Of a stretch of DNA of 64,000 bases, positions 1 through 64,000 are shown one piece after another (position 1 is the stretch's first letter; the number at the start of each line of letters is the position of its first letter). Origin of the DNA: Paenibacillus oralis (lineage in GTDB: Bacteria > Bacillota > Bacilli > Paenibacillales > Paenibacillaceae). Below the pieces are notes generated by a model. That model was not told the origin of the DNA, did not search any database, and worked only from the letters and a program-made list of their open reading frames with translations. The DNA is taken from the NCBI RefSeq assembly GCF_003863965.1, contig NZ_RRCN01000001.1, positions 6,631,071 to 6,695,070 of the forward strand, written 5' to 3'. A program made the position numbers and the translations under genes.

Positions 1-928
1 CGGTGATTTCCGGATGCCCCAAACCGTAAGCCGCCGCCTTTTGAATGGCGATAAACTGCCCGGAATCGTTGTTGTCCTTCACGTCGCTGAAGGCTTTGAC
101 GACCAGCGGGTTGCCGGCGACAAAACCGATTCTCCAGCCCGTCATATTGTACGACTTGGACAAGGAGTGCAGCTCCACGCCTACGTCCTTCGCGCCCGGC
201 ACGGACAGGAAGCTAAACGGTTTGAGCCCGTCATAAGTCAAGGCTGCGTAAGGAGCGTCATGCACGACGACCACATGATATTTCTTCGCCCATTCCACCA
301 CTTTGGCAAAAAATTCCGGCGTTGCGCTCGCTCCGGTCGGGTTGTTCGGGTAGTTCAAATACAACAGCTTCGCCTTGCGGGCCACCTCTTCCGGAATCGC
401 CTCAAGATCCGGCAGAAAGTGGTTTTCTTCCGTCAAAGGTACCGTGTATACCTCGCCGCCCAAATATTTGGTATGCGTACCGATGATCGGATAGCCCGGG
501 ACGGTCATAATCGTAATATCCCCCGGGTTGATAAAGCAGGAAGGCAGCATTGCGATTGCCGGCTTGGAGCCGATCGAATGCACGACCTCCGTAGCCGGAT
601 CGATGCCTTCCACGCCAAATACATCGCGCAAATATTTCGCCGCGGCTTCCTTGAATTCAGGAATCCCGTTGTCCGCATAGCCGCGGTTTTCGCGTTTGGC
701 CGCTTCTTCCGCCAGTTTGGCGACAATACCGGAATCGGCCATATCGTCGGGTTCGCCGACCCCCATGTCAATCAGCTCAACATCGGGAAAATCTTTTTTG
801 GCCGCCGCTTTGGCGCGTTTGATTTTCTCGAATTTATAAATAGCGGTATCTTTACCGTAGTTTGCTCCGCCGATCCGGTCTGCAAATATCTGCTGAATGT
901 AGGTTTCTTGTCCATACACCGTACTCAT
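1..928 (-). CDS. dapL: LL-diaminopimelate aminotransferase (5' part; runs off the left edge)
   Basis: Fold-type I PLP aminotransferase that probably makes LL-diaminopimelate from tetrahydrodipicolinate and glutamate in the lysine and peptidoglycan pathway. Translated on the minus strand it begins MSTVYGQETYIQQIFADRIG and continues with a GVGEPDD segment. Later it carries SLSKSYNMTGWR, whose lysine is the expected Schiff-base residue for PLP. About 309 codons are present; the family is about 390-410 residues, so the C-terminus lies outside the window. An AAGGAGAT site precedes the ATG. The DapL assignment rests on the N-terminal block and could be confused with another class I/II aminotransferase. 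A DAP role would suit the meso-DAP-type MurE encoded further along. Confidence 0.78.
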   Translation of the reverse strand, partial: MSTVYGQETYIQQIFADRIGGANYGKDTAIYKFEKIKRAKAAAKKDFPDVELIDMGVGEPDDMADSGIVAKLAEEAAKRENRGYADNGIPEFKEAAAKYLRDVFGVEGIDPATEVVHSIGSKPAIAMLPSCFINPGDITIMTVPGYPIIGTHTKYLGGEVYTVPLTEENHFLPDLEAIPEEVARKAKLLYLNYPNNPTGASATPEFFAKVVEWAKKYHVVVVHDAPYAALTYDGLKPFSFLSVPGAKDVGVELHSLSKSYNMTGWRIGFVAGNPLVVKAFSDVKDNNDSGQFIAIQKAAAYGLGHPEIT

Positions 929-1074
929 TTACCGTCCATCTCCTTCATATTCGTTAAAAAATCTACTTTTTTAAATATGAGGGAAGACCACGGAATAGAG
1001 AATGGATTAATTACCTGATCGTTTGTACTTTTTGATCAAGCTGTCTCCTGGAGGCGAACATTTCCCGGGAATTA

Positions 1075-2022
1075 TCAACGGTTTCGCAGCGCCAAAAGCA
1101 CATCCTCCATGTCAGCCGGAATCGGCGCGCTGAATTCCAAATACCGGCCGTCCGCCGGGTGTTCGAAGCCCAAAACGGCCGCATGCAGCGCTTGTCCGTT
1201 CATTTTGACGCCTTTGCTTCGTCCGTACAGCGGATCTCCCACGAGCGGGTGGCCGATGAATTTCATGTGCACGCGGATTTGATGGGTACGGCCGGTTTCC
1301 AGCCTAAGTTCCAGCAGCGTATAGTCGCCGAAACGCTCCGCCACCTGAAAATGCGTGACCGCCGGTTTGCTGTTCCGGTCGATGACCGTATACATTTTGC
1401 GGTCGTGGGGGTCGCGGCCAATCGGCGCATCCACCGTCCCCTGGTCATGGCTGACGTTACCGTGAACGAGGGCGTAATACTTGCGGGTCACCGAGTGCTC
1501 TTTCAGCTGCGCCGCCAGCGAGGCGTGGGCCTTATCGTTTTTCGCCGCCATAATCAGCCCCGATGTGTCCTTGTCGATGCGGTGCACGATCCCGGGACGA
1601 AGTTCTCCGTTGATGCCCGACAAGTCCTTGCAGTGAAACATCAGCGCATTGACAAGCGTTCCGCCAGCATGGCCCGGCGCCGGATGCACGACCATGCCGC
1701 GAGCCTTGTTAACGACGATAACGTCGCTGTCCTCGTAGTAAATATCAAGCGGAATATCCTCGGGAACGATTTCCACCGCTTCCGGCTCGGGAATCGTCAG
1801 CACGATACGATCGCCCTCCGCCAGCTTATAGTTCGCTTTGACCGGGGTTTCGTTGACAACCAAGTTCCCCGCTTCGATCCACAGCTGAATTTGGCTCCGC
1901 GAAATGTCCTCATCGAGCTGCCCTTTAACGTATTTGTCAATCCGCTCCTTAGCAGCCGCGGAATCGATCGTCCATTCGAGCGTGCCGTCCTCGGCTTCTT
2001 CATAAAGCTTGTCTAAACTCAT
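1075..2022 (-). CDS. rluD: RluD/YlyB-type 23S rRNA pseudouridine synthase
   Basis: Isomerises uridines to pseudouridine in ribosomal RNA. The 315-residue protein has an N-terminal S4 RNA-binding domain (about residues 25-85) and an RluA-type catalytic domain. That domain carries HRIDKDTSGL at 147-156, where Asp150 is the expected catalytic residue, and GRTHQIRVH near the end. It overlaps the end of lspA by four bases (ATGA), so the two are translationally coupled; the same lspA-rluD pairing is found in B. subtilis (ylyB). The start has a good AGAGGAG site. The exact target uridines cannot be told from sequence. Confidence 0.93.
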   Translation of the reverse strand: MSLDKLYEEAEDGTLEWTIDSAAAKERIDKYVKGQLDEDISRSQIQLWIEAGNLVVNETPVKANYKLAEGDRIVLTIPEPEAVEIVPEDIPLDIYYEDSDVIVVNKARGMVVHPAPGHAGGTLVNALMFHCKDLSGINGELRPGIVHRIDKDTSGLIMAAKNDKAHASLAAQLKEHSVTRKYYALVHGNVSHDQGTVDAPIGRDPHDRKMYTVIDRNSKPAVTHFQVAERFGDYTLLELRLETGRTHQIRVHMKFIGHPLVGDPLYGRSKGVKMNGQALHAAVLGFEHPADGRYLEFSAPIPADMEDVLLALRNR

Positions 2023-2516
2023 ACGTTCTCCTCTTGCTCATGGTTGGTCTGGGACGCCTGTTTTTCCCGGCGCATCTCCAGCAGCGAATCCAAAATGATC
2101 AACGCGACGCCGATCACGATGCAGGAATCCGCCACATTAAAAATCGGAAACGTGTAAGAACCAAAATTAAACTGTAAAAAATCGACAACTTCGCCGCTGA
2201 CGGCCCGGTCCAGGAAATTGCCGAACGCCCCGCCGAGTACGAGGGACAGCGCCGTAGGCAACAACTTGTTCCGCTGTTTTCGCACTTTCAACAAATACCA
2301 GATGATCCCGATCACGACCACCGTCGTCACCGCGATAAAAAACCAGCGCTGATCCTTTAAAATACCGAAAGCCGCCCCAGTGTTGCGGTGCGAAGTAATG
2401 AGAAAAAAGTTGCCGATGACGGGAATTTGCTCTCCGATCGTCAACCCGGTTGCAATCAAATATTTGGTGCCCTGGTCAATTAGAAAAACAATCAATGCAA
2501 TCAAAAAGTATACCAC
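2019..2516 (-). CDS. lspA: Lipoprotein signal peptidase (signal peptidase II)
   Basis: Membrane aspartyl protease that removes the signal peptide from diacylglyceryl-modified prolipoproteins. The 165-residue length is normal. Four hydrophobic segments are visible. The conserved blocks FGNFLDRAVSGEVVDFL and FNVADS contain the two expected catalytic aspartates, Asp112 and Asp130. Likely clients in this window are the OppA lipoprotein, the island solute-binding lipoprotein and the flavin reductase lipoprotein. It is the first gene of a two-gene unit with rluD. Confidence 0.96.
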   Translation of the reverse strand: MVYFLIALIVFLIDQGTKYLIATGLTIGEQIPVIGNFFLITSHRNTGAAFGILKDQRWFFIAVTTVVVIGIIWYLLKVRKQRNKLLPTALSLVLGGAFGNFLDRAVSGEVVDFLQFNFGSYTFPIFNVADSCIVIGVALIILDSLLEMRREKQASQTNHEQEENV

Positions 2517-2747
2517 TCGGTAGTCACCTCGTTTTTCATTTCCAGCGGTTCAACAACCGGCAGGATTATCCACTTGTAAGCCTTGTATATTGTAGCACAG
2601 CCGGAATTGGCCCGTCCATGCGCGAAAGGATTTTCCTTAGGTAATTCGCCCTGCTTCTGCGCAAAATACCGCTAAGAGAGGTTATCCCGCACTAAAAGAA
2701 ACCGCTCAAGAAACGGTTCCAGGATCAGGAAAGAAAGGAGAAAACCC

Positions 2748-3485
2748 ATGTCGTATCTAACGAAAACACAACTGTCCGAACTTTCCGCCAGACTGAAAGA
2801 AGCGCAGGCCTCGCTCAGCGAAAGGCTTAAAGAAAACGACCATTACGGAATGAACGAATCGATGCGGTACAATACCAATGAACTTAGCCCGATCGACAAC
2901 CATCCCGGAGACCTCGGCTCCGAGGTGTACGAACGGGGCAAGGACCTCGCCCTGGCCGAACACCATGAACTGCAGCTCGCCCGGGTCGAAGATGCGCTTG
3001 AGCGCATCGAGGACGGAAGCTACGGCTATTGCTCCACCTGCGGAAAACCGATCGGATACGAACGCCTCAGCGCGCTTCCGGAAACGGCATACTGCAAGGA
3101 GCACAGCCCCCAAACGTTCGTTTCGGCCAAACGCCCGATCGAAGAGCTTTTCTTGTCTCCTCCTTTTGGGCGCACCAGCCTGGATGAACGGGACGACCAA
3201 AACGGTTTTGACGGGGAAGACGCCTGGCAGATCGTGGAGAGCTTCGGTACCTCCAACACTCCGGCGTTTGCCGATGAATCGGAAGTCGATGATTATAATG
3301 ACATGGAAATCGAAGCCTCGAATGAGCTCGACGGGTTCGTGGAGCCTTACGAATCGTTTGTCGCCACTGACATTTACGGAAAAAACGTTTGTTTTTACCG
3401 CAACGGCGTATACCGCAAACATATGAGTGCCACCAAACATCTGGAAAGCGAAGATTCGCTCGGAACCGGACCTAATACGTATTAA
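2748..3485 (+). CDS. yteA: YteA-type TraR/DksA zinc-finger protein
   Basis: Member of the DksA/TraR C4 zinc-finger superfamily, YteA subgroup found in spore formers. The 245-residue protein starts with a charged helical region (MSYLTKTQLSELSARLKE). A C4 finger follows with CSTCGKPIGYERL and a second pair of ligands in YCKEHS; the last pair reads C/H rather than C/C. A long acidic C-terminal half ends in an FYRNGVYRKHMSATKHLE segment. AAAGGAGAAAACCC precedes the ATG. It is the only plus-strand gene outside the sugar island, and its last 14 bases overlap the end of the converging small membrane protein gene. The molecular role is not established; action at RNA polymerase is only inferred from DksA. 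Confidence 0.85.
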   Translation: MSYLTKTQLSELSARLKEAQASLSERLKENDHYGMNESMRYNTNELSPIDNHPGDLGSEVYERGKDLALAEHHELQLARVEDALERIEDGSYGYCSTCGKPIGYERLSALPETAYCKEHSPQTFVSAKRPIEELFLSPPFGRTSLDERDDQNGFDGEDAWQIVESFGTSNTPAFADESEVDDYNDMEIEASNELDGFVEPYESFVATDIYGKNVCFYRNGVYRKHMSATKHLESEDSLGTGPNTY

Positions 3486-3822
3486 GCTCCAGTTGCCTTT
3501 GCACGATCCGCACAATGTCCGCGATATAATCGCCGATGATCGGCAGATTCAGCGCGCCAAGAACTTGAAGCACGTAAATGATCGTAGCGGCAAAAAAAGT
3601 AAATCCGACCGCAATGCCGACGCCTCTCGCCGTACCGGACAATATGTTCAGCCAAATCAGGCGCCAGGGCCGGTTTAAGAGCTGGGTATATTCGGTAATC
3701 CGCGATTTTTCCAGCTCTCTGGTCCAGCTCAGAGTCAGGCGGTACATGGCATTCACCCGCTCTTCCGGGGTCTTGGGAAGCTCTTCGGCCGGCGGCTCGG
3801 CTGCCGTTTTGCGACGCATCAT
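3472..3822 (-). CDS. Small membrane protein of unknown function (DUF5665-like)
   Basis: A 116-residue protein starting MMRRKTAAEPPAEELPKTPE. It has one clear hydrophobic stretch (IWLNILSGTARGVGIAVGF, continuing into FFAATIIYVLQVLGAL) and an amphipathic tail ending RQLELNTY. The arrangement resembles the short DUF5665 family of Firmicutes, which has no assigned function. An upstream ATG at 3954 would give 160 residues, but that extension reads through the large hairpin that follows ileS. The 3822 start has an AAAGGATG site and is preferred. The gene lies directly downstream of ileS and converges on yteA with a 14-base overlap. Confidence 0.65.
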   Translation of the reverse strand: MMRRKTAAEPPAEELPKTPEERVNAMYRLTLSWTRELEKSRITEYTQLLNRPWRLIWLNILSGTARGVGIAVGFTFFAATIIYVLQVLGALNLPIIGDYIADIVRIVQRQLELNTY

Positions 3823-3857
3823 CGGTACCCCATCCTTTGAACTCACATTTAAAATGC

Positions 3858-3911
3858 AAACGAGCCCGTCTCCCTTTCGCTTACGAAAGGAAAGACTATC
3901 TGGGCTCGTTT
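3858..3911 (-). terminator. Hairpin terminator downstream of ileS
   Basis: On the minus strand the arms AAACGAGCCC and GGGCTCGTTT form a 10-bp stem enclosing a second hairpin (CCTTTCG-TAAG-CGAAAGG). It is followed by GCATTTTAAA. It lies between the ileS stop and the DUF5665-like gene. The T-tract is imperfect, so termination may be partial, or the hairpin may protect the mRNA end. Confidence 0.55.
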
Positions 3912-3973
3912 GTTTTAGTTTGCTTCTATTATGACCGTCCTTGGTACGGTCCATTCAGTTTCGTTTTCGTAGA

Positions 3974-6900
3974 TTACGCTTGAATGGAAATGCCGATTGA
4001 CTTGGTTCCGAGATCGGCCTTCTCCGCCGATTCGTCAAGCCTTACGAAAGCGACGTCCGTAATCAGCACGTTTTCGCGCAGTACGTTTTCAAACGCCGTA
4101 ATCGCCGCTTTCAGCTCGTCATCGACGTCAAGCGAGAGGTGTACTCTTTTTTCGATCGGAAGATCCAGCTTCTTACGGGTATCCTGAACCGCCCGCACCA
4201 CCTCGCGAACCCAGCCCTCCTGCTCAAGCTCCGGCGTGATGTCCGTGTTCAGCGCCACGGTGATCCCGTAACCGGAGGCGGATGCAAAGCCCGGCTTGGC
4301 CTGCTTTTCGATCAGCAGCTCGTCGGCGGTCACCGTCAGCTCCTCGCCCTCCGGCGATGTCACGGTAAACCGGCCGCTGTCCACGATCGCCCGCGTCTCG
4401 TCCGCGGACAATCCTTTCAGATAGCCCTGCAGGAAACCGACGTTTTTGCCGTATTTCTTGCCGGCTACTTTCAGGTTCAGCTTCAGCGTAAAATCGACGA
4501 ATCCGCTGTCGCTCGTTTCGATCTCGATCGCCTTGACGTTGATTTCGTCCTTGATGATCTCTTCGTAGTCGGCCACGGCAAAATCACGGTCCATGGACAC
4601 GATCAGGCTGGACAACGGCTGGCGTGTTTTGATGCCCGTCTCGTTGCGCACGTTGCGGGCCAGTTCAACAATTTGCCGCGCGCTTTCCATATCCTTCTCC
4701 AGCGCAAGATCGATCAAGCTTTCATCCGCTTGCGGGAAGTCGGCCAGATGGACGCTGTCCCCGCCGCCAAGGTTCGTGAAAATGTCTTCGGCCAACATTG
4801 GCGCAAACGGCGCGATCAGCTTGGATAACGTCAGCAGCACGCCGGTAAGCGTTTGGTAAGCCGACAATTTGTCTTCGCCGAGGCCGCTTCCCCAGAAACG
4901 GTCACGCGAACGGCGGATGTACCAGTTGCTCAGCTCGTCGATAAACCCTTCGATCGCCTGCGCGGCATTTACGAAATCGTTCACCGGAAGGGCTTTGTCG
5001 ACGACGAGGATCAGGCTGTTCAGCCGCGACAAAATCCAGCGGTCCAGTTTGTTCGCCGATGGCCGCAGCGGATGCTCCTCCGGCTTGTAGCCGTCGATGC
5101 CCGCGTACAGCGTCAAGAAGGCGTGGGTGTTGACCAGCGTGTCGACCACCTTCGACTTCGCTTCGGCGACGATGCCTTTGGAGAAGCGTTTGCTGTTCCA
5201 AGGCGCACTGTCGGACAGCAGCGCCCAGCGGAACGCGTCGGTGCCGAATTCATTAATGATGTCCCACGGGTCGATGACATTGCCTTTCGATTTGGACATT
5301 TTTTGCCCGTTTTCGTCCAGCACGTGGCCGGTGGCGATAACCGCTTTATACGGCGCTTTGCCCGTAAACAGCGTAGACACGGCCAGCAGGCTGTAGAACC
5401 AGCCGCGCGTCTGGTCGATCCCTTCGCAAATCATGTCCGCCGGGAACTGCTCGGCAAAGGTCTGTTCGTTTTCGAACGGATAGTGGTGTTGGGCAAACGG
5501 CATCGAACCGCTGTCGAACCAGACGTCGATCACTTCGCTCGTCCGCTCCATAACTCCGCCCTCGCAGTGCGGGCAGCGCACCTTGACTTCGTCCACGTAC
5601 GGCTTGTGCAGTTCCAGGTCCTCGCTAACGTGACCCACCGCATGCTCGCGCAACTCGGCCAGGCTGTGCGGGGCAAACTGCCCGCCGCAGTCCGGGCACA
5701 CCCATACGTTAAGCGGGGTTCCCCAATACCGGTTGCGGCTGATGTTCCAATCAACGAGGTCCTCAAGGAATTTCCCGAACCGGCCTTCGCGCACATGGCC
5801 CGGATACCACTCGACCGAATTGTTGTTGGCGATCAATTGGTCTTTTACCGCCGTCGTTTCGATAAACCAGCTCTCCATCGCGTAATAGAGCAGCGGCGAT
5901 TTGCAGCGCCAGCAAAACGGATAGCTGTGCTCGTATTTTTCTTTGCTGTACAGGAGGCCTTTTTCCGACAGCATTTTGACGATATCCAGATCGCAGTCCT
6001 TCACGAAACGGCCGGCAAAATCGCTGACGGCGTCCGTGTACCGGCCTTGGCCGTTAACGACGCTGACGAAGCTGATGCCGTTCTCGCGGCATGTGCGGTA
6101 ATCGTCTTCACCGTGGGCCGGAGCCATGTGTACGATCCCCGTACCGCTGGCATCGGTTACGAACGAAGCGCCGACGATCACGTTGATTTTATCGGCTTTG
6201 ATGTAGCCGAACGGCGGTGTGTACGTTTTGCCGATAAATTCCGCGCCTTTGTGCGTCGACAGTACGTTGAAGCCGCCTTTCATTACTTTTTCCACGAGGT
6301 TTTTGGCCACGATATAAACGCCGTCTTCCTGCTGCACCCGGGCGTATTCCATGTCCGGATTCATCGCCAAGGCAACGTGGGCCGGCAGCGTCCAAGGCGT
6401 GGTCGTCCAGGCCAGCACATATTCGCCGGTGTCGTCCAGCTTGAATTTGGCCGTGGCGCTCAGGTCCTTGACGTCCTCGTAGCCTTGGGCCACTTCGTGG
6501 GAGCTCAGCGACGTCTGGCAGCAAGGGCAATACGGGCTGACGCGGTGCCCCTTGTACAGCAGCCCTTTGTCGTGGATCGTCGCGAGGATGTTCCAGACGC
6601 TTTCGATGTAGCTGTTGTTCAGGGTGACGTACGGATCGTCGAGGTCGACCCAGTAAGCGATCGCTTCGGTAAACTCGCGCCACTGTTTTTCATAGCCGAA
6701 TACGCTGTCTTTGCATTTTTTGATAAATTCTTCGATGCCGTATTTTTCGATTTCCTGTTTGCCGGAAATGCCCAGCTCCTTCTCCACGCCGAGCTCAACC
6801 GGCAAGCCGTGCGTATCCCAGCCCGCCTTGCGGACGACGCGGTAGCCTTTCATCGTCTGGTAGCGGCCGACGAAATCCTTGATTACGCGCCCGAGCACGT

Positions 6901-7069
6901 GGCCGATATGCGGCATGCCGTTGGCGGTCGGCGGCCCTTCAAAAAACACATAGTTGGGGCGTCCCGCGCGGTTTTCGATGCTGCGCTTGAACGTGTTCTC
7001 CTGCTTCCATTTGCCCAGAATGCGCAGGTCCCGCGCACGGGCGTTTTCCTTGACATCCACTTTTTTCAT
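3974..7069 (-). CDS. ileS: Isoleucyl-tRNA synthetase, long (type 2 / eukaryote-like) form
   Basis: Class Ia aminoacyl-tRNA synthetase charging tRNA-Ile. The adenylation motifs are visible: HIGH at residues 54-57 and KMSKSKGN at 590-597. CPCCQTS and two CxxC pairs (CPDCGG, CPHCEGG) lie between them. At about 1031 residues it is about 110 longer than B. subtilis IleS. It lacks the C-terminal Cys-rich zinc module of the common bacterial type and reads GWDTHGLPVE then KQWREFTEAIAYWVDLDDPY, all of which fits the eukaryote-like IleRS2 clade. The ATG at 7069 is better spaced from AAAGGA than the in-frame TTG at 7078. Expression should be controlled by the T-box upstream. The type 2 assignment is by eye. 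Confidence 0.95.
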   Translation of the reverse strand: MKKVDVKENARARDLRILGKWKQENTFKRSIENRAGRPNYVFFEGPPTANGMPHIGHVLGRVIKDFVGRYQTMKGYRVVRKAGWDTHGLPVELGVEKELGISGKQEIEKYGIEEFIKKCKDSVFGYEKQWREFTEAIAYWVDLDDPYVTLNNSYIESVWNILATIHDKGLLYKGHRVSPYCPCCQTSLSSHEVAQGYEDVKDLSATAKFKLDDTGEYVLAWTTTPWTLPAHVALAMNPDMEYARVQQEDGVYIVAKNLVEKVMKGGFNVLSTHKGAEFIGKTYTPPFGYIKADKINVIVGASFVTDASGTGIVHMAPAHGEDDYRTCRENGISFVSVVNGQGRYTDAVSDFAGRFVKDCDLDIVKMLSEKGLLYSKEKYEHSYPFCWRCKSPLLYYAMESWFIETTAVKDQLIANNNSVEWYPGHVREGRFGKFLEDLVDWNISRNRYWGTPLNVWVCPDCGGQFAPHSLAELREHAVGHVSEDLELHKPYVDEVKVRCPHCEGGVMERTSEVIDVWFDSGSMPFAQHHYPFENEQTFAEQFPADMICEGIDQTRGWFYSLLAVSTLFTGKAPYKAVIATGHVLDENGQKMSKSKGNVIDPWDIINEFGTDAFRWALLSDSAPWNSKRFSKGIVAEAKSKVVDTLVNTHAFLTLYAGIDGYKPEEHPLRPSANKLDRWILSRLNSLILVVDKALPVNDFVNAAQAIEGFIDELSNWYIRRSRDRFWGSGLGEDKLSAYQTLTGVLLTLSKLIAPFAPMLAEDIFTNLGGGDSVHLADFPQADESLIDLALEKDMESARQIVELARNVRNETGIKTRQPLSSLIVSMDRDFAVADYEEIIKDEINVKAIEIETSDSGFVDFTLKLNLKVAGKKYGKNVGFLQGYLKGLSADETRAIVDSGRFTVTSPEGEELTVTADELLIEKQAKPGFASASGYGITVALNTDITPELEQEGWVREVVRAVQDTRKKLDLPIEKRVHLSLDVDDELKAAITAFENVLRENVLITDVAFVRLDESAEKADLGTKSIGISIQA

Positions 7070-7164
7070 GGCTTCCAAACATCCTTTCGTTGATCTTCAT
7101 GGGAAAACATAAGGCTCAAAGCCAAAATCGGCGCTTGGCCGATGCGGCCAGGAAGTGGGGGCGG

Positions 7165-7356
7165 AATTTTAACGGTTGTGAGAGCCGCTATTTCCGCCAA
7201 AACGGGGAGCTGCCAGCTGTAACGGTTGCCAGAGAGCTAATTCCCGGTTTTTCTTGGGAAAATAGGCTTTTTCGCATAAATTAGCGCGCTGACAACCGTT
7301 AAAAACAGAAACCCTGTCTTTTCCGCCAAATAAGCTCCATGGCAACCGTTAAAATA
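7165..7356. repeat. Four-unit symmetric palindrome (50-bp period) in the ileS leader
   Basis: AACGGTTG occurs at 7171-7178 and 7221-7228. Its complement CAACCGTT occurs at 7293-7300 and 7343-7350. Each pair is exactly 50 bp apart, and both the inner and the outer pair are centred on 7260.5. Sequence around each core is related (GCTNATTT and CCGCCAAAA-like tracts), so the region is two direct units followed by two inverted units. It forms most of the 340-bp stretch between the T-box terminator and ileS, where no gene is seen. In the transcript it could fold into one long, interrupted hairpin. No function is known to me. Confidence 0.75.
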
Positions 7357-7421
7357 GCACCGGATCAACTAACCTTGCGGCATCCTTTCGTTAAGCCCTG
7401 ATCTTTAGGCTAAAGCCAAAC

Positions 7422-7451
7422 AAAAAAAGCCCCGTCCCTAAGGGACGAGAC
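7422..7451 (-). terminator. T-box intrinsic terminator
   Basis: On the minus strand GTCTCGTCCC-TTA-GGGACGGGGC makes a 10-bp stem (two G-U pairs) followed directly by seven T residues. Its 5' arm is only a few bases after the T-box core GGTAACGCGAGCC, so it is mutually exclusive with the antiterminator. Confidence 0.9.
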
Positions 7452-7604
7452 CTGGCTCGCGTTACCACCCTTGTTTCATGCGTCTTCCGCCGAACGATAC
7501 GCCTCCGCGCGAAAAGAGCATGACAACTTGATCCCATACGCTTCATATGGGGTCGGTGTAACGGCCGACAACCGGCAAAACTTACTCTTTCCACTACTAA
7601 GGAA

Positions 7605-7771
7605 GTCAAAATATCGGCTTTTGATCACGAAGCTGATCGAGATGCCGATACGACGTCGAATCTTGAATTCAGCAGGGCCTTCCGGTGCTCACGTACCCAA
7701 AACGTACGCTCCGCTCCTCAGTCCCTAGCTTCATCCAACCTTCTCGGTGCTGAAAAGCCGCTATTTTGAAC
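7605..7771. repeat. 167-bp foldback element, copy 1 (inside the T-box leader)
   Basis: The ends are imperfect inverted repeats: TCAAAATATCGGCTTTT at the left and AAAAGCCGCTATTTTGA at the right (one mismatch in 17). The core, about 100 bp, is nearly the same as that at 19344-19510, including CTCAGTCCCTAGCTTCATCC and GTCGAATCTTGAATTCAGC. Both copies are exactly 167 bp, but their terminal arms differ. The inner hairpin keeps pairing despite changes (CGTAC/GTACG here, CGTAGG/CCTACG there). The left 21 bases recur perfectly at 7790-7810, just outside the right end. No open reading frame of note. MITE-like or structured-RNA element; the family is not recognised. Confidence 0.8.
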
Positions 7772-7789
7772 ACCCATCTTACAAAAAAA

Positions 7790-7810
7790 TCAAAATATCG
7801 GCTTTTGATC
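7790..7810. repeat. 21-bp direct copy of the left end of the 167-bp element
   Basis: The 21 bases starting TCAAAATATCGGCTTTTG match 7606-7626 exactly. On the minus strand this copy is itself a short ATCAAAA/TTTTGAT hairpin followed by seven T residues, so it could act as a weak terminator or pause site between Stem I and the element. It may be a relic of a second element or of the insertion event. Confidence 0.7.
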
Positions 7811-7975
7811 TTTCCTTATTTGGAAATTCAGCTTTGCTTCTCCGGGAGGATATTCCGACTGCGCTTTGAACGTTGGCTTTCAGCGGGCCGCCAACTCTCT
7901 GGGGAACAAAATCGCAGCGTACTGGTTCCCTTCATCGAATCCAATCGATTCAATTGCAAATTCAGTATGTCTATA

Positions 7976-8005
7976 GTTATAACGCATTCGCCAGCCGCAT
8001 GTCAA
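7976..8005 (-). promoter_or_regulatory. Sigma-A promoter of the ileS T-box transcript
   Basis: The minus strand reads TTGACA (8000-8005), an 18-bp spacer and TATAAC (7976-7981). It lies just downstream of divIVA and immediately upstream of the T-box Stem I sequence. The perfect -35 and its position make it the natural start of the leader. Confidence 0.75.
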
Positions 8006-8030
8006 TATTCACTAGAGGTTGTAACACGCA

Positions 8031-8543
8031 TCAATACAGTTCCTGAACCTCTTGCCCTTTATCTACGGTACGCTCGCGCTCGCGCGTTTCCAGCGCATCC
8101 CAGCTGTCGCTGCTGAGCAGATCGAGCTGAGCTTCCACAAGCGTACGGAATCTGGCCCGGTAGATGGAAGCCTGTTTTTTCAGCTCTTCGACCTCCATGG
8201 CGATCTTGCGCGATTTGGCCAGCGATTCGTTGACGATCCGGTCGGCGTTTTTCTCCGCTTCCTTCACGATCAGCTGCGCTTCCTTTTTCGCGTTGTTTTT
8301 CACTTCATCCGCCGCTTCCTGGGCGACGATGATCGTTTTGCTCAGCGTTTCTTCAATATTGGCAAAGTGATCCAATTTCTCCTGCATGGCAAGCAGCTGA
8401 TTGTGAAGCTCCTTATTCTCCCGGATCACGATTTCGTAATCTTTGATTACCTGGTCAAGAAATTCGTTAACTTCATCCTCGTCATAACCGCGAATACGTC
8501 TGGAGAACTCCTTGTTATGTATATCCAGCGGCGTTAATGGCAT
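8031..8543 (-). CDS. divIVA: Cell-division/polarity protein DivIVA
   Basis: Coiled-coil scaffold that binds negatively curved membrane at septa and poles and recruits division and sporulation factors. The 170-residue protein begins MPLTPLDIHNKEFSRRIRGY, the conserved membrane-binding N-terminus, with GYDEDEVNEFLDQV. Long heptad-rich helices follow. The start at 8543 has a strong AGGAGGTG site; an upstream in-frame ATG (8567) has none. It closes the ylm operon and is followed by ileS, the usual Firmicute order. Confidence 0.96.
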   Translation of the reverse strand: MPLTPLDIHNKEFSRRIRGYDEDEVNEFLDQVIKDYEIVIRENKELHNQLLAMQEKLDHFANIEETLSKTIIVAQEAADEVKNNAKKEAQLIVKEAEKNADRIVNESLAKSRKIAMEVEELKKQASIYRARFRTLVEAQLDLLSSDSWDALETRERERTVDKGQEVQELY

Positions 8544-8673
8544 GATCCCCACCTCCTCAAATTTCAAAACTTCCCGACGGGCGGGAAGGCGTTAGATACG
8601 ATTCACGATATATGCTTTATGGAACAGTCCGAACTATTAATTCGACAAGAATCCGCCATCTCCTGCAAAACCT

Positions 8674-9456
8674 TCACACAAATTTGCCGATTTTGACACG
8701 ATGCCGGCCTTTTTTCGTAAGCCCTTCCGCTTCAAGCACTTTAAAACGGCCGAACCCCTGCAGCGCCACGATGTCGCCTGCCTTAAGCGGCTTCGAGGGG
8801 TCCTCCTCCGTCCGCCAGTTGACCCGGCAGCGGCCCGCTTTGATCGGAATCATCACTTTGCTGCGGCTTAAATGGAATACATCGCTCACAATTCCGTCCA
8901 GCCTTAACGAAGCCACCGTCAAATCCATCGGTTCGAGCTCTTTTTCCGCCGTTTTCAGCTCGCTTGGCTCCAAAATATCCGTGATCACGCCAACCCGATG
9001 CACCTGATGAAGATTTAAATTGAGAAACGGGGCGATCTCTTCGGCGACCACGACATGGCAGCCGTCTTCACGCACATGAATGTCGCCGATTTTATCCCGC
9101 TTCAGTCCAAGTCCCAAAATAGCGCCTAAATAGTCTCCATGCTGGAGCGAAGTGAATTTTTGGTCTCCCGAGGTAATGCTGAGCACTTTCAGTCCCATCG
9201 GCTCCTGGCTAAGATCCCGGTAATCCGGGGCAACGAGCGCCCGGCGGCGCTCCGCATCTTCGTGCCCGCCGTCAAACCGGATTTGCACATCCGGGTGGCG
9301 GTTTGCCAAAGTTTCCAAAATAAAACACTGCCGCGGATCCAGGAAGTCGCTTCGCTTGACCTCATGGTATTCCCCGGCATTCGTTACCCATTCTGAGGCC
9401 CGGTCGGCAAAGGGGCGCTCCTCCGGCCTGAAATGTTCGTATATGTCTGCCCGCAT
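8674..9456 (-). CDS. ylmH: YlmH, S4-domain RNA-binding protein
   Basis: RNA-binding protein of the division-linked ylm operon. Recent work on B. subtilis YlmH links it to rescue of ribosomes with obstructed nascent chains (a ribosome-associated quality-control factor). The 260-residue protein has a family-specific N-terminal region. Its C-terminal S4 domain (from about residue 180: LTVASLRLDGIVSDVFHLSR) ends GRFKVLEAEGLTKKGRHRVK. It sits between yggT and divIVA as in other Firmicutes. The ribosome binding site is weak, so translation may depend on coupling. Confidence 0.92.
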   Translation of the reverse strand: MRADIYEHFRPEERPFADRASEWVTNAGEYHEVKRSDFLDPRQCFILETLANRHPDVQIRFDGGHEDAERRRALVAPDYRDLSQEPMGLKVLSITSGDQKFTSLQHGDYLGAILGLGLKRDKIGDIHVREDGCHVVVAEEIAPFLNLNLHQVHRVGVITDILEPSELKTAEKELEPMDLTVASLRLDGIVSDVFHLSRSKVMIPIKAGRCRVNWRTEEDPSKPLKAGDIVALQGFGRFKVLEAEGLTKKGRHRVKIGKFV

Positions 9457-9465
9457 ATATCTAAA

Positions 9466-9735
9466 CTACCCGAAGACATAAATCAAAAGGGTTTTTAATC
9501 CGAAGGAAGCCAGCCAAAGTGCCAATAAGGCAACAATCGGGGAAAAATCAATCATCCCCAGAGGCGGTACAATTCGGCGAAACGGGGCCAAATAAGGCTC
9601 AACCAATTTCCCGAGAATTTCACCAATAAAGCTTTCACGCACATTCGGAACCCACGACATAAATATATAGATTATTATCATCCAATAATAAATTCTATAT
9701 ATTACGTCAACTACATCCAACAAAGTTCCTACCAA
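9466..9735 (-). CDS. yggT: YggT-family membrane protein (YlmG)
   Basis: Small (89 residues) integral membrane protein of unconfirmed function, implicated with SepF/YlmE-linked division genes. It has two hydrophobic helices (YWMIIIYIFMSW and IVALLALWLASFGLKTLLI) and the family motif EPYLAPFRRIVPPLGMIDFSPI. The start is TTG, supported by GAGGTG eight bases upstream that overlaps the end of sepF. It is part of the sepF-yggT-ylmH-divIVA unit. Confidence 0.9.
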   Translation of the reverse strand: MVGTLLDVVDVIYRIYYWMIIIYIFMSWVPNVRESFIGEILGKLVEPYLAPFRRIVPPLGMIDFSPIVALLALWLASFGLKTLLIYVFG

Positions 9736-9742
9736 GCTGTCA

Positions 9743-10189
9743 TCACCTCATTCTGTTGTAATCGGAATCCTCGGCCAGCATTTCCGTGATGGATCCTTGA
9801 ATCTCGACCGTATCCGGCGTGCACAGGAAAATATTGCTGCCGATTTTGGAGATGCTTCCGCTAAGCGCGTAAATCGTCCCGCTTAAAAAGTCGATAATGC
9901 GCAAGGCTTGGTCATTCCGGACCCGCTGCAAATTAACCACCACCGACCGGTGGGAGCGCAGATGGTCGGCGATTTCCTGGGCCTCGTCGTAGGAACGAGG
10001 TTCGTAAAGGATCACTTTTACGTTTTTCTGGGAGTGAATGCTGACTACGTTGCTTCCTCTTTGATTTTTACGGGGTTCAAAGCTTGGGGTTTCAATTTCG
10101 TCCTCCTGGGCGGGAAATTTTTCCCGCTCCACGATTTCTTCTTCCTCTTGAAGTCCCAGAAAATTCATGAACCGGTTCATGACTCCCAT
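9743..10189 (-). CDS. sepF: Cell-division protein SepF
   Basis: FtsZ-binding membrane anchor that bundles and bends FtsZ filaments at the septum. The 148-residue protein starts MGVMNRFMNFLGLQEEEEIV, the amphipathic membrane-targeting helix. An acidic linker follows, then the SepF domain (NVKVILYEPRSYDEAQEIAD, VNLQRVRNDQALRIIDFLSG). The start is fixed by a TAATG overlap with the ylmE stop and a GGGGAAGAG site; the longer in-frame ATG upstream is not needed. It works with FtsA and FtsZ encoded about 22 kb away in this window. Confidence 0.95.
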   Translation of the reverse strand: MGVMNRFMNFLGLQEEEEIVEREKFPAQEDEIETPSFEPRKNQRGSNVVSIHSQKNVKVILYEPRSYDEAQEIADHLRSHRSVVVNLQRVRNDQALRIIDFLSGTIYALSGSISKIGSNIFLCTPDTVEIQGSITEMLAEDSDYNRMR

Positions 10190-10881
10190 TACGTCTCTTC
10201 CCCTTTCCCTACTAAAAGAGTACCGAGGCGCACCCATGTCGCCCCTTCTTCGATCGCCACCTCAAAATCTCCCGACATCCCCATCGACAATTCCGTCAGC
10301 GGTCCCCAGAGCCCGCCCCGCGCGTTCAGCTCGTCCCGCAGCTCCCTGAGCCTCCGGAAAACCGGTCTGGCCAATTCCGGATCATCCACAATCGGCGCCA
10401 TCGTCATGAGGCCGATGATTTTAACATGAGTCAGATCAGCGGTCTCCCGCAGAAAGGCGGCCGCTTCCTCCGGCGCTACTCCCTGCTTGGAGGCTTCGCC
10501 GGAAACATTGACCTGCAAAAAAGCGGAAACAGTCTGATCCAGCGCCGCCGCCCGCTTTTCCAATTCCTTGGCTAACGACAGCCGGTCCAACGAATGAACG
10601 TATTGAAATCTCCCGACGACGTCCTTCGCTTTGTTGCTTTGCAAATGGCCGATAAAATGCCATATCCCTTGTCCGCCAAGCGCTTCCCATTTGGGCACCG
10701 CCGTTTGGGGGCGATTTTCGCCGATATGAAGTATCCCTTCCTCCAACACGGAACGGGTCATGTCCGCCGATACGTATTTGGTGACGGCAACGATATTTAC
10801 GTCATCGCGGTTTCTTCCGCTCCGCTTGCAGGCCGCTTGAATGCGATCTTCCACCAGTTCTATCCGTTCTTTCAGCGACAA
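10189..10881 (-). CDS. ylmE: YggS/YlmE-family PLP homeostasis protein
   Basis: Alanine-racemase-fold PLP-binding protein that buffers pyridoxal phosphate; no enzyme activity is established for the family. The 230-residue product shows VAVTKY with the PLP lysine, WHFIGHLQSNKAK, and the C-terminal LSMGMSGDFEVAIEEGAT signature. The start is probably TTG at 10881 (MSLKERIELVEDRI), which has GAGAGGTGA seven bases upstream. A GTG at 10893 overlaps the ylmD stop (GTGA) but is too close to that site. Confidence 0.9.
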   Translation of the reverse strand: MSLKERIELVEDRIQAACKRSGRNRDDVNIVAVTKYVSADMTRSVLEEGILHIGENRPQTAVPKWEALGGQGIWHFIGHLQSNKAKDVVGRFQYVHSLDRLSLAKELEKRAAALDQTVSAFLQVNVSGEASKQGVAPEEAAAFLRETADLTHVKIIGLMTMAPIVDDPELARPVFRRLRELRDELNARGGLWGPLTELSMGMSGDFEVAIEEGATWVRLGTLLVGKGEET

Positions 10882-10889
10882 AGAAAGGA

Positions 10890-11744
10890 TCACCTCTCTT
10901 TCATGCCAATCCAGCTCGCCATCCTCCCCGTCACCCCGTTATGCTTGCGGTACGAGTAAAACATTTCCGGACGGCAGCTTGTACACCACGTTGTACATTC
11001 GATATGAGTCGGCAATATTCCTGCTTTTATCATAATGATTCGATTCATTTCTTTCAAGTTCAGCATTGTTTTGCCTTCGTTTTTGGACGGCGCCGAAATC
11101 GCAGTCCCTTGCATATCCGGCTCCGGGCCGGGCAGCGCCTCCCTGACTTTGCCCATCACCGCTTCGTCCACTTCATAGCAGCATCCCCCGATGCTCGGGC
11201 CGATCGCCGTCCGAATGTCGGAGCGGCGGCTGCCGAATTCGCGCTCCATCGTTTCGATCATCTTCCCGGCGATGAGCTGGACGGTGCCCTTCCAGCCGGC
11301 ATGCGCCAAGCCGACGGTTTTGGTGACCGGATCGGCAAAATAGAGCGGAACGCAATCGGCATAAAAGGAAGCCAGCAGGACGTCCGGCACGTTCGTCAGC
11401 AGCCCGTCCGTCGCCTGGAACGCGCTGCTCCGGTCCAAGTGACCTTTGCCGCGGTCCTCCTGCCGAACGATGGCGATCTGCGAGCCGTGCACCTGTTCGC
11501 CGCAGGTCCAGCTCTCCGGCGGAAACCCGAGCGCCCGGGCCAGGCGCCGCCGGTTTTCCAGTACGCCCAGCGGATCGTCTCCGACATGGTACGCCAAATT
11601 CAAACTGTCATAGGGAGGTTTGCTAACGCCCCCGCCGCGTCCGGTAAAGCCGGCGCTTAGGCCCGGCATCAGCCCGCGCCAAGCCTCCAGCTCAAAACGC
11701 TCCGGCTGCTGATTTATAGCATTTCTTATAAACGGTTCCATCAT
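10890..11744 (-). CDS. ylmD: YfiH/YlmD laccase-domain protein (PgeF family)
   Basis: Cu/Zn laccase-fold protein; family members act on purine nucleosides or edit UDP-MurNAc-peptide during wall synthesis. The 284-residue protein has VHGSQIA, the metal-site blocks YADCVPLYF and HAGWKGT, and IGPSIGGCCYEV, all conserved in the family. It heads the ylmD-ylmE-sepF-yggT-ylmH-divIVA string. AAGGGAGATGG precedes the paired ATGs. The exact substrate is not decidable here. Confidence 0.9.
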   Translation of the reverse strand: MMEPFIRNAINQQPERFELEAWRGLMPGLSAGFTGRGGGVSKPPYDSLNLAYHVGDDPLGVLENRRRLARALGFPPESWTCGEQVHGSQIAIVRQEDRGKGHLDRSSAFQATDGLLTNVPDVLLASFYADCVPLYFADPVTKTVGLAHAGWKGTVQLIAGKMIETMEREFGSRRSDIRTAIGPSIGGCCYEVDEAVMGKVREALPGPEPDMQGTAISAPSKNEGKTMLNLKEMNRIIMIKAGILPTHIECTTWCTSCRPEMFYSYRKHNGVTGRMASWIGMKER

Positions 11745-11806
11745 CCATCTCCCTTTGATCGGTTTGCTTTCTTAAGTGTACCATAATTCGATTTGCCTTT
11801 CGCGGA

Positions 11807-12118
11807 TCAGCCGCGCCGTTCCGTCCGGCCGTCCCGGTCGATGTACACGGTTGTTTCGTAGGGAGATTGCACCCTTGACTCCCGCAGTTCTTCCATCTTG
11901 ACGAGCACGACGTCGGAGCCGATTTTCACGATATTTCTCCAGGGAATGATCAGATCGCTGCCGCCGCCGAACAATCCCATGAATTTCGTATTTACCGGTA
12001 CGACGATCGCCTCGATTACGCCCTGCCGCAAATCCAGCTCCAGGTCGCTGATATGCCCCAGCCTTTTTCCGTCCACCACGTTAATGACATCCTTGGTCTG
12101 AAAATCGGATATTTTCAT
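11807..12118 (-). CDS. ylmC: YlmC/YmxH-type PRC-barrel protein
   Basis: Short PRC-barrel protein of the YlmC/YmxH sporulation-associated family. The likely start MKISDFQTKDVINVVDGKRL matches the usual family N-terminus and has GGTG nine bases upstream; an ATG at 12142 would add eight residues. The body shows LGHISDLELDLRQGVIEAIV, IIPWRNIVKIGSDVVLV, and a charged tail ending TVYIDRDGRTERRG. It normally lies next to sigG; here a flavin reductase and a MerR gene lie between them. Its role is unknown. Confidence 0.85.
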   Translation of the reverse strand: MKISDFQTKDVINVVDGKRLGHISDLELDLRQGVIEAIVVPVNTKFMGLFGGGSDLIIPWRNIVKIGSDVVLVKMEELRESRVQSPYETTVYIDRDGRTERRG

Positions 12119-12229
12119 ACTCGCTCTCACCACATTGTCCATCGTTTTACCGCCCCCGTCCCGCCTAATACTTTCCGTCCCTTTACTATATGATCCAGCT
12201 TTTCCCCTGATGCGCTTATGACAGCGGGA

Positions 12230-12278
12230 AAAGGGACCTTCCCGAAGTTCGCGGCGGTCCGCCCGGAAAAGTCCCTTT
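12230..12278 (-). terminator. Hairpin terminator of the flavin reductase gene
   Basis: On the minus strand AAAGGGAC and GTCCCTTT pair, with a second inner pairing of TTTTCC and GGGAAG around a GC-rich loop; CCCTTTTCCC follows. It lies directly after the stop at 12290. The T-tract is broken by C residues. Confidence 0.5.
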
Positions 12279-12289
12279 GCTTGCAAAGC

Positions 12290-14239
12290 TTATTTTGCGA
12301 GAGCGCCGGCCGCTGCGTTTTCGCCGCCGAGACGCCCCGAGGTAAACGAGTAGCCGATGCCTACGCCGTTGCCGACATAAGTATCGTTAAACAGCACGCC
12401 TTCGGATTCGAGCCCAACCGCATAAAGCCCCTTGATCGGCACCCGTTCATTATTTAGAACCTGGAATTTGGTATTGACGAGAAGGCCGCCAACCGAACCG
12501 AGATTGTTGATTTCGGCGATAATCGCGTAATAAGGTCCCTCGCCCATCGGAATCAGGTATTGTTTAGCTTTGCCGAATTCCGTGTCTGCGCCGGTTTTTG
12601 TCGCCTCAGTATAGTTGTCGAAGGCCTCCTTGAACACCTCGGCGTCCATCCCGGCGCTTTGAGCCAATTCCTCGATCGTATCGCCTTTATAACCGTCACC
12701 GTTTTTCACCATGGATTCAAATACTTGCTCCGCGTTTTTCCATGGCGTATCGAGCTTGAATTGAGCGGTGAAGTCGGCGTAAAATTCCGGCGGCATCCCC
12801 GGAAGTCCCGGAGCTTTGACGCCGTTCATCCCTTTCGCTTCCAGAGCGTCAAGCTGCGATTTCGAAACGATGACCAAATGATACGGGCCGTTAAAGGCGC
12901 TCGTATTCGCAGCGGCCACCGACGTCAATGTGGCCGCCTCGTCCCTGAATCTTGCCCCGGAAGGCCCCACGTTCATCAGCGTCGGAAGATAGCTCAGCAT
13001 CAGCGGATAGCTGGCTTCAAATGAAGAATATTGCTTTTTCAGGCCGCTCGTCGCTCTCGCCAGCGTCTGATGCAGCATTTGCCCGCCGAAGTTGTCCGGA
13101 ACCTTGGCGCCGGCCGCCCAGGACATTTTCAGCCCTTCCCCGATGTTCTGGCCGAGGCCGCCGTTTACGCCTTCAAAACCAAACGCTTCCTTGACCATTT
13201 CCTTGTTGCCCGCGTACCCGCCTGTCGCCATGACCACGCTTTTGGAGGAAATTTCCAGAGCGGTTCCATCGGCCTTCTCTGCTTTCACGCCGACGACCAC
13301 GCCGCTCGCATCGGTCACCAGCGCTTTGGCGGTCGTTTCGGTAATGACCTGGCCGCCGTTTTTCTCTACGGACGCGGCCAGCATCTTGCGCAGCGTTTGC
13401 TCCCGCGTATCGTAAGTCGGAAGCACATGAAGCTGTTCCCCGGCAAAGTTCAGGAACGTCGTGACATAACCTTTGCTTTTCAGCCAGTCGTAAGTATCGC
13501 CGGATTTGGTGACATACTGGCGGATCGCCGCAGCATCCACACGCCAGTGGTTGTTCGCGATCCAATCGGCGATTTCTTTCTCGATATTCACTTTTACCCC
13601 GTTTTCAACCGCGGCGGACGAATTGTAAAACTTGCCCGCCCACGACAAATTGCTGGCGCCGCCGATGACGGCGGTTTTTTCCACGATGATGACCTTGGCC
13701 CCTTTATCCGCTGCCGTAACCGCGGCCGACACGCCGGATGCGCCCGCGCCAACAACGACGACATCAGCCTGCAGCTTTTCTGTTTTTCCCTCGCCGGCTT
13801 TGGCAACGCCGCCCGATTTCAGGGCCGTTAAATCCCCGCCCGCCTGCTGTACGGCCTTTTCCACGGCGGTCAATATCGCTTCGCTCGACTCGCTGGCGCC
13901 GCTGACCGCGTCCACCGCCAACGTTTGGTTTTGCAGGATTTGCTCTTTGATTTTTTCGAGCGCGGCATCACCCAGTCCTTCCGTTTCGGTTTGGCTGACG
14001 ATTTGGATATCCTTGATTTGATCCGGCTGCTCCATCGTGACTTCTACTTTGACCGTTCCGTCTTTCCCCTCGGCTTCCCCCGTATACGTCCCGGCTTTAA
14101 ACGAAGATTGTTCCGGCGTGGACGATGGGCCCGATTTCTGAGAATTCCCCGTTGACTCGCATCCGCTTAGCATGGAAACCACCAACGCAAGACAAACGGA
14201 AAACACAAACCATGATTTGAACCGTTTTTTGACGCTCAT
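12290..14239 (-). CDS. Exported flavin-dependent reductase lipoprotein (FMN-binding plus fumarate reductase-type FAD domain)
   Basis: A 649-residue lipoprotein. The signal peptide ends in LSGC with Cys27 as the lipidation site. An FMN_bind domain (about 48-135) has the flavinylation-type motif DAVSGASES, with Ser116 where most relatives have Thr. A FAD_binding_2/flavocytochrome c domain (from about 158) has VVVVGAGASG and IVEKTAVIGGASN and ends GLYAVGLESEGVLFNDTY. The family reduces fumarate, urocanate or related enoates outside the membrane, using electrons passed through covalently bound FMN. The acceptor is not identifiable. It is preceded by a MerR-type promoter and merR, and both are inserted between ylmC and sigG. 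No ApbE flavin transferase is in the window. Confidence 0.85.
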   Translation of the reverse strand: MSVKKRFKSWFVFSVCLALVVSMLSGCESTGNSQKSGPSSTPEQSSFKAGTYTGEAEGKDGTVKVEVTMEQPDQIKDIQIVSQTETEGLGDAALEKIKEQILQNQTLAVDAVSGASESSEAILTAVEKAVQQAGGDLTALKSGGVAKAGEGKTEKLQADVVVVGAGASGVSAAVTAADKGAKVIIVEKTAVIGGASNLSWAGKFYNSSAAVENGVKVNIEKEIADWIANNHWRVDAAAIRQYVTKSGDTYDWLKSKGYVTTFLNFAGEQLHVLPTYDTREQTLRKMLAASVEKNGGQVITETTAKALVTDASGVVVGVKAEKADGTALEISSKSVVMATGGYAGNKEMVKEAFGFEGVNGGLGQNIGEGLKMSWAAGAKVPDNFGGQMLHQTLARATSGLKKQYSSFEASYPLMLSYLPTLMNVGPSGARFRDEAATLTSVAAANTSAFNGPYHLVIVSKSQLDALEAKGMNGVKAPGLPGMPPEFYADFTAQFKLDTPWKNAEQVFESMVKNGDGYKGDTIEELAQSAGMDAEVFKEAFDNYTEATKTGADTEFGKAKQYLIPMGEGPYYAIIAEINNLGSVGGLLVNTKFQVLNNERVPIKGLYAVGLESEGVLFNDTYVGNGVGIGYSFTSGRLGGENAAAGALAK

Positions 14240-14334
14240 GATGCTACTCCCCCTATCCCATAATTCGAAGCCGCAAAAAAGTGATTATTTTCACATAACA
14301 ATGCGTATTTCCGTAATCGGCCAGCTTCAAAAAA

Positions 14335-14365
14335 AGTCTAAACCTTGGTGCGGCACCAATGTCAA
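14335..14365 (-). promoter_or_regulatory. MerR-type promoter of the flavin reductase gene
   Basis: On the minus strand TTGACA (14360-14365) and TAGACT (14335-14340) are separated by exactly 19 bp. The spacer holds the palindrome TTGGTGCCGCACCAA. A 19-bp spacer occupied by a dyad is the hallmark of promoters that need MerR-family activators to realign them. It lies directly downstream of merR and upstream of the reductase. Confidence 0.85.
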
Positions 14366-14388
14366 CTCCTTTGGGGAGACGCTGCCTA

Positions 14389-15201
14389 TTACAAGACCGG
14401 AATATTAACCTCCAGAAACGAACGTTTTTTCCCCTCCCGGTTTTCCGTCAGCATCAGCTTTCCGATCACGTCGCCGCAAATCGAATAGCCCTGCTCGTCC
14501 ACATAGTCCAACATAAATTGCAGCGCGTTTTTCGTAAAATGATCTCCATCCGCGGATGCAATGACCGCCGAAACGCAATTGGACGCAGGGATAAATTCCA
14601 AATGATCGTGGATTTCCAGGCCAAGCTCCCCGGCATCGCCCTCCGATACCGTGATCCCCCAACTGTACTCCAGGTTATCCGTATTGTTCGCCAGGACGGC
14701 CTCCCGTTCGATGCGGAAGCAATAAAACGTATACGGGAGCATTTCCATCAAAGCGTTAACCGTTTTTTCCAATCCGCGGTTTTTCAGCAGACTGTTTTTG
14801 TCGGTTTGCTTCAAGCGGTATAAACCGGGCTTCTGTTTGAGGCTGCACCGGTAAAGGGACGCTTCGATCGATTGGATCTCCTCGTTCAGCTCGTCCAATT
14901 TATTCAGCAGCATCGTGCTTTTGCGGATCTCCTCCTTAAGCTGCTGCCGGCTGTCCTCCAGCTTCTCCGATATGGCGTATACCGAAGAATGCTTGATGAG
15001 TCCGGCCACGTCCTGCAAAGGGATTTGCAAGCTGCGGTACCAACGGCTCATCAACAAATCCCTGGCGTCCAAATCGTTAAAATACCGGTAGCTGTTGTTA
15101 TGATCTTTCACCGGCCGAACGATGTCATGCTTTTCGTACAGCCGCAGCGTATCCCTCGTAATGCCTAGAAGTGAAGAAAACTCGCCGATGCAATATTTCA
15201 T
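14389..15201 (-). CDS. MerR-family transcriptional regulator
   Basis: A 270-residue regulator with an N-terminal MerR winged helix (YCIGEFSSLLGITRDTLRLY, then YRYFNDLDARDLLMSRWYRS). A long dimerising coiled coil (about 85-140) follows, then a C-terminal ligand domain of the GyrI/BmrR size, with CVSAVIASADGDHF and VDEQGYSICGDVIGK. It is expected to bind the 19-bp-spacer promoter immediately downstream and activate the exported flavin reductase on sensing a small molecule. GGAGGGGGACGC precedes the ATG. The ligand is unknown. Confidence 0.85.
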   Translation of the reverse strand: MKYCIGEFSSLLGITRDTLRLYEKHDIVRPVKDHNNSYRYFNDLDARDLLMSRWYRSLQIPLQDVAGLIKHSSVYAISEKLEDSRQQLKEEIRKSTMLLNKLDELNEEIQSIEASLYRCSLKQKPGLYRLKQTDKNSLLKNRGLEKTVNALMEMLPYTFYCFRIEREAVLANNTDNLEYSWGITVSEGDAGELGLEIHDHLEFIPASNCVSAVIASADGDHFTKNALQFMLDYVDEQGYSICGDVIGKLMLTENREGKKRSFLEVNIPVL

Positions 15202-15323
15202 GCGTCCCCCTCCGTCCGTCTCAATCCGCGCTAATGCTTCATACTAATTTTACAGAAGCTTGACGATAGGAAGATATGGAGTTGTTCACAACGATCGTAA
15301 GCCAGTCTGGCGCGCAGTTCCAT

Positions 15324-15347
15324 TAAAAAAAGGCCCCCAAGGGACCT
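15324..15347 (-). terminator. Intrinsic terminator of sigG
   Basis: On the minus strand AGGTCCC-TTG-GGGGCCT forms a 7-bp stem (one G-U pair) followed by seven T residues, starting five bases after the sigG stop. Confidence 0.85.
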
Positions 15348-15352
15348 CTCAT

Positions 15353-16135
15353 TTACGACTTCACATGTTTCTGCATTTGTAAAATGGCGGATTTCTCAAG
15401 CCGGGATACCTGGGCTTGGGAGATGCCGATCTCATCGGCCACCTCCATTTGCGTCTTGCCTTCAAAAAAACGCATGGACAGGATCATTTTCTCGCGGCGT
15501 CCGAGCCGCTGCATCGCTTCGCGCAAAGCGATCTCCTCAATCCACGACACATCCTTGTTCTTGTCGTCGCTGATTTGATCCATGACGTAAATCGGGTCTC
15601 CCCCATCATGGTAAATCGGCTCAAACAGCGATACCGGGTCCTGGATCGCGTCCAGGGCAAACACGACATCTTCCTTTGGCAAACCAAGCGCTTCCGAGAT
15701 TTCGAAAATCGTGGGCTCCCGCGAGTTTTGGTTGGTCAGGTTGTCCCGCATTTGCAGCGCTTTGTAGGCGATATCTCTGAGGCTGCGGGATACGCGGATC
15801 GGGTTGTTGTCGCGCAAGTACCGGCGGATTTCCCCGATGATCATCGGCACCGCGTAGGTGGAAAACTTCACGTTTTGCGATAAATCGAAATTATCGATGG
15901 CTTTCATGAGTCCAATGCAGCCCACCTGGAACAGGTCGTCCACATACTCCCCCCGATTGTTGAATCGCTGGATGACGCTCAGCACGAGTCTCAGATTGCC
16001 ATTCACTAACTTTTCTCTGGCTGATCTTACGTGGTCCTGCTGCAATGAGTGGAACAATTCACGCATTTCCGCATTGGTTAGAACGGGCAATTTTGCGGTA
16101 TCGACACCGCAAATTTCGACTTTGTTTCGGGTCAT
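15353..16135 (-). CDS. sigG: Sporulation sigma factor G
   Basis: Forespore-specific RNA polymerase sigma factor of late sporulation. The 260-residue protein begins MTRNKVEICGVDTAKLPVLT, nearly the canonical SigG N-terminus. Region 2 has FQVGCIGLMKAIDNFDLS and YAVPMIIGEIRRYLRD; region 4 ends QMEVADEIGISQAQVSRLE. It follows sigE, as in Bacillus. Its GGGAGG ribosome binding site abuts, and is partly inside, a perfect hairpin, a likely block on translation of read-through mRNA from spoIIGA-sigE. Confidence 0.97.
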   Translation of the reverse strand: MTRNKVEICGVDTAKLPVLTNAEMRELFHSLQQDHVRSAREKLVNGNLRLVLSVIQRFNNRGEYVDDLFQVGCIGLMKAIDNFDLSQNVKFSTYAVPMIIGEIRRYLRDNNPIRVSRSLRDIAYKALQMRDNLTNQNSREPTIFEISEALGLPKEDVVFALDAIQDPVSLFEPIYHDGGDPIYVMDQISDDKNKDVSWIEEIALREAMQRLGRREKMILSMRFFEGKTQMEVADEIGISQAQVSRLEKSAILQMQKHVKS

Positions 16136-16147
16136 CGTGTCTTACCT

Positions 16148-16183
16148 CCCAAGGAGTAAACTAATGATCATTATCTCCTTGGG
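16148..16183 (-). promoter_or_regulatory. Hairpin overlapping the sigG ribosome binding site
   Basis: CCCAAGGAG (16148-16156) and CTCCTTGGG (16175-16183) are perfect 9-bp arms around TAATGATCATTA, itself a 12-bp palindrome. On the mRNA the 3' arm ends in the first three G residues of the GGGAGG site for sigG, so the site is partly sequestered. In B. subtilis a leader stem-loop is known to keep spoIIG read-through transcripts from making sigma-G early; the same logic is inferred here. Confidence 0.7.
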
Positions 16184-16228
16184 CTGTATTTTTATTCCTT
16201 GCATGAACCGCCCTTGAAGGCCGGGCAA

Positions 16229-16951
16229 CTACACCATCTTATTGAATTCCTTGCGCAAGCGCTTGATGATCCTTTTTTCGAGACGGGAAATGTAGGACTG
16301 GGAAATTCCGAGCAGATCGGCCACATCCTTTTGCGTTTTCTCGTCCCCGTCCACCAGGCCGAACCGCAGCTCCATAATCATTCGCTCCCGTTCGCTCAGC
16401 TTGTCGAGCGCTTTATGCAGCAGCTTACGATCCACCTGCTCCTCGATATTGCGGTAAATCGTATCGTTCTCCGTTCCCAGCACGTCGGACAGCAGCAGCT
16501 CATTGCCGTCCCAATCGATATTGAGCGGCTCATCAAAGGAAACTTCGGTACGGATCTTGCTGTTGCGGCGCAAATACATCAGGATTTCGTTTTCGATGCA
16601 GCGCGAAGCGTACGTGGCGAGTTTAATCTTTTTCTCCGGATCAAAGGTGTTGACCGCCTTAATCAGGCCGATGGCTCCGATCGAGACCAGGTCTTCGATA
16701 TTGATGCCGGTGTTTTCAAACTTTCTGGCGATGTACACGACGAGCCGCAAATTGCGTTCGATCAGCATCGCCCGGATGGCGGAGTCGCCGCTTGGCAGCC
16801 GCTGGAGCAAATACTCCTCCTCTTCGCGCGTCAATGGGGGCGGGAGCGCTTCGCTTCCGCCTATATAATAGATTTCCTCGCTTTTTAGTCCGAATATAAA
16901 CAACAACCGATAGTACTGAAGCTGCAGCAACAACTTCCATTTTGCACGCAT
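16229..16951 (-). CDS. sigE: Sporulation sigma factor E precursor (pro-sigma-E)
   Basis: Mother-cell sigma factor of early sporulation, made inactive and cleaved by SpoIIGA. With the start at 16951 (GGGAGG upstream) it has 240 residues, against 239 in B. subtilis. The N-terminus [20 protein letters not shown] is the hydrophobic pro-sequence, followed by [20 protein letters not shown], which contains the expected processing region. Regions 2 and 4 are intact ([39 protein letters not shown]). It is co-directional with spoIIGA upstream and sigG downstream. Confidence 0.97.
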
Positions 16952-17008
16952 GATTTCGTTCCTCCCATACATGTTCCCGTTTTTACTGGTGAAATCCGGA
17001 CCGTCCGC

Positions 17009-17998
17009 TTACGTCCGCGAAGCGGGGGCCAGCCCGGAGGAAATGTCCGGCGGATGATGATGCTCCGCTTCCGTACCTTCTACTAACGCAGGATGCACGA
17101 TGGCCCGATAGGCCCCTTCCGATGATAAACGTCCTCCGTCCAATCCGATAAGCACCCGGGTAGAATGATAATTCCGCCCCTCCAAAGTTATGCTGACTTC
17201 GTCCGGCTTAAGCGCAAGCATAAATTGCGTTCCCTTGTTGATTCCGCGGTACGGCACCAGACGCAACCGCTCCGGCCAGGGAAAAGCCCCGGCTTCCGTC
17301 CATTCCATGATGAGGTTGTCCGCCCGCTCCTTAGCAAGCTTGCCGCGAAAAGCTGGAGGAAGCAGTTCTTCCCACAACGAAACCTCCATCACCATTACCG
17401 GCAATCGGCTGAGCGGATCGGATAACTGGTTGCCCGTATCGACCAGACCCGAACAGCGAACCTCGGAATCTTCAATACGCACCCGGACCTCTCCGACAAA
17501 AGAGGAGATTCGTTCCTGCCGATGACGCGCCGCGATGACCCGCTTAAACCACCATAACACGGCAAAAAACAGGACAAGCGTAAACAAGGCCCCAATCTTC
17601 AGCGAAAACCCCAGCCCTCCGGTCGCGGAATACCATATTCCGTTCCACAGGTCGCCATAGTCTTGGAGCAAATAATGAACGCCCAGGATCCCGCCCGCCG
17701 CCGCAAAATTAACGATGTAAAAAGCTCCCATGTTCCGCAGATAGTTTTGTAAACTGCCAAAGCCGAAGGCGATCCATAACATAGCGACAGAGAACAGGAA
17801 CTTGATCAGAAACGTATACAAAAACTCAAGCTCCGGCAAAAACATCATGACGACATACATGGCTCCAACGCTAGCCGAAACGGCGATCCGCCATACTTTG
17901 ATCTTCTGTTTCCGCATCCATGCCGTAACCAGCAGCAAACTTGCGTCGATCAATAGGTTCATCGCAAATAGGAGATCGATATAAACAACCAACGGCAT
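17009..17998 (-). CDS. spoIIGA: Sporulation sigma-E processing protease SpoIIGA
   Basis: Membrane aspartic protease that activates pro-sigma-E at the septum. The 329-residue protein has an N-terminal half with about five transmembrane segments (residues 5-150). Its soluble domain contains the active-site triad DTG at 187-189 in GLVDTGNQLSDP. It precedes sigE as in other spore formers. Its usual upstream neighbour, ftsZ, is about 14 kb away here because a sugar island is inserted. Candidate Spo0A boxes lie upstream. Confidence 0.96.
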   Translation of the reverse strand: MPLVVYIDLLFAMNLLIDASLLLVTAWMRKQKIKVWRIAVSASVGAMYVVMMFLPELEFLYTFLIKFLFSVAMLWIAFGFGSLQNYLRNMGAFYIVNFAAAGGILGVHYLLQDYGDLWNGIWYSATGGLGFSLKIGALFTLVLFFAVLWWFKRVIAARHRQERISSFVGEVRVRIEDSEVRCSGLVDTGNQLSDPLSRLPVMVMEVSLWEELLPPAFRGKLAKERADNLIMEWTEAGAFPWPERLRLVPYRGINKGTQFMLALKPDEVSITLEGRNYHSTRVLIGLDGGRLSSEGAYRAIVHPALVEGTEAEHHHPPDISSGLAPASRT

Positions 17999-18023
17999 TC
18001 ACCTGCCTGGGGAGATGCTTATC

Positions 18024-18090
18024 AGTATAAAGAGATTGGCTTATAAAGTCTGTCTAAAATTGAAAGCAGAAACCCACTATTTTTGTCGAC
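18024..18090 (-). promoter_or_regulatory. Candidate Spo0A-controlled spoIIG promoter
   Basis: Upstream of spoIIGA the minus strand has TATACT (18024-18029) as a -10. Two 0A-box-like heptamers lie further up: TGTCTAA (18051-18057) and TGTCGAC (18084-18090), as read on the plus strand, each one mismatch from TGTCGAA. They fall near -37 and -70, with no good -35, which resembles the Spo0A-dependent B. subtilis spoIIG promoter. Confidence 0.45.
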
Positions 18091-18160
18091 CTAAGGGACT
18101 TGCACGTGCATGACGCGTAAAATGAAGAACGGGGGCATGTAACTGGCTGCTGTGAGGTCT

Positions 18161-19312
18161 CTAAACTTTAGCCCCCTGTTTGCCCCACAGCCGTTCCATT
18201 TCCGTACTGGCCAGGAGCAACGGGGCGATCCCCATCAGCACATCGCTGACGACCGCTTCGCTCAAGTAATACGCGTACGAGCCGTCGCGGTACTTGGCTC
18301 CGCCGAGTCCGGCGCCGTGACAGATGCCATGAAGATGCACGCCCTCCCCGTCCATAGTGACAAACTGTGTCAGAACCCCTGCATACGCCCGCTCAACCGC
18401 CGATTGGGGCAGCCCCGACAGATAGCCGAGCCGAATGCCTTTGGCCAGGGCATAGGTCAACATACAGGAGCCTGACGCTTCCAGATAGTTGCCTTCACGG
18501 GCGTTGCAGTCCATCACCTGATACCACACGCCGCTGCCGGCATCCTGCACCTTCCATACCGCCTGAGCCATGCGCTCGAAGATGCCCATCACTTGTCCGC
18601 GCTGCGGGTGGTTCAGCGGAAAATGCTCCAGGGAATCAACCACAGCCATCGCATACCAGCCCATGGCGCGGCCCCATACATGCCTGGACCGCCCGATCGC
18701 AGCGTCGCACCATCGCTGCTCCCGGCTCTCATCCCAGGCATGGTGCAACAGCCCGGTTTCCGGATTGCGCGTGTACCGCTCGGCCAACAGCAACTGGCGG
18801 GCCGCTTCGTCAAACCAGCGTTCCTCTCCGAAGGTTGCCGCATATTCGGCCATAAACGGCGAAGACATATACAAACCGTCCAGCCACATTTGGAACGGGT
18901 AAATTTTCTTATGCCAATAGCCGCCCTCCTCCGTCCGCGGCTGGCCGGTCAGTTGCACCGCGAGCAGCTGCGCCGCTTTTTTGTATTTCCCGACGCCCGT
19001 TTCGCGCCATAACCTCAGCAGATTTTTCCCCATGTTGATATGATCCAGATTATAATCTTCCAGAGCATATTCACCTCCGATAAAACCATCCTCAGAGATG
19101 AATAGATCGATATGCCGCTTCACAAACTCCTGATACGCCGTGTCCTGCGCCCAGTCGCTCAACCGGCTGAGGGCCGTCAGCGCCATGCCGGCCACATAAC
19201 CCCACTTGCCCGCGATATCGGAATGATAGCCGTCTTTGCTTTTCGATAGAATGGTATCGGCGATGTTCACGGACATCCGTCCAGTCCCACGATGGATCGT
19301 TTCCAACTGCAC
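18161..19312 (-). CDS. GH105 unsaturated rhamnogalacturonyl hydrolase (YteR-like)
   Basis: Cytoplasmic (no signal peptide) (alpha/alpha)6-barrel enzyme that removes the unsaturated uronic acid from lyase-generated rhamnogalacturonan or pectin oligosaccharides. The 383-residue protein has the family blocks FQMWLDGLYMSSPF with the expected catalytic Asp, SRHVWGRAMGWYAMAV, EGNYLEASGSCM and GICHGAGLG. The start is GTG with AAGGAG upstream. It is the last gene of the island on this strand; a 167-bp repeat element separates it from the oligogalacturonate lyase gene. Confidence 0.9.
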   Translation of the reverse strand: MQLETIHRGTGRMSVNIADTILSKSKDGYHSDIAGKWGYVAGMALTALSRLSDWAQDTAYQEFVKRHIDLFISEDGFIGGEYALEDYNLDHINMGKNLLRLWRETGVGKYKKAAQLLAVQLTGQPRTEEGGYWHKKIYPFQMWLDGLYMSSPFMAEYAATFGEERWFDEAARQLLLAERYTRNPETGLLHHAWDESREQRWCDAAIGRSRHVWGRAMGWYAMAVVDSLEHFPLNHPQRGQVMGIFERMAQAVWKVQDAGSGVWYQVMDCNAREGNYLEASGSCMLTYALAKGIRLGYLSGLPQSAVERAYAGVLTQFVTMDGEGVHLHGICHGAGLGGAKYRDGSYAYYLSEAVVSDVLMGIAPLLLASTEMERLWGKQGAKV

Positions 19313-19343
19313 GATATTCTCTCCTTTCCGGCTTATAGAGGTT

Positions 19344-19510
19344 GTTCAAAAAGTCGTCTTTCCATGACGAAGCCGTTCATGTAGTGGATCAGGCGTCGAA
19401 TCTTGAATTCAGCCGGGCCTTCCGTTGCTCACGTAGGTTTGCCTACGCTCCGCTACTCAGTCCCTAGCTTCATCCAACCTTCTCGGTCCTGTAAACCCAA
19501 CTTTTTGAAC
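19344..19510. repeat. 167-bp foldback element, copy 2
   Basis: Bounded by inverted ends GTTCAAAAAGT and ACTTTTTGAAC. It shares the core of copy 1 (7605-7771) in the same orientation and is exactly the same length. The inner stem CGTAGG-TTTG-CCTACG is perfect. It fills almost the whole gap between the GH105 and oligogalacturonate lyase genes, so it would be transcribed within their mRNA. No target-site duplication is evident. Confidence 0.8.
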
Positions 19511-19516
19511 TCGCAC

Positions 19517-20662
19517 TTATAGCATAAACGGCGGCAACGAAGAGAAGTCCTCGGGAATCGCCGCCAGATACAGATTGGCATATCCGTTTTTGTCGCTGGT
19601 AAACAGCAGCCGCTTGCCGGCGGCGTCAAATCTCGGGTGCGCGTGCACCTTTTGCGAATGGAAACTGCAACGCAGCTCACACAGCGTCCGTGGCCCATCG
19701 TAGATACCGTTGTTTTTGCGCCATAAGCTTAACGTTCGGACCGGACCCTTGCCGTCCACAACCGCCTGCCCCAGGCCGTCCGCATAGCTGTGCCAGGTGT
19801 CGAAAGAAAATTCCGTTTCTTCCATGCCCGTATTATCATAAAGAATGCTGCCGAAAAAGTTGGTGCCATTCACGCGAAACCCGTGATACCCGATCGTTTT
19901 TCCGTCCGGGAAAAAGAATTCGTGCCCTACCTTTTCTCCCGGCTCCAGACGCTCCCGGATCTTCCACGTTTCACCCGTACGCAGGTCAAGCCCCCAGATT
20001 CGGTGGTCAACCAGATGCCAAGGCCCCTCATGACAATATGTGATCAGCCACGGTTCCGTCGGCGAAGCGTTAATGTGCGTGATGAACTGGCGCGCTTCGT
20101 AGATCATCTCGGCGCCGCCATTTGCCGCATCAATGCGCATGATCATGCTGTGGGGAGCCGCCTCCATCAACTCGCGGTGTCCGACATAGCCGTTCCCCAA
20201 ATCCAACCGGATACGGTGGGAGAGGTCCTCCTGAACGCAGGTCAGCACATACCGGTTATCCGCCGATGCGCCGGCATTGCCCAAGTTATAGCCCGGCGGC
20301 GCTTCGTACAGAAACTTCTCCTCCAGCGTGGCCAGATCCAGCCGGACCAGCCGCCGGCCCGCCTTGACGATCACCGCGCTCCCGTTCGGCAAAATCCAGG
20401 CGCCAAGTTCATCGTTGTTCGGATAATCCGTCAACTGGGTCATTTCTCCGCTCTCCACGTCCATGCTGAACAAATTCGTGCTGTTGCCCCGGTCCGAGAG
20501 GAACAGCAACCGCCGTTCGCCGTCATACCAGCCGCTTTCGGTAAAATATAAATGATAGCTATGCGCCTTATAATCCGTCAGTTGAACCACTTCAACCCCC
20601 GTAAACCGATCCTGATACGTCTTGCGTTCCGAGGGCCATACCTCTCCTTTTCCCTTTCCCAT
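19517..20662 (-). CDS. ogl: Oligogalacturonate lyase (PL22-type beta-propeller)
   Basis: Cytoplasmic lyase that cleaves (unsaturated) digalacturonate and short oligogalacturonates into keto-uronic acids. The 381-residue protein has propeller-type repeats (LLFLSDRGNSTNLFSMDVES, LLFTSDKNGYANLYLA). Its PL22-like central region FITHINASPTEPWLITYCHE runs into GPWHLVDHRIWGLDLRTGE, containing the His residues expected at the metal site. No signal peptide. With the GH105 enzyme it would finish degradation of imported pectin fragments. Confidence 0.82.
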   Translation of the reverse strand: MGKGKGEVWPSERKTYQDRFTGVEVVQLTDYKAHSYHLYFTESGWYDGERRLLFLSDRGNSTNLFSMDVESGEMTQLTDYPNNDELGAWILPNGSAVIVKAGRRLVRLDLATLEEKFLYEAPPGYNLGNAGASADNRYVLTCVQEDLSHRIRLDLGNGYVGHRELMEAAPHSMIMRIDAANGGAEMIYEARQFITHINASPTEPWLITYCHEGPWHLVDHRIWGLDLRTGETWKIRERLEPGEKVGHEFFFPDGKTIGYHGFRVNGTNFFGSILYDNTGMEETEFSFDTWHSYADGLGQAVVDGKGPVRTLSLWRKNNGIYDGPRTLCELRCSFHSQKVHAHPRFDAAGKRLLFTSDKNGYANLYLAAIPEDFSSLPPFML

Positions 20663-20738
20663 GCCCCACGAGCCTCCTCATTTTCATTTTTGTTTGCCAA
20701 CCCGCCCTCAATCAAGCCGGTCTTGCCGCCGCCGGCGG

Positions 20739-22790
20739 TTACAGCCAGGGATGCAGGCCTTCCCACCGCACTTCCCAGCTTCCGTCCTGCGGGAAACCGG
20801 GGTTCCGGCCGCTTGGACCTCCCCGCCAGCCGCTCGCCATCATGGCCACCGCCGCCAGCAGGCCGCCGTTGCCGGGCAAGTAAGCCGACAGGCCCGGGCG
20901 CTGGTAGTTATGTCCGTTCGTTAAATAGGTATTCTTGACCTCATCCATCAGCAGAAAATCCACGGCCAGGTCCGGTTCGCTGAGTCTTGCCGCCGTCATG
21001 GCGCACATCGGGAAATCCCACCCCCAAGCCGAATCCCATCTCCAGACCTCCTTAACCTTCAAAAGAGTTTGATGCATGATCTGCCGATCGATAAGCGATC
21101 CCGGCAAAACTCCCATCGCCCCGAGCATCGACGGATGGTCATGGTTTTTAGCGGTAAAGGTGTCCGGACACCGTTCATGAGCCAAGTACAGCCCGCCAGC
21201 CTGCGGCGGCTGTGCCATCGCTCCCGCCACCTCGGCCCAGCGCGGATTCGGCGCAAGCCCCAGCCGCTCCGCCCAGCGGATCGCGGTCTCCAGCCCATAC
21301 TTCCAATATTCCAGCTCGAAGGGCGGATTTTTGCTGACCTGCATGGGATGGCATTCCTGTGCCGGAATCAGCGGCGGCCCCAGTTCGAACACCCCTTTTT
21401 CTTCGTTATGGCGGGCAAAAGAGACCATAAAGTCCGCCGACTCGAAGACGATCCGCCGAAACTGCTCCAGTGTCCCGCGAGTCGGCTCCGCCAGGTAGAG
21501 CAGCTCCGCCATGGCGATCGGATGCGGCTGTTGCCAAATCAACCCGGGAGCTACGGGAGACGGACAGGGTTTGCCGTCGAAGCCGACCATTTTCGGCCAG
21601 CGGGCGCCTTGATAACCCTGTGATGCGGCAAGATCGCGGGCAATAGGTAAAATGCCGTTGTACCAGCCCATACTTTTGCGAAGGTAGCTGCCGCGCCCCC
21701 ATAGCGGGAAATGGGCGGCATGCCACCAGTGCATCTCCAGGTGGGATTTACCGAACCAGCTGTTATACATCAGGCCGGTCTCCTGTGGAGGCAGCGATCC
21801 GCCGCTGTGAATCGCACAGAGGAATTGCGACAGCACGACGCGCCGCTCCAACTCGAAGGCGCGCGGATCGGTGCTGCCGGCAAAGTCGATCGCGCCGCCG
21901 CTCATCCAGAAGGACTCCCAGTGACTGGCGCTGGCTTTCAGCGTCTCGGCGAACCGGTCCGTCCGAGGCGATTCCGGAGCAAATCCGACCGAAAATTCAA
22001 ACGGTTCGCTTTGCGCGTCCGGTACGACCGTAAATTCATGAGCGCCGGTACGCTCCAGCCGCCCGCCATTCCACGACCATTCGACCTCATATACATCCTC
22101 GTCCATGCTTCGGCGAAGCCTGGCCCAGTTGCCGTCCGTCTTGATCAGTTCGGACTTGTGGCGATCGTCTTGATCCCAGGCCGGAAATACGGTCTTATCC
22201 CACGCCGTATGGGTCATATCCGGAGCCGGAAAGAGCAGGAATGCCTGCAGCCGGCCCTGTCTAACCAGCGGTGATTCCACACGGACCGCCAGCGTATCCA
22301 TGTGCGGATGGCAAACGGTGGTGACCCGTACAGGTTCGCCCGCCACCTCGTATTCGCTGTGCAAGCATCCCGTCCACAGGTTCATCCGCTGCCGGATATT
22401 CGCCATATCCCGCGGACCGGCCTCCTGTCCGGATTCCGTCAGAAACCGGAATGAAATGCGTCCAAGCTGCAAGCGATGGGGATTTTGGCGGAGCCAATGA
22501 TACGCCTCCGGCTTGCTGCCCGGATTCATGGGATACCCGACCGGACGCCCGTACGTATCGTACCGCCTAAGTTCCGCATCCTCATAGCGAAACCGGTCAT
22601 GCCCCCCGCTAAAATGCCACCCCCAGTTGGACATCGTGCCAAGCGGCACCTCATATTGCTGCGGGAACGTCTGCAATCCCGTAATATCGGCGCTAAAAGC
22701 AAATTCCCCGTTGCCGACCGCAAAAGGGGACAACGGATCCCACCGGTCCAATTCCGGTTGGTGGCGTTCCACGATCTGCCGTCTGTCCAT
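20739..22790 (-). CDS. Putative large glycosidase, six-hairpin type (family uncertain)
   Basis: A 683-residue protein without a signal peptide. The N-terminal beta-rich part (SPFAVGNGEFAFSADITGLQT) and the helical C-terminal part (MYNSWFGKSHLEMHWWHAAH, FPLWGRGSYLRKSMGWYNGI, WRWDSAWGWDFPMCAMTAA) suggest an (alpha/alpha)6-barrel enzyme of the GH65/GH95 or rhamnosidase kind. I cannot assign a family with certainty. The HLEMHWWHAAH region and the Glu/Asp-rich ends of the helices are candidate catalytic parts. Its place between the membrane AraC regulator and the oligogalacturonate lyase implies action on imported pectin side chains. AGGAGG precedes the ATG. Confidence 0.7.
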   Translation of the reverse strand: MDRRQIVERHQPELDRWDPLSPFAVGNGEFAFSADITGLQTFPQQYEVPLGTMSNWGWHFSGGHDRFRYEDAELRRYDTYGRPVGYPMNPGSKPEAYHWLRQNPHRLQLGRISFRFLTESGQEAGPRDMANIRQRMNLWTGCLHSEYEVAGEPVRVTTVCHPHMDTLAVRVESPLVRQGRLQAFLLFPAPDMTHTAWDKTVFPAWDQDDRHKSELIKTDGNWARLRRSMDEDVYEVEWSWNGGRLERTGAHEFTVVPDAQSEPFEFSVGFAPESPRTDRFAETLKASASHWESFWMSGGAIDFAGSTDPRAFELERRVVLSQFLCAIHSGGSLPPQETGLMYNSWFGKSHLEMHWWHAAHFPLWGRGSYLRKSMGWYNGILPIARDLAASQGYQGARWPKMVGFDGKPCPSPVAPGLIWQQPHPIAMAELLYLAEPTRGTLEQFRRIVFESADFMVSFARHNEEKGVFELGPPLIPAQECHPMQVSKNPPFELEYWKYGLETAIRWAERLGLAPNPRWAEVAGAMAQPPQAGGLYLAHERCPDTFTAKNHDHPSMLGAMGVLPGSLIDRQIMHQTLLKVKEVWRWDSAWGWDFPMCAMTAARLSEPDLAVDFLLMDEVKNTYLTNGHNYQRPGLSAYLPGNGGLLAAVAMMASGWRGGPSGRNPGFPQDGSWEVRWEGLHPWL

Positions 22791-22804
22791 AACAACCTCC
22801 TAAA

Positions 22805-22993
22805 AGTTTTGTTAGCGTTGCTTCCTGAATCGGCTTCATACAAAACTTGCTTCGGAAGCATAGGCTTAGTTTTGTGAGCGTTGCTTCCTGAATCGGCTTC
22901 GTACAAAACTCGCTTCGGAAGCATAGACTTAGTTTTGTGAGCGTTGCTTCCTGAATCAACTTCGAACAAAACTTGCTTCGGAAGCATAGGCTT
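22805..22993. repeat. Tandem repeat, three 63-bp units
   Basis: Units at 22805-22867, 22868-22930 and 22931-22993 differ from each other at only 4-5 positions. Each contains the palindrome TGCTTCCGAAGCA and an AGTTTTGT/ACAAAACT pair, so each unit can fold on its own. The unit is 21 codons long, so reading frames stay open across the array on both strands, although no start site marks it as a gene. It occupies the gap between the membrane AraC gene, whose stop it touches, and the glycosidase gene. Confidence 0.9.
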
Positions 22994-25256
22994 ATTGGAA
23001 TTTCATCACATCCCGATACTTGCCGGGCGTAACATCCTTAACTTTGCGAAAACTGCGGATAAAGCTGTTCTCATGCTGATAACCGACCATCCGCGCAATC
23101 TCCGCTATTTTGTAATCCGACTTCAGCAGAAGCTCGGCCGCCCGGTCCATACGAATGCGGGTGAGGTAGTTGTAGATCGTCTTCCCGGTTTCCTGCTTGA
23201 AAATCTGGCTGGCCAAGCTGCTGCTGGCCTTGATCGACTCGGCAATCTCGGGAATGCCAATCGTCTCGCCCAAATGCTGCTTCATATAATCGATCATCCG
23301 GTGACAGAGGATGAAATCCTTGCTCTCAATCCGCTTGCGAAAGCTGCGGGACACTGACCGGACCCGGTTTAGCAGCTCGCTGCGGATATCCTCCAGCTTC
23401 AGGGTAACGAATCTCGCTTCCAAGGCGCCTTCGTCCCCCGTCCCCAGCTGTCCGACCCGTTCCGCGGCCGCCTGCAAATAGGCCAGCGCCGCCGACGGGT
23501 ACCCGTACCAGCCCCGAATATCTTCAATCATCCGGTGGAGATGCTCCTCGGAGCTCTTCTCGTCTCCTTGCAGGGCGGCTATAATCAGCTCCTCCAGGAG
23601 CCCGTCGACGGGAATCGGCTCCTCCACCTCATGGCCGGCAACCTCGCGGAACGAAATAACCTTCCCGTAGCCTTGATATAAACGGTACGTAAGCGCGTTT
23701 TCCGCCTCCAGGAGAGACTGTTTCAAGCGGGTGCAATCCGCTTGCGGCATGCTTAATCCCGCCGATACGCTAAGTTTAAGCAATTGGCCGGCAACGCCGA
23801 TCGCTTCCATCAGTTTATTTTCCGGCGCGCCCTGGCCGTGCCTCAGTTGAAGCAGAATGGCCGTCTTGTCGTTGCCGAAGTCAGCGCAGACAATTCTCCA
23901 TTCCGGCTCGAACAACTCGGCGGTAATGTTGGCCAGGGCAAACTTCAGCAGGGAGCGGTCCGATGCCGAAAACTCCCGGACGAACGACTCGTACCGGTCG
24001 ATGGACAAAATGACGGCGCTTACCGGCTCATCCGTCCACTCCGCGAAATAACGGGTCCATTTCTCTTGAATGTCGCGTTTGCAGGCCAGATGGCCGATAT
24101 GAATATCGTACAGAAACTTGGAGGAAGCCTCGGATATGGTCTCCCGGACAAGATGGGCGAGATGCGCGTGATTGTTCAACAGCTCGCCCGCCAGCTTTTC
24201 CAGATCAGGGCCACCCGGGCCGTTCCCGAGATCCTGGGGACCGTATGTTTTAAACAGCTGCCTTAACCGCCGAACCGGGCGAAAAGCGACGGCATTGATG
24301 TAACGGATGGTCAGAACGCCCAAAACCAAAGCGGCAAGCGACACTCCAAGAACGGCATCGCGAATTTTCCTGGACTTGGCCAAGAGGCTGTCCTGCTCTA
24401 CAACAGATATATATTTCCAGCCGGTTACCGGTGATTCCAATTGGTTTACTAGCATCTTGCGGCGCTTGAAGTTCAGGTCCTTCCTTCCATTCTCCAACTT
24501 GCCCAGCGCCTGCAGAATCGCCTCATGATCGACCCGGTAATTGGAGGCCGAGTAAAGTACGCTGCCGTCTCCGTCCAGAATATAGCGAATCCGGTGGAGA
24601 TTTTTGATGGAAGGAGCGTTCAGCTTGGCGAACAATTCCTCAAATTTGAGATTGACGGCCGCAATGCCCTTGAACTCGTCTTGAATCATGATTTTGCGGA
24701 ACAAGGTAAGCTCCGAGCCTTTCGTACCGGCCCCCTCCGGGACTTGACGTTTCTTGATCAGCACCCGCTTTTGGCCAAATTCGCCGGCAACGCCGACCCA
24801 CTCTGAATCCACGAAATTCATCTTGCTGGAACTATAGCCTTGCGGCAGCGCCACGAAGCTGTCCCGGGCCATATCGTATACATAGATGCTTTTGACGTAC
24901 CGGTTGTTGTCGATCAAGGTCGTCAGCAGTTGGTATACCTGCTTAATGATGGACAAGGGCCCCTGTTTGGGGGACGTAAAAAAATCATAAACACTGCCGT
25001 TTAGCGCCACCTGGATCGCCGCCTGATCGGCTTCCCGGATCGAGTCGTCGATCATGTTCATGTCGAGCTGCAGCAGCTGGCGCTGGGGCTCGCTCAGCTC
25101 CTCCTGAAGCACCGACTTTGATACGTAGTACGAGGTCAGGCTGACCGTCAAAATGATCAGAAAAACCGATATCATCAGAATCAGTACGAGCCGCGCCCCC
25201 ATATGGGCAAGATTGCTTCTTAACCATTTCACGAGGCTTTGGCCTTTTCGTACCAT
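22992..25256 (-). CDS. Membrane-anchored AraC-type regulator (YtdP/YesS-like)
   Basis: A 754-residue regulator with a transmembrane segment near residues 20-45, an extracytoplasmic sensor region, a second membrane segment near 300, a central region and a C-terminal AraC DNA-binding domain. That domain has IGIPEIAESIKASSSLASQI, the second helix-turn-helix KIAEIARMVGYQHENSFIRS and KDVTPGKYRD. Size and layout match the B. subtilis pectin regulators YtdP and YesS. It overlaps the solute-binding protein gene by 28 bases; a GTG at 25232 that overlaps that stop (GTGA) is an alternative start. It probably controls this island. Confidence 0.88.
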   Translation of the reverse strand: MVRKGQSLVKWLRSNLAHMGARLVLILMISVFLIILTVSLTSYYVSKSVLQEELSEPQRQLLQLDMNMIDDSIREADQAAIQVALNGSVYDFFTSPKQGPLSIIKQVYQLLTTLIDNNRYVKSIYVYDMARDSFVALPQGYSSSKMNFVDSEWVGVAGEFGQKRVLIKKRQVPEGAGTKGSELTLFRKIMIQDEFKGIAAVNLKFEELFAKLNAPSIKNLHRIRYILDGDGSVLYSASNYRVDHEAILQALGKLENGRKDLNFKRRKMLVNQLESPVTGWKYISVVEQDSLLAKSRKIRDAVLGVSLAALVLGVLTIRYINAVAFRPVRRLRQLFKTYGPQDLGNGPGGPDLEKLAGELLNNHAHLAHLVRETISEASSKFLYDIHIGHLACKRDIQEKWTRYFAEWTDEPVSAVILSIDRYESFVREFSASDRSLLKFALANITAELFEPEWRIVCADFGNDKTAILLQLRHGQGAPENKLMEAIGVAGQLLKLSVSAGLSMPQADCTRLKQSLLEAENALTYRLYQGYGKVISFREVAGHEVEEPIPVDGLLEELIIAALQGDEKSSEEHLHRMIEDIRGWYGYPSAALAYLQAAAERVGQLGTGDEGALEARFVTLKLEDIRSELLNRVRSVSRSFRKRIESKDFILCHRMIDYMKQHLGETIGIPEIAESIKASSSLASQIFKQETGKTIYNYLTRIRMDRAAELLLKSDYKIAEIARMVGYQHENSFIRSFRKVKDVTPGKYRDVMKFQ

Positions 25257-26764
25257 TCTTGAACCCGTTTCGTTACCTCGTCTCCCCCCGACTTTTTCCA
25301 GCGGTCCACGAATTCACCGAACTTATCGAGCGGCCATTCGCCGATAACGATCTTGGCCAAGTACTCCTGGAACAGCTTGTGCGACTGGATGTCCGGATAT
25401 CCTTCGTACACGGTGTTCGGCAGTCCGTCGCCCGCAATGCGGCGGGCGTCCGCCGTGCTAACCGCAAAAATGTCGGACACCATTTGCTGCAGGTCTTCCG
25501 AAATGGTCTCCTTAATGCGCTCGTCCATGTCCTCCTTGGTCGTCAGATTACGCATGCCCAAACCGAGCGGCCGATTGTCCTCCTGGGGAAGCAGCACCTT
25601 TTTCCCGTTCACCACCTGATGCTGAAGCCCCTCAATGCCAAACCGGACAAATTCGGCGTTTTTCTCATCATAGAAAAAATCCAGCAACTTCAGCGCCGCC
25701 TCCGCCTTGTCCTTGGACGCGGCGGGAATCAGCCATTCCGGCTCGCCCATACTCTTTTGGGTGACGAATCCGTCGAAACCTTCCGCTTTCGGCAAAGGCA
25801 TGCCGGCAATGTAAGCCTCGGGTTGCTTTTGCGCGATGGCTTGGTGGCGGGACTCCAGGTTGGCGGGGAGATGAAACCAACTGCCCACCAGATTGTTGTT
25901 AATTTTCGCCATCCACACATCGCCCTTGTTGAGGAAGGTTTCGTTATCCAACAGCTTCTCCGCATACAGCTCCCGGATGAAGCCGATGGCCGCTTTCATG
26001 TTGGGGGTGATCCCGGCATATTGAATCTGCCCTTCATAGATATCCCACTCCGGATTGCCCTCCCACATGGCTACGCCGTACATGGCGAACAGATGATCCA
26101 TCCACTTGCCGAACTCCCGCCCGGTGGTCGGCAGCTCATCCTTCTCTCCGTTGCCATTGGGGTCGCCGTCCCGGAACGCTTTCAGCACCTCTTTGTAATC
26201 GCTTACCGTCTTGGGCATGTCAAGCCCCAGCTTGTCAAGCCAGTCTTTGCGGATCAGCGGCGCCCGCTCAGGCACCAGAAACACCTTGGGCACATAATAA
26301 ATCCTACCGTCGGGAGAAGCGGATCTGACGATATCCCACGCTTCTTCAGGGATATTCTTCCATACATTGGGGGCGTATTTGGGCAGCAGCTCATCCAGCG
26401 CCAGCGCCCCGCCCTGTTTGATCAACGCCTGCTCAACACCGCCGACCGGCCGGAGAATATCGGGATAATCCGCCGAGGCGATCATGACATTGAGGTATTG
26501 CACCGGCTCCGAGCCCGGAGGGGAAGTGATCAACCGGTACTCCACTCCCGTTTTCTCATCCACGTATTTCACGTGCGGATTATCGCTGTCCGGCAGGGTA
26601 CCCGCTCCCAAATGGCTTTTGAATACACTGACCTGAACCGGCTTGTTTTCTCCGCTTGCCTGAGGTGTTTCCTCCTGTTTGGAACAGCCGGTTAGCAGCG
26701 AAGCCGCGAATACGAACGCCAGGGAGACGGCCGCCAAAGATTGAACCAGCGAACGCTTCTTCAT
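25229..26764 (-). CDS. Extracellular sugar-binding lipoprotein (LplA/YtcQ-like)
   Basis: Family 1 solute-binding protein of the carbohydrate ABC importer. The 511-residue protein starts MKKRSLVQSLAAVSLAFVFA, with a lipobox LTGC soon after. Conserved features include KDWLDKLGLDMPKTVSDYKE and DGDPNGNGEKDELPTTG. The start at 26764 has AAAGGAGG upstream; an ATG 39 bases earlier is not preferred. The length and the neighbours (two permeases, YtdP-like regulator) fit YtcQ of B. subtilis. No ATPase is encoded in the window; the family normally uses a shared MsmX-type ATPase. Confidence 0.9.
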   Translation of the reverse strand: MKKRSLVQSLAAVSLAFVFAASLLTGCSKQEETPQASGENKPVQVSVFKSHLGAGTLPDSDNPHVKYVDEKTGVEYRLITSPPGSEPVQYLNVMIASADYPDILRPVGGVEQALIKQGGALALDELLPKYAPNVWKNIPEEAWDIVRSASPDGRIYYVPKVFLVPERAPLIRKDWLDKLGLDMPKTVSDYKEVLKAFRDGDPNGNGEKDELPTTGREFGKWMDHLFAMYGVAMWEGNPEWDIYEGQIQYAGITPNMKAAIGFIRELYAEKLLDNETFLNKGDVWMAKINNNLVGSWFHLPANLESRHQAIAQKQPEAYIAGMPLPKAEGFDGFVTQKSMGEPEWLIPAASKDKAEAALKLLDFFYDEKNAEFVRFGIEGLQHQVVNGKKVLLPQEDNRPLGLGMRNLTTKEDMDERIKETISEDLQQMVSDIFAVSTADARRIAGDGLPNTVYEGYPDIQSHKLFQEYLAKIVIGEWPLDKFGEFVDRWKKSGGDEVTKRVQEWYEKAKAS

Positions 26765-26851
26765 ACTTGTATCCTCCTTTTTGGAATCTGAACTGTTATT
26801 CATATCAAGCCGGCTTGCGGCTTAATACCGGATGAAATAGCAGGTGGCCTC

Positions 26852-27721
26852 CTACTCTTTCAATGAACCTAACATGGCCCCTTTGACAAAATATTTCTGC
26901 AAATAAGGGTAAACCAGGATGATCGGCACGGTGGCAAACAATATCGTCGCCGCCTTCAAGGTGGTCGTATTGAAGTTATAGTCGCCCAAAAGCAGGTTGG
27001 CGGAAGCCAGTTCCTCCGGCGAGGTCAGGTAGGCGCGAAGCTTCATCTGCAGCGGCCATTTATCAGGATCGCGGATGAACAGCACAGCCCGCTGAAACGT
27101 ATTCCAATAGCCTACAGCGTAGAACAGGCTGATTGTAGCCAGTACCGGCTTGGACAAAGGCAAGTAAATCCGGAACAGGATGCCCCCCTCCGTACAACCG
27201 TCTATGCGGGCCGAATCATCCAATTCTCCGGGAAGGCCCATAAAAAAGGTGCGGATGATAATCATATTGAAGGTGCTGATTAGCCCCGGCAGAATGAGGA
27301 CCCACAACGAGTTCAGCAAACCGAGCTCCCGGACCGTAAGAAAAAAGGGGATCATGGGGGCGTTAAAGATCATGGTAATCACGATCCCCAGCATAATCGG
27401 CTTGCGCAGCAGAAATTCCTTGCGTGATAAGGGATATGCCAGCAGAATGGAGGCCAGCATGCTAAGCAATGTCCCGAGCACCGTGATATACAGCGTAACG
27501 CCGAAGGAGAGCCAAAGATCCGAATTATGCAAAATCTTCTCCCAGGATGCGGCGGTAAATTCCACAGGCAGCAGGAACACCCGCTTGGAGTCCGCTGCTA
27601 TGGGCGAACTAAAGGACACGGCCAGCAAATTCAGGAGCGGCAACAGCATGGACAAGGAGGCGGCCGCCAGGAACAGATAGTTGAATAGCTGAAATATTTT
27701 TTCTCCATGGGTCTGTTTCAT
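26852..27721 (-). CDS. Sugar ABC permease (LplC/YtcP-like)
   Basis: MalG-type inner membrane subunit of the island importer, 289 residues, with six predicted transmembrane segments. The cytoplasmic EAA loop reads DDSARIDGCTEGGILFRIYL. The ATG at 27721 overlaps the stop of the preceding permease (ATGA) and has AGGGG eight bases upstream; ATGs further upstream are too close to that site. It pairs with the LplB-type permease to form the channel. Confidence 0.92.
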   Translation of the reverse strand: MKQTHGEKIFQLFNYLFLAAASLSMLLPLLNLLAVSFSSPIAADSKRVFLLPVEFTAASWEKILHNSDLWLSFGVTLYITVLGTLLSMLASILLAYPLSRKEFLLRKPIMLGIVITMIFNAPMIPFFLTVRELGLLNSLWVLILPGLISTFNMIIIRTFFMGLPGELDDSARIDGCTEGGILFRIYLPLSKPVLATISLFYAVGYWNTFQRAVLFIRDPDKWPLQMKLRAYLTSPEELASANLLLGDYNFNTTTLKAATILFATVPIILVYPYLQKYFVKGAMLGSLKE

Positions 27722-28620
27722 CACCATAACCCCTGTTCTGATTTTCTCGCCAGACGGTTGAATATCCATAGAAGTATAAAACCGATGACGGATTGGAATA
27801 AACCGATTGCGGTGGTGACGCTGTATTGGCCCTGCAGCACGCCGGCCCGGTAAACATAGGTTTCAATAATATCCCCTACCGCATAGGTCATGGGCGTCAA
27901 CAGGTTATAAATCTGATCGAAACCGAGTTCCAGGAAATTCCCGATATTCAACAGGAACAGCGTAAGAATAGTAGGAAACAGGGTCGGCAGCGTAATGTAA
28001 AGAGTCTGCTTCCAGCGGCCCGCTCCATCCATAACCGCGGCTTCGTAAAGATTGGGATTGATGCCGGTAATCGCAGCCAGATAAATGATCGTTCCCCAGC
28101 CCGCTTCTTTCCATATGCTCGAGAGTACGACGATGGGACGAAAATAACTTTCCTCCTGCATGAACAGCACCGGCTCCAGCCCCCACCAGCCACGGATGGC
28201 GTTGACAACGCCTTTGCTTGCGAGAAGCTCGAAGACGATCCCGCCGACCACCACCCAGGAGAGGAAATGAGGTAAATAAAACAGGCTTTGCATAATTCGT
28301 TTGGCCAGCATGATGCGTAACTCATTGAGAAGCAGCGCCAGGATGATGGGGGCCGGGAAGCCGAAGACCAGCTTGTAGAAGGCGATGACGGCGGTGTTCC
28401 TCAGCACATTGTAAAAATCCTGATACGTAAAAATAAATTTGAAGTTGTCGAGTCCGACCCAGGGACTGCCCAGAATTCCGCCTAAAATCCGGTAGTCCTG
28501 AAAGGCGATGACGCTTCCCGCCAAAGGGACGTACTTGAAAATAATGAAAAAAAATATCCCCGGGAGCGCCATCGCATACAGCATCCAGTATTTTTTAACA
28601 TTCATGAAAAACCCCGTCAC
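27721..28620 (-). CDS. Sugar ABC permease (LplB/YteP-like)
   Basis: MalF-type permease partner, 299 residues, six transmembrane segments. The EAA loop is LYEAAVMDGAGRWKQTLYIT. The start is GTG, with AAGGAGG about ten bases upstream. It is the first gene of the transporter-regulator-hydrolase string on the minus strand; 245 bp separate it from the oxidoreductase gene, including a terminator, so its own promoter should lie there. The substrate is inferred to be an unsaturated rhamnogalacturonide or galacturonide. Confidence 0.92.
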   Translation of the reverse strand: MTGFFMNVKKYWMLYAMALPGIFFFIIFKYVPLAGSVIAFQDYRILGGILGSPWVGLDNFKFIFTYQDFYNVLRNTAVIAFYKLVFGFPAPIILALLLNELRIMLAKRIMQSLFYLPHFLSWVVVGGIVFELLASKGVVNAIRGWWGLEPVLFMQEESYFRPIVVLSSIWKEAGWGTIIYLAAITGINPNLYEAAVMDGAGRWKQTLYITLPTLFPTILTLFLLNIGNFLELGFDQIYNLLTPMTYAVGDIIETYVYRAGVLQGQYSVTTAIGLFQSVIGFILLWIFNRLARKSEQGLW

Positions 28621-28803
28621 AACTCGTTAGCCTCCTTAACTTCATTCATTGTCTTGTAAACTTTACCCCAGTTTTACACCGCCCCGGCTGAACTGTATAT
28701 AGGGCAATCCCGTGCGGAATGAACCAAAACGAAGGCGGCCGCGACAACTTGAAGGTGAACAGGATTTGTTGATGACGTGGAGAATCGGTTTGTTCTTTTT
28801 ATG

Positions 28804-28847
28804 AAAAAAACCGTTCCGCGGCATGGCAGCAAGCCGTTAGAACGGTT
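28804..28847 (-). terminator. Intrinsic terminator of the Gfo/Idh/MocA gene
   Basis: On the minus strand AACCGTTC and GAACGGTT form an 8-bp stem around a long GC-rich loop and are followed by T residues. It lies 20 bases after the oxidoreductase stop and separates it from the transporter operon. Confidence 0.8.
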
Positions 28848-28865
28848 ATTTCACGTGCGTTTTTC

Positions 28866-30152
28866 TTAGATGTTGATCAGATCGTCAATCTTGACCGGCA
28901 GGCCGGTTCTGATGGCCTGATTGGCGGCGATCCCGGTCAGGATGGAACGGGCGCCGTCGCGGTGGTCCGCCGCCCGGTTGTAGATGTCCTCATTGGGCGG
29001 ACCGAACAGGTCGTTCAGCAGCACCGGATCGCCTCCGCCGTGTCCGCCTTCGCCCTCTACCACTTGCACCTCATAAGGAGTGTCAAACATGGGGTAGACC
29101 ATAATGCGCTTGCCTGCAACAGCGCCTTCCAGCGCTTTGTCTCCACCCGCATTAACATAAGAGGATTCCGTAACGTTCATCTCAATCCGGCCCTTGGAAC
29201 CGTTGAAGGCGATACGGTAACCTTCCCAAGGCATATAGGCGTTAAGGGAGTAGGTCAGGATCGCCTTGTTCTTGTAACGGACAATAACCCCCATCGTGTC
29301 CTCGATGCTGATGCCGTCCCCAAATACACTTTGGTCGCGCTGGTATCCGTCCTCATGTTCCGCATCCAGGTACATCCTTTTCAGATTGGGGTTGCTGTCC
29401 AGGTGAAGCGCGAAAGGATCGCCTTTGGCCGCAGCGCTGCCGGTCGCCCTTTGATAGAAGGAAGTAATGCCGCGCTTTTCCGCATTTTCCCGGCCATAGA
29501 ACATCAAATCACCGAAAGCGAATACCGTTTCCGGCTCGGATCCGATCCAGAAATTCACCAGATCGAAATGGTGGGTGGATTTGTGAACGAGCAGCCCGCC
29601 GCTGTTGCGTTTGTCCCGGTGCCAACGGCGGAAGTAATCCGCGCCATGCCGCGTGTTCAGCAACCATTCAAAGTGGATGGAATGCACATCACCGATGGCG
29701 CCGCCGGCGATAAGCTCGCGGGCTTTGGTGTGGTGAGGCGCATAACGGTAGTTGAAGGTAACGCGGACCTTGCGTCCCGTACGCTCCACGGTATCGAAGA
29801 TTTCCTTGCACTTTTCCACGTCCACGGTCATCGGTTTTTCCGTGATCACGTCACAGCCCAGCTCAAGGGCGCGAACTATATATCTATGATGAGTACGGTC
29901 CACACTGGTAACGATGACGACATCGGGCCTTTCCGCCCCGATCATCGTGTCGAACTCTTCGGTCTTATAGGTGCGGACCACCGGATAATCATGGGTTTCC
30001 GTCAAAATTTTGTTGGCAACATCCATTCGGGTCTGGTTAATATCGCAAAACGCCGCAATTTCAGCAGTTTCCCGATAATCCCGCGCAATCGCTTCGTAAA
30101 AAAAACGCGCCCGTCCCCCTACGCCTACCTGTACATACCTTTTCTTATCCAT
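28866..30152 (-). CDS. Gfo/Idh/MocA-family NAD(P)-dependent oxidoreductase
   Basis: Sugar or uronate dehydrogenase of the glucose-fructose oxidoreductase family. The 428-residue protein starts MDKKRYVQVGVGGRARFFYE, the Rossmann motif, and carries ITEKPMTVDVEKC with the conserved EKP lysine. A C-terminal substrate domain includes RRWHRDKRNSGGLLVHKSTH and FDLVNFW, with His residues typical of the catalytic site. The ATG at 30152 is spaced better from GGGAGGG than the ATG at 30161. It is divergent from the AraC regulator at 30301. The substrate is unknown; a pectin-derived sugar is inferred from context. Confidence 0.88.
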   Translation of the reverse strand: MDKKRYVQVGVGGRARFFYEAIARDYRETAEIAAFCDINQTRMDVANKILTETHDYPVVRTYKTEEFDTMIGAERPDVVIVTSVDRTHHRYIVRALELGCDVITEKPMTVDVEKCKEIFDTVERTGRKVRVTFNYRYAPHHTKARELIAGGAIGDVHSIHFEWLLNTRHGADYFRRWHRDKRNSGGLLVHKSTHHFDLVNFWIGSEPETVFAFGDLMFYGRENAEKRGITSFYQRATGSAAAKGDPFALHLDSNPNLKRMYLDAEHEDGYQRDQSVFGDGISIEDTMGVIVRYKNKAILTYSLNAYMPWEGYRIAFNGSKGRIEMNVTESSYVNAGGDKALEGAVAGKRIMVYPMFDTPYEVQVVEGEGGHGGGDPVLLNDLFGPPNEDIYNRAADHRDGARSILTGIAANQAIRTGLPVKIDDLINI

Positions 30153-30300
30153 CTGATCCATGCCCTCCCATTTACGTTACTCTTTCAATGAAAGAATAGC
30201 ATAGTGAAATCACAAATTCTCCGCAATTAACGCGGAAAACAACCCAAACCCCGCATATTTTGCTATAATTGAGAAACTTGAAAGGAAAGGTGCGGATCGT

Positions 30301-31182
30301 ATGGATATTTCTCAGCTTCCGGATACTCTAATGGATGAAAAAAACGGAAATTCCCGGCCGATTCGGATCGAGTTTGCCCGGAGAAACGGTTATTTTTCGA
30401 TGGCCACCAACCATTTTCACAGCGAATATGAAATATATTACTTGTTTTCGGGCAGCCGGTACTACTTTATCAAGGACCGTACCTATGCCGTCCAACCCGG
30501 AGATCTGGTTCTGATCGGATCGGACGAAGTGCACAAAACTTCGGACAAAAGCTCTCCCTCGCACGAGCGAATACTGCTTTACTTTCGGCCCAGCTATTTT
30601 GCGGCGCTGGACGAGGAGGACCGCGAGCTATTGCTTTCCGCTTTTTCCCAGGATTCCCCCGTGCTCAGATTGAATCTGCAGGAGCGTCTCAAAGTGGAGG
30701 AGTTGCTGCTTTCTCTATTGGAGGAGCTCATGGAGAAGCCGCCGGGTTACGGCCTGCATATTGCCCATATGGCCGCAGAACTGCTGCTGTTTACGGCAAG
30801 GACGCTCCAAAAGCGTGAAGCCGTTCCTGCGGTGGAGGAGGAACCCTCTGCGATGCAGCGAAAAATTACGGAAATCGTCCGCTATATCAATGCCCATTAC
30901 GGCGAGCCGCTTGATCTTGACGGACTTTCCGCCCGCTTCTACATCAGCAAAAGCCACCTTAGCCGTGTGTTTAAGGAAACAACCGGCTTCGGCTTTGCCG
31001 AATATGTCAATCTCACCCGGATCAAGGAAGCCCGGCGTCTGCTACAGGACACGGAGTTAAGCATTACGGAAATCTCCATCGCCACGGGCTTCAACAATTT
31101 CTCCCATTTCGGAAAAATGTTCAAAAAGACGACGGGCTTATCCCCTCGTCTATACCGCTCCGTTAATTCCCCGCCCCGATAA
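30301..31182 (+). CDS. AraC-family regulator with N-terminal cupin domain
   Basis: A 293-residue regulator with a cupin-type sugar-sensing domain (FHSEYEIYYLFSGSRYYFIK, then YAVQPGDLVLIGSDEVHKT). The C-terminal double helix-turn-helix includes LDLDGLSARFYISKSHLSRV, ISIATGFNNFSHFGKMFKK and TTGLSPRLYRS. It is transcribed divergently from the oxidoreductase gene; TATAAT at 30264-30269 is its likely -10. It probably controls the oxidoreductase and perhaps the whole island together with the membrane AraC protein. The plus-strand orientation sets it apart from all neighbours. Confidence 0.9.
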   Translation: MDISQLPDTLMDEKNGNSRPIRIEFARRNGYFSMATNHFHSEYEIYYLFSGSRYYFIKDRTYAVQPGDLVLIGSDEVHKTSDKSSPSHERILLYFRPSYFAALDEEDRELLLSAFSQDSPVLRLNLQERLKVEELLLSLLEELMEKPPGYGLHIAHMAAELLLFTARTLQKREAVPAVEEEPSAMQRKITEIVRYINAHYGEPLDLDGLSARFYISKSHLSRVFKETTGFGFAEYVNLTRIKEARRLLQDTELSITEISIATGFNNFSHFGKMFKKTTGLSPRLYRSVNSPPR

Positions 31183-31867
31183 GAAAAAACCTGTTTCGTA
31201 CAACCCATACGTTGGAAGCGAGAGTGACGAGCTTCTACGATCAGACAGAAGAGGTTTCTTTCATAGTTATAGACATCAGCCCGACCTAAATCAACTGCCA
31301 AACGAATTAAAGTATTCTTTTCTTGAGGTGGGCGGCAGATCAACACTCGCTGTCCGGACGCTTTGCACGATTATCCCCTTTGATCAGGTAGCAGAGAAAC
31401 CGACAAGCTCGGGAGAAGAAAATATTTGGTGGAGAAGCAGATCGGTTCGAGATAATTTAGACGGGCTTAGGAGAAGGAATCAGGCATTTTTTCCTTATCT
31501 CTTTTTCTCTCTTTTTTTGGAACCCTTACTCTAGCCCCCACCTCCTGCTCTCTGAACGAAAGGGATAATCATGCAAAGGCAAGCAGCAGGCAGGAACACC
31601 AAGACACACTGCTCGAAACGGCTACGGTGCAAAAGGCAGATGCGTTGACCTTGACAGATCGTGACGCCCTCTTCATCGTTGACGCTTCCACGCTTCCATG
31701 TTTGAGCGGAATCGCAGCAAAACGGTCGAGTTGCTTGACCGATTTAGGGAAGACACTGTCCGCCTCTGATTCAGCGTCAACTCCGGCAATGGATTGCTGC
31801 TTTACCCAGCTAAATCAAGACTTGCTGCCGATTTTTTGCTGCGAAAGTTGAGTTTATAAATTCTGTA
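31183..31867. other. Intergenic stretch without a recognisable gene
   Basis: About 685 bp between the AraC gene and the ftsZ terminator. The first 80 bases can fold (GAAA-AAACCT with AGGTTT-CTTTC, and an inner GAAGC/GCTTC stem) and may end the AraC transcript. The rest has only short open frames without ribosome binding sites and with interrupted translations in every frame, one pyrimidine-rich tract near 31490-31530, and no match to a family I recognise. It marks the right boundary of the inserted island and may hold degraded sequence. Confidence 0.5.
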
Positions 31868-31869
31868 AT

Positions 31870-31910
31870 GAAAAAAAAGACCTTGTCCCTACATGGGGGA
31901 CAAGGTCTTC
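31870..31910 (-). terminator. Intrinsic terminator of ftsZ / dcw cluster
   Basis: On the minus strand AAGACCTTGTCCC and GGGACAAGGTCTT form a perfect 13-bp stem with a 7-base loop, followed by an eight-T run. It begins about 20 bases after the ftsZ stop and should end the dcw transcript. Confidence 0.93.
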
Positions 31911-31931
31911 GGGGAGACGTACTACCCTTGC

Positions 31932-33050
31932 TTAGTCGTTATTGTTCCGCGAACGGTTACGGAGAAACGTCGGGATGTCGAGCTGATCTCCGTTCGGCTG
32001 ATTGCCGAACGGCCGCAGGTTCGAAGCCGGACGCGTGTCCTGCGGCTCGGATATGCCCGGAGCAGCGGCCGGTTTGCGGGCTGGCTGCACCGCAGGTTTA
32101 TTCTCGAACCCCGTCGCGATGACCGTGACTTTGATTTCTTCCTTCATGTTCTCATCGATGATTGCGCCGAAAATCATGTTCACTTCCGGATCGGAAGCGG
32201 CGATCACGATCTCCGCAGCTTCGTTGACTTCATACAGGGACAGGTTGGCTCCGCCCGTAATGTTCATGATGACGCCGCGCGCGCCTTCGATGGACGTTTC
32301 CAAGAGCGGGCTCATGATCGCCTTGCGGGCGGCTTCGGCAGCCCGGTTCTCGCCGGTAGCGAGGCCGATGCCCATCAACGCGGAGCCGCGTTCGGTCATG
32401 ATCGTCTTCACGTCGGCGAAGTCGAGGTTGATCAGACCCGGTACGGCGATCAAGTCGGAGATGCCTTGCACCGCTTGGCGCAGCACGTTATCCGCTTCAC
32501 GGAACGCTTCCAGCATCGGCGTTTTCTTGTCGACGATTTCGAGCAGCCGGTCGTTTGGAATAACGATCAGCGTGTCCACTTTTTCTTTCAGCCCTTCAAT
32601 GCCAAGCTCTGCCTGGGAAGAACGCTTGCGGCCTTCAAAAGTAAATGGGCGGGTAACGACGCCGACGGTCAGCGCCCCGCATTCTCTGGCGATTTCGGCG
32701 ATGACCGGAGCCGCCCCGGTGCCGGTGCCGCCGCCCATACCGGCCGTGACAAACACCATATCCGCGCCTTTTAACGTATTTGCGATCAGTTCGCGGGATT
32801 CTTCGGCCGCTTTCTTGCCTACTTCCGGATTGGCGCCGGCGCCCAGTCCGCGCGTCAATTTATCCCCGATCTGTAATTTATGTTCGGACTTGGCCAAATG
32901 AAGCGCTTGGGCGTCCGTATTTACCGTAATGAACTCGACGCCTTGCACGCCGTTTTCGATCATCCGGTTGACCGCGTTGCTTCCGCCGCCGCCTACCCCG
33001 ATGACCTTAATTTGAGCCAAGCTCTCCATTTCGAAATCAAATTCCAACAT
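31932..33050 (-). CDS. ftsZ: Cell-division GTPase FtsZ
   Basis: Tubulin homologue forming the Z-ring. With the start at 33050 (GGGGGAG upstream) it has 372 residues beginning [20 protein letters not shown]. The tubulin signature GGGTGTG is at 106-112, and [21 protein letters not shown] forms the T7-loop region. After a short linker the C-terminal peptide [11 protein letters not shown], which binds FtsA and SepF, is intact. It is last in the dcw cluster and is followed by a strong terminator. Confidence 0.98.
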
Positions 33051-33107
33051 ACTATTCCATCTCCCCCTCAATGTGCATGGATGGCCCGTTCTTCATCCTT
33101 GAATTTG

Positions 33108-34361
33108 CTATATAAATTCACTGAACAGATTTTTAAGACGCTCCATCAGGCCGCCCGACTTGCGAGCCGGCTCCTGCGCCGGCGAAGCGGGTTTGCTCCG
33201 TCCGGCCGTCTTCTTCGGTCCGGCGCTCCGGACGCGAATGTTCTTGATTACCTTATACAAAATGCCTACGCCCCCGGTAAACCCGGGATCGCGGACCCCG
33301 ATGTAATCCGGAACGGCGATTCTGACGGAAGCCGCCAATTCCTGTTGCGCGATCTTAAGCAACCCCGCCATCGAAACGGTTCCCCCCGTCAAAATATAGC
33401 CTCCCGGCTGCTCGCTGTAGCCAAGCCGTTTCACTTCCTGCCGGATCAGTTGGAAGATCTCCTGAACGCGAGGCTCCGCGATGGCAGCCAGATCTTCCTG
33501 CGTAAATTCCTTGTCCACATTGCTGCCGATCCGCGTTACCTTAAAGGTTACGTCCGGCGCGGCGTCCTCGATCGAGGCGCAGCCGTACTTCAGCTTCGCT
33601 TTCTCCGCATGATCGGTCAACGTGCGGAGACCGTAAGCAATGTCGTTCGTTATAAATTCTCCCCCAATCGGAAGCGTGGATGTGGCCACGATCGTGCCGC
33701 CTTCAAACACAGCGATCGTGGTGGAACCGGCACCGATATCCACCAGCACCGAACCCATCGTTTTCTCATCCTTGGACAAGGCGAGCTGCCCTGCGCCCAA
33801 CGACAACAAGACCAAATCCCGGACCTTCAGCCCGGATTTCTCCACACAGCGGAGCAAATTGTGAATTGCGGTCTTCGCTCCCGTTATGATCGTCGCTTCC
33901 ACTTCCAGACGAACCCCGATCATGCCGCGGGGATCCTGAATGCCTTCAAGCCCGTCCACCACATACTGCTTGGCCACAATATCGATAATTTCGCGTTCCG
34001 GCGGAAGGGCGATGACTTCGGCCGCTTTCAGCACGCGGTCGATATCGTCCTCGCCGATTTCCCGGTCTTCATTTTGTACGGCTACTACTCCGTGGCTCGT
34101 TTGGAGTCCGATGTGGTTGCCCGAAATGCCGACATATACTTCCGATATTTGAATTCCTACCATCCGTTCCGCGTGATCCACTGCGTTGCGGATCGATTGG
34201 ACCGTCTGGTCAATATCTACAATCGCGCCTTTTCGAATTCCTTCCGAGTCGGCAGATCCAACTCCAATAATATTAAAGGTTCCATTGCCAATTTCCCCAA
34301 TAATAGCACGAACTTTGGATGTACCGATGTCCAAACTAACAATGATGTCATTGTTGCTCAA
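33108..34361 (-). CDS. ftsA: Cell-division protein FtsA
   Basis: Actin-fold membrane tether for FtsZ. The 417-residue protein begins with TTG at 34361 (SNNDIIVSLDIGTSKVRAII), supported by AGGAGGTG seven bases upstream; the upstream ATG would start before that site. The ATP-binding blocks IGAGSTTIAVFEG and GGYILTGGTVSMAG are present. The basic C-terminal amphipathic helix (GLMERLKNLFSEFI) provides membrane attachment. A 244-bp gap separates it from ftsQ and may hold an ftsA-ftsZ promoter (TTGAAT upstream of TAACAC). Confidence 0.96.
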   Translation of the reverse strand: MSNNDIIVSLDIGTSKVRAIIGEIGNGTFNIIGVGSADSEGIRKGAIVDIDQTVQSIRNAVDHAERMVGIQISEVYVGISGNHIGLQTSHGVVAVQNEDREIGEDDIDRVLKAAEVIALPPEREIIDIVAKQYVVDGLEGIQDPRGMIGVRLEVEATIITGAKTAIHNLLRCVEKSGLKVRDLVLLSLGAGQLALSKDEKTMGSVLVDIGAGSTTIAVFEGGTIVATSTLPIGGEFITNDIAYGLRTLTDHAEKAKLKYGCASIEDAAPDVTFKVTRIGSNVDKEFTQEDLAAIAEPRVQEIFQLIRQEVKRLGYSEQPGGYILTGGTVSMAGLLKIAQQELAASVRIAVPDYIGVRDPGFTGGVGILYKVIKNIRVRSAGPKKTAGRSKPASPAQEPARKSGGLMERLKNLFSEFI

Positions 34362-34605
34362 GCCCTGGCACCTCCTATTTCCCATTCAAAATATACTTAC
34401 CGTGTTAGATGCACTCTCTACATATTCAACGCCGTTTAACCTTTCCCTCTTTTTTCTACAAATTTTTTGACTTCCAAGTTTTACATCTTATCGGGCAATA
34501 GGACCTGAAAAACCTAAATTCAACCCCTGCCGCGAGGCGCAAAAATCAGAAGAAAAAAGAGGGAGATAGGCAACTAGCCCATAAAATGTATTTTAACATT
34601 GTTTT

Positions 34606-35376
34606 TCATTGATGAGTAGTGCCATTTTGGCCGGCCTCTTCGCTTTCCGGCGGGGGATACGGCACGTAGGAATCGGCATCCAGCATTTTCAGCTGTCCGG
34701 GATCCTGATTTTGCAAAATCTCGTTCAAATACTCCGCCTTCTTGGGCAGCAGCGAGATCGCGGAAATCACTTCGAATTCGGAGCGCGTATACATTTTGAT
34801 CCGGTCCGGATAAGACAAGGTTGGCGAAGGAACGATCTCGGATATATCGGCGGTCAACTCGCCAGGAATCTCCGACAACGTTTTGCAGAGTTTAACCAGA
34901 TTGGGATCATCCGCTTTCCACCCGGTCAAAATAGGCTTGTCCACCGGCATGGAGCCGTTTTGCAGCGGGATTTTGGTGCCGTTCGCCAGCAGTCCGTTCA
35001 ACATCCCGTCGCCGGTAAGCTCATAGGCCGCAAGAGGAAATTCTTCAATCTCGATTTCGATGGTTCCCGGGAATTTTTTGTTTACGTCCGCATGCTGCAC
35101 GGAAGGAATGCTTTCCAATTTGCGCTGAACGTTCCCCGAACTGACGGCAAAAAACGGAGCCCCGACTTCCAGTCCGGCGGCCTCCAAAAGCTCACCCTCC
35201 GTGGAATACGTATTGCCGTGAAACGTAATCGCCGAAACCTTGCTTAAAGACGAGCGAAAAAAAAGCACGCAGAGCAAAGAGAGGAACAGCAAAATGAGGA
35301 TGACTTTCACTTTTCGGTCGCTTTTCTTTTTCGGTTTTTCCGGCTCTTTCAGGGCAGGTACATTCGCTTTTGGCAT
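34606..35376 (-). CDS. ftsQ: Cell-division protein FtsQ/DivIB
   Basis: Bitopic divisome protein that scaffolds FtsL and the septal PBP. The 256-residue protein (start MPKANVPALKEPEKPKKKSD) has a basic cytoplasmic N-terminus, one transmembrane helix (VILILLFLSLLCVLFF), a POTRA domain (VSAITFHGNTYSTEGELLEA) and the FtsQ beta domain. GGAG lies eight bases before the ATG at 35376. It sits between murA and ftsA. Confidence 0.94.
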   Translation of the reverse strand: MPKANVPALKEPEKPKKKSDRKVKVILILLFLSLLCVLFFRSSLSKVSAITFHGNTYSTEGELLEAAGLEVGAPFFAVSSGNVQRKLESIPSVQHADVNKKFPGTIEIEIEEFPLAAYELTGDGMLNGLLANGTKIPLQNGSMPVDKPILTGWKADDPNLVKLCKTLSEIPGELTADISEIVPSPTLSYPDRIKMYTRSEFEVISAISLLPKKAEYLNEILQNQDPGQLKMLDADSYVPYPPPESEEAGQNGTTHQ

Positions 35377-35468
35377 ATCATTTCTCCGCAACTTTCTGAA
35401 TAAATAATAATAGAACAACGTCCAAAAGCCTTGATCCCCTCCGGCCGGAGGGGATATAAGGCCAAGCC

Positions 35469-36749
35469 TCAGGCTAAATCAAGCTGCTTCAGTACGGGCG
35501 ATTCGCGATGGATTAAGCCCCCGAGACGCTGGAACATCGTTTCGATCCGGTCGTAGCCGCGATCGATGTGATGAACCTGCTCCACGATCGTTTTGCCTTG
35601 CGCCGCAAGCCCCGCAATGACCAGCGCGGCACCGGCCCGCAGGTCCGTGGCCTCCACGGTGGCTCCGTACAATCTTGGCACCCCGCGAATGAAAGCGCGA
35701 TTCAAATCGACCGAAATGTCGGCGCCCATTCGGACCAATTCGTCCACATGCTTGAATCTGCCCTCGAACACGGTCTCCTTCATCACGCTGAGTCCGTCCG
35801 CCAACGCAAGCAATACCATAATTTGCGACTGCAGATCGGTCGGAAAGGAAGGGTACGGCGAAGTCACGATCCGTTCCACCGCCCGCGGACGGCCTGCGCT
35901 GCTAATCGTTATTATATCATCGGCAGCTCCGATTTGAACACCTGCCCGCCGCAGCACCTGAAGCAGCGACACCAGGTGCGCCGGATTGCAGTGTGTCAGC
36001 GTTACGCTTCCGCGCGTCGCGGCTACGGCGATCAGCGCGGTTCCGGCAACGATGCGGTCGGGGATAACCTCGTAATCGCATGGATACAGCCGCTCTACGC
36101 CGCGAATCCTAATCGTGTCCGTTCCGGCGCCGATGATGTCCGCCCCCATGGCGTTCAGGAAGTTTTGCAAATCCTGAATTTCCGGTTCCCGGGCGGCATT
36201 GCTGATTACCGTCGTCCCCTCCGCCAGCGCGGCCGCCATCATGATGTTTTCCGTCGCTCCAACGCTGGGAAAGTCAAGGTGAATATCGCTGCCGACCAGC
36301 TTGCCGGCCCTGCACCGGATTTGCTGTTCGCTTTCCTCAATTTGCGCTCCCAAGGCCTCCAGCCCTTTCAAGTGCAAATCGATTTTCCGTTCGCCGATCG
36401 CGCACCCGCCCGGCTGGTAAATGCAAACTTCCCCGAACCTGGCGAGCAGCGGCCCCATCAAAAAAATCGACGACCGCATCTGCTTCATCAAATCCTCCGG
36501 CACATGGCTTGAATCCGCGCTTCCCGTGTCGACCGTAACCGTATCCCCTAAATGGACGGCTTTGCAGCCAAGACGGCCGAGTATGCCCAGCATGACATCA
36601 ATATCGAGCAGACGGGGGACATTTCGAAGTTGCACCTTGCCTTCGGACAGCAAACTAGCGGCCAGAATCGGCAGTGCGGCATTTTTTGCTCCATGGATAC
36701 GAATGGTTCCTGATAGGGGTCTCCCGCCTTCGATCACCAATTTGTCCAA
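35469..36749 (-). CDS. murA: UDP-N-acetylglucosamine 1-carboxyvinyltransferase
   Basis: Transfers enolpyruvate from PEP to UDP-GlcNAc, the first committed step of peptidoglycan synthesis. The 426-residue protein begins MDKLVIEGGRPLSGTIRIHG. The fosfomycin-reactive active-site cysteine is Cys116 in YQPGGCAIGERK. The start is TTG with GGAGGTG close upstream. It lies between murB and ftsQ. Spore formers often have two MurA forms; which one this is cannot be told from the window alone. Confidence 0.96.
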   Translation of the reverse strand: MDKLVIEGGRPLSGTIRIHGAKNAALPILAASLLSEGKVQLRNVPRLLDIDVMLGILGRLGCKAVHLGDTVTVDTGSADSSHVPEDLMKQMRSSIFLMGPLLARFGEVCIYQPGGCAIGERKIDLHLKGLEALGAQIEESEQQIRCRAGKLVGSDIHLDFPSVGATENIMMAAALAEGTTVISNAAREPEIQDLQNFLNAMGADIIGAGTDTIRIRGVERLYPCDYEVIPDRIVAGTALIAVAATRGSVTLTHCNPAHLVSLLQVLRRAGVQIGAADDIITISSAGRPRAVERIVTSPYPSFPTDLQSQIMVLLALADGLSVMKETVFEGRFKHVDELVRMGADISVDLNRAFIRGVPRLYGATVEATDLRAGAALVIAGLAAQGKTIVEQVHHIDRGYDRIETMFQRLGGLIHRESPVLKQLDLA

Positions 36750-36765
36750 TGTATCACCTCCGAGT

Positions 36766-37671
36766 TTACCGTTCGCCCACGAAAAAAACCTCCGGCACCA
36801 GCGTTACGCCGAATTTGCCTTTGACGGCGGCCTTGATCTCCTCCATGAGCGTTAGAACGTCCTCTGCTGTCGCTTGCCCGGTATTGACGATGAAATTGGC
36901 GTGCAGCGTGGATACTTCGGCTCCTCCGACCCTTAAGCCTTTAAGTCCGGCCGCCTCGATCAGTCTGGCCGAATGGTCTCCCGGCGGATTGCGGAAGACG
37001 CTGCCGGCGCACGGCTGCTGAAGCGGCTGCGTTTTGCGGCGGCGGTCCTTGTAGGCCGCCATGGCGGCGGCGACTTCCAGCCGGTCGCCGGAAGCCAGCA
37101 TAAATTCAGCTTTGGCCACAATGCCGCGCTGTTCATGCAGTACGGAATGCCGATAGTCAAATTTCATATCCTCTGCGGTGTAAGTGACCAATTCACCCGT
37201 CTCCAGAACAATGTCAGCGGATTTAAATATACGTGACACATCGGACCCGTGAGCGCCGGCGTTCATATATACGGCTCCCCCCACCGTTCCGGGGATGCCC
37301 CCGGCAAACTCCAAGCCGGTCAGCCCCTGTTTGCCCGCCATGATGCTGAGCCTGACGAACGAAGCGCCACCTCCGGCCCGGGCCTCGTTTCCGTCAAATT
37401 CGATCTGCTCCAAACCGGAGCCCAATCGGATCACGCACCCGCGAATTCCTTGGTCGGAGACAAGCATGTTTGAGCCTTTGCCGACCACCATCCAAGCCAC
37501 CTGCTCTTCATGAAGCAGCCGGACCAGCCTGGACAGCTGCCCGGGATTCTCAGGTACGACCATCGCGTCAGCGGGACCCCCGATTTTCCATGTTGTATAT
37601 TTTGACATCGGCTCGTTCGGCAATACCGTTCCGACTCCCTGCCTGGTCAAATTCGATATCCAATGCTGCAT
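36766..37671 (-). CDS. murB: UDP-N-acetylenolpyruvoylglucosamine reductase
   Basis: FAD- and NADPH-dependent enzyme that reduces enolpyruvyl-UDP-GlcNAc to UDP-MurNAc. The 301-residue protein (start MQHWISNLTRQGVGTV) has the FAD-binding PCMH region with KYTTWKIGGPADAMVVPE and GKGSNMLVSDQGI. The short type II active-site block SVFRNPPGD carries the catalytic serine. AAGGAGGG precedes the ATG. It is 17 bp from murA; a 238-bp spacer without a recognisable gene separates it from murG. Confidence 0.96.
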   Translation of the reverse strand: MQHWISNLTRQGVGTVLPNEPMSKYTTWKIGGPADAMVVPENPGQLSRLVRLLHEEQVAWMVVGKGSNMLVSDQGIRGCVIRLGSGLEQIEFDGNEARAGGGASFVRLSIMAGKQGLTGLEFAGGIPGTVGGAVYMNAGAHGSDVSRIFKSADIVLETGELVTYTAEDMKFDYRHSVLHEQRGIVAKAEFMLASGDRLEVAAAMAAYKDRRRKTQPLQQPCAGSVFRNPPGDHSARLIEAAGLKGLRVGGAEVSTLHANFIVNTGQATAEDVLTLMEEIKAAVKGKFGVTLVPEVFFVGER

Positions 37672-37909
37672 CGTAAAATCCCTCCTTGACTTGTAGGCGG
37701 AAAACACCCCGGCCTTGATGCCGCCGGCATAATCAGGTTCATGCCGTCGTAAACGAAGCCGGCTGCCCGGGTCCGTCGGAGCAAATCATGCTAACCGTTG
37801 TCCTTTTCGCTCCGCTTGGATTGTCACGATTTATAGAGTATCTTATGCCTTCCTCACGGAGAGTGTGACAATCGCCCAGGTCCAGTTCCGGCCCCTTTGT
37901 TTCTCCGCG

Positions 37910-39031
37910 TTAGCGGCGATTTCCGCGGCTTTGGACAAGACGCCGCATCTCCTCCACCAGCAAATGGGCCGAGTCCGGTTTGCCGAGACGGCGGGAAGCC
38001 GCCGACATCGAGGCGTGGACGGACAGCTCGTTCATGATCCGCTGAATCGAGCCGAACAGGCTCTGCCCGCTCAAGTCCGGCTCCAAAATGACTTCGGCGG
38101 CCCCGGCCCGCTCCAAAGTCCTGGCGTTTTTCTCCTGATGATTGTTCGTCACGTTGGGCGACGGAATCAGAATCGCCGGAATTCCGAGCGCGGTGATTTC
38201 CGCCAAAGAGGACGCTCCTGCTCGTCCCACGATCAGGGAAGTCGCGGCCAGCACCTCCGGCATGTTGTGAACGTAAGGAAGCACCTGCAAATGATCCGGG
38301 AGCCCGCCCAGTTTGCCGCGAATGGCTTCGAGCGTCGCTTCATGGTAAGCCTCTCCGGTGACGTAAACGAATTGCAGATGCGGCGCTTCCGCAAGCAGCG
38401 GTGCCATGCCGATCATCGCTTCGTTGATCGCTTTGGCCCCCCGGCTGCCGCCGACGACGAGCACGACCGAACTGCTTGCGGCAAGCCCCAGGGAGGCAAA
38501 GCCCTTCGCCTTGTCGGCCGCATGAACGGTCGTAGCCCGCGGATTGCCGGTATATACGACATTCCCGGCTCCCGGGAACGCCGACTCCGAGCCTTCAAAG
38601 CTCACCGCCACGGTCGACACGTATTTGCTTAAAAAACGGTTGGTCAGCCCCGGAATGGCGTTTTGCTCATGGATGACGCTCGGGATACCCAGCTTGGCGG
38701 CCGCGTAAACGACCGGTCCGCATACGTATCCGCCCGTCCCGATGACGACGTCGGGGTTAAATTCCCGCAGCAGTTTTTTGGACGCGCGCACTCCTTTGAG
38801 AAAACGCATGACGGTCTTTATATTTTCGATCGACAGTTTGCGGCGAAAGCCGGTGATGTCGATCGCTTTAAACGGAATGTTTTGCTTCGGAACCAGCGAG
38901 CTTTCCAGCCCTCTCTGGCCGCCGATATATAAAAATTCGGAATCGGGAAATTCCGCAGCGCATTGGCTTGCGACGGCCAGCGCGGGGTAGATGTGTCCCC
39001 CGGTTCCGCCGCCGCTCAGTACGACGCGCAT
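37910..39031 (-). CDS. murG: MurG, lipid II synthase (GlcNAc transferase)
   Basis: Peripheral membrane GT28 glycosyltransferase adding GlcNAc to lipid I. The 373-residue protein begins MRVVLSGGGTGGHIYPALAV with the donor-lobe G-loop. VIHEQNAIPGLTNRF and the acceptor/donor blocks VLVVGGSRGAKAINEA and LIVGRAGASSLAEITALGIP are conserved. The ATG at 39031 follows AGGTGAG and starts four bases after the spoVE/ftsW stop. Confidence 0.97.
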   Translation of the reverse strand: MRVVLSGGGTGGHIYPALAVASQCAAEFPDSEFLYIGGQRGLESSLVPKQNIPFKAIDITGFRRKLSIENIKTVMRFLKGVRASKKLLREFNPDVVIGTGGYVCGPVVYAAAKLGIPSVIHEQNAIPGLTNRFLSKYVSTVAVSFEGSESAFPGAGNVVYTGNPRATTVHAADKAKGFASLGLAASSSVVLVVGGSRGAKAINEAMIGMAPLLAEAPHLQFVYVTGEAYHEATLEAIRGKLGGLPDHLQVLPYVHNMPEVLAATSLIVGRAGASSLAEITALGIPAILIPSPNVTNNHQEKNARTLERAGAAEVILEPDLSGQSLFGSIQRIMNELSVHASMSAASRRLGKPDSAHLLVEEMRRLVQSRGNRR

Positions 39032-39035
39032 ATTC

Positions 39036-40133
39036 TCACCTCGCATAACGGGATAAATTAAGTAAAATGCCTAACGCGGTCAGCATAAGCGTCAGCGAAG
39101 ATCCGCCGTAGCTGATAAGCGGCAGCGTAATGCCGGTGACGGGCATCAGGCCGATCACGACGCCGATGTTGATCACGACCTGGACGGCGACCATCCCGAC
39201 GATGCCGACGGCCAGCAGGCTGCCGAACGTGTCGTCGATCGTCATCGCGACCCTCATGCCGCGCCACACCAAAATGAGGAACAGCAGCAGGACGAGCAGT
39301 CCGCCAATAAAGCCAAGCTCCTCGGCCAAAATGGAAAAAATAAAATCGGTTTGCGGCTCCGGCACATAGCTGTATTTCTGCCGGCTCATCCCGAGCCCCA
39401 GCCCAGCAAGCCCGCCGGGGCCGATCGCGTACAAAGACTGGATGATCTGGTACCCCGCGCCGAGCGGATCGGACCAGGGATCAAGAAAAGCGGTAATCCG
39501 TTGCAAGCGGTAGGGCGCCGCCAGAATCAGGCCCACGAATCCAAGCGCCCCAAGGCCCGCCAGACCGGCCAGATGCAGGATTCGGGCTCCGGCCGTAAAG
39601 ACGATCAGCAGCGAGGCGCCAAGCATGACCGTGCCTGTCCCCAAATCGGGCTGCAGCATGATCAGACCGAACGCTAGACCGATCACGCCAAGCGGCGGCA
39701 GCAGACCTTTGGTGAAATTCGTAATCTTGTAACCTTCCTGGCTAAGGAAGTAGGATAGGAACAAAATCATGCCCAGCTTCATGAACTCGGACGGCTGGAT
39801 GCCGAACGAGCTGATGCCCAGCCAGCTTCGCGCTCCCCCGCGGACGACCCCGATGCCGGGGATCAGCACGATCACGAGCAGGGCAAAGCAAATGACCAAC
39901 CCCACCTTCGCGTATTTGCGCAACAGCCGGTAATCGAAATTCATCAGCAAAAACATCGCGACCAGTCCGAGTACGGCGAACAACAGCTGACGTTTCACAA
40001 AGTAGAAAGAATCGCCGTAATCATGAAAAGCGAGTACCGAACCCGCGCTGTACACCATCACAATTCCGATCGCCAGCAGTCCGAGGATGCTGGCCATAAG
40101 CCAAAAATCCGGCGCCGTACGGCTCTTGCCCAT
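39036..40133 (-). CDS. spoVE: SEDS-family lipid II polymerase SpoVE/FtsW
   Basis: Polytopic glycosyltransferase partner of class B PBPs. The 365-residue protein has about ten transmembrane helices. Hallmarks include FGIQPSEFMKLGMILFL, LQPDLGTGTVMLG, SYVPEPQTDFIFSILAEELG with the catalytic Asp region, and GITLPLISYGGSS. Its place between murD and murG matches B. subtilis spoVE; division FtsW cannot be excluded without the rest of the genome. The ATG at 40133 follows AGGTGG; the GTG at 40145 lies inside that site. Confidence 0.93.
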   Translation of the reverse strand: MGKSRTAPDFWLMASILGLLAIGIVMVYSAGSVLAFHDYGDSFYFVKRQLLFAVLGLVAMFLLMNFDYRLLRKYAKVGLVICFALLVIVLIPGIGVVRGGARSWLGISSFGIQPSEFMKLGMILFLSYFLSQEGYKITNFTKGLLPPLGVIGLAFGLIMLQPDLGTGTVMLGASLLIVFTAGARILHLAGLAGLGALGFVGLILAAPYRLQRITAFLDPWSDPLGAGYQIIQSLYAIGPGGLAGLGLGMSRQKYSYVPEPQTDFIFSILAEELGFIGGLLVLLLFLILVWRGMRVAMTIDDTFGSLLAVGIVGMVAVQVVINIGVVIGLMPVTGITLPLISYGGSSLTLMLTALGILLNLSRYAR

Positions 40134-40182
40134 CGTGGATGCCACCTCTTAACAGAAAGTAGGGGCTTTTCCACCCCCCTAC

Positions 40183-41607
40183 TTAAAGGGTATGCACCGC
40201 CTCTTTAAAAATGCGTCCACGCTCTTCGTAGGAAGAGAACATATCCCAGCTGGCGCATGCCGGAGAGAGCAGCACAGCATCTCCGGATGCGGCCAAAGCC
40301 GCTGCCTCCTTCAGCGCGGTCCGCAGCGTTTCCGCGGCACTGTCACCATTATCGACCACCACGATAGCGGATAGACCCGCGAGTTCTCCGGCTTTGGCGA
40401 TTTTTTCCTTCGTTTGCCCCAAGGCGACGAGCGCCTTCACTTTTTGTTTAAAGACGGGCACCAACTCCATGTAATCGGAGCCCCGGTCCAGCCCGCCGGC
40501 GATCAGCACGATCGGAGCCGTTAAGGCGCCCAACGCCATGATCGTCGCCTTCGCGTTCGTCGCTTTGGAATTGTTGTAATAAACCACGCCGCGCTTCTCC
40601 TCGACGTATTCCAAGCGGTGCTCCACGCCGCGGAACGTGCGCAGCGGCTCTACGAGAGCCTCCGGCGCCGCGCCCGCGGCCAGGGCGACGGCAACCGCCG
40701 CCAAAGCGTTCTCCACGTTGAAGCGTCCGGGCAGGGCAATGTCGCGCACATCGACAATTTTCCGCACCACGCCGTCCGCCCCCCGGTACATGACACTGCG
40801 GTCAAGTCCGTCCTCCATATCCGGAACATAGGCCGGCTGGATGTACACCCCTTCCGTCTTCAACTCCTCCGTCATCGAAAAAGGGATCAGTTTTGCCCGG
40901 ATATAGGGCACGAGCTGCCGGCATGTAGGGTCGTCCCAATTGACGACAGCCGTATCCGCCGCTTCCTGATTGGCGAACAGTTTGGCTTTGGAGGCCACAT
41001 AGTCATCCATCGTACCGTGGTAGTCCAGATGGGTCTCCGCCACATTAAGCAGGCAAGCAACCTTGGGGCGGAACGCCTGCGTCCCTTTAAGCTGAAAGCT
41101 GCTAAGTTCGGCCACGAGCCAGTTTTCGGCGCTCGCCGTCTCCGCCGCTTCACACAGCGGGGTGCCGATATTGCCGGCGACGAGCGGACGAAGCCCGGCG
41201 GCTTCCAGCATTTTACCGACCCATGTCGTCGTCGTCGTCTTCCCGTTGGAACCCGTAATCCCGATGATCGGCGCCGGGCTGATCCGGTAGGCGACTTCCA
41301 CCTCGGTCACGACGTCGATACCCAGCTCCAGCGCTTTGGCCACAGGCGGGGCCGAGTACGGGATGCCGGGGTTTTTGACCACCAGTTCGACGCCGGGATG
41401 GACAAGTCCGTCCGGATGTCCGCCGCATACAACAGAAATTCCCAAAGCCTCCAGTTCGGATGCTTCGGGACACAGTTCCCTCTCCTTTTTATCGTTAACC
41501 GTAACAACGGCTCCAAAATGATGCAGGGTTTTCGCGACCTGAACGCCGCTTTTCGCTAAACCGATCACGACCACCTGGCGTCCCCGGTATTCTTCTGGAT
41601 GCTTCAT
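40183..41607 (-). CDS. murD: UDP-N-acetylmuramoylalanine-D-glutamate ligase
   Basis: ATP-dependent Mur ligase adding D-Glu to UDP-MurNAc-L-Ala. The 474-residue protein begins MKHPEEYRGRQVVVIGLAKS. It shows the P-loop GITGSNGKTTTTTWVG, HLDYHGTMDDY, YYNNSKATNAKATIMAL and LIAGGLDRGSDY. The ATG at 41607 sits two bases after the mraY stop (TAATCATG) with AGGGG upstream. Confidence 0.97.
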   Translation of the reverse strand: MKHPEEYRGRQVVVIGLAKSGVQVAKTLHHFGAVVTVNDKKERELCPEASELEALGISVVCGGHPDGLVHPGVELVVKNPGIPYSAPPVAKALELGIDVVTEVEVAYRISPAPIIGITGSNGKTTTTTWVGKMLEAAGLRPLVAGNIGTPLCEAAETASAENWLVAELSSFQLKGTQAFRPKVACLLNVAETHLDYHGTMDDYVASKAKLFANQEAADTAVVNWDDPTCRQLVPYIRAKLIPFSMTEELKTEGVYIQPAYVPDMEDGLDRSVMYRGADGVVRKIVDVRDIALPGRFNVENALAAVAVALAAGAAPEALVEPLRTFRGVEHRLEYVEEKRGVVYYNNSKATNAKATIMALGALTAPIVLIAGGLDRGSDYMELVPVFKQKVKALVALGQTKEKIAKAGELAGLSAIVVVDNGDSAAETLRTALKEAAALAASGDAVLLSPACASWDMFSSYEERGRIFKEAVHTL

Positions 41608-41609
41608 GA

Positions 41610-42575
41610 TTACAACCCCTTGCTTAAGTAAAGTCCAATGCCCGCCAGGATAAGTCCGGCAGCCCAAAACGTCACCACAACCCGCCATTCCGACCAGCCT
41701 GACAGCTCAAAATGGTGGTGAATCGGGCTCATTTTGAAAACCCGTTTTCCCCTCGTTTTAAAAGAGGTCACCTGAATGACGACGGACAGCATTTCGATGA
41801 CGAAGATGCCGCCAATCACCAGGAAGAGCAGCTCGCTTTTCGTGATGATGGCGATCGCGCCGATCGCCCCGCCTAGCCCCAACGATCCGGTATCGCCCAT
41901 AAACACCTTGGCCGGGTGCGCGTTGAACACGAGGAAGCCAAGCACCGCCCCGATCATCGCCGCCGCGCAGACCGCGGAAGGGATCGAAGTCGCCTGCATC
42001 GCGATCACCGCGTACGCGCCGAACGCGATCGCGCTCACGCCGGACAGAAGTCCGTCCAGACCGTCGGTGAAGTTCACCGCGTTGCTGATTGCCAGCATCA
42101 TGACAACGATAAAAGGATAATAAAACCAGCCGCCGAGGTCAAAAGACCACCCGGTGCCCGGTATGCCGATCGCCGTGCTGTGCCCTTCCGAAATGAGCAA
42201 AACGCACATGATACCGGCGAACAGCAGCTGTCCGAACAATTTTTGTCTGGGCGTCAATCCCAAAGACCGTTTAAATACGATTTTGATGTAGTCATCGAGA
42301 AAACCGATCAGCCCAAAGCCGAGCGTAGCGATCAGCAGTACGTAGAAATCGGTGTTGATGACCGAAAATTTAAGAAAAGACAACGTAAAGGCAAGCAAAA
42401 TAATAACGCCGCCCATCGTTGGCGTGCCCGCCTTTTTCTGGTGGCTTTGCGGCCCTTCCCCGCGTATTTGCTGGCCGAATTTAAGCCGTCTCAGCAGCGG
42501 AATGATCAGCGGCGCCGAAATGACGGCCAGAATGAAGGATACGCCGATCGTTAACAGAATTAGTCCAAAATCCAT
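41610..42575 (-). CDS. mraY: Phospho-N-acetylmuramoyl-pentapeptide transferase
   Basis: Integral membrane enzyme making lipid I from UDP-MurNAc-pentapeptide and undecaprenyl phosphate. The 321-residue length and roughly ten transmembrane segments are typical. Signatures are [20 protein letters not shown] with the DD metal site, [15 protein letters not shown] with the catalytic Asp, [17 protein letters not shown] and [13 protein letters not shown]. Confidence 0.97.
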
Positions 42576-42601
42576 GGGATTTCACCCCCTCTCGCCGGTG
42601 T

Positions 42602-44002
42602 TTAGTGCTTTAGATTGCTATGTCTAACCGCGTCTACGATTTCCTCCAGCTTCATGCCCCGGGAAGCCTTGACCAGCACGACGTCCTTCGGATGGAGCTG
42701 CGAAATCAAATTGCGGATGAGTTCAGTTTTATCAGTATATGCGTGAATGCGCGCAGGTTCCAAATGTTCGGACGCGCCCTCGGCGATTTTCAAGCCCAGA
42801 GTCCCGTAAGTAAAAAGCTGATCCACTTGACCCGGTGTCAAGGCGGCGCCGATCTCGCGGTGGTATTCCTCCTCAGAGGCTCCAAGCTCGAGCATATCCC
42901 CGAGCACGGCGACTTTTTGGCGGAACCCTTTCATCTTTTCCAGCACTCCGATCGCCGCTTTCATCGCAGTGGGGCTGGCATTGTACGCATCGTTCAGGAT
43001 CGTCACGCCGCTTGCGCCGATGATGCGCTCGATCCGCATCCCGGTTAGTTCGGCATGGCTCAGCCCGTCCCGAATCGCGGCTTCGCTGACCCCATAGCGG
43101 CGGGCGACCGTGAGCGCGGCCAAAGCGTTCACCACGTTGTGCTCGCCCAGCAGGGGCAGCTCCAGCGGCTCCCCGCCGGTCTCATTTGAAGTGAACAGAA
43201 TGCGATCCTCCATAAACATCATCCCGGTCGGGTATTCGTCATTGCCTTGACCTAGGCCAAACGTGGCGGTCTGCAGCCGCTCCGGCTTCCGCGTGTCCGC
43301 CTCCGCGAGCACCTGGGGAATCAAAGGTTCGTCCCCATTGTAGACGAACAATCCCCCGGGCTTCATCCCCGCGAGGATCTCCAGTTTGGCCCGCGCGATT
43401 TCCTCCCGCGAGCCGAGCTGCAGCAGATGCGCTTCGCCGATGTTGGTAATGACCGCCGTCTCGGGCTCGGCCAGTTTGGACAGCAGCTCGATTTCGCGGC
43501 GGCCGCTCATGCCCATCTCCAGGACGGCGATCTCCGCCTCCTCGGGCATCGCCAGGATCGTCAGCGGCAGGCCGATGTGGTTGTTGAAATTCCCTTTGGT
43601 TTTATGCACTTTATACGTCGTGGACAAAAGCGCGTAAACGAGGTCTTTAGTCGTCGTTTTCCCGTTGCTGCCCGTAATGCCGACTACCTTAGCGCCCGTC
43701 TGGACCAAGTAGGACTTGGCCAGCGTTTGCAGCGCCTCCAAGCAATCGTCCACCAGGACGGCCGGCCCGGGAGGCGTTCCTTTGGACCGCTCCCACAGGG
43801 TTGCGGCCGCTCCCGCGCCCAGACAGCCGGCAGCAAAATCGTGGCCGTCGAACCTTTCCCCGGATAACGGAATAAACAAACAGTCCATTGCGATTTGCCG
43901 GGAATCGGTAACCGCGCCGCGTACCGTAATGCCGGAATCGGCCGCCTCCCGCACTTTTCCGCCGCACATCGCGGCTATATCCGCCAATTTTCTAATTATC
44001 AC
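42602..44002 (-). CDS. murF: UDP-MurNAc-tripeptide-D-Ala-D-Ala ligase
   Basis: Adds D-Ala-D-Ala to complete the pentapeptide. The 466-residue Mur ligase has VVGITGSNGKTTTKDLVYAL, LPLTILAMPEEAEIAVLEMG and MSGRREIELLSKLA, and a C-terminal domain from about residue 320 (ILNDAYNASPTAMKAAIGVL). The start is GTG overlapping the murE stop (GTGA), with AAGGGG nine bases upstream, so the two ligases are translationally coupled. Confidence 0.97.
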   Translation of the reverse strand: MIIRKLADIAAMCGGKVREAADSGITVRGAVTDSRQIAMDCLFIPLSGERFDGHDFAAGCLGAGAAATLWERSKGTPPGPAVLVDDCLEALQTLAKSYLVQTGAKVVGITGSNGKTTTKDLVYALLSTTYKVHKTKGNFNNHIGLPLTILAMPEEAEIAVLEMGMSGRREIELLSKLAEPETAVITNIGEAHLLQLGSREEIARAKLEILAGMKPGGLFVYNGDEPLIPQVLAEADTRKPERLQTATFGLGQGNDEYPTGMMFMEDRILFTSNETGGEPLELPLLGEHNVVNALAALTVARRYGVSEAAIRDGLSHAELTGMRIERIIGASGVTILNDAYNASPTAMKAAIGVLEKMKGFRQKVAVLGDMLELGASEEEYHREIGAALTPGQVDQLFTYGTLGLKIAEGASEHLEPARIHAYTDKTELIRNLISQLHPKDVVLVKASRGMKLEEIVDAVRHSNLKH

Positions 44003-45489
44003 TTCGCCAAACCCCTTATCGCTTCTTTTGCTACGATTCGATCATCAAAATCGAGCACCGCGGTTCCGATCAACTGATAGGTTTCATGACCTTTCCCCGC
44101 AATCAATACTACATCTTCACGGCTTGCCATTTCAATAGCCTTTTGGATGGCCTCGCGGCGGTCAACGATCAGCTCATAACGGCTGCGATCCACCCCGTCG
44201 CCGAGCAATCCCTGCTCGATGTCGCTTAGTATAGCATCGGGATTTTCGGTGCGCGGGTTGTCGGAGGTCACGATGACGTGCTGGGCGTATTTCGCGGCGA
44301 TCCGCCCCATGATCGGACGCTTCGTGCGGTCCCGGTCGCCGCCGCAGCCGAAGACGCAGATGACGCGGCCTTGGGCAAACTCGTTAACGGTCCGCAGCAC
44401 ATTCTCCAGCCCGTCGGGAGTATGGGCGTAATCGACGATGACGGCGAAGGATTGGCCCTCATCGACCGCCTCGACCCGTCCTTCCACGCCTTTGACCGCT
44501 TCCAGGCTGGCCTTGATCCGTTCGAGCGGGATCCCTTCGAGCAAAGCGGCCGCGATCGCGGCTAGCGCGTTGTAAACGTTGAACTTGCCGACCATGCGCA
44601 GCGAAATATCGGCGCTGCCTTGGAAAGTGTCGACATGGAACAAGGTGCCTTTCGCGGTTATGGAAATGTCCGAGGCGCGGACATCGGCCTCGTTCTCCAC
44701 CCCGTACGTGATCGTTTCCGCGGCGGTTTGCTTGGCGAAATAGGAGCTTGCCGGGTCATCCGCATTAAGGACCGCGTAGCTTCGTTCGTTCGGATCGGCC
44801 GGATAAGCGTTGCCCAGGCGGGAGAAGAACAGCCCCTTGGCCCCGCGGTATTCTTCCATCGTGCTGTGATAATCCAAATGATCCTGGGTCAAATTTGTAA
44901 AGATGGCCGTCCGGAAAAACGTTCCTTTAACACGGCCCTGGTCCAGCGCATGGGAGGACACCTCCATCACGCAGTAATCCGCGCCGCCTTCGGCCATTTC
45001 GTGCAAATACCGCTGCAGTTCGAGCGATTCCGGCGTCGTGCCCGACATCGGATACGTACTGCCGGCGAATTTGCGCTGAATCGTGCCGATAAGCCCCGTA
45101 GAGCGTCCTTGATCCTCAAGAATGCGTTCGATCAAATAAGTCGTTGTCGTTTTGCCGTTCGTTCCGGTAACGCCGATGACCTTCAGACGACGGCTAGGAA
45201 ACCCGAAATACACGTTGCCCAAAACCGCCATCGCCAAACGGCTGTCCTTCACTTTGAGCTGGGGCAGCTTACAATCGTCAAGCCAACGTTCCACGACAAG
45301 CGCCGCCGCTCCTTTTTCCGCGGCTTGCGGAGCGAAGTCGTGCCCGTCGACCGTATGCCCGGGAAGGCATATAAACAAATCGCCGGGCTGAACCTTCCGC
45401 GAGTCGATGGCCATGCCTTCGCACGCCCGCTCCCCGTCGCCTCGTATTTGTGAAGCTATCAAATAAGTCGCCAATTCCTTAAGCAGCAT
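43999..45489 (-). CDS. murE: UDP-MurNAc-tripeptide synthetase, meso-DAP type
   Basis: Adds the third stem residue. The 496-residue protein starts MLLKELATYLIASQIRGDGE. It has GVTGTNGKTTTTYLIERIL, HLDYHSTMEEY and FGCGGDRDRTKRPIMG, and the substrate-selecting loop TSDNPRTENPDAI. DNPR at that position indicates meso-diaminopimelate rather than lysine, in keeping with dapL at the left end of the window. GGAGGGG precedes the ATG at 45489. Confidence 0.97.
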   Translation of the reverse strand: MLLKELATYLIASQIRGDGERACEGMAIDSRKVQPGDLFICLPGHTVDGHDFAPQAAEKGAAALVVERWLDDCKLPQLKVKDSRLAMAVLGNVYFGFPSRRLKVIGVTGTNGKTTTTYLIERILEDQGRSTGLIGTIQRKFAGSTYPMSGTTPESLELQRYLHEMAEGGADYCVMEVSSHALDQGRVKGTFFRTAIFTNLTQDHLDYHSTMEEYRGAKGLFFSRLGNAYPADPNERSYAVLNADDPASSYFAKQTAAETITYGVENEADVRASDISITAKGTLFHVDTFQGSADISLRMVGKFNVYNALAAIAAALLEGIPLERIKASLEAVKGVEGRVEAVDEGQSFAVIVDYAHTPDGLENVLRTVNEFAQGRVICVFGCGGDRDRTKRPIMGRIAAKYAQHVIVTSDNPRTENPDAILSDIEQGLLGDGVDRSRYELIVDRREAIQKAIEMASREDVVLIAGKGHETYQLIGTAVLDFDDRIVAKEAIRGLAK

Positions 45490-45567
45490 AACTACCCCTC
45501 CGTATTTCAACAACGTTCGTGAACACTCACTCTATATTATCACCAAAAACTGCAAAGTTCAGGAAAA

Positions 45568-47520
45568 TTATTCATTATGATTATGCAGTTGTTCCGCATC
45601 CGCCTCGCTGCCCATATAAATCCGGATCGTCGAACCCTTTTCGACCCGGGCTCCGGGTTTCGGCGCCTGGTTAATCACCACATTGCCCGCCCCCGATTTC
45701 GCCAGGTTGAAGTTCATGTTGAGGTCCTCATAGATCTCCTGCGCCGTATGTCCTATCAGATCGGGAACGGTGACGATCGGCGTCTCGCCGTATTTGTATT
45801 TCTTGGTGACCTGCTTTTGGCGGGGCGGAACTTGCATGTATTCCAGCGCATCCTCCATAATATTCCGCACGATCGGAGCGGCTACCACACCGCCGAATTG
45901 AACCCCTTGCGGATTGTCGACCGCCGTATAAACAACCAATTGCGGATCGTCCGCCGGAGCGAAGCCGATAAAAGAAACGATGTGCTCGTTTGCAGAATAT
46001 CGCCCGTTAATGACCTTTTGCGCCGTCCCGGTCTTTCCGCCAACGCGGTAGCCATCGATGAAGGCGTTGCCGCCCGTGCCGTTGGCGACGACGCTTTCCA
46101 GTGCGGTTCGAACCTGCTTGGACGTCTCTTCCGAAATGACCTGGCGCACCAGCTGCGGCGTCGATTCCGAGACGACCTCGCCCGTGTCGGGGTTCGTCCA
46201 CGACTTGGCGACGTAAGGCTTATACAGCTTCCCGCCGTTGATCGCGGCCGAAACCGCGGTGATCTGCTGAATCGGCGTCACCGACACCCCTTGGCCGAAC
46301 GAGGTCGTCGCCAGTTCCACCGGGCCGACCCGGGACAGCTTGAAGAGGATTCCGTTTTCCTCGCCGTTCAGGTCGATCCCGGTTTTGCTGCCGAAGCCGA
46401 AATTTTTGATGTACTGGAACAGCGTTTCTTTGCCCAGGCGCTGCCCGAGCGCTACGAACCCGGGGTTGCAGGAATTCTCCACCACCTGGAGGAACGTCTG
46501 GCTGCCGTGCCCGCCCCTCTTCCAGCAGCGGAGCGTGGCCCCGCCAACCTTGACATACCCCGGATCAAAAAAACGATCTCCCAGCAGATCGACCTTTTTC
46601 TCTTGGAGCGCCGCGGCCAAGGTGATAATCTTGAACGTGGAACCCGGTTCGTATGTCATCCAAATCGGAAGGTTCCGGTTATATACCGCCGGATCGTATT
46701 CCTGATATTGCCCGGGCTCAAAGCCCGGTCTCGCCGCCATGCCCAAAATTTCGCCCGTCTTCGGATTCATTGCGATGGTCAGCGCCGAGTCGGCTTGCAG
46801 CCGGTCCATCGCCTGATCCAACTCGCGCTCGATGATGCTTTGGATCGGTTTGTCGATCGTCAGCGTCAGGTTCAGCCCGTCTTTTGGCTCCACATATTTC
46901 TCCGACGATCCCGGCATCAATCTGCCGCCGGCGTCGGACAAATAGGACACGCTTCCGTTCATGCCGCTCAGCAGGCTCTCGTATTTGCTTTCCACTCCGG
47001 TCAGCCCCTGGTTGTAGCTGCCGGTAAAACCTAAGATATGAGCGGCAAGTCCTCCATAAGGATAATATCTTTTGTTGTCTTCGGCAACAACAATACCCGG
47101 AAGAGCCAAATCACGAATTTGCTGCGCTTTTTCCATCGTAATTTTGCGTCCGCCGGGTTGCAGCCTGACTATGGATTGTTTCTTGGTGATCGACTTCAAG
47201 ATCTCGTCCTCGTTCATGCCGACCAGAGGCGCCAAGCTTTTGGCCGTCTGCTCCCGATTTTTGATCTGCACCGGAATGGCCATGACCGTCGGGGTCGTGA
47301 TATTGTAAGCAAGCACGTTGCCGTTCCGGTCGCTAATTTCTCCCCGCTTTGCCGAATAAGGGATGTTCCGGCGCCAGGAGTCCTCCGCTTTGGCCGACAA
47401 CTCCGCCCCTTTTCCGATCTGCACATAGGCAAGGCGCACGGCAAGGGCCGCAAATAACAAACACAACACCATCAACAGCCAGAACAGTCTTCGTCTGACG
47501 GTAAACTTGGAAATTTTCAC
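45568..47520 (-). CDS. spoVD: Sporulation class B penicillin-binding protein SpoVD
   Basis: Transpeptidase for spore cortex peptidoglycan, partner of SpoVE. The 650-residue protein begins with GTG at 47520 (KISKFTVRRRLFWLLMVLCL), which has AGGGGGG six bases upstream; the ATG at 47562 has none. It contains one transmembrane helix, the dimerisation domain and the transpeptidase motifs STFK (in YEPGSTFKII), SCN (VENSCNPGF) and KTGTAQK. A single C-terminal PASTA domain starts at VTVPDLIGHTAQEIYEDL. Its place between pbpB and murE is canonical. Confidence 0.95.
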   Translation of the reverse strand: MKISKFTVRRRLFWLLMVLCLLFAALAVRLAYVQIGKGAELSAKAEDSWRRNIPYSAKRGEISDRNGNVLAYNITTPTVMAIPVQIKNREQTAKSLAPLVGMNEDEILKSITKKQSIVRLQPGGRKITMEKAQQIRDLALPGIVVAEDNKRYYPYGGLAAHILGFTGSYNQGLTGVESKYESLLSGMNGSVSYLSDAGGRLMPGSSEKYVEPKDGLNLTLTIDKPIQSIIERELDQAMDRLQADSALTIAMNPKTGEILGMAARPGFEPGQYQEYDPAVYNRNLPIWMTYEPGSTFKIITLAAALQEKKVDLLGDRFFDPGYVKVGGATLRCWKRGGHGSQTFLQVVENSCNPGFVALGQRLGKETLFQYIKNFGFGSKTGIDLNGEENGILFKLSRVGPVELATTSFGQGVSVTPIQQITAVSAAINGGKLYKPYVAKSWTNPDTGEVVSESTPQLVRQVISEETSKQVRTALESVVANGTGGNAFIDGYRVGGKTGTAQKVINGRYSANEHIVSFIGFAPADDPQLVVYTAVDNPQGVQFGGVVAAPIVRNIMEDALEYMQVPPRQKQVTKKYKYGETPIVTVPDLIGHTAQEIYEDLNMNFNLAKSGAGNVVINQAPKPGARVEKGSTIRIYMGSEADAEQLHNHNE

Positions 47521-47681
47521 TGGTTGCCCCCCTATCCCATCCTGACGTTTGAATGTTTTCATATCAAGGATATTCAGGACAACCAGGGGTTAGAACAAGC
47601 TATGGCGAGTTCGCGGAGGCGTCCCCGCAGGAATGCTCCCCGGCGGAGGAGCTTTTTTGCCTGCGCAGGACCAGCGGAGCC

Positions 47682-49955
47682 CTAACCGCTTGGGCCCCCG
47701 CTGCCGGACTGTCCGTCATTGCCGCTTTTGTCCGCGCCCGCCGCGGACCCGCCGGAGGCTTCGCCGTCCGCCGCCTCACTGCCGGCCGCCGCTTCCCCCT
47801 TCGCTGCCTCCTCCGTGACCGGCGGTTCAAGCGTTAATTCGACCGCCCGCGCGCCGTTCGTTTCGACGACTTTTTGCGCCACGACGTAACCTTCGCCTGC
47901 CGCAGTTGCCGGCACCTGCAGCACGGCCAACAGCTCCATGGCATCGCGCAGCGATTTCCCCTTTAGGTTGGGGATCTTCATATCGGCGCCGTTTTCGGTC
48001 AGCAAATACACGAACTGGCCCGATTTCAGCACGCTCCCCGCTTTCGGGAAATGAGAGATGATTTCAGAGCCGCTTCCCAACGTCACGTAGGAAATCCCTT
48101 GGGCAGCGAGTTTGTTTTTGGCCTCCTGAACCGGCAGCTTGCTCATTTCCGGAACTTTAGGCCCGTTCGCGGCCTGTTTCGTTTTCTCGGCCCCGCTGTC
48201 GCTCGTTTTAGGCACGCCCATATACTGCAGGATTTGATTCATGATTTTTTTGAATACCGGGCCCGCCGCCGTACCGCCGCCTAAATCAGGATCCTTCGGT
48301 TCATCGATCAGAACCAGCAGGGCGACCTTCGGATCGTCCACCGGCGCGTAACCGACAAAAGAAACGACTTGCTTCAATTTGGTGTATTCGCCATTAACAG
48401 GCTTTACCGCCGTGCCCGTTTTCCCGGCAACCCTGTACCCCTCGATATAAGCGTGTTTACCGGTGCCGATCGTCCGGTCGGAAACGACCTGCTCCAAGTA
48501 GCTTCCAACTTCCTTGGCGGTTTCCGGCGTGATCACCTGGCGCACCACCTTGGGCTCGGTTTTTACCGTTTCCCCGGTCTGAGGGTCGGTCATCGATTTG
48601 ACGATATGCGGCTCCATCAGCTTGCCGCCATTGGCTATAGCCGATATTGCAACGATCTGCTGCAGCGGCGTAACAAGCAGCTTGCCGTGCCCGTAGGACA
48701 TCACCGCGAAATCGGCCTGCTGCTCCGGCTTCACGGTCCCTTTGTACTCACCCGGCAACTCGATGCCGGTCTTCTGTCCGAAACCAAAGTTATCGACGTA
48801 GGTTTTAAGGCGTTCGGGCCCCAGCTTTTCGTAGCCCAATTTGACGAACGCTACATTGCTGGAACGTTTGACGCCTTCCAAATATGTGATCGGGCCCCAA
48901 CCGGATTCTTTAATATCGCTGACCGTTCGGCCCGCTATATGGATACTCCCGGACATATATCTATCCTCCGGATTAAACAAACCTTCCTGAACAGCTCCGG
49001 CTAAAGGTACGATTTTAAACGTGGAACCCGGCTCGTACACCGAACTGATGGCATGGTTGTAAAAATTTCTCTGCTCGACGCCAGCCCAATATTCGTTGGG
49101 ATTGTAGGTGGGCATGTTCGCCATCCCGAGAATTTCCATCGTGTTCGGATCGGCGGCGATAACGGTCATGCTGATCGGCTGCAGCTCGTTATACGCTTCC
49201 TTCATCGCTTGTTCGATGTAATGCTGGATCGTATTATCGATCGTCAGCTGCAGATTCTGCCCGTTTTTCGCCGGCTGGTAAATTTCGCTGGCTTTCGGGA
49301 TTTCGATCCCTCTGCCGTCGCGCTTATATTCGATATAACCGTCTTCTCCCTTAAGCTTCTCGTCGTAAGAAGCCTCCAGGCCGGACACCGCGTTTCCGTC
49401 GCGGTCGGTATAGCCCAAAATATGAGCGGCTAGGCTATTTTTAGGATAATAGCGTTTCTGTTCCTTCATCAAATAAATGCCGGTGTCTTCCACTTTCTCA
49501 TGCTCTTGCAGCAGCTTGTTTCGGAAAGCCTCCACTTGATCGCTAAGCTCCTGGTCAATCTTCAAACCTTCATTCCGCACTTCCCGATGGGTGTAATACT
49601 CCCCGTCTTTCGTCTTGGCATTGACGAGGTCGCGCATCTCCTGCTCATCCTTACCGAGAATCCGGCTTAACCCCTCAGTCACTTCATTTTCCAGCCCGCT
49701 GGCATGAATGGTCTTCGGATTGATCGCCACCGTATAGGCGGGAGCGTCCATAGCCAATACGTCGCCTTTGCGGTCCGTGATCGTTCCCCGTGCGGCGGGC
49801 AAATCCTTTTTGGTGGACCATAGTTCTTCGGCATGGGCCTGCCAAAAATCCTCCTGAACAATCTGCAGCCAAAACACTCTTCCTATCAATACAGCAAAAA
49901 AGAGGGTGGCGCATCCCCCTATCAGCAATGTTCGCAGTCTAATTCTTTTAATCAT
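47682..49955 (-). CDS. Class B penicillin-binding protein PBP2B, second tandem copy
   Basis: Septal transpeptidase paralogue of 757 residues. Features are a transmembrane helix at about 8-30, the dimerisation domain, the active-site serine in STFK at 311-314, SSN at 365-367 and KTGTA at 512-516. Two PASTA domains follow (about 615-745), then a low-complexity Gly/Ser/Glu/Ala tail. All catalytic motifs are intact. It has exactly the same length as the upstream copy (50024-52297), which it matches at about 85-88% of residues by eye; only five residues differ in the first 118. B. subtilis has a single pbpB here. GAGAGGTC precedes the ATG. Confidence 0.93.
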   Translation of the reverse strand: MIKRIRLRTLLIGGCATLFFAVLIGRVFWLQIVQEDFWQAHAEELWSTKKDLPAARGTITDRKGDVLAMDAPAYTVAINPKTIHASGLENEVTEGLSRILGKDEQEMRDLVNAKTKDGEYYTHREVRNEGLKIDQELSDQVEAFRNKLLQEHEKVEDTGIYLMKEQKRYYPKNSLAAHILGYTDRDGNAVSGLEASYDEKLKGEDGYIEYKRDGRGIEIPKASEIYQPAKNGQNLQLTIDNTIQHYIEQAMKEAYNELQPISMTVIAADPNTMEILGMANMPTYNPNEYWAGVEQRNFYNHAISSVYEPGSTFKIVPLAGAVQEGLFNPEDRYMSGSIHIAGRTVSDIKESGWGPITYLEGVKRSSNVAFVKLGYEKLGPERLKTYVDNFGFGQKTGIELPGEYKGTVKPEQQADFAVMSYGHGKLLVTPLQQIVAISAIANGGKLMEPHIVKSMTDPQTGETVKTEPKVVRQVITPETAKEVGSYLEQVVSDRTIGTGKHAYIEGYRVAGKTGTAVKPVNGEYTKLKQVVSFVGYAPVDDPKVALLVLIDEPKDPDLGGGTAAGPVFKKIMNQILQYMGVPKTSDSGAEKTKQAANGPKVPEMSKLPVQEAKNKLAAQGISYVTLGSGSEIISHFPKAGSVLKSGQFVYLLTENGADMKIPNLKGKSLRDAMELLAVLQVPATAAGEGYVVAQKVVETNGARAVELTLEPPVTEEAAKGEAAAGSEAADGEASGGSAAGADKSGNDGQSGSGGPSG

Positions 49956-50023
49956 CGCAAGACCTCTCCAATTGCCGTTATTTCCGAGCCGGCTTTAGCG
50001 TCAGCGCCGGCCCCGGCGGAGCC

Positions 50024-52297
50024 TTAGCCGCTTGGGCTCCCGCCGCCGGACTGTCCGTCATCGCCGCTTTTGTCCGCGCCTGCCGCGGACTCGCCGGAGG
50101 CTTCGCCGTCCGCCGCCTCACTGCCGGCTGACGCTTCCCCCTTCGCTGCCTCCTCGGTGACCGGCGGTTCAAGCGTTAATTCGACCCTTCGCGCCCCGTT
50201 TTCTTCGATCACTTTTTGCGAGGCGACGTATCCTTCCCCCTTCGCGGTGACCGGCACCTGAAGAACCGATAGCAACTCCAACGCATCCCGCAGCGATTCT
50301 CCTTTCAGGTTCGGGATTTTCATGTTCGCCCCTTCTTCGGTCAGCAAATACACAAATTGGCCCGTTTTCAGGAAACTTCCCGCTTTGGGGTATTGGGAGA
50401 TAATTCCCGTACCGCTTCCCAAGGTCGCGTAGGATATCCCTGAAGCGACAAGGGTGTCTTTGGCTTTCTGCACGTCCATTCCCTTAAGGTCGGGAACCTT
50501 CGGCCCGCTCTCAGCCTGCTTAGTTTTGTCGGCGTTGGCGTCGCTCGTTTTAGGTACGCCCATGTACTGCAGAATTTGATTCATGATTTTTTTGAACACC
50601 GGGCCCGCCGCTGTACCGCCGCCCAGTTCAGGGTCCTTCGGCTCGTCGATTACAACGATGATTGCAACTTTCGGATCGTCAACCGGCGCATACCCGATAA
50701 AGGAAACAACCTGCTTGGAATAGTTGTATTCGCCGTTGACAACTTTTACGGCCGTGCCCGTTTTCCCGGCGATCCGGTAACCCTCAATGTAAGCATGGCG
50801 GCCGGTACCGATTTTCTGGTCGGAAACGACCTGTTCCAAATAACCGCCAACTTCCTTTGCGGTTTCCGGCGTGATCACCTGGCGGATAACTTTAGGTTCA
50901 GTTTTCTCCGTTTTACCGGTTTGCGGATCGGTGATGGATTTGACGATATGCGGCTCCATCAACTTGCCCCCGTTCGCCACCGCCGACACCGCAACGACCT
51001 GCTGCAGCGGCGTAACGAGCAGCTTGCCGTGCCCGTAGGACATCGCCGCGAAGTCGGCCTGCTGCACCGGGTCCACGATCCCTTTGGCCTCACCCGGAAG
51101 CTCGATGCCCGTCTTTTGCCCGAACCCGAAATTGTCGACATAGCTTTTCAGCCGCTCGGGGCCCAGCATCTCATAACCCAGTTTGACAAAACCGACGTTA
51201 CTGGAACGTTTCACACCCTCCAAGTAAGTGATCGGCCCCCAGCCGGATCGTTTTAAATCGTGGATCGTTCGCCCCGGAACACGGATACTACCCGACATAT
51301 AAGTGGCATTCGGGTTAAAAAGACCTTCCTGAACAGCCCCGGCCAAGGTCACAATTTTAAATGTGGAACCCGGCTCGTACACCGATTTGATAGCATGGTT
51401 GTAAAAGTTTTTCTGATCGACGTCGGCCCAATATTCATTCGGGTTATATGTAGGCATGTTCGCCATCCCGAGAATTTCCATCGTTTTCGGATCGACGGCG
51501 ATGACGCTCATGCTGATCGGCTGCAGCTCGTTATACGCTTCCTTCATCGCTTGTTCGATGTAATGCTGGATCGTATCGTCAATCGTCAACTGCAGATTCT
51601 GCCCGTTTTTCGCCGGCTGGTAAATTTCGCTGGCTTTCGGGATCTCGATTCCCCTGCCGTCGCGTTTGTATTCAAGGTAGCCGTCCTGTCCCTTAAGCTC
51701 CTCGTCGTAAGAAGCCTCCAGGCCGGACACCGCGTTTCCGTCGCGGTCGGTATAGCCCAAAATATGAGCGGCCAGGCTCTTTTGAGGATAATAGCGTTTT
51801 TGCTCCTTCATCAAATAAATGCCGGTGTCTTTCAATTTCTCATGCTCTTGCAGCAGCTTGTTTCTGAAAGCTTCCACTTGATCGCTGAGTTCCTGGTCAA
51901 TTTTCAAGCCTTCGTTGCGCACTTCCCGATGGGTGGAATATTTCCCGTCTTTCGTCTTGGCATTGACGAGGTCGCGCATCTCCTGCTCATCTTTACCGAG
52001 AATCCGGCTTAACCCCTCAGTCACTTCATTTTCCAGCCCGCTGGCATGAATGATCTCCGGATTGATCGCCACCGTATAGGCGGGAGCGTCCATGGCCAAT
52101 ACGTCGCCTTTGCGGTCCGTGATCGTTCCCCGTGCGGCGGGCAAATCCTTTTTGGTAGACCATAGTTCTTCGGCGTGGGCCTGCCAAAAATCCTCCTGAA
52201 CAATCTGCAGCCAAAACACTCTTCCTATCAATACAGCAAAAAAGAGGGTGACGCATCCCCCTATTAGCAATGTTCGAAGTTTTATTCTCTTGGTCAT
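50024..52297 (-). CDS. pbpB: Class B penicillin-binding protein PBP2B, first tandem copy
   Basis: Essential-type septal transpeptidase, 757 residues, immediately after ftsL as in Bacillus. It begins MTKRIKLRTLLIGGCVTLFF (transmembrane helix). It carries YEPGSTFKIV, KRSSNVGFVKL and AGKTGTAVKV, then two PASTA domains (PKVPDLKGMDVQKAKDTLV and NMKIPNLKGESLRDALELL) and the acidic/Gly-Ser tail also seen in the second copy. The position suggests this is the ancestral pbpB; a 68-bp gap separates the copies. Differences between them lie mainly around the transpeptidase loops (residues 320-420) and in the PASTA region. Confidence 0.94.
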   Translation of the reverse strand: MTKRIKLRTLLIGGCVTLFFAVLIGRVFWLQIVQEDFWQAHAEELWSTKKDLPAARGTITDRKGDVLAMDAPAYTVAINPEIIHASGLENEVTEGLSRILGKDEQEMRDLVNAKTKDGKYSTHREVRNEGLKIDQELSDQVEAFRNKLLQEHEKLKDTGIYLMKEQKRYYPQKSLAAHILGYTDRDGNAVSGLEASYDEELKGQDGYLEYKRDGRGIEIPKASEIYQPAKNGQNLQLTIDDTIQHYIEQAMKEAYNELQPISMSVIAVDPKTMEILGMANMPTYNPNEYWADVDQKNFYNHAIKSVYEPGSTFKIVTLAGAVQEGLFNPNATYMSGSIRVPGRTIHDLKRSGWGPITYLEGVKRSSNVGFVKLGYEMLGPERLKSYVDNFGFGQKTGIELPGEAKGIVDPVQQADFAAMSYGHGKLLVTPLQQVVAVSAVANGGKLMEPHIVKSITDPQTGKTEKTEPKVIRQVITPETAKEVGGYLEQVVSDQKIGTGRHAYIEGYRIAGKTGTAVKVVNGEYNYSKQVVSFIGYAPVDDPKVAIIVVIDEPKDPELGGGTAAGPVFKKIMNQILQYMGVPKTSDANADKTKQAESGPKVPDLKGMDVQKAKDTLVASGISYATLGSGTGIISQYPKAGSFLKTGQFVYLLTEEGANMKIPNLKGESLRDALELLSVLQVPVTAKGEGYVASQKVIEENGARRVELTLEPPVTEEAAKGEASAGSEAADGEASGESAAGADKSGDDGQSGGGSPSG

Positions 52298-52320
52298 GGT
52301 AAAACCTCTTTAAACTAAGA

Positions 52321-52791
52321 TTATTTTCGGATTGCCGTCAGGCCATCCGCATTGCCCGTCTCTTCCAATGAGCCGTCAGTCTCCGCGCTGTCGTCCGGAG
52401 TTGCCGCCGATGATGCTCCCGCCGGAACCTGAACATGGAACCCTTCTTCTTCCGGCTCAACATAACCAAGTTTGGCCGCTTCCTCAGGGATTTGCTCCTC
52501 CAGTTTTTCTTTTTTGACCGACAATTCCTTGATCTCGGCGCTCATCGCTTGAATATCCGTATTCAAATTAAACATTTGCCGCTTGATGTTGTAAAGTGTA
52601 ACATTTTGCCATAAAAGACCGGCCATCACCGCCACGCAAAAAATAATCGTCACCATGTACAGCAGTTTCTCGCGAACCGGAAGCGTTGAGCGGCGAGTGA
52701 CGACCTTCGTCGTTTCGCGATAGCGCTGTGACGGATACTTACGTTCTGCTGACTTTTCTTTTACTGCCAAGTTCCCCCGCGAATAAGCCAT
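52321..52791 (-). CDS. ftsL: Cell-division protein FtsL
   Basis: Bitopic divisome activator. The 156-residue protein has a basic N-terminus, one transmembrane helix (LLYMVTIIFCVAVMAGLLW), a leucine-zipper-like coiled coil (YNIKRQMFNLNTDIQAMSAE) and an acidic, Ala/Ser-rich C-terminal tail longer than in B. subtilis FtsL (117 residues). Its ATG directly follows the rsmH stop; GGAGG lies upstream. The sequence is poorly conserved, so the call rests on topology and position between rsmH and pbpB. Confidence 0.9.
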   Translation of the reverse strand: MAYSRGNLAVKEKSAERKYPSQRYRETTKVVTRRSTLPVREKLLYMVTIIFCVAVMAGLLWQNVTLYNIKRQMFNLNTDIQAMSAEIKELSVKKEKLEEQIPEEAAKLGYVEPEEEGFHVQVPAGASSAATPDDSAETDGSLEETGNADGLTAIRK

Positions 52792-53766
52792 TTACGATTC
52801 CTCCACTAAGGTTTGCAATTTCTCCGCCACGCGCAATTTTGCCGACCGCGCCCGCGAGTTTTCGGCCAGTTCCCTCTCCGTCGGAACCACCGGTTTCCGG
52901 TTTATTAACTTCAGCGACCCCTTTCCCCCGCACACGCACATCGGAAAGTCGGGAGGACAGGTGCATTTCTCCACATAACCGGCAAAAATCTGCTTGCAGA
53001 TGCGGTCCTCCAAAGAATGAAAGGTGATGACCGAAACTCTTCCGCCCGGCGCCAAACAACGAATCGCGGCATGCAAGCCGTCTTCAAACGCGCCAAGCTC
53101 GTCGTTTACGGCGATCCGCAGCGCCTGAAAGCTGCGTTTGGCGGGGTGCCCGCCCGTTCGCCGGGCCGCCGCCGGGATTCCTTCCTTGATCAGCTCGACC
53201 AGTTGACCGGTCGTTTCCACCGGCTCCTGTTCGCGCCTCTCCACAATGACCTTGGCGATGCGCCTGGAGAACTTCTCTTCTCCGTACTGGAACAAAATGC
53301 GGGCAATTTCCCGCTCCGGCCATTCGTTAACGATTTCCCGGGCCGTGAGCCGCGCCGTTTGATCCATGCGCATATCAAGCGGAGCATCGGCGTTGTAGCT
53401 GAAGCCGCGTTCCCCCTCGTCGAACTGCGGAGACGAAACGCCTAGATCAAACAGCACGCCGTCCACTTGCGGAACCCCGTTCAGCCGAGGGATACCGCCC
53501 AGCTCCAGCAGCTTTTGTTCCAGATGGCGAAAATTGCTTTTCACCAAAGTTAACTTGTCCGCATAAGGGGCCAAACGTTCTTTGGCATTGTCCAGCGCCC
53601 AGTCGTCCTGATCAAAAGCAATCAGCCTGCCGCCTTCGCCAAGCCGGGACAAAATAACCGAGCTGTGGCCGCCGCCCCCCAGCGTGCAATCTACGTAAAT
53701 GCCGTCCGGCTTGATGCGCAGCCCTTCTGTCGCTTCTTCTTTAAGCACCGTGATGTGATGAAACAC
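52792..53766 (-). CDS. rsmH: 16S rRNA (cytosine-1402 N4)-methyltransferase
   Basis: SAM-dependent methyltransferase (MraW) modifying C1402 in the ribosomal P-site. The 324-residue protein begins [20 protein letters not shown]. It has the SAM loop [34 protein letters not shown] and [15 protein letters not shown], followed by [13 protein letters not shown]. The start is GTG with GGAGGGG upstream. Second gene of the dcw cluster. Confidence 0.97.
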
Positions 53767-53865
53767 GACTAACGCCCCTCCAGACTAGAACTTGATTTTA
53801 AATAAACCTGGTTACATCTTCGAAAGCCGGCTTTTTAACTATCTTTAGATATTGTTAACTACCTT

Positions 53866-54303
53866 TTAAAGGTCGAAATTGAAGTCGACCAGCTTCTCGG
53901 CAATCTCGTTAAACGTATCCTCAGACTGCTGGAAGTATTGCTCCCAAATGTCCCGGCTCCAAATCTCAACCCGATTAGATACGCCCAGAACGGCGCAATC
54001 CTTCTCCAGCTTCGCGTACTGCCTTAAATTGCTTGGCAAGTTTACCCTTCCCTGTTTATCCCACTCGCATTCCGTAGCACCGGAGAAAAAAAAGCGGGTA
54101 AACGCACGCGCATCCGACTTCATGAGCGGCAAAGCTTTCAGCTTCTGTTCCAGCACTTCCCATTCCTGCATCGGATAAACGAAAAGACACTGGTCCAAGC
54201 CGCGGGTAACCACAAAAGAGCTTCCGAGGAGATCACGAAACTTAGCCGGGATAATAATCCGGCCTTTGTCGTCAATGCTATGTTGGAATTCCCCCATAAA
54301 CAT
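53866..54303 (-). CDS. mraZ: MraZ, transcriptional regulator of the dcw cluster
   Basis: Double AbrB-like domain protein forming ring oligomers that bind direct repeats in front of its own operon. The 145-residue protein starts [20 protein letters not shown], with the matching second half [20 protein letters not shown]. The ATG at 54303 is set by GGGAGTG eight bases upstream; the next ATG (54297) is too distant. Four 10-bp direct repeats directly upstream are the likely operator. Confidence 0.96.
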
Positions 54304-54320
54304 TGCTGTCTCACTCCCTA

Positions 54321-54360
54321 CCTCTTTCCCCCACTTTACACCACTTTGCTCCACATGTTA
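54321..54360 (-). promoter_or_regulatory. MraZ operator: four 10-bp direct repeats
   Basis: Read on the minus strand, four consecutive 10-mers TAACATGTGG, AGCAAAGTGG, TGTAAAGTGG and GGGAAAGAGG lie in perfect register, the central two sharing AAAGTGG. The repeats are 18-57 bases before the mraZ ATG. Ten-base-spaced GTGG-type boxes are the known MraZ binding signature in other bacteria, so autoregulation of the dcw cluster is inferred. The remaining sequence up to the ahcY terminator (54361-54583) should contain the promoter; no gene is seen in it. Confidence 0.75.
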
Positions 54361-54583
54361 AGTACCTATTCTGCATTCAGCGGAAAAATCCTGCTTGTGG
54401 GCGGAAATTTTTTAACAAGGGGGGAGACTGGTGTACAGCGTAACAGTGAAAAATTCGGGCTATCGATCGCAATTGTTATAAAGAGAACTAGTCTAGCTGA
54501 GAAAGTTACCTGAGCGTATAGGGAGATAGTTTGGACAAGGAAAGATACGTGAGCTTATGGTGAGGCGCACAGAGGTGAATAAA

Positions 54584-54626
54584 CAAAAAAGCGAGCAGCC
54601 GGGAGTATCATACTCCGGCTGCTCGC
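54584..54626 (-). terminator. Intrinsic terminator of ahcY
   Basis: On the minus strand GCGAGCAGCCGGAGTATGAT and its complementary arm ATACTCCCGGCTGCTCGC form a long stem with one mismatch, followed by six T residues. It isolates ahcY from the mraZ operator region. Confidence 0.92.
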
Positions 54627-54663
54627 CAAAATGACAGGCCCTGGCCACGCCTCGGCCGGCCGA

Positions 54664-55932
54664 TTAATGCTCCTGCCAGCTGTCGAGATAGGCGCGCTGC
54701 TCGGCGGAAAGCGTGTCGATGCCTACGCCGAGGCTTTCCAGCTTGAAGCGGGCTACTTGCTCATCGAGTTCATACGGCACGTTAACGACCGTGCTGCCGA
54801 TTTCCTTATAGCGGTCATTGACATACTTCAGCGACAACGCCTGAAGCGCAAACGTCATGTCCATGATTTCGGCCGGATGTCCGTCGCCAGCCGCGAGGTT
54901 GACGAGACGGCCTTCGGCAAGGATATACACTTTCCGTCCGTCCTTCAATTGATATTCCTCGATATTGCGGCGTACGGTCCGCACCGAGACGGAACGCTCC
55001 TGCAGTTCGGGTTTGTTCACCTCTACGTCGAAATGGCCGGCATTCGACAAAATCGCCCCGTCTTTCATCACATCGTAATGCTCGCCGCGAATGACGTCCC
55101 GGTTGCCGGTTACCGTCACGAAGAAATCGCCGAGTTTGGCGGCTTCCAGCATCGGCATTACGCGGAACCCGTCCATGTAGGCTTCAACAGCTTTGATCGC
55201 ATCGACTTCGGTGACGATAACGTTTGCGCCAAGCCCCTTGGCCCGCATCGCCACGCCTTTGCCGCACCAGCCGTAGCCGACGACGACGACGGTTTTGCCC
55301 GCGACGACCAAATTCGTCGTGCGGTTGATACCGTCCCACACCGATTGTCCGGTGCCGTAGCGGTTGTCGAACAAATATTTGCAGTATGCATCGTTTACCG
55401 CGACCATCGGGAATTTAAGTTTTCCTTCCTTATCCATCGCTTTCAGGCGCAAAATGCCGGTCGTCGTTTCCTCGGCGCCGCCACGGACATTTCCCAGCAG
55501 GTCCGGCCGTTCGGAATGCAGGATCGTCACCAAATCGCCGCCGTCGTCGATGATCAGATCGGGTTTCGTTTCCAACGCCTTGATCAAGAGAGCTTTGTAC
55601 TCCGCCGGTTCCGGGTTGTATTTGGCAAATACCGTAACCCCGTCTTCCACGAGCGCCGCGCAGACATCATCCTGGGTCGACAGCGGATTGCTTCCGGTGA
55701 TCGTCACTTCGGCTCCGCCGGCTTGCACCACTTTCGCCAAATAAGCGGTTTTCGCTTCAAGGTGGAGCGAGATCGTCACTTTCAATCCTCTAAACGGCTG
55801 TTCCGCTTCAAACTGTTTGCGGATCCGGTTCAGCACCGGCATGTGGGCCTCCACCCAATCGATTTTGAGATGCCCCTCCGGCGCAAGCTTCAAGTCCGTA
55901 ATAATGCTGTTTTGAATCGCTGCTGAACTCAT
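54664..55932 (-). CDS. ahcY: Adenosylhomocysteinase
   Basis: NAD-dependent enzyme that hydrolyses S-adenosylhomocysteine to adenosine and homocysteine in the methyl cycle. With the start at 55932 (GAGGAGG upstream) it has 422 residues. Visible features are the catalytic region TGSNPLSTQDDVCAAL, DDGGDLVTILH and AVNDAYCKYLFDNRYGTGQS, the NAD-binding VVVVGYGWCGKGVAMRAKGL and SNAGHFDVEV. B. subtilis uses the Pfs/LuxS route instead, so a one-step route here is a metabolic difference. It follows bshC by 16 bases. Confidence 0.95.
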   Translation of the reverse strand: MSSAAIQNSIITDLKLAPEGHLKIDWVEAHMPVLNRIRKQFEAEQPFRGLKVTISLHLEAKTAYLAKVVQAGGAEVTITGSNPLSTQDDVCAALVEDGVTVFAKYNPEPAEYKALLIKALETKPDLIIDDGGDLVTILHSERPDLLGNVRGGAEETTTGILRLKAMDKEGKLKFPMVAVNDAYCKYLFDNRYGTGQSVWDGINRTTNLVVAGKTVVVVGYGWCGKGVAMRAKGLGANVIVTEVDAIKAVEAYMDGFRVMPMLEAAKLGDFFVTVTGNRDVIRGEHYDVMKDGAILSNAGHFDVEVNKPELQERSVSVRTVRRNIEEYQLKDGRKVYILAEGRLVNLAAGDGHPAEIMDMTFALQALSLKYVNDRYKEIGSTVVNVPYELDEQVARFKLESLGVGIDTLSAEQRAYLDSWQEH

Positions 55933-55948
55933 TTTTGATCTGCCTCCT

Positions 55949-57613
55949 CTATAAATAAATAATTCGGTGCGTACCCGTGATGTCATAAGGAATATCCATC
56001 AATACGTCAATCCATTCCGCGCCAAACCGGTTCATATAATAAAATATGTTGTAAACCCGTTCCTGCGGCTTCCGCAGAGGAATCAGCGATAACTCAATCC
56101 GCTCGAAATGGCGCAATCCCGCTTCATTGCTTTTTTCCAGGGCATCCTTTGCCTTGCCGCGCAAATAGTCGATCTGATCGTAAATTTTATCGCGATTGGC
56201 AGTCCCTAATTTCAGCAGCCCGTTTTGGATAGCGGCGAGCTGTTCGATCAGCGGATCGTACATTTCGCCAAAAGCCGACTTGATTTCGTCGAAACGGGCA
56301 TCGATATGAAGCGCGTCCTGATTTGCCAGCCACGCTTCGCGTTTTTGCCGCAGTACCTCAAGGTCTTTGACGTCGTTCCAGCTAAGGCCGTATTTTTCCA
56401 TATGCTTCTGCAACGTGCCCTCCACCACGGTAAAAGACTCCCGCGCCAGCAGCAGCGGCATTTGCAAGCCCAGCTTGCCGAACGCTTTGCGGGTTAACGC
56501 CCAGTAGGAGATTTCCCCCGGACCCAGCACGGCGCCGAGAACCGGCAAAATACTGTCCTGCATTAGCGGCCGGGTCAACACATTGTTGCTGAAACGCTCC
56601 GGATGCTCGCGAAGCTCGGCCAACAGTTCATCCCGGGTGAAGGAAACCTTCCCTTTCCGGTCGGCGAAGCCGCCTTCCCGCTTGAACAACAGCAGCCGCT
56701 CCTGCTCATGTATGTAAAACAGATTGGCTCCGCTTTCGCTTACTTCGGCTTGCGGTTCGTATCCTAGCCCGGCCAAATCGCGCAAACTTTCGAAGTAAGC
56801 CGACTCCAGCTCGTCGTTTTGCCGGATGATTGCTTCAAATACCGGGGTCTCCAGCTTACGGAGCTCGCGATCCGCGGAATCCAGCAGCACAAGGCCGAAT
56901 TTGCCGAACCAGGCACCCATCAGCTTGGCGAAACATTCGGACAGACTCGCCGATTCCGCAGCGGAACGTCTGAACAACTCCATCAAGCCGGACTTAAACT
57001 CGCTGCCCGGAAGCAGTTGCTCCAGCTCATCCGCCGCCTGCTCCCATTCCTCCCTTTGGACCTGGCTAAAGCTGACCGGCAGGCGGTTATCCGCATCGCG
57101 CAAGATGCGAATACGCTTGACCTGCAGATCCGGAGATAAAAAGTAGGAATGATTCACTTCATCCCAATCGTGATCCTCCCCGGCAATCCAAAACACCGGC
57201 ACGACCGGCCGATTCAGTTTGGCGGCGGCGGTTTTGGCCGCTTTAATAATCGTGATCGCCTTATAAATCACCAGCAGCGGCCCGGTAAACAAGCCGCTTT
57301 GCTGCCCGCCGGCGATGACCGCGGTCCCCGGTTGCGCTAGCCTGCTGAGCGCCTGCTCCACAGCGGCATCCGGATTATGCAGACGATTGTATTCGCGCAG
57401 CCGGCTTACCAAGGCGGTCCGGTTTATCCGGCGATGCTCCGTTTCATCCAGCCATTTGAGCCGTCTGTGCCAGCTTTCATCCAACGCCGGATCATATTCG
57501 TAAAGAGCGGCGACCGCTCCAAAACGATGCGCATATGCTTCCGCAAGCGGCCCGGCGGGCGCCAGAAGATCTTCTACTATATTCATCAGGTTACCTGCCT
57601 CCTGTTCTTCCAT
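55949..57613 (-). CDS. bshC: Bacillithiol biosynthesis cysteine-adding enzyme
   Basis: Adds cysteine to glucosaminyl-malate, the last step of bacillithiol synthesis. The 554-residue product (start MEEQEAGNLMNIVEDLLAPA, AAGGAAGG upstream) shows IAGGQQSGLFTGPLLVIYKA, VVPVFWIAGEDHDWDEVNHS and a long coiled-coil arm near 430-520 (EVLRQKREAWLANQDALHID). A later ATG at 57586 also has AGGAGG but wider spacing; an earlier one lies in the opp terminator. BshC lies just upstream of the mraZ-rsmH cluster in many Bacillales, as here. Confidence 0.95.
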   Translation of the reverse strand: MEEQEAGNLMNIVEDLLAPAGPLAEAYAHRFGAVAALYEYDPALDESWHRRLKWLDETEHRRINRTALVSRLREYNRLHNPDAAVEQALSRLAQPGTAVIAGGQQSGLFTGPLLVIYKAITIIKAAKTAAAKLNRPVVPVFWIAGEDHDWDEVNHSYFLSPDLQVKRIRILRDADNRLPVSFSQVQREEWEQAADELEQLLPGSEFKSGLMELFRRSAAESASLSECFAKLMGAWFGKFGLVLLDSADRELRKLETPVFEAIIRQNDELESAYFESLRDLAGLGYEPQAEVSESGANLFYIHEQERLLLFKREGGFADRKGKVSFTRDELLAELREHPERFSNNVLTRPLMQDSILPVLGAVLGPGEISYWALTRKAFGKLGLQMPLLLARESFTVVEGTLQKHMEKYGLSWNDVKDLEVLRQKREAWLANQDALHIDARFDEIKSAFGEMYDPLIEQLAAIQNGLLKLGTANRDKIYDQIDYLRGKAKDALEKSNEAGLRHFERIELSLIPLRKPQERVYNIFYYMNRFGAEWIDVLMDIPYDITGTHRIIYL

Positions 57614-57715
57614 GCAAACCTTCCTTGATTGTACCGGATACTCTGCGTACCCGTCAAAGATAACCTTACTTTTGTTAAATTTCTCACTTTCCGTAAGCCT
57701 GAAACGGCATAAACG

Positions 57716-57758
57716 GCAAAAAACTCCCGCTGCCGGTTTAACCGTGCAGCCGGAGTTT
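57716..57758 (-). terminator. Intrinsic terminator of the opp operon
   Basis: On the minus strand AAACTCCGGCTGC and GCAGCGGGAGTTT pair with one mismatch around an ACGGTTAAACCG inner stem, and a T-run follows. It lies just after the oppF stop. Confidence 0.88.
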
Positions 57759-57771
57759 ACCACAAAACAGC

Positions 57772-58716
57772 TTAGCCTTTTTTCGGCATCGCCACAAAAT
57801 GACCTTTGGACACTTCAACCAGCTCCGAATTGTCCAGATCGAACAATCCGCCGTCGGTATTGCCGTCCTTGGAAGTAATCGGGCCGTTCCCCGTATCCTC
57901 CAAGTGAATCCGCTTCTTGTTCGCTTCGATCTCCGGGTCCGGAATCGGAATCGCGGACAGCAGCGTCTTCGTATACGGGTGCTGCGGGTTGGCGTAAAGC
58001 TCTTCGCTTTCCGCGAGCTCAACGATCCGGCCCAGATACATGACGGCTACGCGATCGCTGATATGTTTAACCATCGACAAATCGTGGGCGATGAACAAAT
58101 ACGTTAAACCGAGGCGGTCCTGCAGTTCTTTAAGCAGGTTGACCACCTGCGCTTGAATGGACACGTCGAGCGCCGAAATCGGTTCGTCGCAGATGATGAA
58201 CTTCGGATTTACCGCCAGCGCCCGGGCAATTCCGATCCGCTGCCGTTGTCCGCCGGAAAATTCGTGCGGATAACGCGTCGCATGATCGGGATTCAAGCCG
58301 ACCATATCAAGCAGCTCTTCCACGCGTTTTTTGCGCTCCGCCCGCGATCCGGCCATGCCGTGGATGTCCAGTGCTTCGCCGATGATATCCGTAACCGTAA
58401 ACCGCGGATTCAACGAGGCGTACGGATCTTGGAAGATCATCTGCATATCGCGGCGCATCGCCTTCATTTTCCGCGGATGAAGTTTCGTAATATCGGTTCC
58501 GTTAAAACGAATGCTGCCGGCGGTTGGCTCGTACAAGCGAAGGATCGTGCGTCCCGCGGTCGATTTCCCGCAGCCCGACTCGCCAACGAGGCCTAGCGTT
58601 TCGCCTTCGGCAATCGAGAAGCTGATGTCGTTAACGGCTTTCAGCACATTGCCGCCGCCGACGTTAAAATATTTCTTGAGCCCTTCGACTTCGATCAACG
58701 TTTTCCCAATACTCAT
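57772..58716 (-). CDS. oppF: Oligopeptide ABC transporter ATPase OppF
   Basis: ATP-binding subunit of the peptide importer, 314 residues from the ATG at 58716, which overlaps the oppD stop (ATGA) and follows GGAGGGA. Walker A is [15 protein letters not shown], the ABC signature [15 protein letters not shown] and Walker [15 protein letters not shown]. The C-terminal oligopeptide extension lacks the CxxxC cluster of OppD-type subunits and ends FVAMPKKG. Confidence 0.95.
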
Positions 58717-59711
58717 GACGACTGTCCCTCCCTGGCCATCGGATGAAGATCCCAGCAACGGGCCGTATGCGTATCGCTGAATACGGTCGCTCCCGGATCG
58801 ATGCGTTCGCAAATCTTCATCGCATGCTCGCAGCGTGCCGCAAATGGACAGCCAACCGGCGGTTTAATCAAATCGGGCGGAGTGCCGATAATAGGAATAA
58901 GGGGCTCCCCTTTCTTTTGATCCAACCGCGGCATCGAGCGCAGCAAGCCTTTCGTGTAAGGATGCTGCGGGTTTTTAAAGATTTCCCACTTCGTTCCGGT
59001 TTCTACAACTTCCCCGGCATACATGACGATGACGCGATCGCACATGCCGGCAACGACACCAAGGTCGTGGGTAATCAAAATGATGGAAGTGCCGAGATGC
59101 TCCTGCATCTCTTTCATGACGTCCATGATTTGTGCCTGAATCGTAACGTCAAGCGCTGTCGTCGGTTCGTCCGCGATCAGCAGCGCCGGACGGCATGCAA
59201 GAGCAATAGCGATCATGACGCGCTGCCGCATGCCCCCGGAAAATTCGTGAGGGTATTGGTTAAAGCGGGCTTCCGCATTTTTAATGCCGACTAGCTTCAG
59301 CATTTCAATGGCACGCTCTTTCGCTTCGCCCGCTGACATTTTCTGATGTTTGATTAACACTTCGGTAATCTGTCGGCCTACTTTAATGGTAGGATTCAAA
59401 GAGGTCATCGGGTCCTGAAAAATCATGCCGATATCTTTACCGCGAATGGCTTCCATTTGTTTATTGCTTTTGGTCAACAGGTTTTCGCCTTGAAAAATAA
59501 TTTCACCTTGCTTAATGATTGACGGAGGGGACGGAATCAGACGCATGATCGTTTGGGCCGTTACGCTTTTACCGCTGCCGGATTCACCGACAATCGCGAC
59601 CGTTTCCCCTTTCCCCACTTCGAAGTTCATGCCGCGAACAGCTTTGACTTCTCCGCCTCTGACTTGAAAGGACACATGCAAATCTTTGATTTGTAGAATC
59701 GGCTCCATCAT
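58713..59711 (-). CDS. oppD: Oligopeptide ABC transporter ATPase OppD
   Basis: Second nucleotide-binding subunit, 332 residues. Walker A is [15 protein letters not shown], the signature [15 protein letters not shown] and Walker [15 protein letters not shown]. The C-terminal Cys region ([20 protein letters not shown]), typical of Opp/Dpp ATPases and thought to hold an iron-sulphur cluster, is present. AGGAGGTG precedes two adjacent ATGs (59711 and 59708). It pairs with OppF on the OppBC permease. Confidence 0.95.
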
Positions 59712-59719
59712 TCCACCTC

Positions 59720-60682
59720 CTATTTCTTCAGTTTAGGATCCAGCGCGTCGCGAAGGCCGTCGCCGAAAATGTTAAACGCCAGCATGATCAAGCTGATCAA
59801 TATGGCCGGGAACAACATGCGCCACGGATAGTACAGCCATCCTGTCAAAGCATCGTTAATCATGGAACCAAGCGATGCGATCGGAGCCTGCACACCAAGA
59901 CCAAGGAAGCTTAAGAACGCTTCGGCAAAAATCGCTTTTGGTACGGACAACGTCACCGTGACGATGATCGGTCCAACCGCATTTGGCAGCAGATGGCGGA
60001 ACAGTAAACGCCCCGAGCCTGCGCCCATCGAACGGGATGCCAGCACGAACTCGCGGTTTTTGAGCTGCATAATCTCGCCGCGGACAATCCACGACATGTT
60101 GATCCAGCCCGTGATCGTTAAAGCCAATATGATCGTTCCCAGGCTTGGCTCGAGCACGACCAGCAGCAAAATCGTCACCAGCAGGTACGGAATAGCGTAC
60201 AAAATCTCGGAAAACTTATTCATAATTTCATCAACGCGGCCGCCAAAGTATCCCATGATACCGCCATAAATAACACCGATCAACAAGTCGATGCATGCGG
60301 CAGCCAAACCTACAATCAGAGAAATTCGCGCGCCCATCCAAGTACGGACGAACATATCGCGACCGAGGTCGTCGGTCCCAAACCAGTGCTGAGCGGACGG
60401 TCCCTTGTTGGTGCTCATCAGATCATTGGAATAATAGTTTAAACCATTGATTTTTTCGACGATCCATGGGGCGACGATAGCGGCAAGTGAGATGATAACA
60501 AGGACGACAAGCGCCGTCATAGCCATCTTGTTGCTGCACAAACGATACCAGGCATCCCGCCATGCGGAAATACTCTCGCGCTGAATGACCTCGGCTTCTT
60601 TCTCGTCCGTTCCGATTTTCCGAAAATCCTCGGGGGTCAGATCCGCCGGAGCCGGCATCACTTTTACGGAATTCGCATCCAT
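59720..60682 (-). CDS. oppC: Oligopeptide ABC transporter permease OppC
   Basis: Inner membrane permease of 320 residues with a cytoplasmic N-terminal helix carrying SISAWRDAWYRLCSNKMAM and six transmembrane segments. The binding-protein-dependent loop is LASRSMGAGSGRLLFRHLLP. GGAGGG precedes the ATG, three bases after the oppB stop. Confidence 0.95.
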   Translation of the reverse strand: MDANSVKVMPAPADLTPEDFRKIGTDEKEAEVIQRESISAWRDAWYRLCSNKMAMTALVVLVIISLAAIVAPWIVEKINGLNYYSNDLMSTNKGPSAQHWFGTDDLGRDMFVRTWMGARISLIVGLAAACIDLLIGVIYGGIMGYFGGRVDEIMNKFSEILYAIPYLLVTILLLVVLEPSLGTIILALTITGWINMSWIVRGEIMQLKNREFVLASRSMGAGSGRLLFRHLLPNAVGPIIVTVTLSVPKAIFAEAFLSFLGLGVQAPIASLGSMINDALTGWLYYPWRMLFPAILISLIMLAFNIFGDGLRDALDPKLKK

Positions 60683-60685
60683 CCT

Positions 60686-61618
60686 TTAGCCCTCCTTCCT
60701 TCCGCTTAGCTTGATTCGCGGATCTACGAATACGTAAGCGATATCCGTTATAAAACGCGCCGACATCAGCAATACCCCGTAAAAGATCGTAATCCCCATA
60801 ATCAGCGGATAGTCACGGACGCTGATCGCCTGCACGAACTGTTTGCCGATCCCGCCAATCCCAAAGATTTGCTCGATTACGACCGAGCCGGTAACGATGT
60901 CGGCCGTCATTGGCCCAAGATAAGTAATGACCGGCATAATTCCGTTGCGGATAACGTGGCGGAACAAAATCGCCATCCAGCCCAAACCTTTCGCTTTGGC
61001 CGTCTTGATATAGTCGGCATGCAATACTTCCAGCATGCTTGAACGCGTCAGACGGGCGATAAAAGCGATCGGCTGCGCGGTTAACGCCGCTACAGGAAGC
61101 ACGTAATACAGCGGTCCCTTAAAGCCCATCGTCGGAAGCCAGTGCAGCTTGGAGGCAAACACATATTGCAGCAAAGAAGCAACTACAAAGCTCGGCACCG
61201 CGATCCCTAACACCGCCAGCACCATAGCCACATTGTCGATCAATTTGCGATGATACAATGCTGCCAGCATGCCAAGCAGCACCCCGACGATTACGGCAAC
61301 GATAATCGCGACGATCCCCAGCTTCAAGGACGCCGAAAACGTTTGCCCGATGATTTTGGACACATCCTGGTTAATCATCTTCATGGAAATGCCCAAATCT
61401 CCGTGCGCAACATCACTCAAATATTTTAAATACTGCTGATAAACGGGCTTGTCGAGTCCAAGTTGTTCATAAAGGCGCTCCTTAATCGCGGGAGGCACCT
61501 GTTTTTCTGACGTTAGCGGATCACCTGGAATGGCTTTCATCAGAAAAAAGGTGGCCGAGATCAGAATGAATAACGAAACCAACATGTAAAAAAACTTATT
61601 GGCAATATAACGTATCAT
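60686..61618 (-). CDS. oppB: Oligopeptide ABC transporter permease OppB
   Basis: Permease partner of OppC, 310 residues, starting MIRYIANKFFYMLVSLFILI. It has six transmembrane helices and the loop DYIKTAKAKGLGWMAILFRH. It follows oppA after a 206-bp gap holding a strong hairpin, so it is likely expressed below oppA level. Confidence 0.95.
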   Translation of the reverse strand: MIRYIANKFFYMLVSLFILISATFFLMKAIPGDPLTSEKQVPPAIKERLYEQLGLDKPVYQQYLKYLSDVAHGDLGISMKMINQDVSKIIGQTFSASLKLGIVAIIVAVIVGVLLGMLAALYHRKLIDNVAMVLAVLGIAVPSFVVASLLQYVFASKLHWLPTMGFKGPLYYVLPVAALTAQPIAFIARLTRSSMLEVLHADYIKTAKAKGLGWMAILFRHVIRNGIMPVITYLGPMTADIVTGSVVIEQIFGIGGIGKQFVQAISVRDYPLIMGITIFYGVLLMSARFITDIAYVFVDPRIKLSGRKEG

Positions 61619-61735
61619 GCCCGTTCACACCTCCTTCTTGTATATTTCGACACATATCGATTCTAGGTGAAAAGAACTAGTTTGTCTATTCCATATATTT
61701 GTATAAGTACGAAATACTTGGGAGAAAACCGCACA

Positions 61736-61779
61736 TAAAAAATCGGGATATATATGAAGTAGCCCACATATATATCCCG
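61736..61779 (-). terminator. Terminator/attenuator between oppA and oppB
   Basis: Arms CGGGATATATATG and CATATATATCCCG are perfect over 13 bp around a 10-base loop, followed on the minus strand by ATTTTTTATG. It starts about 45 bases after the oppA stop. Partial termination or 3'-end protection would give the usual excess of binding protein over membrane subunits. Confidence 0.88.
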
Positions 61780-61824
61780 AAGTTGCTATTCGCTTCGTTC
61801 TTGCATGGGCCTGCCCTTTACGGA

Positions 61825-63528
61825 TTAATGTTCGAGCAGGTACGCGCGGGTATAGTCAACAGCACCGCTAAAGTCAAGGAATACACCCTTCAGGTATGGC
61901 TTCTCGGCCGCAACGTTCGTGTAGTAGTAAAGCGGCATCACGACCATGTTGTCTTGAATGAAGATTTTTTCGGCTTTTGCGAAGGCTTCATCGCGTTTAG
62001 CCATATCTTCGGTAGCTTTCGCTTCGGCAATCAGCTTGTCGTATTCCTCGTTGGAGAAACCGGTGTCGTTGTTGCCGCCGTCAGTTACCCACATATCCAA
62101 AAACGTCATCGGATCGTTGTAGTCGGCGGTCCAGCCGGCACGAGCCACTTGGTAATTCAGGTTTTGGCGATTTTCGACAAATACGGCCCATTCTTGGTTT
62201 TGTGTCTTCACGTCAACGCCAAGATTTTTCTTCCACATGTCGGCTATAGCCAGCGCTACTTTCTTATGCGCATCGCTGGAGTTGTAGATCAACGTGATTT
62301 CCGGAAGTTTCGTATAACCTTTTTCCTTCATGCCTTGCTCAAGCAGTTTTTTCGCTTCTTCCACATTTTCCGTGAAATAGTCGTCTTTGTGCTCGTTGCG
62401 GTATTCGTCGTTTACGCCTTTGATGCCCGGAGGAACGTAACCGAACGCCGGAAGCTGTCCGCCAAGGGTTACGTTATCGACGATCGCTTGACGGTCGATA
62501 GACATAGCAAAGGCTTTACGGATATTCACGTTATCGAACGGCTCGGCCGTTACGTTAAATTCGTAGTAATAGGTACTTGCGATACCTTTGATTTCCAGTT
62601 CGTCTTTCAGCTGGTCTCTCAGAATCGGGATTTGGTCGGTTGGAATTTCACCGTTCGGATGGCCGGCGCGATCCAACTCACCGTTTTGGTAACCAGCCAA
62701 TTCCGTTGAGCTGCTGTTCACCAAAGTCATGTTGATTTTGTTCAGCTTGATGTTGTCTTTATCCCAGTAGTTTTCGTTTTTCGTAACTTCGATCGTTGAG
62801 CCTTTCACCCAATTGGTCAGCGTGAACGGGCCGTTTACGATCATTTTGCTTTGGTCAACCGCCCATTTCGGGTCATCCTTGACGGATGGGTGAACCGGAT
62901 AATAAGTGTAGAAAGAGGTCAGGCCTACAAAATAAGGCGTAGGAGCTACCAGATCAACTTGCAGTGTATAATCATCCACCGCTTTCACGCCAACTTGGCT
63001 GAAATCGGTAATTTTTCCTTCATTATATTCTTGAGCGTTTTTCAAATAATACAATTGGTAAGCATAAGGAGCCGCCGGTTGTGTTTCCGGGCTCAGCACG
63101 CGCTCCCACGCAAACACGAAATCATTTGCCGTTACAGGATCGCCATTGCTCCATTTTGCATCTTTACGAAGGTGGAACGTGTATTGAGTGCCATCATCAT
63201 TTGGTTCCCATTTTTCGGCTACACCCGGAACGGATTGACCGGATCCATCCTGACGCGTAAGACCTTCATACATCGTCTTAAGCACCGTGTTGGACTGGCT
63301 GTCTTGGGCTTGAGCCGGATCGAATGTAGGCGGTTCCGCGCTCAGGTTGATTTTCAGCGTTTGATCCGCGGCTAATTTCTCCTCACCGCTGTCGCCGCTG
63401 TTGGATGCCGTGTTGTTGCCTCCGTTAGCAGCACCGTTGCTGCCGCCGTTTGATCCGCACGCGGAAAGCAAAGTGCCCACGGCGAGAACGAGCGTCAGAA
63501 GCAGGAGTAGACTTTTACTCTTCTTCAT
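61825..63528 (-). CDS. oppA: Oligopeptide-binding lipoprotein OppA
   Basis: Family 5 extracellular peptide-binding protein, 567 residues. The signal peptide MKKSKSLLLLLTLVLAVGTL ends in lipobox LSAC with Cys24 lipidated. An Asn/Gly/Ser-rich linker follows, then the SBP_bac_5 domain with FDPAQAQDSQSNTVLKTMYE, WSNGDPVTANDFVFAWERVL and FNVTAEPFDNVNIRKAFAMS. It probably takes up peptides, including sporulation or quorum peptides in spore formers. GGGGGA lies upstream of the ATG; a sigma-A promoter lies about 40 bases further up. Confidence 0.95.
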   Translation of the reverse strand: MKKSKSLLLLLTLVLAVGTLLSACGSNGGSNGAANGGNNTASNSGDSGEEKLAADQTLKINLSAEPPTFDPAQAQDSQSNTVLKTMYEGLTRQDGSGQSVPGVAEKWEPNDDGTQYTFHLRKDAKWSNGDPVTANDFVFAWERVLSPETQPAAPYAYQLYYLKNAQEYNEGKITDFSQVGVKAVDDYTLQVDLVAPTPYFVGLTSFYTYYPVHPSVKDDPKWAVDQSKMIVNGPFTLTNWVKGSTIEVTKNENYWDKDNIKLNKINMTLVNSSSTELAGYQNGELDRAGHPNGEIPTDQIPILRDQLKDELEIKGIASTYYYEFNVTAEPFDNVNIRKAFAMSIDRQAIVDNVTLGGQLPAFGYVPPGIKGVNDEYRNEHKDDYFTENVEEAKKLLEQGMKEKGYTKLPEITLIYNSSDAHKKVALAIADMWKKNLGVDVKTQNQEWAVFVENRQNLNYQVARAGWTADYNDPMTFLDMWVTDGGNNDTGFSNEEYDKLIAEAKATEDMAKRDEAFAKAEKIFIQDNMVVMPLYYYTNVAAEKPYLKGVFLDFSGAVDYTRAYLLEH

Positions 63529-63570
63529 CTAGCGATATCCCCCTTAAAATATTGTGGTATATGTTTTTAG

Positions 63571-63600
63571 ATTATACAACCAGCGGTCAAAAAAATCCAA
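63571..63600 (-). promoter_or_regulatory. Candidate sigma-A promoter of oppA
   Basis: On the minus strand TTGGAT (63595-63600), an 18-bp spacer and a perfect TATAAT (63571-63576). The -10 ends 42 bases before the oppA ATG. Confidence 0.65.
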
Positions 63601-63760
63601 CATAAATTTTCGGTAATTCCGCGTTTTTCGCCAAAAACGGCCCGCTCATGTAACAAAATCGTCCGTTATCCCATATTGACAATCGCTCTTTCTTAACAAT
63701 TAACCTCGAGTGTCATGATTTTATTCGTCATTTGGAGATTTGTGGTTTGTATAGTATAGT

Positions 63761-64000
63761 TTAGGCGGTCAAAATATATGTAATAAAACTGATTATAAAT
63801 AAAAGAATGTAAGCGACCCCTGTCCCCGCAAACGTCAAGCGCCACACCGCGCGCAGCAGCCGCCGCACGTCCACCTTGCCTTTCAGGCGTGTCTGCGCCC
63901 CGCCGATCAATCCGCCGGCAACGAGCAGAATAATAACGATCAAGTAAAAACCAAACGTGGAGTGAAACACATTGTTGAACAAGGCGGCCGCCCCCAAGAT
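63761..64000 (-). CDS. Small membrane protein, unknown (5' end may lie beyond the window)
   Basis: Two hydrophobic helices are visible (FYLIVIILLVAGGLIGGA and GTGVAYILLFIISFITYIL) joined by a basic loop (RLKGKVDVRRLLRAVWRL). The frame is open to the right edge, with a possible TTG at 63997. Two small membrane helices with a basic loop do not point to a family I can name. It is upstream of oppA on the same strand, separated by 230 bp that includes the oppA promoter. Confidence 0.55.
   Translation of the reverse strand: MLGAAALFNNVFHSTFGFYLIVIILLVAGGLIGGAQTRLKGKVDVRRLLRAVWRLTFAGTGVAYILLFIISFITYILTA

Follow-up and report, generated by a model that had tools for sequence, protein, structure and literature searches.

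A 64,000-nucleotide stretch of the Paenibacillus oralis genome (the window) contains two copies of a foldback sequence with nearly identical centres and divergent arms, and this raises the question of whether such an element is kept as a folded RNA or is a MITE. In the initial annotation the copies were placed at 7605-7771 and 19344-19510, with equal length and the same orientation, and both sequence reading and alignment bear this out. The core is conserved, and over that stretch the two copies are 79% identical. As described there, the arms pair within each copy (in copy 1, TCAAAATATCGGCTTTT against TCAAAATAGCGGCTTTT, with one mismatch), and the inner stem changes on both sides together (CGTAC/GTACG and CGTAGG/CCTACG). 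Two points had to be revised: i) the borders were too narrow, each copy extending 6 bp beyond them in both directions, and ii) the element is present many more times than twice. A genome-wide search gave at least 45 BLAST matches in the host (E≤0.001), or about 40 copies, as five of them were matched in two pieces; the copy number is a lower bound, since 40 of 115 candidates were scored. Sites resembling the left end (up to 2 mismatches) numbered 89 in the host, against 3 for the reversed pattern. The BLAST matches and the covariation reported below place the repeat family beyond chance. By its sequence, the host is closely related to Paenibacillus macerans: among the best 80 of 160 loci, strain MER 50.2 of that species has a counterpart with 95% identity to the protein encoded at 10890-11744.

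Features of the element and of the leader that holds copy 1, in window positions
Feature	Position	Strand	Basis and remarks
Copy 1, full element	7599..7777	minus	RNA-like strand, which is the ileS sense strand; fuzzy fit to family ends, 5 + 3 errors (L009 670-848)
Copy 2, full element	19338..19516	minus	RNA-like strand, co-directional with the flanking ORFs on both sides; sequence reading (L041 659-837)
Extra copy 1 left arm	7790..7810	plus	just beyond the right end of copy 1; missing in the P. macerans orthologue (alignment)
Target-site duplication TTATA, left of copy 2	19333..19337	unstranded	sequence and family test
Target-site duplication TTATA, right of copy 2	19517..19521	unstranded	sequence and family test
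Empty site TTAAA	954..958	unstranded	P. macerans (L089) has a 217-bp element between two TTAAA
T-box leader holding copy 1	7438..7944	minus	RF00230, 84.3 bits, E 1.4e-18, below the gathering score of 93
ileS ORF behind the T-box leader	3974..7078	minus	ORF list; presumed to be ileS from its sequence

Alignment of the flanks gave the true ends, GAGGTWGTTCAAAAAGTC on one side and GACTTTTTGAACWCGCAC on the other, and the terminal inverted repeats are GAGGTWGTTCAAAAAGTC and GTGCGTGTTCAAAAAGTC. The initial annotation saw no clear target-site duplication; this holds for copy 1, at which the ends are degraded and no duplication was recognisable (7599-7777), but not for copy 2, which has TTATA on both sides. 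Among the 45 host copies of 100-300 bp with few end errors, an exact 5-bp duplication was present in 18, and at least four of the five positions matched in 23. The 5-bp flanks of these copies agreed at 163 of 225 positions, against 133.0 in shuffles, and 0 of 2000 shuffles reached 163. Furthermore, three empty sites were found. The first lies in the window itself (see table). The second is in P. mellifer and P. rubinfantis, which do not have the 102-bp copy of P. timonensis (L094), flanked there by CTGAA and TTTAA, an imperfect duplication. At the third, Paenibacillus sp. GM2 has one TACTA where Paenibacillus sp. D2_2 has a copy (flanks 77% identical). The end repeats, the 5-bp duplications and these three comparisons of empty and filled sites establish that the element is mobile. 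As in a MITE, there is no transposase of its own, which had been observed at the outset, and the copies are many; inverted ends, 5-bp duplications, empty sites and IS-like ends together identify the element as a MITE.

The basic form measures 167-173 nt in 99 of 101 core copies, a set chosen by anchor distances that exclude longer forms and with one copy kept per identical sequence. Other copies measure from 35 to 292 bp, their length changing through whole hairpins gained or lost, and relatives carry tandem arrays of the element. The fixed length first ascribed to the element is therefore a property of the basic form and not of the family. When the ends of clusters were mapped, 9 of 91 without recognisable ends were set aside, and merging of duplicates left 81. 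If the element were instead a family of independent small RNA genes, multiplied by duplication rather than by transposition, the steady length of the basic form and the conserved fold described below would be accounted for. The three empty sites with their 5-bp duplications, the ends of IS type and the copies of 35-55 bp, which keep little beyond their ends, speak against it; such a family is scarcely credible, and for the Paenibacillus copies we reject it on account of the empty sites.

A full-length relative with a transposase sharing the arms had been proposed as a check, and the outcome was mixed: near-equal IS ends exist in a distant genome of the same phylum (G649), but none was found in the host. 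Nine of the contigs fetched from G649 start or end inside a repeat that terminates in GAGTCTGTTCGAAAAG or GAGCCTGTTCGAAAAG. Ends of the former type run into the start of a transposase with DUF772, and those of the latter sit behind a transposase end; a longer piece (L302) matches DDE_Tnp_1. The nearest NCBIfam models for the transposase piece were IS1182 (70.2, cut-off 270) and IS5 (36.8, cut-off 140), both below cut-off. The matching protein pieces suggest that both ends belong to one IS, of which no complete copy was seen among the G649 contigs fetched; the MITE copies of G649 terminate, for example, in GAGGWTGTTCGAAAAG and GTGWGTGTTCGAAAAG. The ends of this IS1182/IS5-type IS (DUF772 plus DDE_Tnp_1) read GAG[TC]CTGTTCGAAAAG with mostly AT-rich flanks, and in this it resembles the element; unlike the element, it carries a transposase. 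In the host, no partner IS with these exact ends was found with the end pattern, with ends plus ORFs beside some sites (10 loci) or at one of the three host DUF772 loci, and no IS with the element's ends was present at 30 DUF772 loci fetched from the host and relatives. Some DUF772 loci of the host or relatives have ends of the kind GAGGCTGTCCCAAAAG. The covariance model of the core (R1), applied to 27 further loci (IS, MITE-end and plasmid), matched only the two plasmid repeats among them. In Paenibacillus, the family presumably owes its movement to an IS5/IS1182-like transposase with DUF772 and DDE domains, which would recognise ends like GWGNNTGTTCRAAAAG and duplicate 5 bp at the target, often TWNNA.

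Between the ends, a conserved RNA fold is predicted on the minus strand, opposite to the strand read in the initial annotation. In this fold the arms would pair as an outer stem that leads into a three-way junction, from which a long, interrupted stem with a conserved GGA/GA internal loop and a second, small hairpin would emerge. The consensus energy of 37 copies was -36.7 kcal/mol for the minus strand and -17.9 kcal/mol for the plus strand, and that of 101 copies -33.2 versus -9.3 kcal/mol. With RNAalifold, the plus strand of the 37 copies gave 35 pairs, 17 of them with two-sided changes. Covariation, whose analysis had been suggested from the start, was evaluated on 55 of the 101 core copies, thinned below 93% identity. 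In this set, 96.2% of 2085 cells were paired, and sliding the partner by 1-3 columns reduced this to 26.6-42.0%. Of the 38 pairs, 16 showed two-sided changes; such changes filled 87 cells (20.8 in shuffles), and none of 500 shuffles reached any of the observed covariation values, as is expected of a structured RNA. These changes were counted per sequence, and may reflect few ancestral events spread by transposition. In the 101 copies, more than one Watson-Crick type was present in 29 of 55 pairs. The pairing of the outer arms could be explained by transposase binding alone.

In a plain MITE, such paired changes would arise at the DNA level, by correction of one arm from the other through template switching in a hairpin or cruciform, together with gene conversion, and no selection on RNA would be needed. 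Several observations are in line with this. An extra copy of the left arm lies just beyond copy 1, both arms of copy 1 differ together from those of the P. macerans orthologue (L089 13952-14131, by alignment), whole hairpins come and go, and some pairs switch type almost without intermediates (pair 41-72 is UA in 32 copies, GC in 21, AU in 1 and CG in 1, and broken in none). A preference for G-U over A-C, which would point to RNA, is what argues against it. In the 101 copies some G-U pairs are fixed on the minus strand, and in the 44 pairs predicted from both strands (Watson-Crick majority) G-U outnumbered A-C by 145 to 32 cells, or by 20 to 8 when the full set was counted by column (p 0.036). 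This excess fades upon thinning: in 39 copies thinned at 90% it was 16 versus 8 columns (p 0.15, non-significant), and for the both-strand pairs 52 versus 20 cells and 15 versus 7 columns (p 0.13). Under the plus-strand structure the counts were 21 versus 12 columns (p 0.16). The GGA/GA internal loop is also conserved in distant Bacillota and in alphaproteobacterial repeats, and the old copy in the ileS leader (see below) is predicted still to fold within the leader RNA; neither favours a plain MITE, which we regard as an unlikely account. The covariation of the core, the minus-strand fold with its G-U pairs and the still-pairing arms of the ileS copy go beyond what a routine MITE predicts. 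It is likely, although not proven, that the minus-strand RNA is under selection.

The orientation of the copies was compared with that of the neighbouring genes in 53 copies of 120-300 bp. The bias is weak: co-directional copies numbered 22 and opposite ones 12 (p 0.12), a ratio that had been 17:6 in an earlier count (55 rows) in which fewer copies were called. Relative to the downstream gene the counts were 33:16 (p 0.02), and relative to the upstream gene 25:24.

Copy 1 lies in the T-box leader of the gene that we take to be ileS. The Rfam model has a second hairpin, here called Stem II, whose loop carries an insert of 238 nt in this leader; copy 1 belongs to that insert and would form an apical extension of the stem. 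In related species the element occupies the same place in the ileS T-box, with arms that have changed and still pair. The spacing between Stem I and the antiterminator, counted from where Stem I ends, was surveyed in the best 80 of 160 loci; six of these had no antiterminator in the range searched, one lacked a mark for Stem I, and one measured 188 nt. In most ileS leaders it is about 140-172 nt. It reaches 333 nt in P. macerans; P. mellifer and two strains of P. timonensis have 300-302 nt, and Fontibacillus panacisegetis, where the insertion may be independent, has 313 nt. Parts of the element remain in the leaders of P. phocaensis (204 nt) and P. rubinfantis (242 nt), and the leader of P. 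barengoltzii (182 nt) gave no element match. The predicted closing stem of Stem II is kept in all nine leaders with an insert, a remnant or an extra hairpin, the window included, and is predicted as well in three uninserted control leaders. Copy 1 is an old copy, retained at one place of the ileS T-box in several species. The ileS leaders offer a natural series of empty sites, full inserts and shortened remnants; they show a transposon being incorporated into a gene switch, and allow the subsequent changes of pairing to be traced at a single site. At three other loci (L104, L106 and L109) a copy lies upstream, near the ileS leader and apparently outside it.

RF00230 has 23 matches in the host genome, and two of these T-boxes clearly hold a copy, namely those of ileS and of a gene recognised, as we suppose, as leuA. 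In the latter leader (C1:1615647-1616134, L042; 94.4 bits) the copy is in the Stem II loop, within a 226-nt insert. In a third leader (L036, C1:6725753-6725984) Stem I is the probable seat of a copy: the leader gave no Rfam match at E 1e-4, a later alignment was good for its 3′ part alone (35 bits), and the start of Stem I beyond the element was recognised by reading the letters. In 20 other T-box loci fetched from the host, nothing matched the core at E≤1. The T-box matches span about 6.5 kb of 8.1 Mb, for which two or three holders look many, but the family prefers intergenic DNA. The distant genome G419 has a T-box (103 bits) upstream of an ORF that is presumably leuA, and the 168-nt insert in its Stem II loop includes a copy. 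In genome G012 a T-box match (C8:40962-41392) encloses an element match (C8:41127-41255), both being on one strand. All four T-box cases read have the minus strand of the element in sense orientation.

Beyond the host, a sample of 296 genomes from the order contained 118 with an R1 match, in 19 of 48 genera, and R1 also matched 12 of 398 genomes of a phylum sample, seven of them outside the host's class; five of these matches were fetched and read. The pattern of the inner hairpin was present in 21 IMG/VR contigs. All of them match R1 at 25 bits or more, some over the inner hairpin alone, and these scores are not independent because the contigs were picked by the pattern; R1 added three IMG/VR places that the pattern had missed (24.6-33.2 bits). 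When two of the IMG/VR contigs were used as queries, the plasmid matches were in alphaproteobacterial genera only (36 records), and the inner hairpin alone retrieved 30 alphaproteobacterial plasmid records. No match was found for the inner hairpin (L255) in the E. coli or phage collections, for an alphaproteobacterial copy (L261) in phages, or for a distant Bacillota copy (L235) in plasmids. The alphaproteobacterial sequences are interspersed palindromic repeats with the same inner hairpin as the element (AGCGGAGCGTA-loop-TACGTGAGCA), but their ends differ: both plasmid copies that were read have GGRCCGATCGACATTCAG, flanked by CTAG-like sequence. These repeats may be of the RIME, Bru-RS or Caulobacter type. 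Both of these plasmid copies lie between convergent genes, unlike the Paenibacillus copies, for which this holds in 2 of 53. An inner hairpin common to two phyla points to a shared RNA function or to an exchange of modules between transposon families.

The core could be a functional RNA, acting for example on RNA polymerase, RNases or a ribosomal factor to the benefit of the element or of the host gene, with the T-box cases as co-opted regulators. The return of the inner hairpin in Alphaproteobacteria among repeats with unrelated ends and the sense orientation in all four T-boxes are what this would lead one to expect. Its activity, partner protein and expression would all be conjecture, and no Rfam family matches the core. 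Over the element, Rfam 15 gave nothing at gathering score; the surrounding T-boxes match, and any other hits were far below gathering. Identity of the core with a known Rfam RNA is thereby rejected, and we hold a functional RNA of this kind to be quite improbable. A wider proposal, also less likely than not, takes the structured core (the interrupted hairpin with its GGA/GA internal loop) to be a passenger module that Bacillota and Alphaproteobacteria share among MITE families whose ends are unrelated. It would be kept for its effect in transcripts and would have been built repeatedly into the leaders of T-box genes (ileS, leuA of two distant lineages, and probably others), where it would now be part of the switch.

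The reading that we favour, and consider probable, is that of a non-autonomous MITE family with an RNA core selected to close on itself inside transcripts. Copies sit in leaders and operon gaps, so a kept fold would let the inserted RNA close on itself and leave the neighbouring RNA domains intact. Presumably the RNA of the element is made, and the closed fold is what selection acts upon. The initial annotation had set selection on a folded RNA or DNA foldback against a routine MITE: the paired changes and the covariation are real, and the element is a MITE as well. Both readings are borne out, so that RNA or MITE was a false alternative; the question raised by so widespread a mobile element is why a transposon keeps an RNA fold.

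As far as literature searches go, the MITE family is undescribed: searches on Paenibacillus MITEs and REPs, MITEs in T-boxes, alphaproteobacterial repeats and IS1182 MITEs returned no description of it, and the sole match for the letters of the inner hairpin was an unrelated microRNA paper. REP elements are not known to have a target duplication. The tagged palindromes of the REP/BIME type measure 20-40 bp (PMC3733652); the element is longer and has target duplications, and we reject this type for it. The beta-proteobacterial repeat BRE is similar in kind, by description and not by sequence (PMC3110155). Closer are the bcr elements of the Bacillus cereus group, interspersed repeats of 100-400 bp which, according to the excerpts of two articles (PMC3446304, PMC6542083), include MITE-like members (bcr1-bcr3) often located in UTRs or operon gaps, predicted structured RNAs (bcr10 and bcr18), members with conserved secondary structure in 5′ UTRs, and a mobility linked to the motif TTTAT. 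Like this family they are MITE-like and structured, a likeness of description and not of sequence; residence in T-boxes and a core shared across phyla, both features of the element, are mentioned in neither excerpt. ERIC, Correia (NEMIS), BOX and RUP are likewise short, structured intergenic repeats, in different hosts and likened here by description; compared with them, the element is distinguished by its three-way junction and by its presence in several families of Bacillota.

The left arm of copy 1, the element within the ileS T-box leader, occurs a third time directly beyond the element boundary, at window 7790-7810. The P. macerans orthologue lacks this extra arm, which looks like the footprint of a template switch or a duplication. 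Further T-box hits (RF00230) were located ~60-130 bp from element copies that themselves lie outside the T-box. The element also forms head-to-tail tandem arrays; the one at L107 contains five core copies with a spacing of 184 bp.

Element copies near T-box hits, tandem arrays, and same-core copies with other ends
Feature	Locus	Position	Ends
Copy near T-box hit	G012:C2	2646-2945	
Copy near T-box hit	G012:C6	15562-15857	
Copy near T-box hit	G007:C1	1974765-1975000	
Tandem array	L107	17322-18228	
Tandem array	L100	2225-2581	
Tandem array	L224		
Same core, other ends	L238/L248/L249		AAGCGCTGT/ACAGCGCTT; GAGACCGTT/AACGGTCTC

Some element copies (L056, L065, L074 and L075) carry a further insert 3′ of TTTTGA, starting with AAGATATAAG, which is an additional, hairpin-like module. 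The insert start is followed by CTTATATCGCAAGAA in three of the four copies, and by a close variant in L075. At L069, ORFs that we take to encode IS110-like and IS256-like transposases adjoin an end-like site; these are probably later insertions.

At L238, L248 and L249 (genomes G419 and G670) the core is the same, but the ends differ from those of the family and from one another, and no evident duplication flanks these copies. On several of the IMG/VR contigs found by the inner-hairpin pattern (L253-L273), a similar gene end adjoins the hairpin, and the outer arms vary from contig to contig with pairing kept. Because four contigs measure 14.5-15.0 kb, our guess is that these contigs are gene-transfer-agent clusters.
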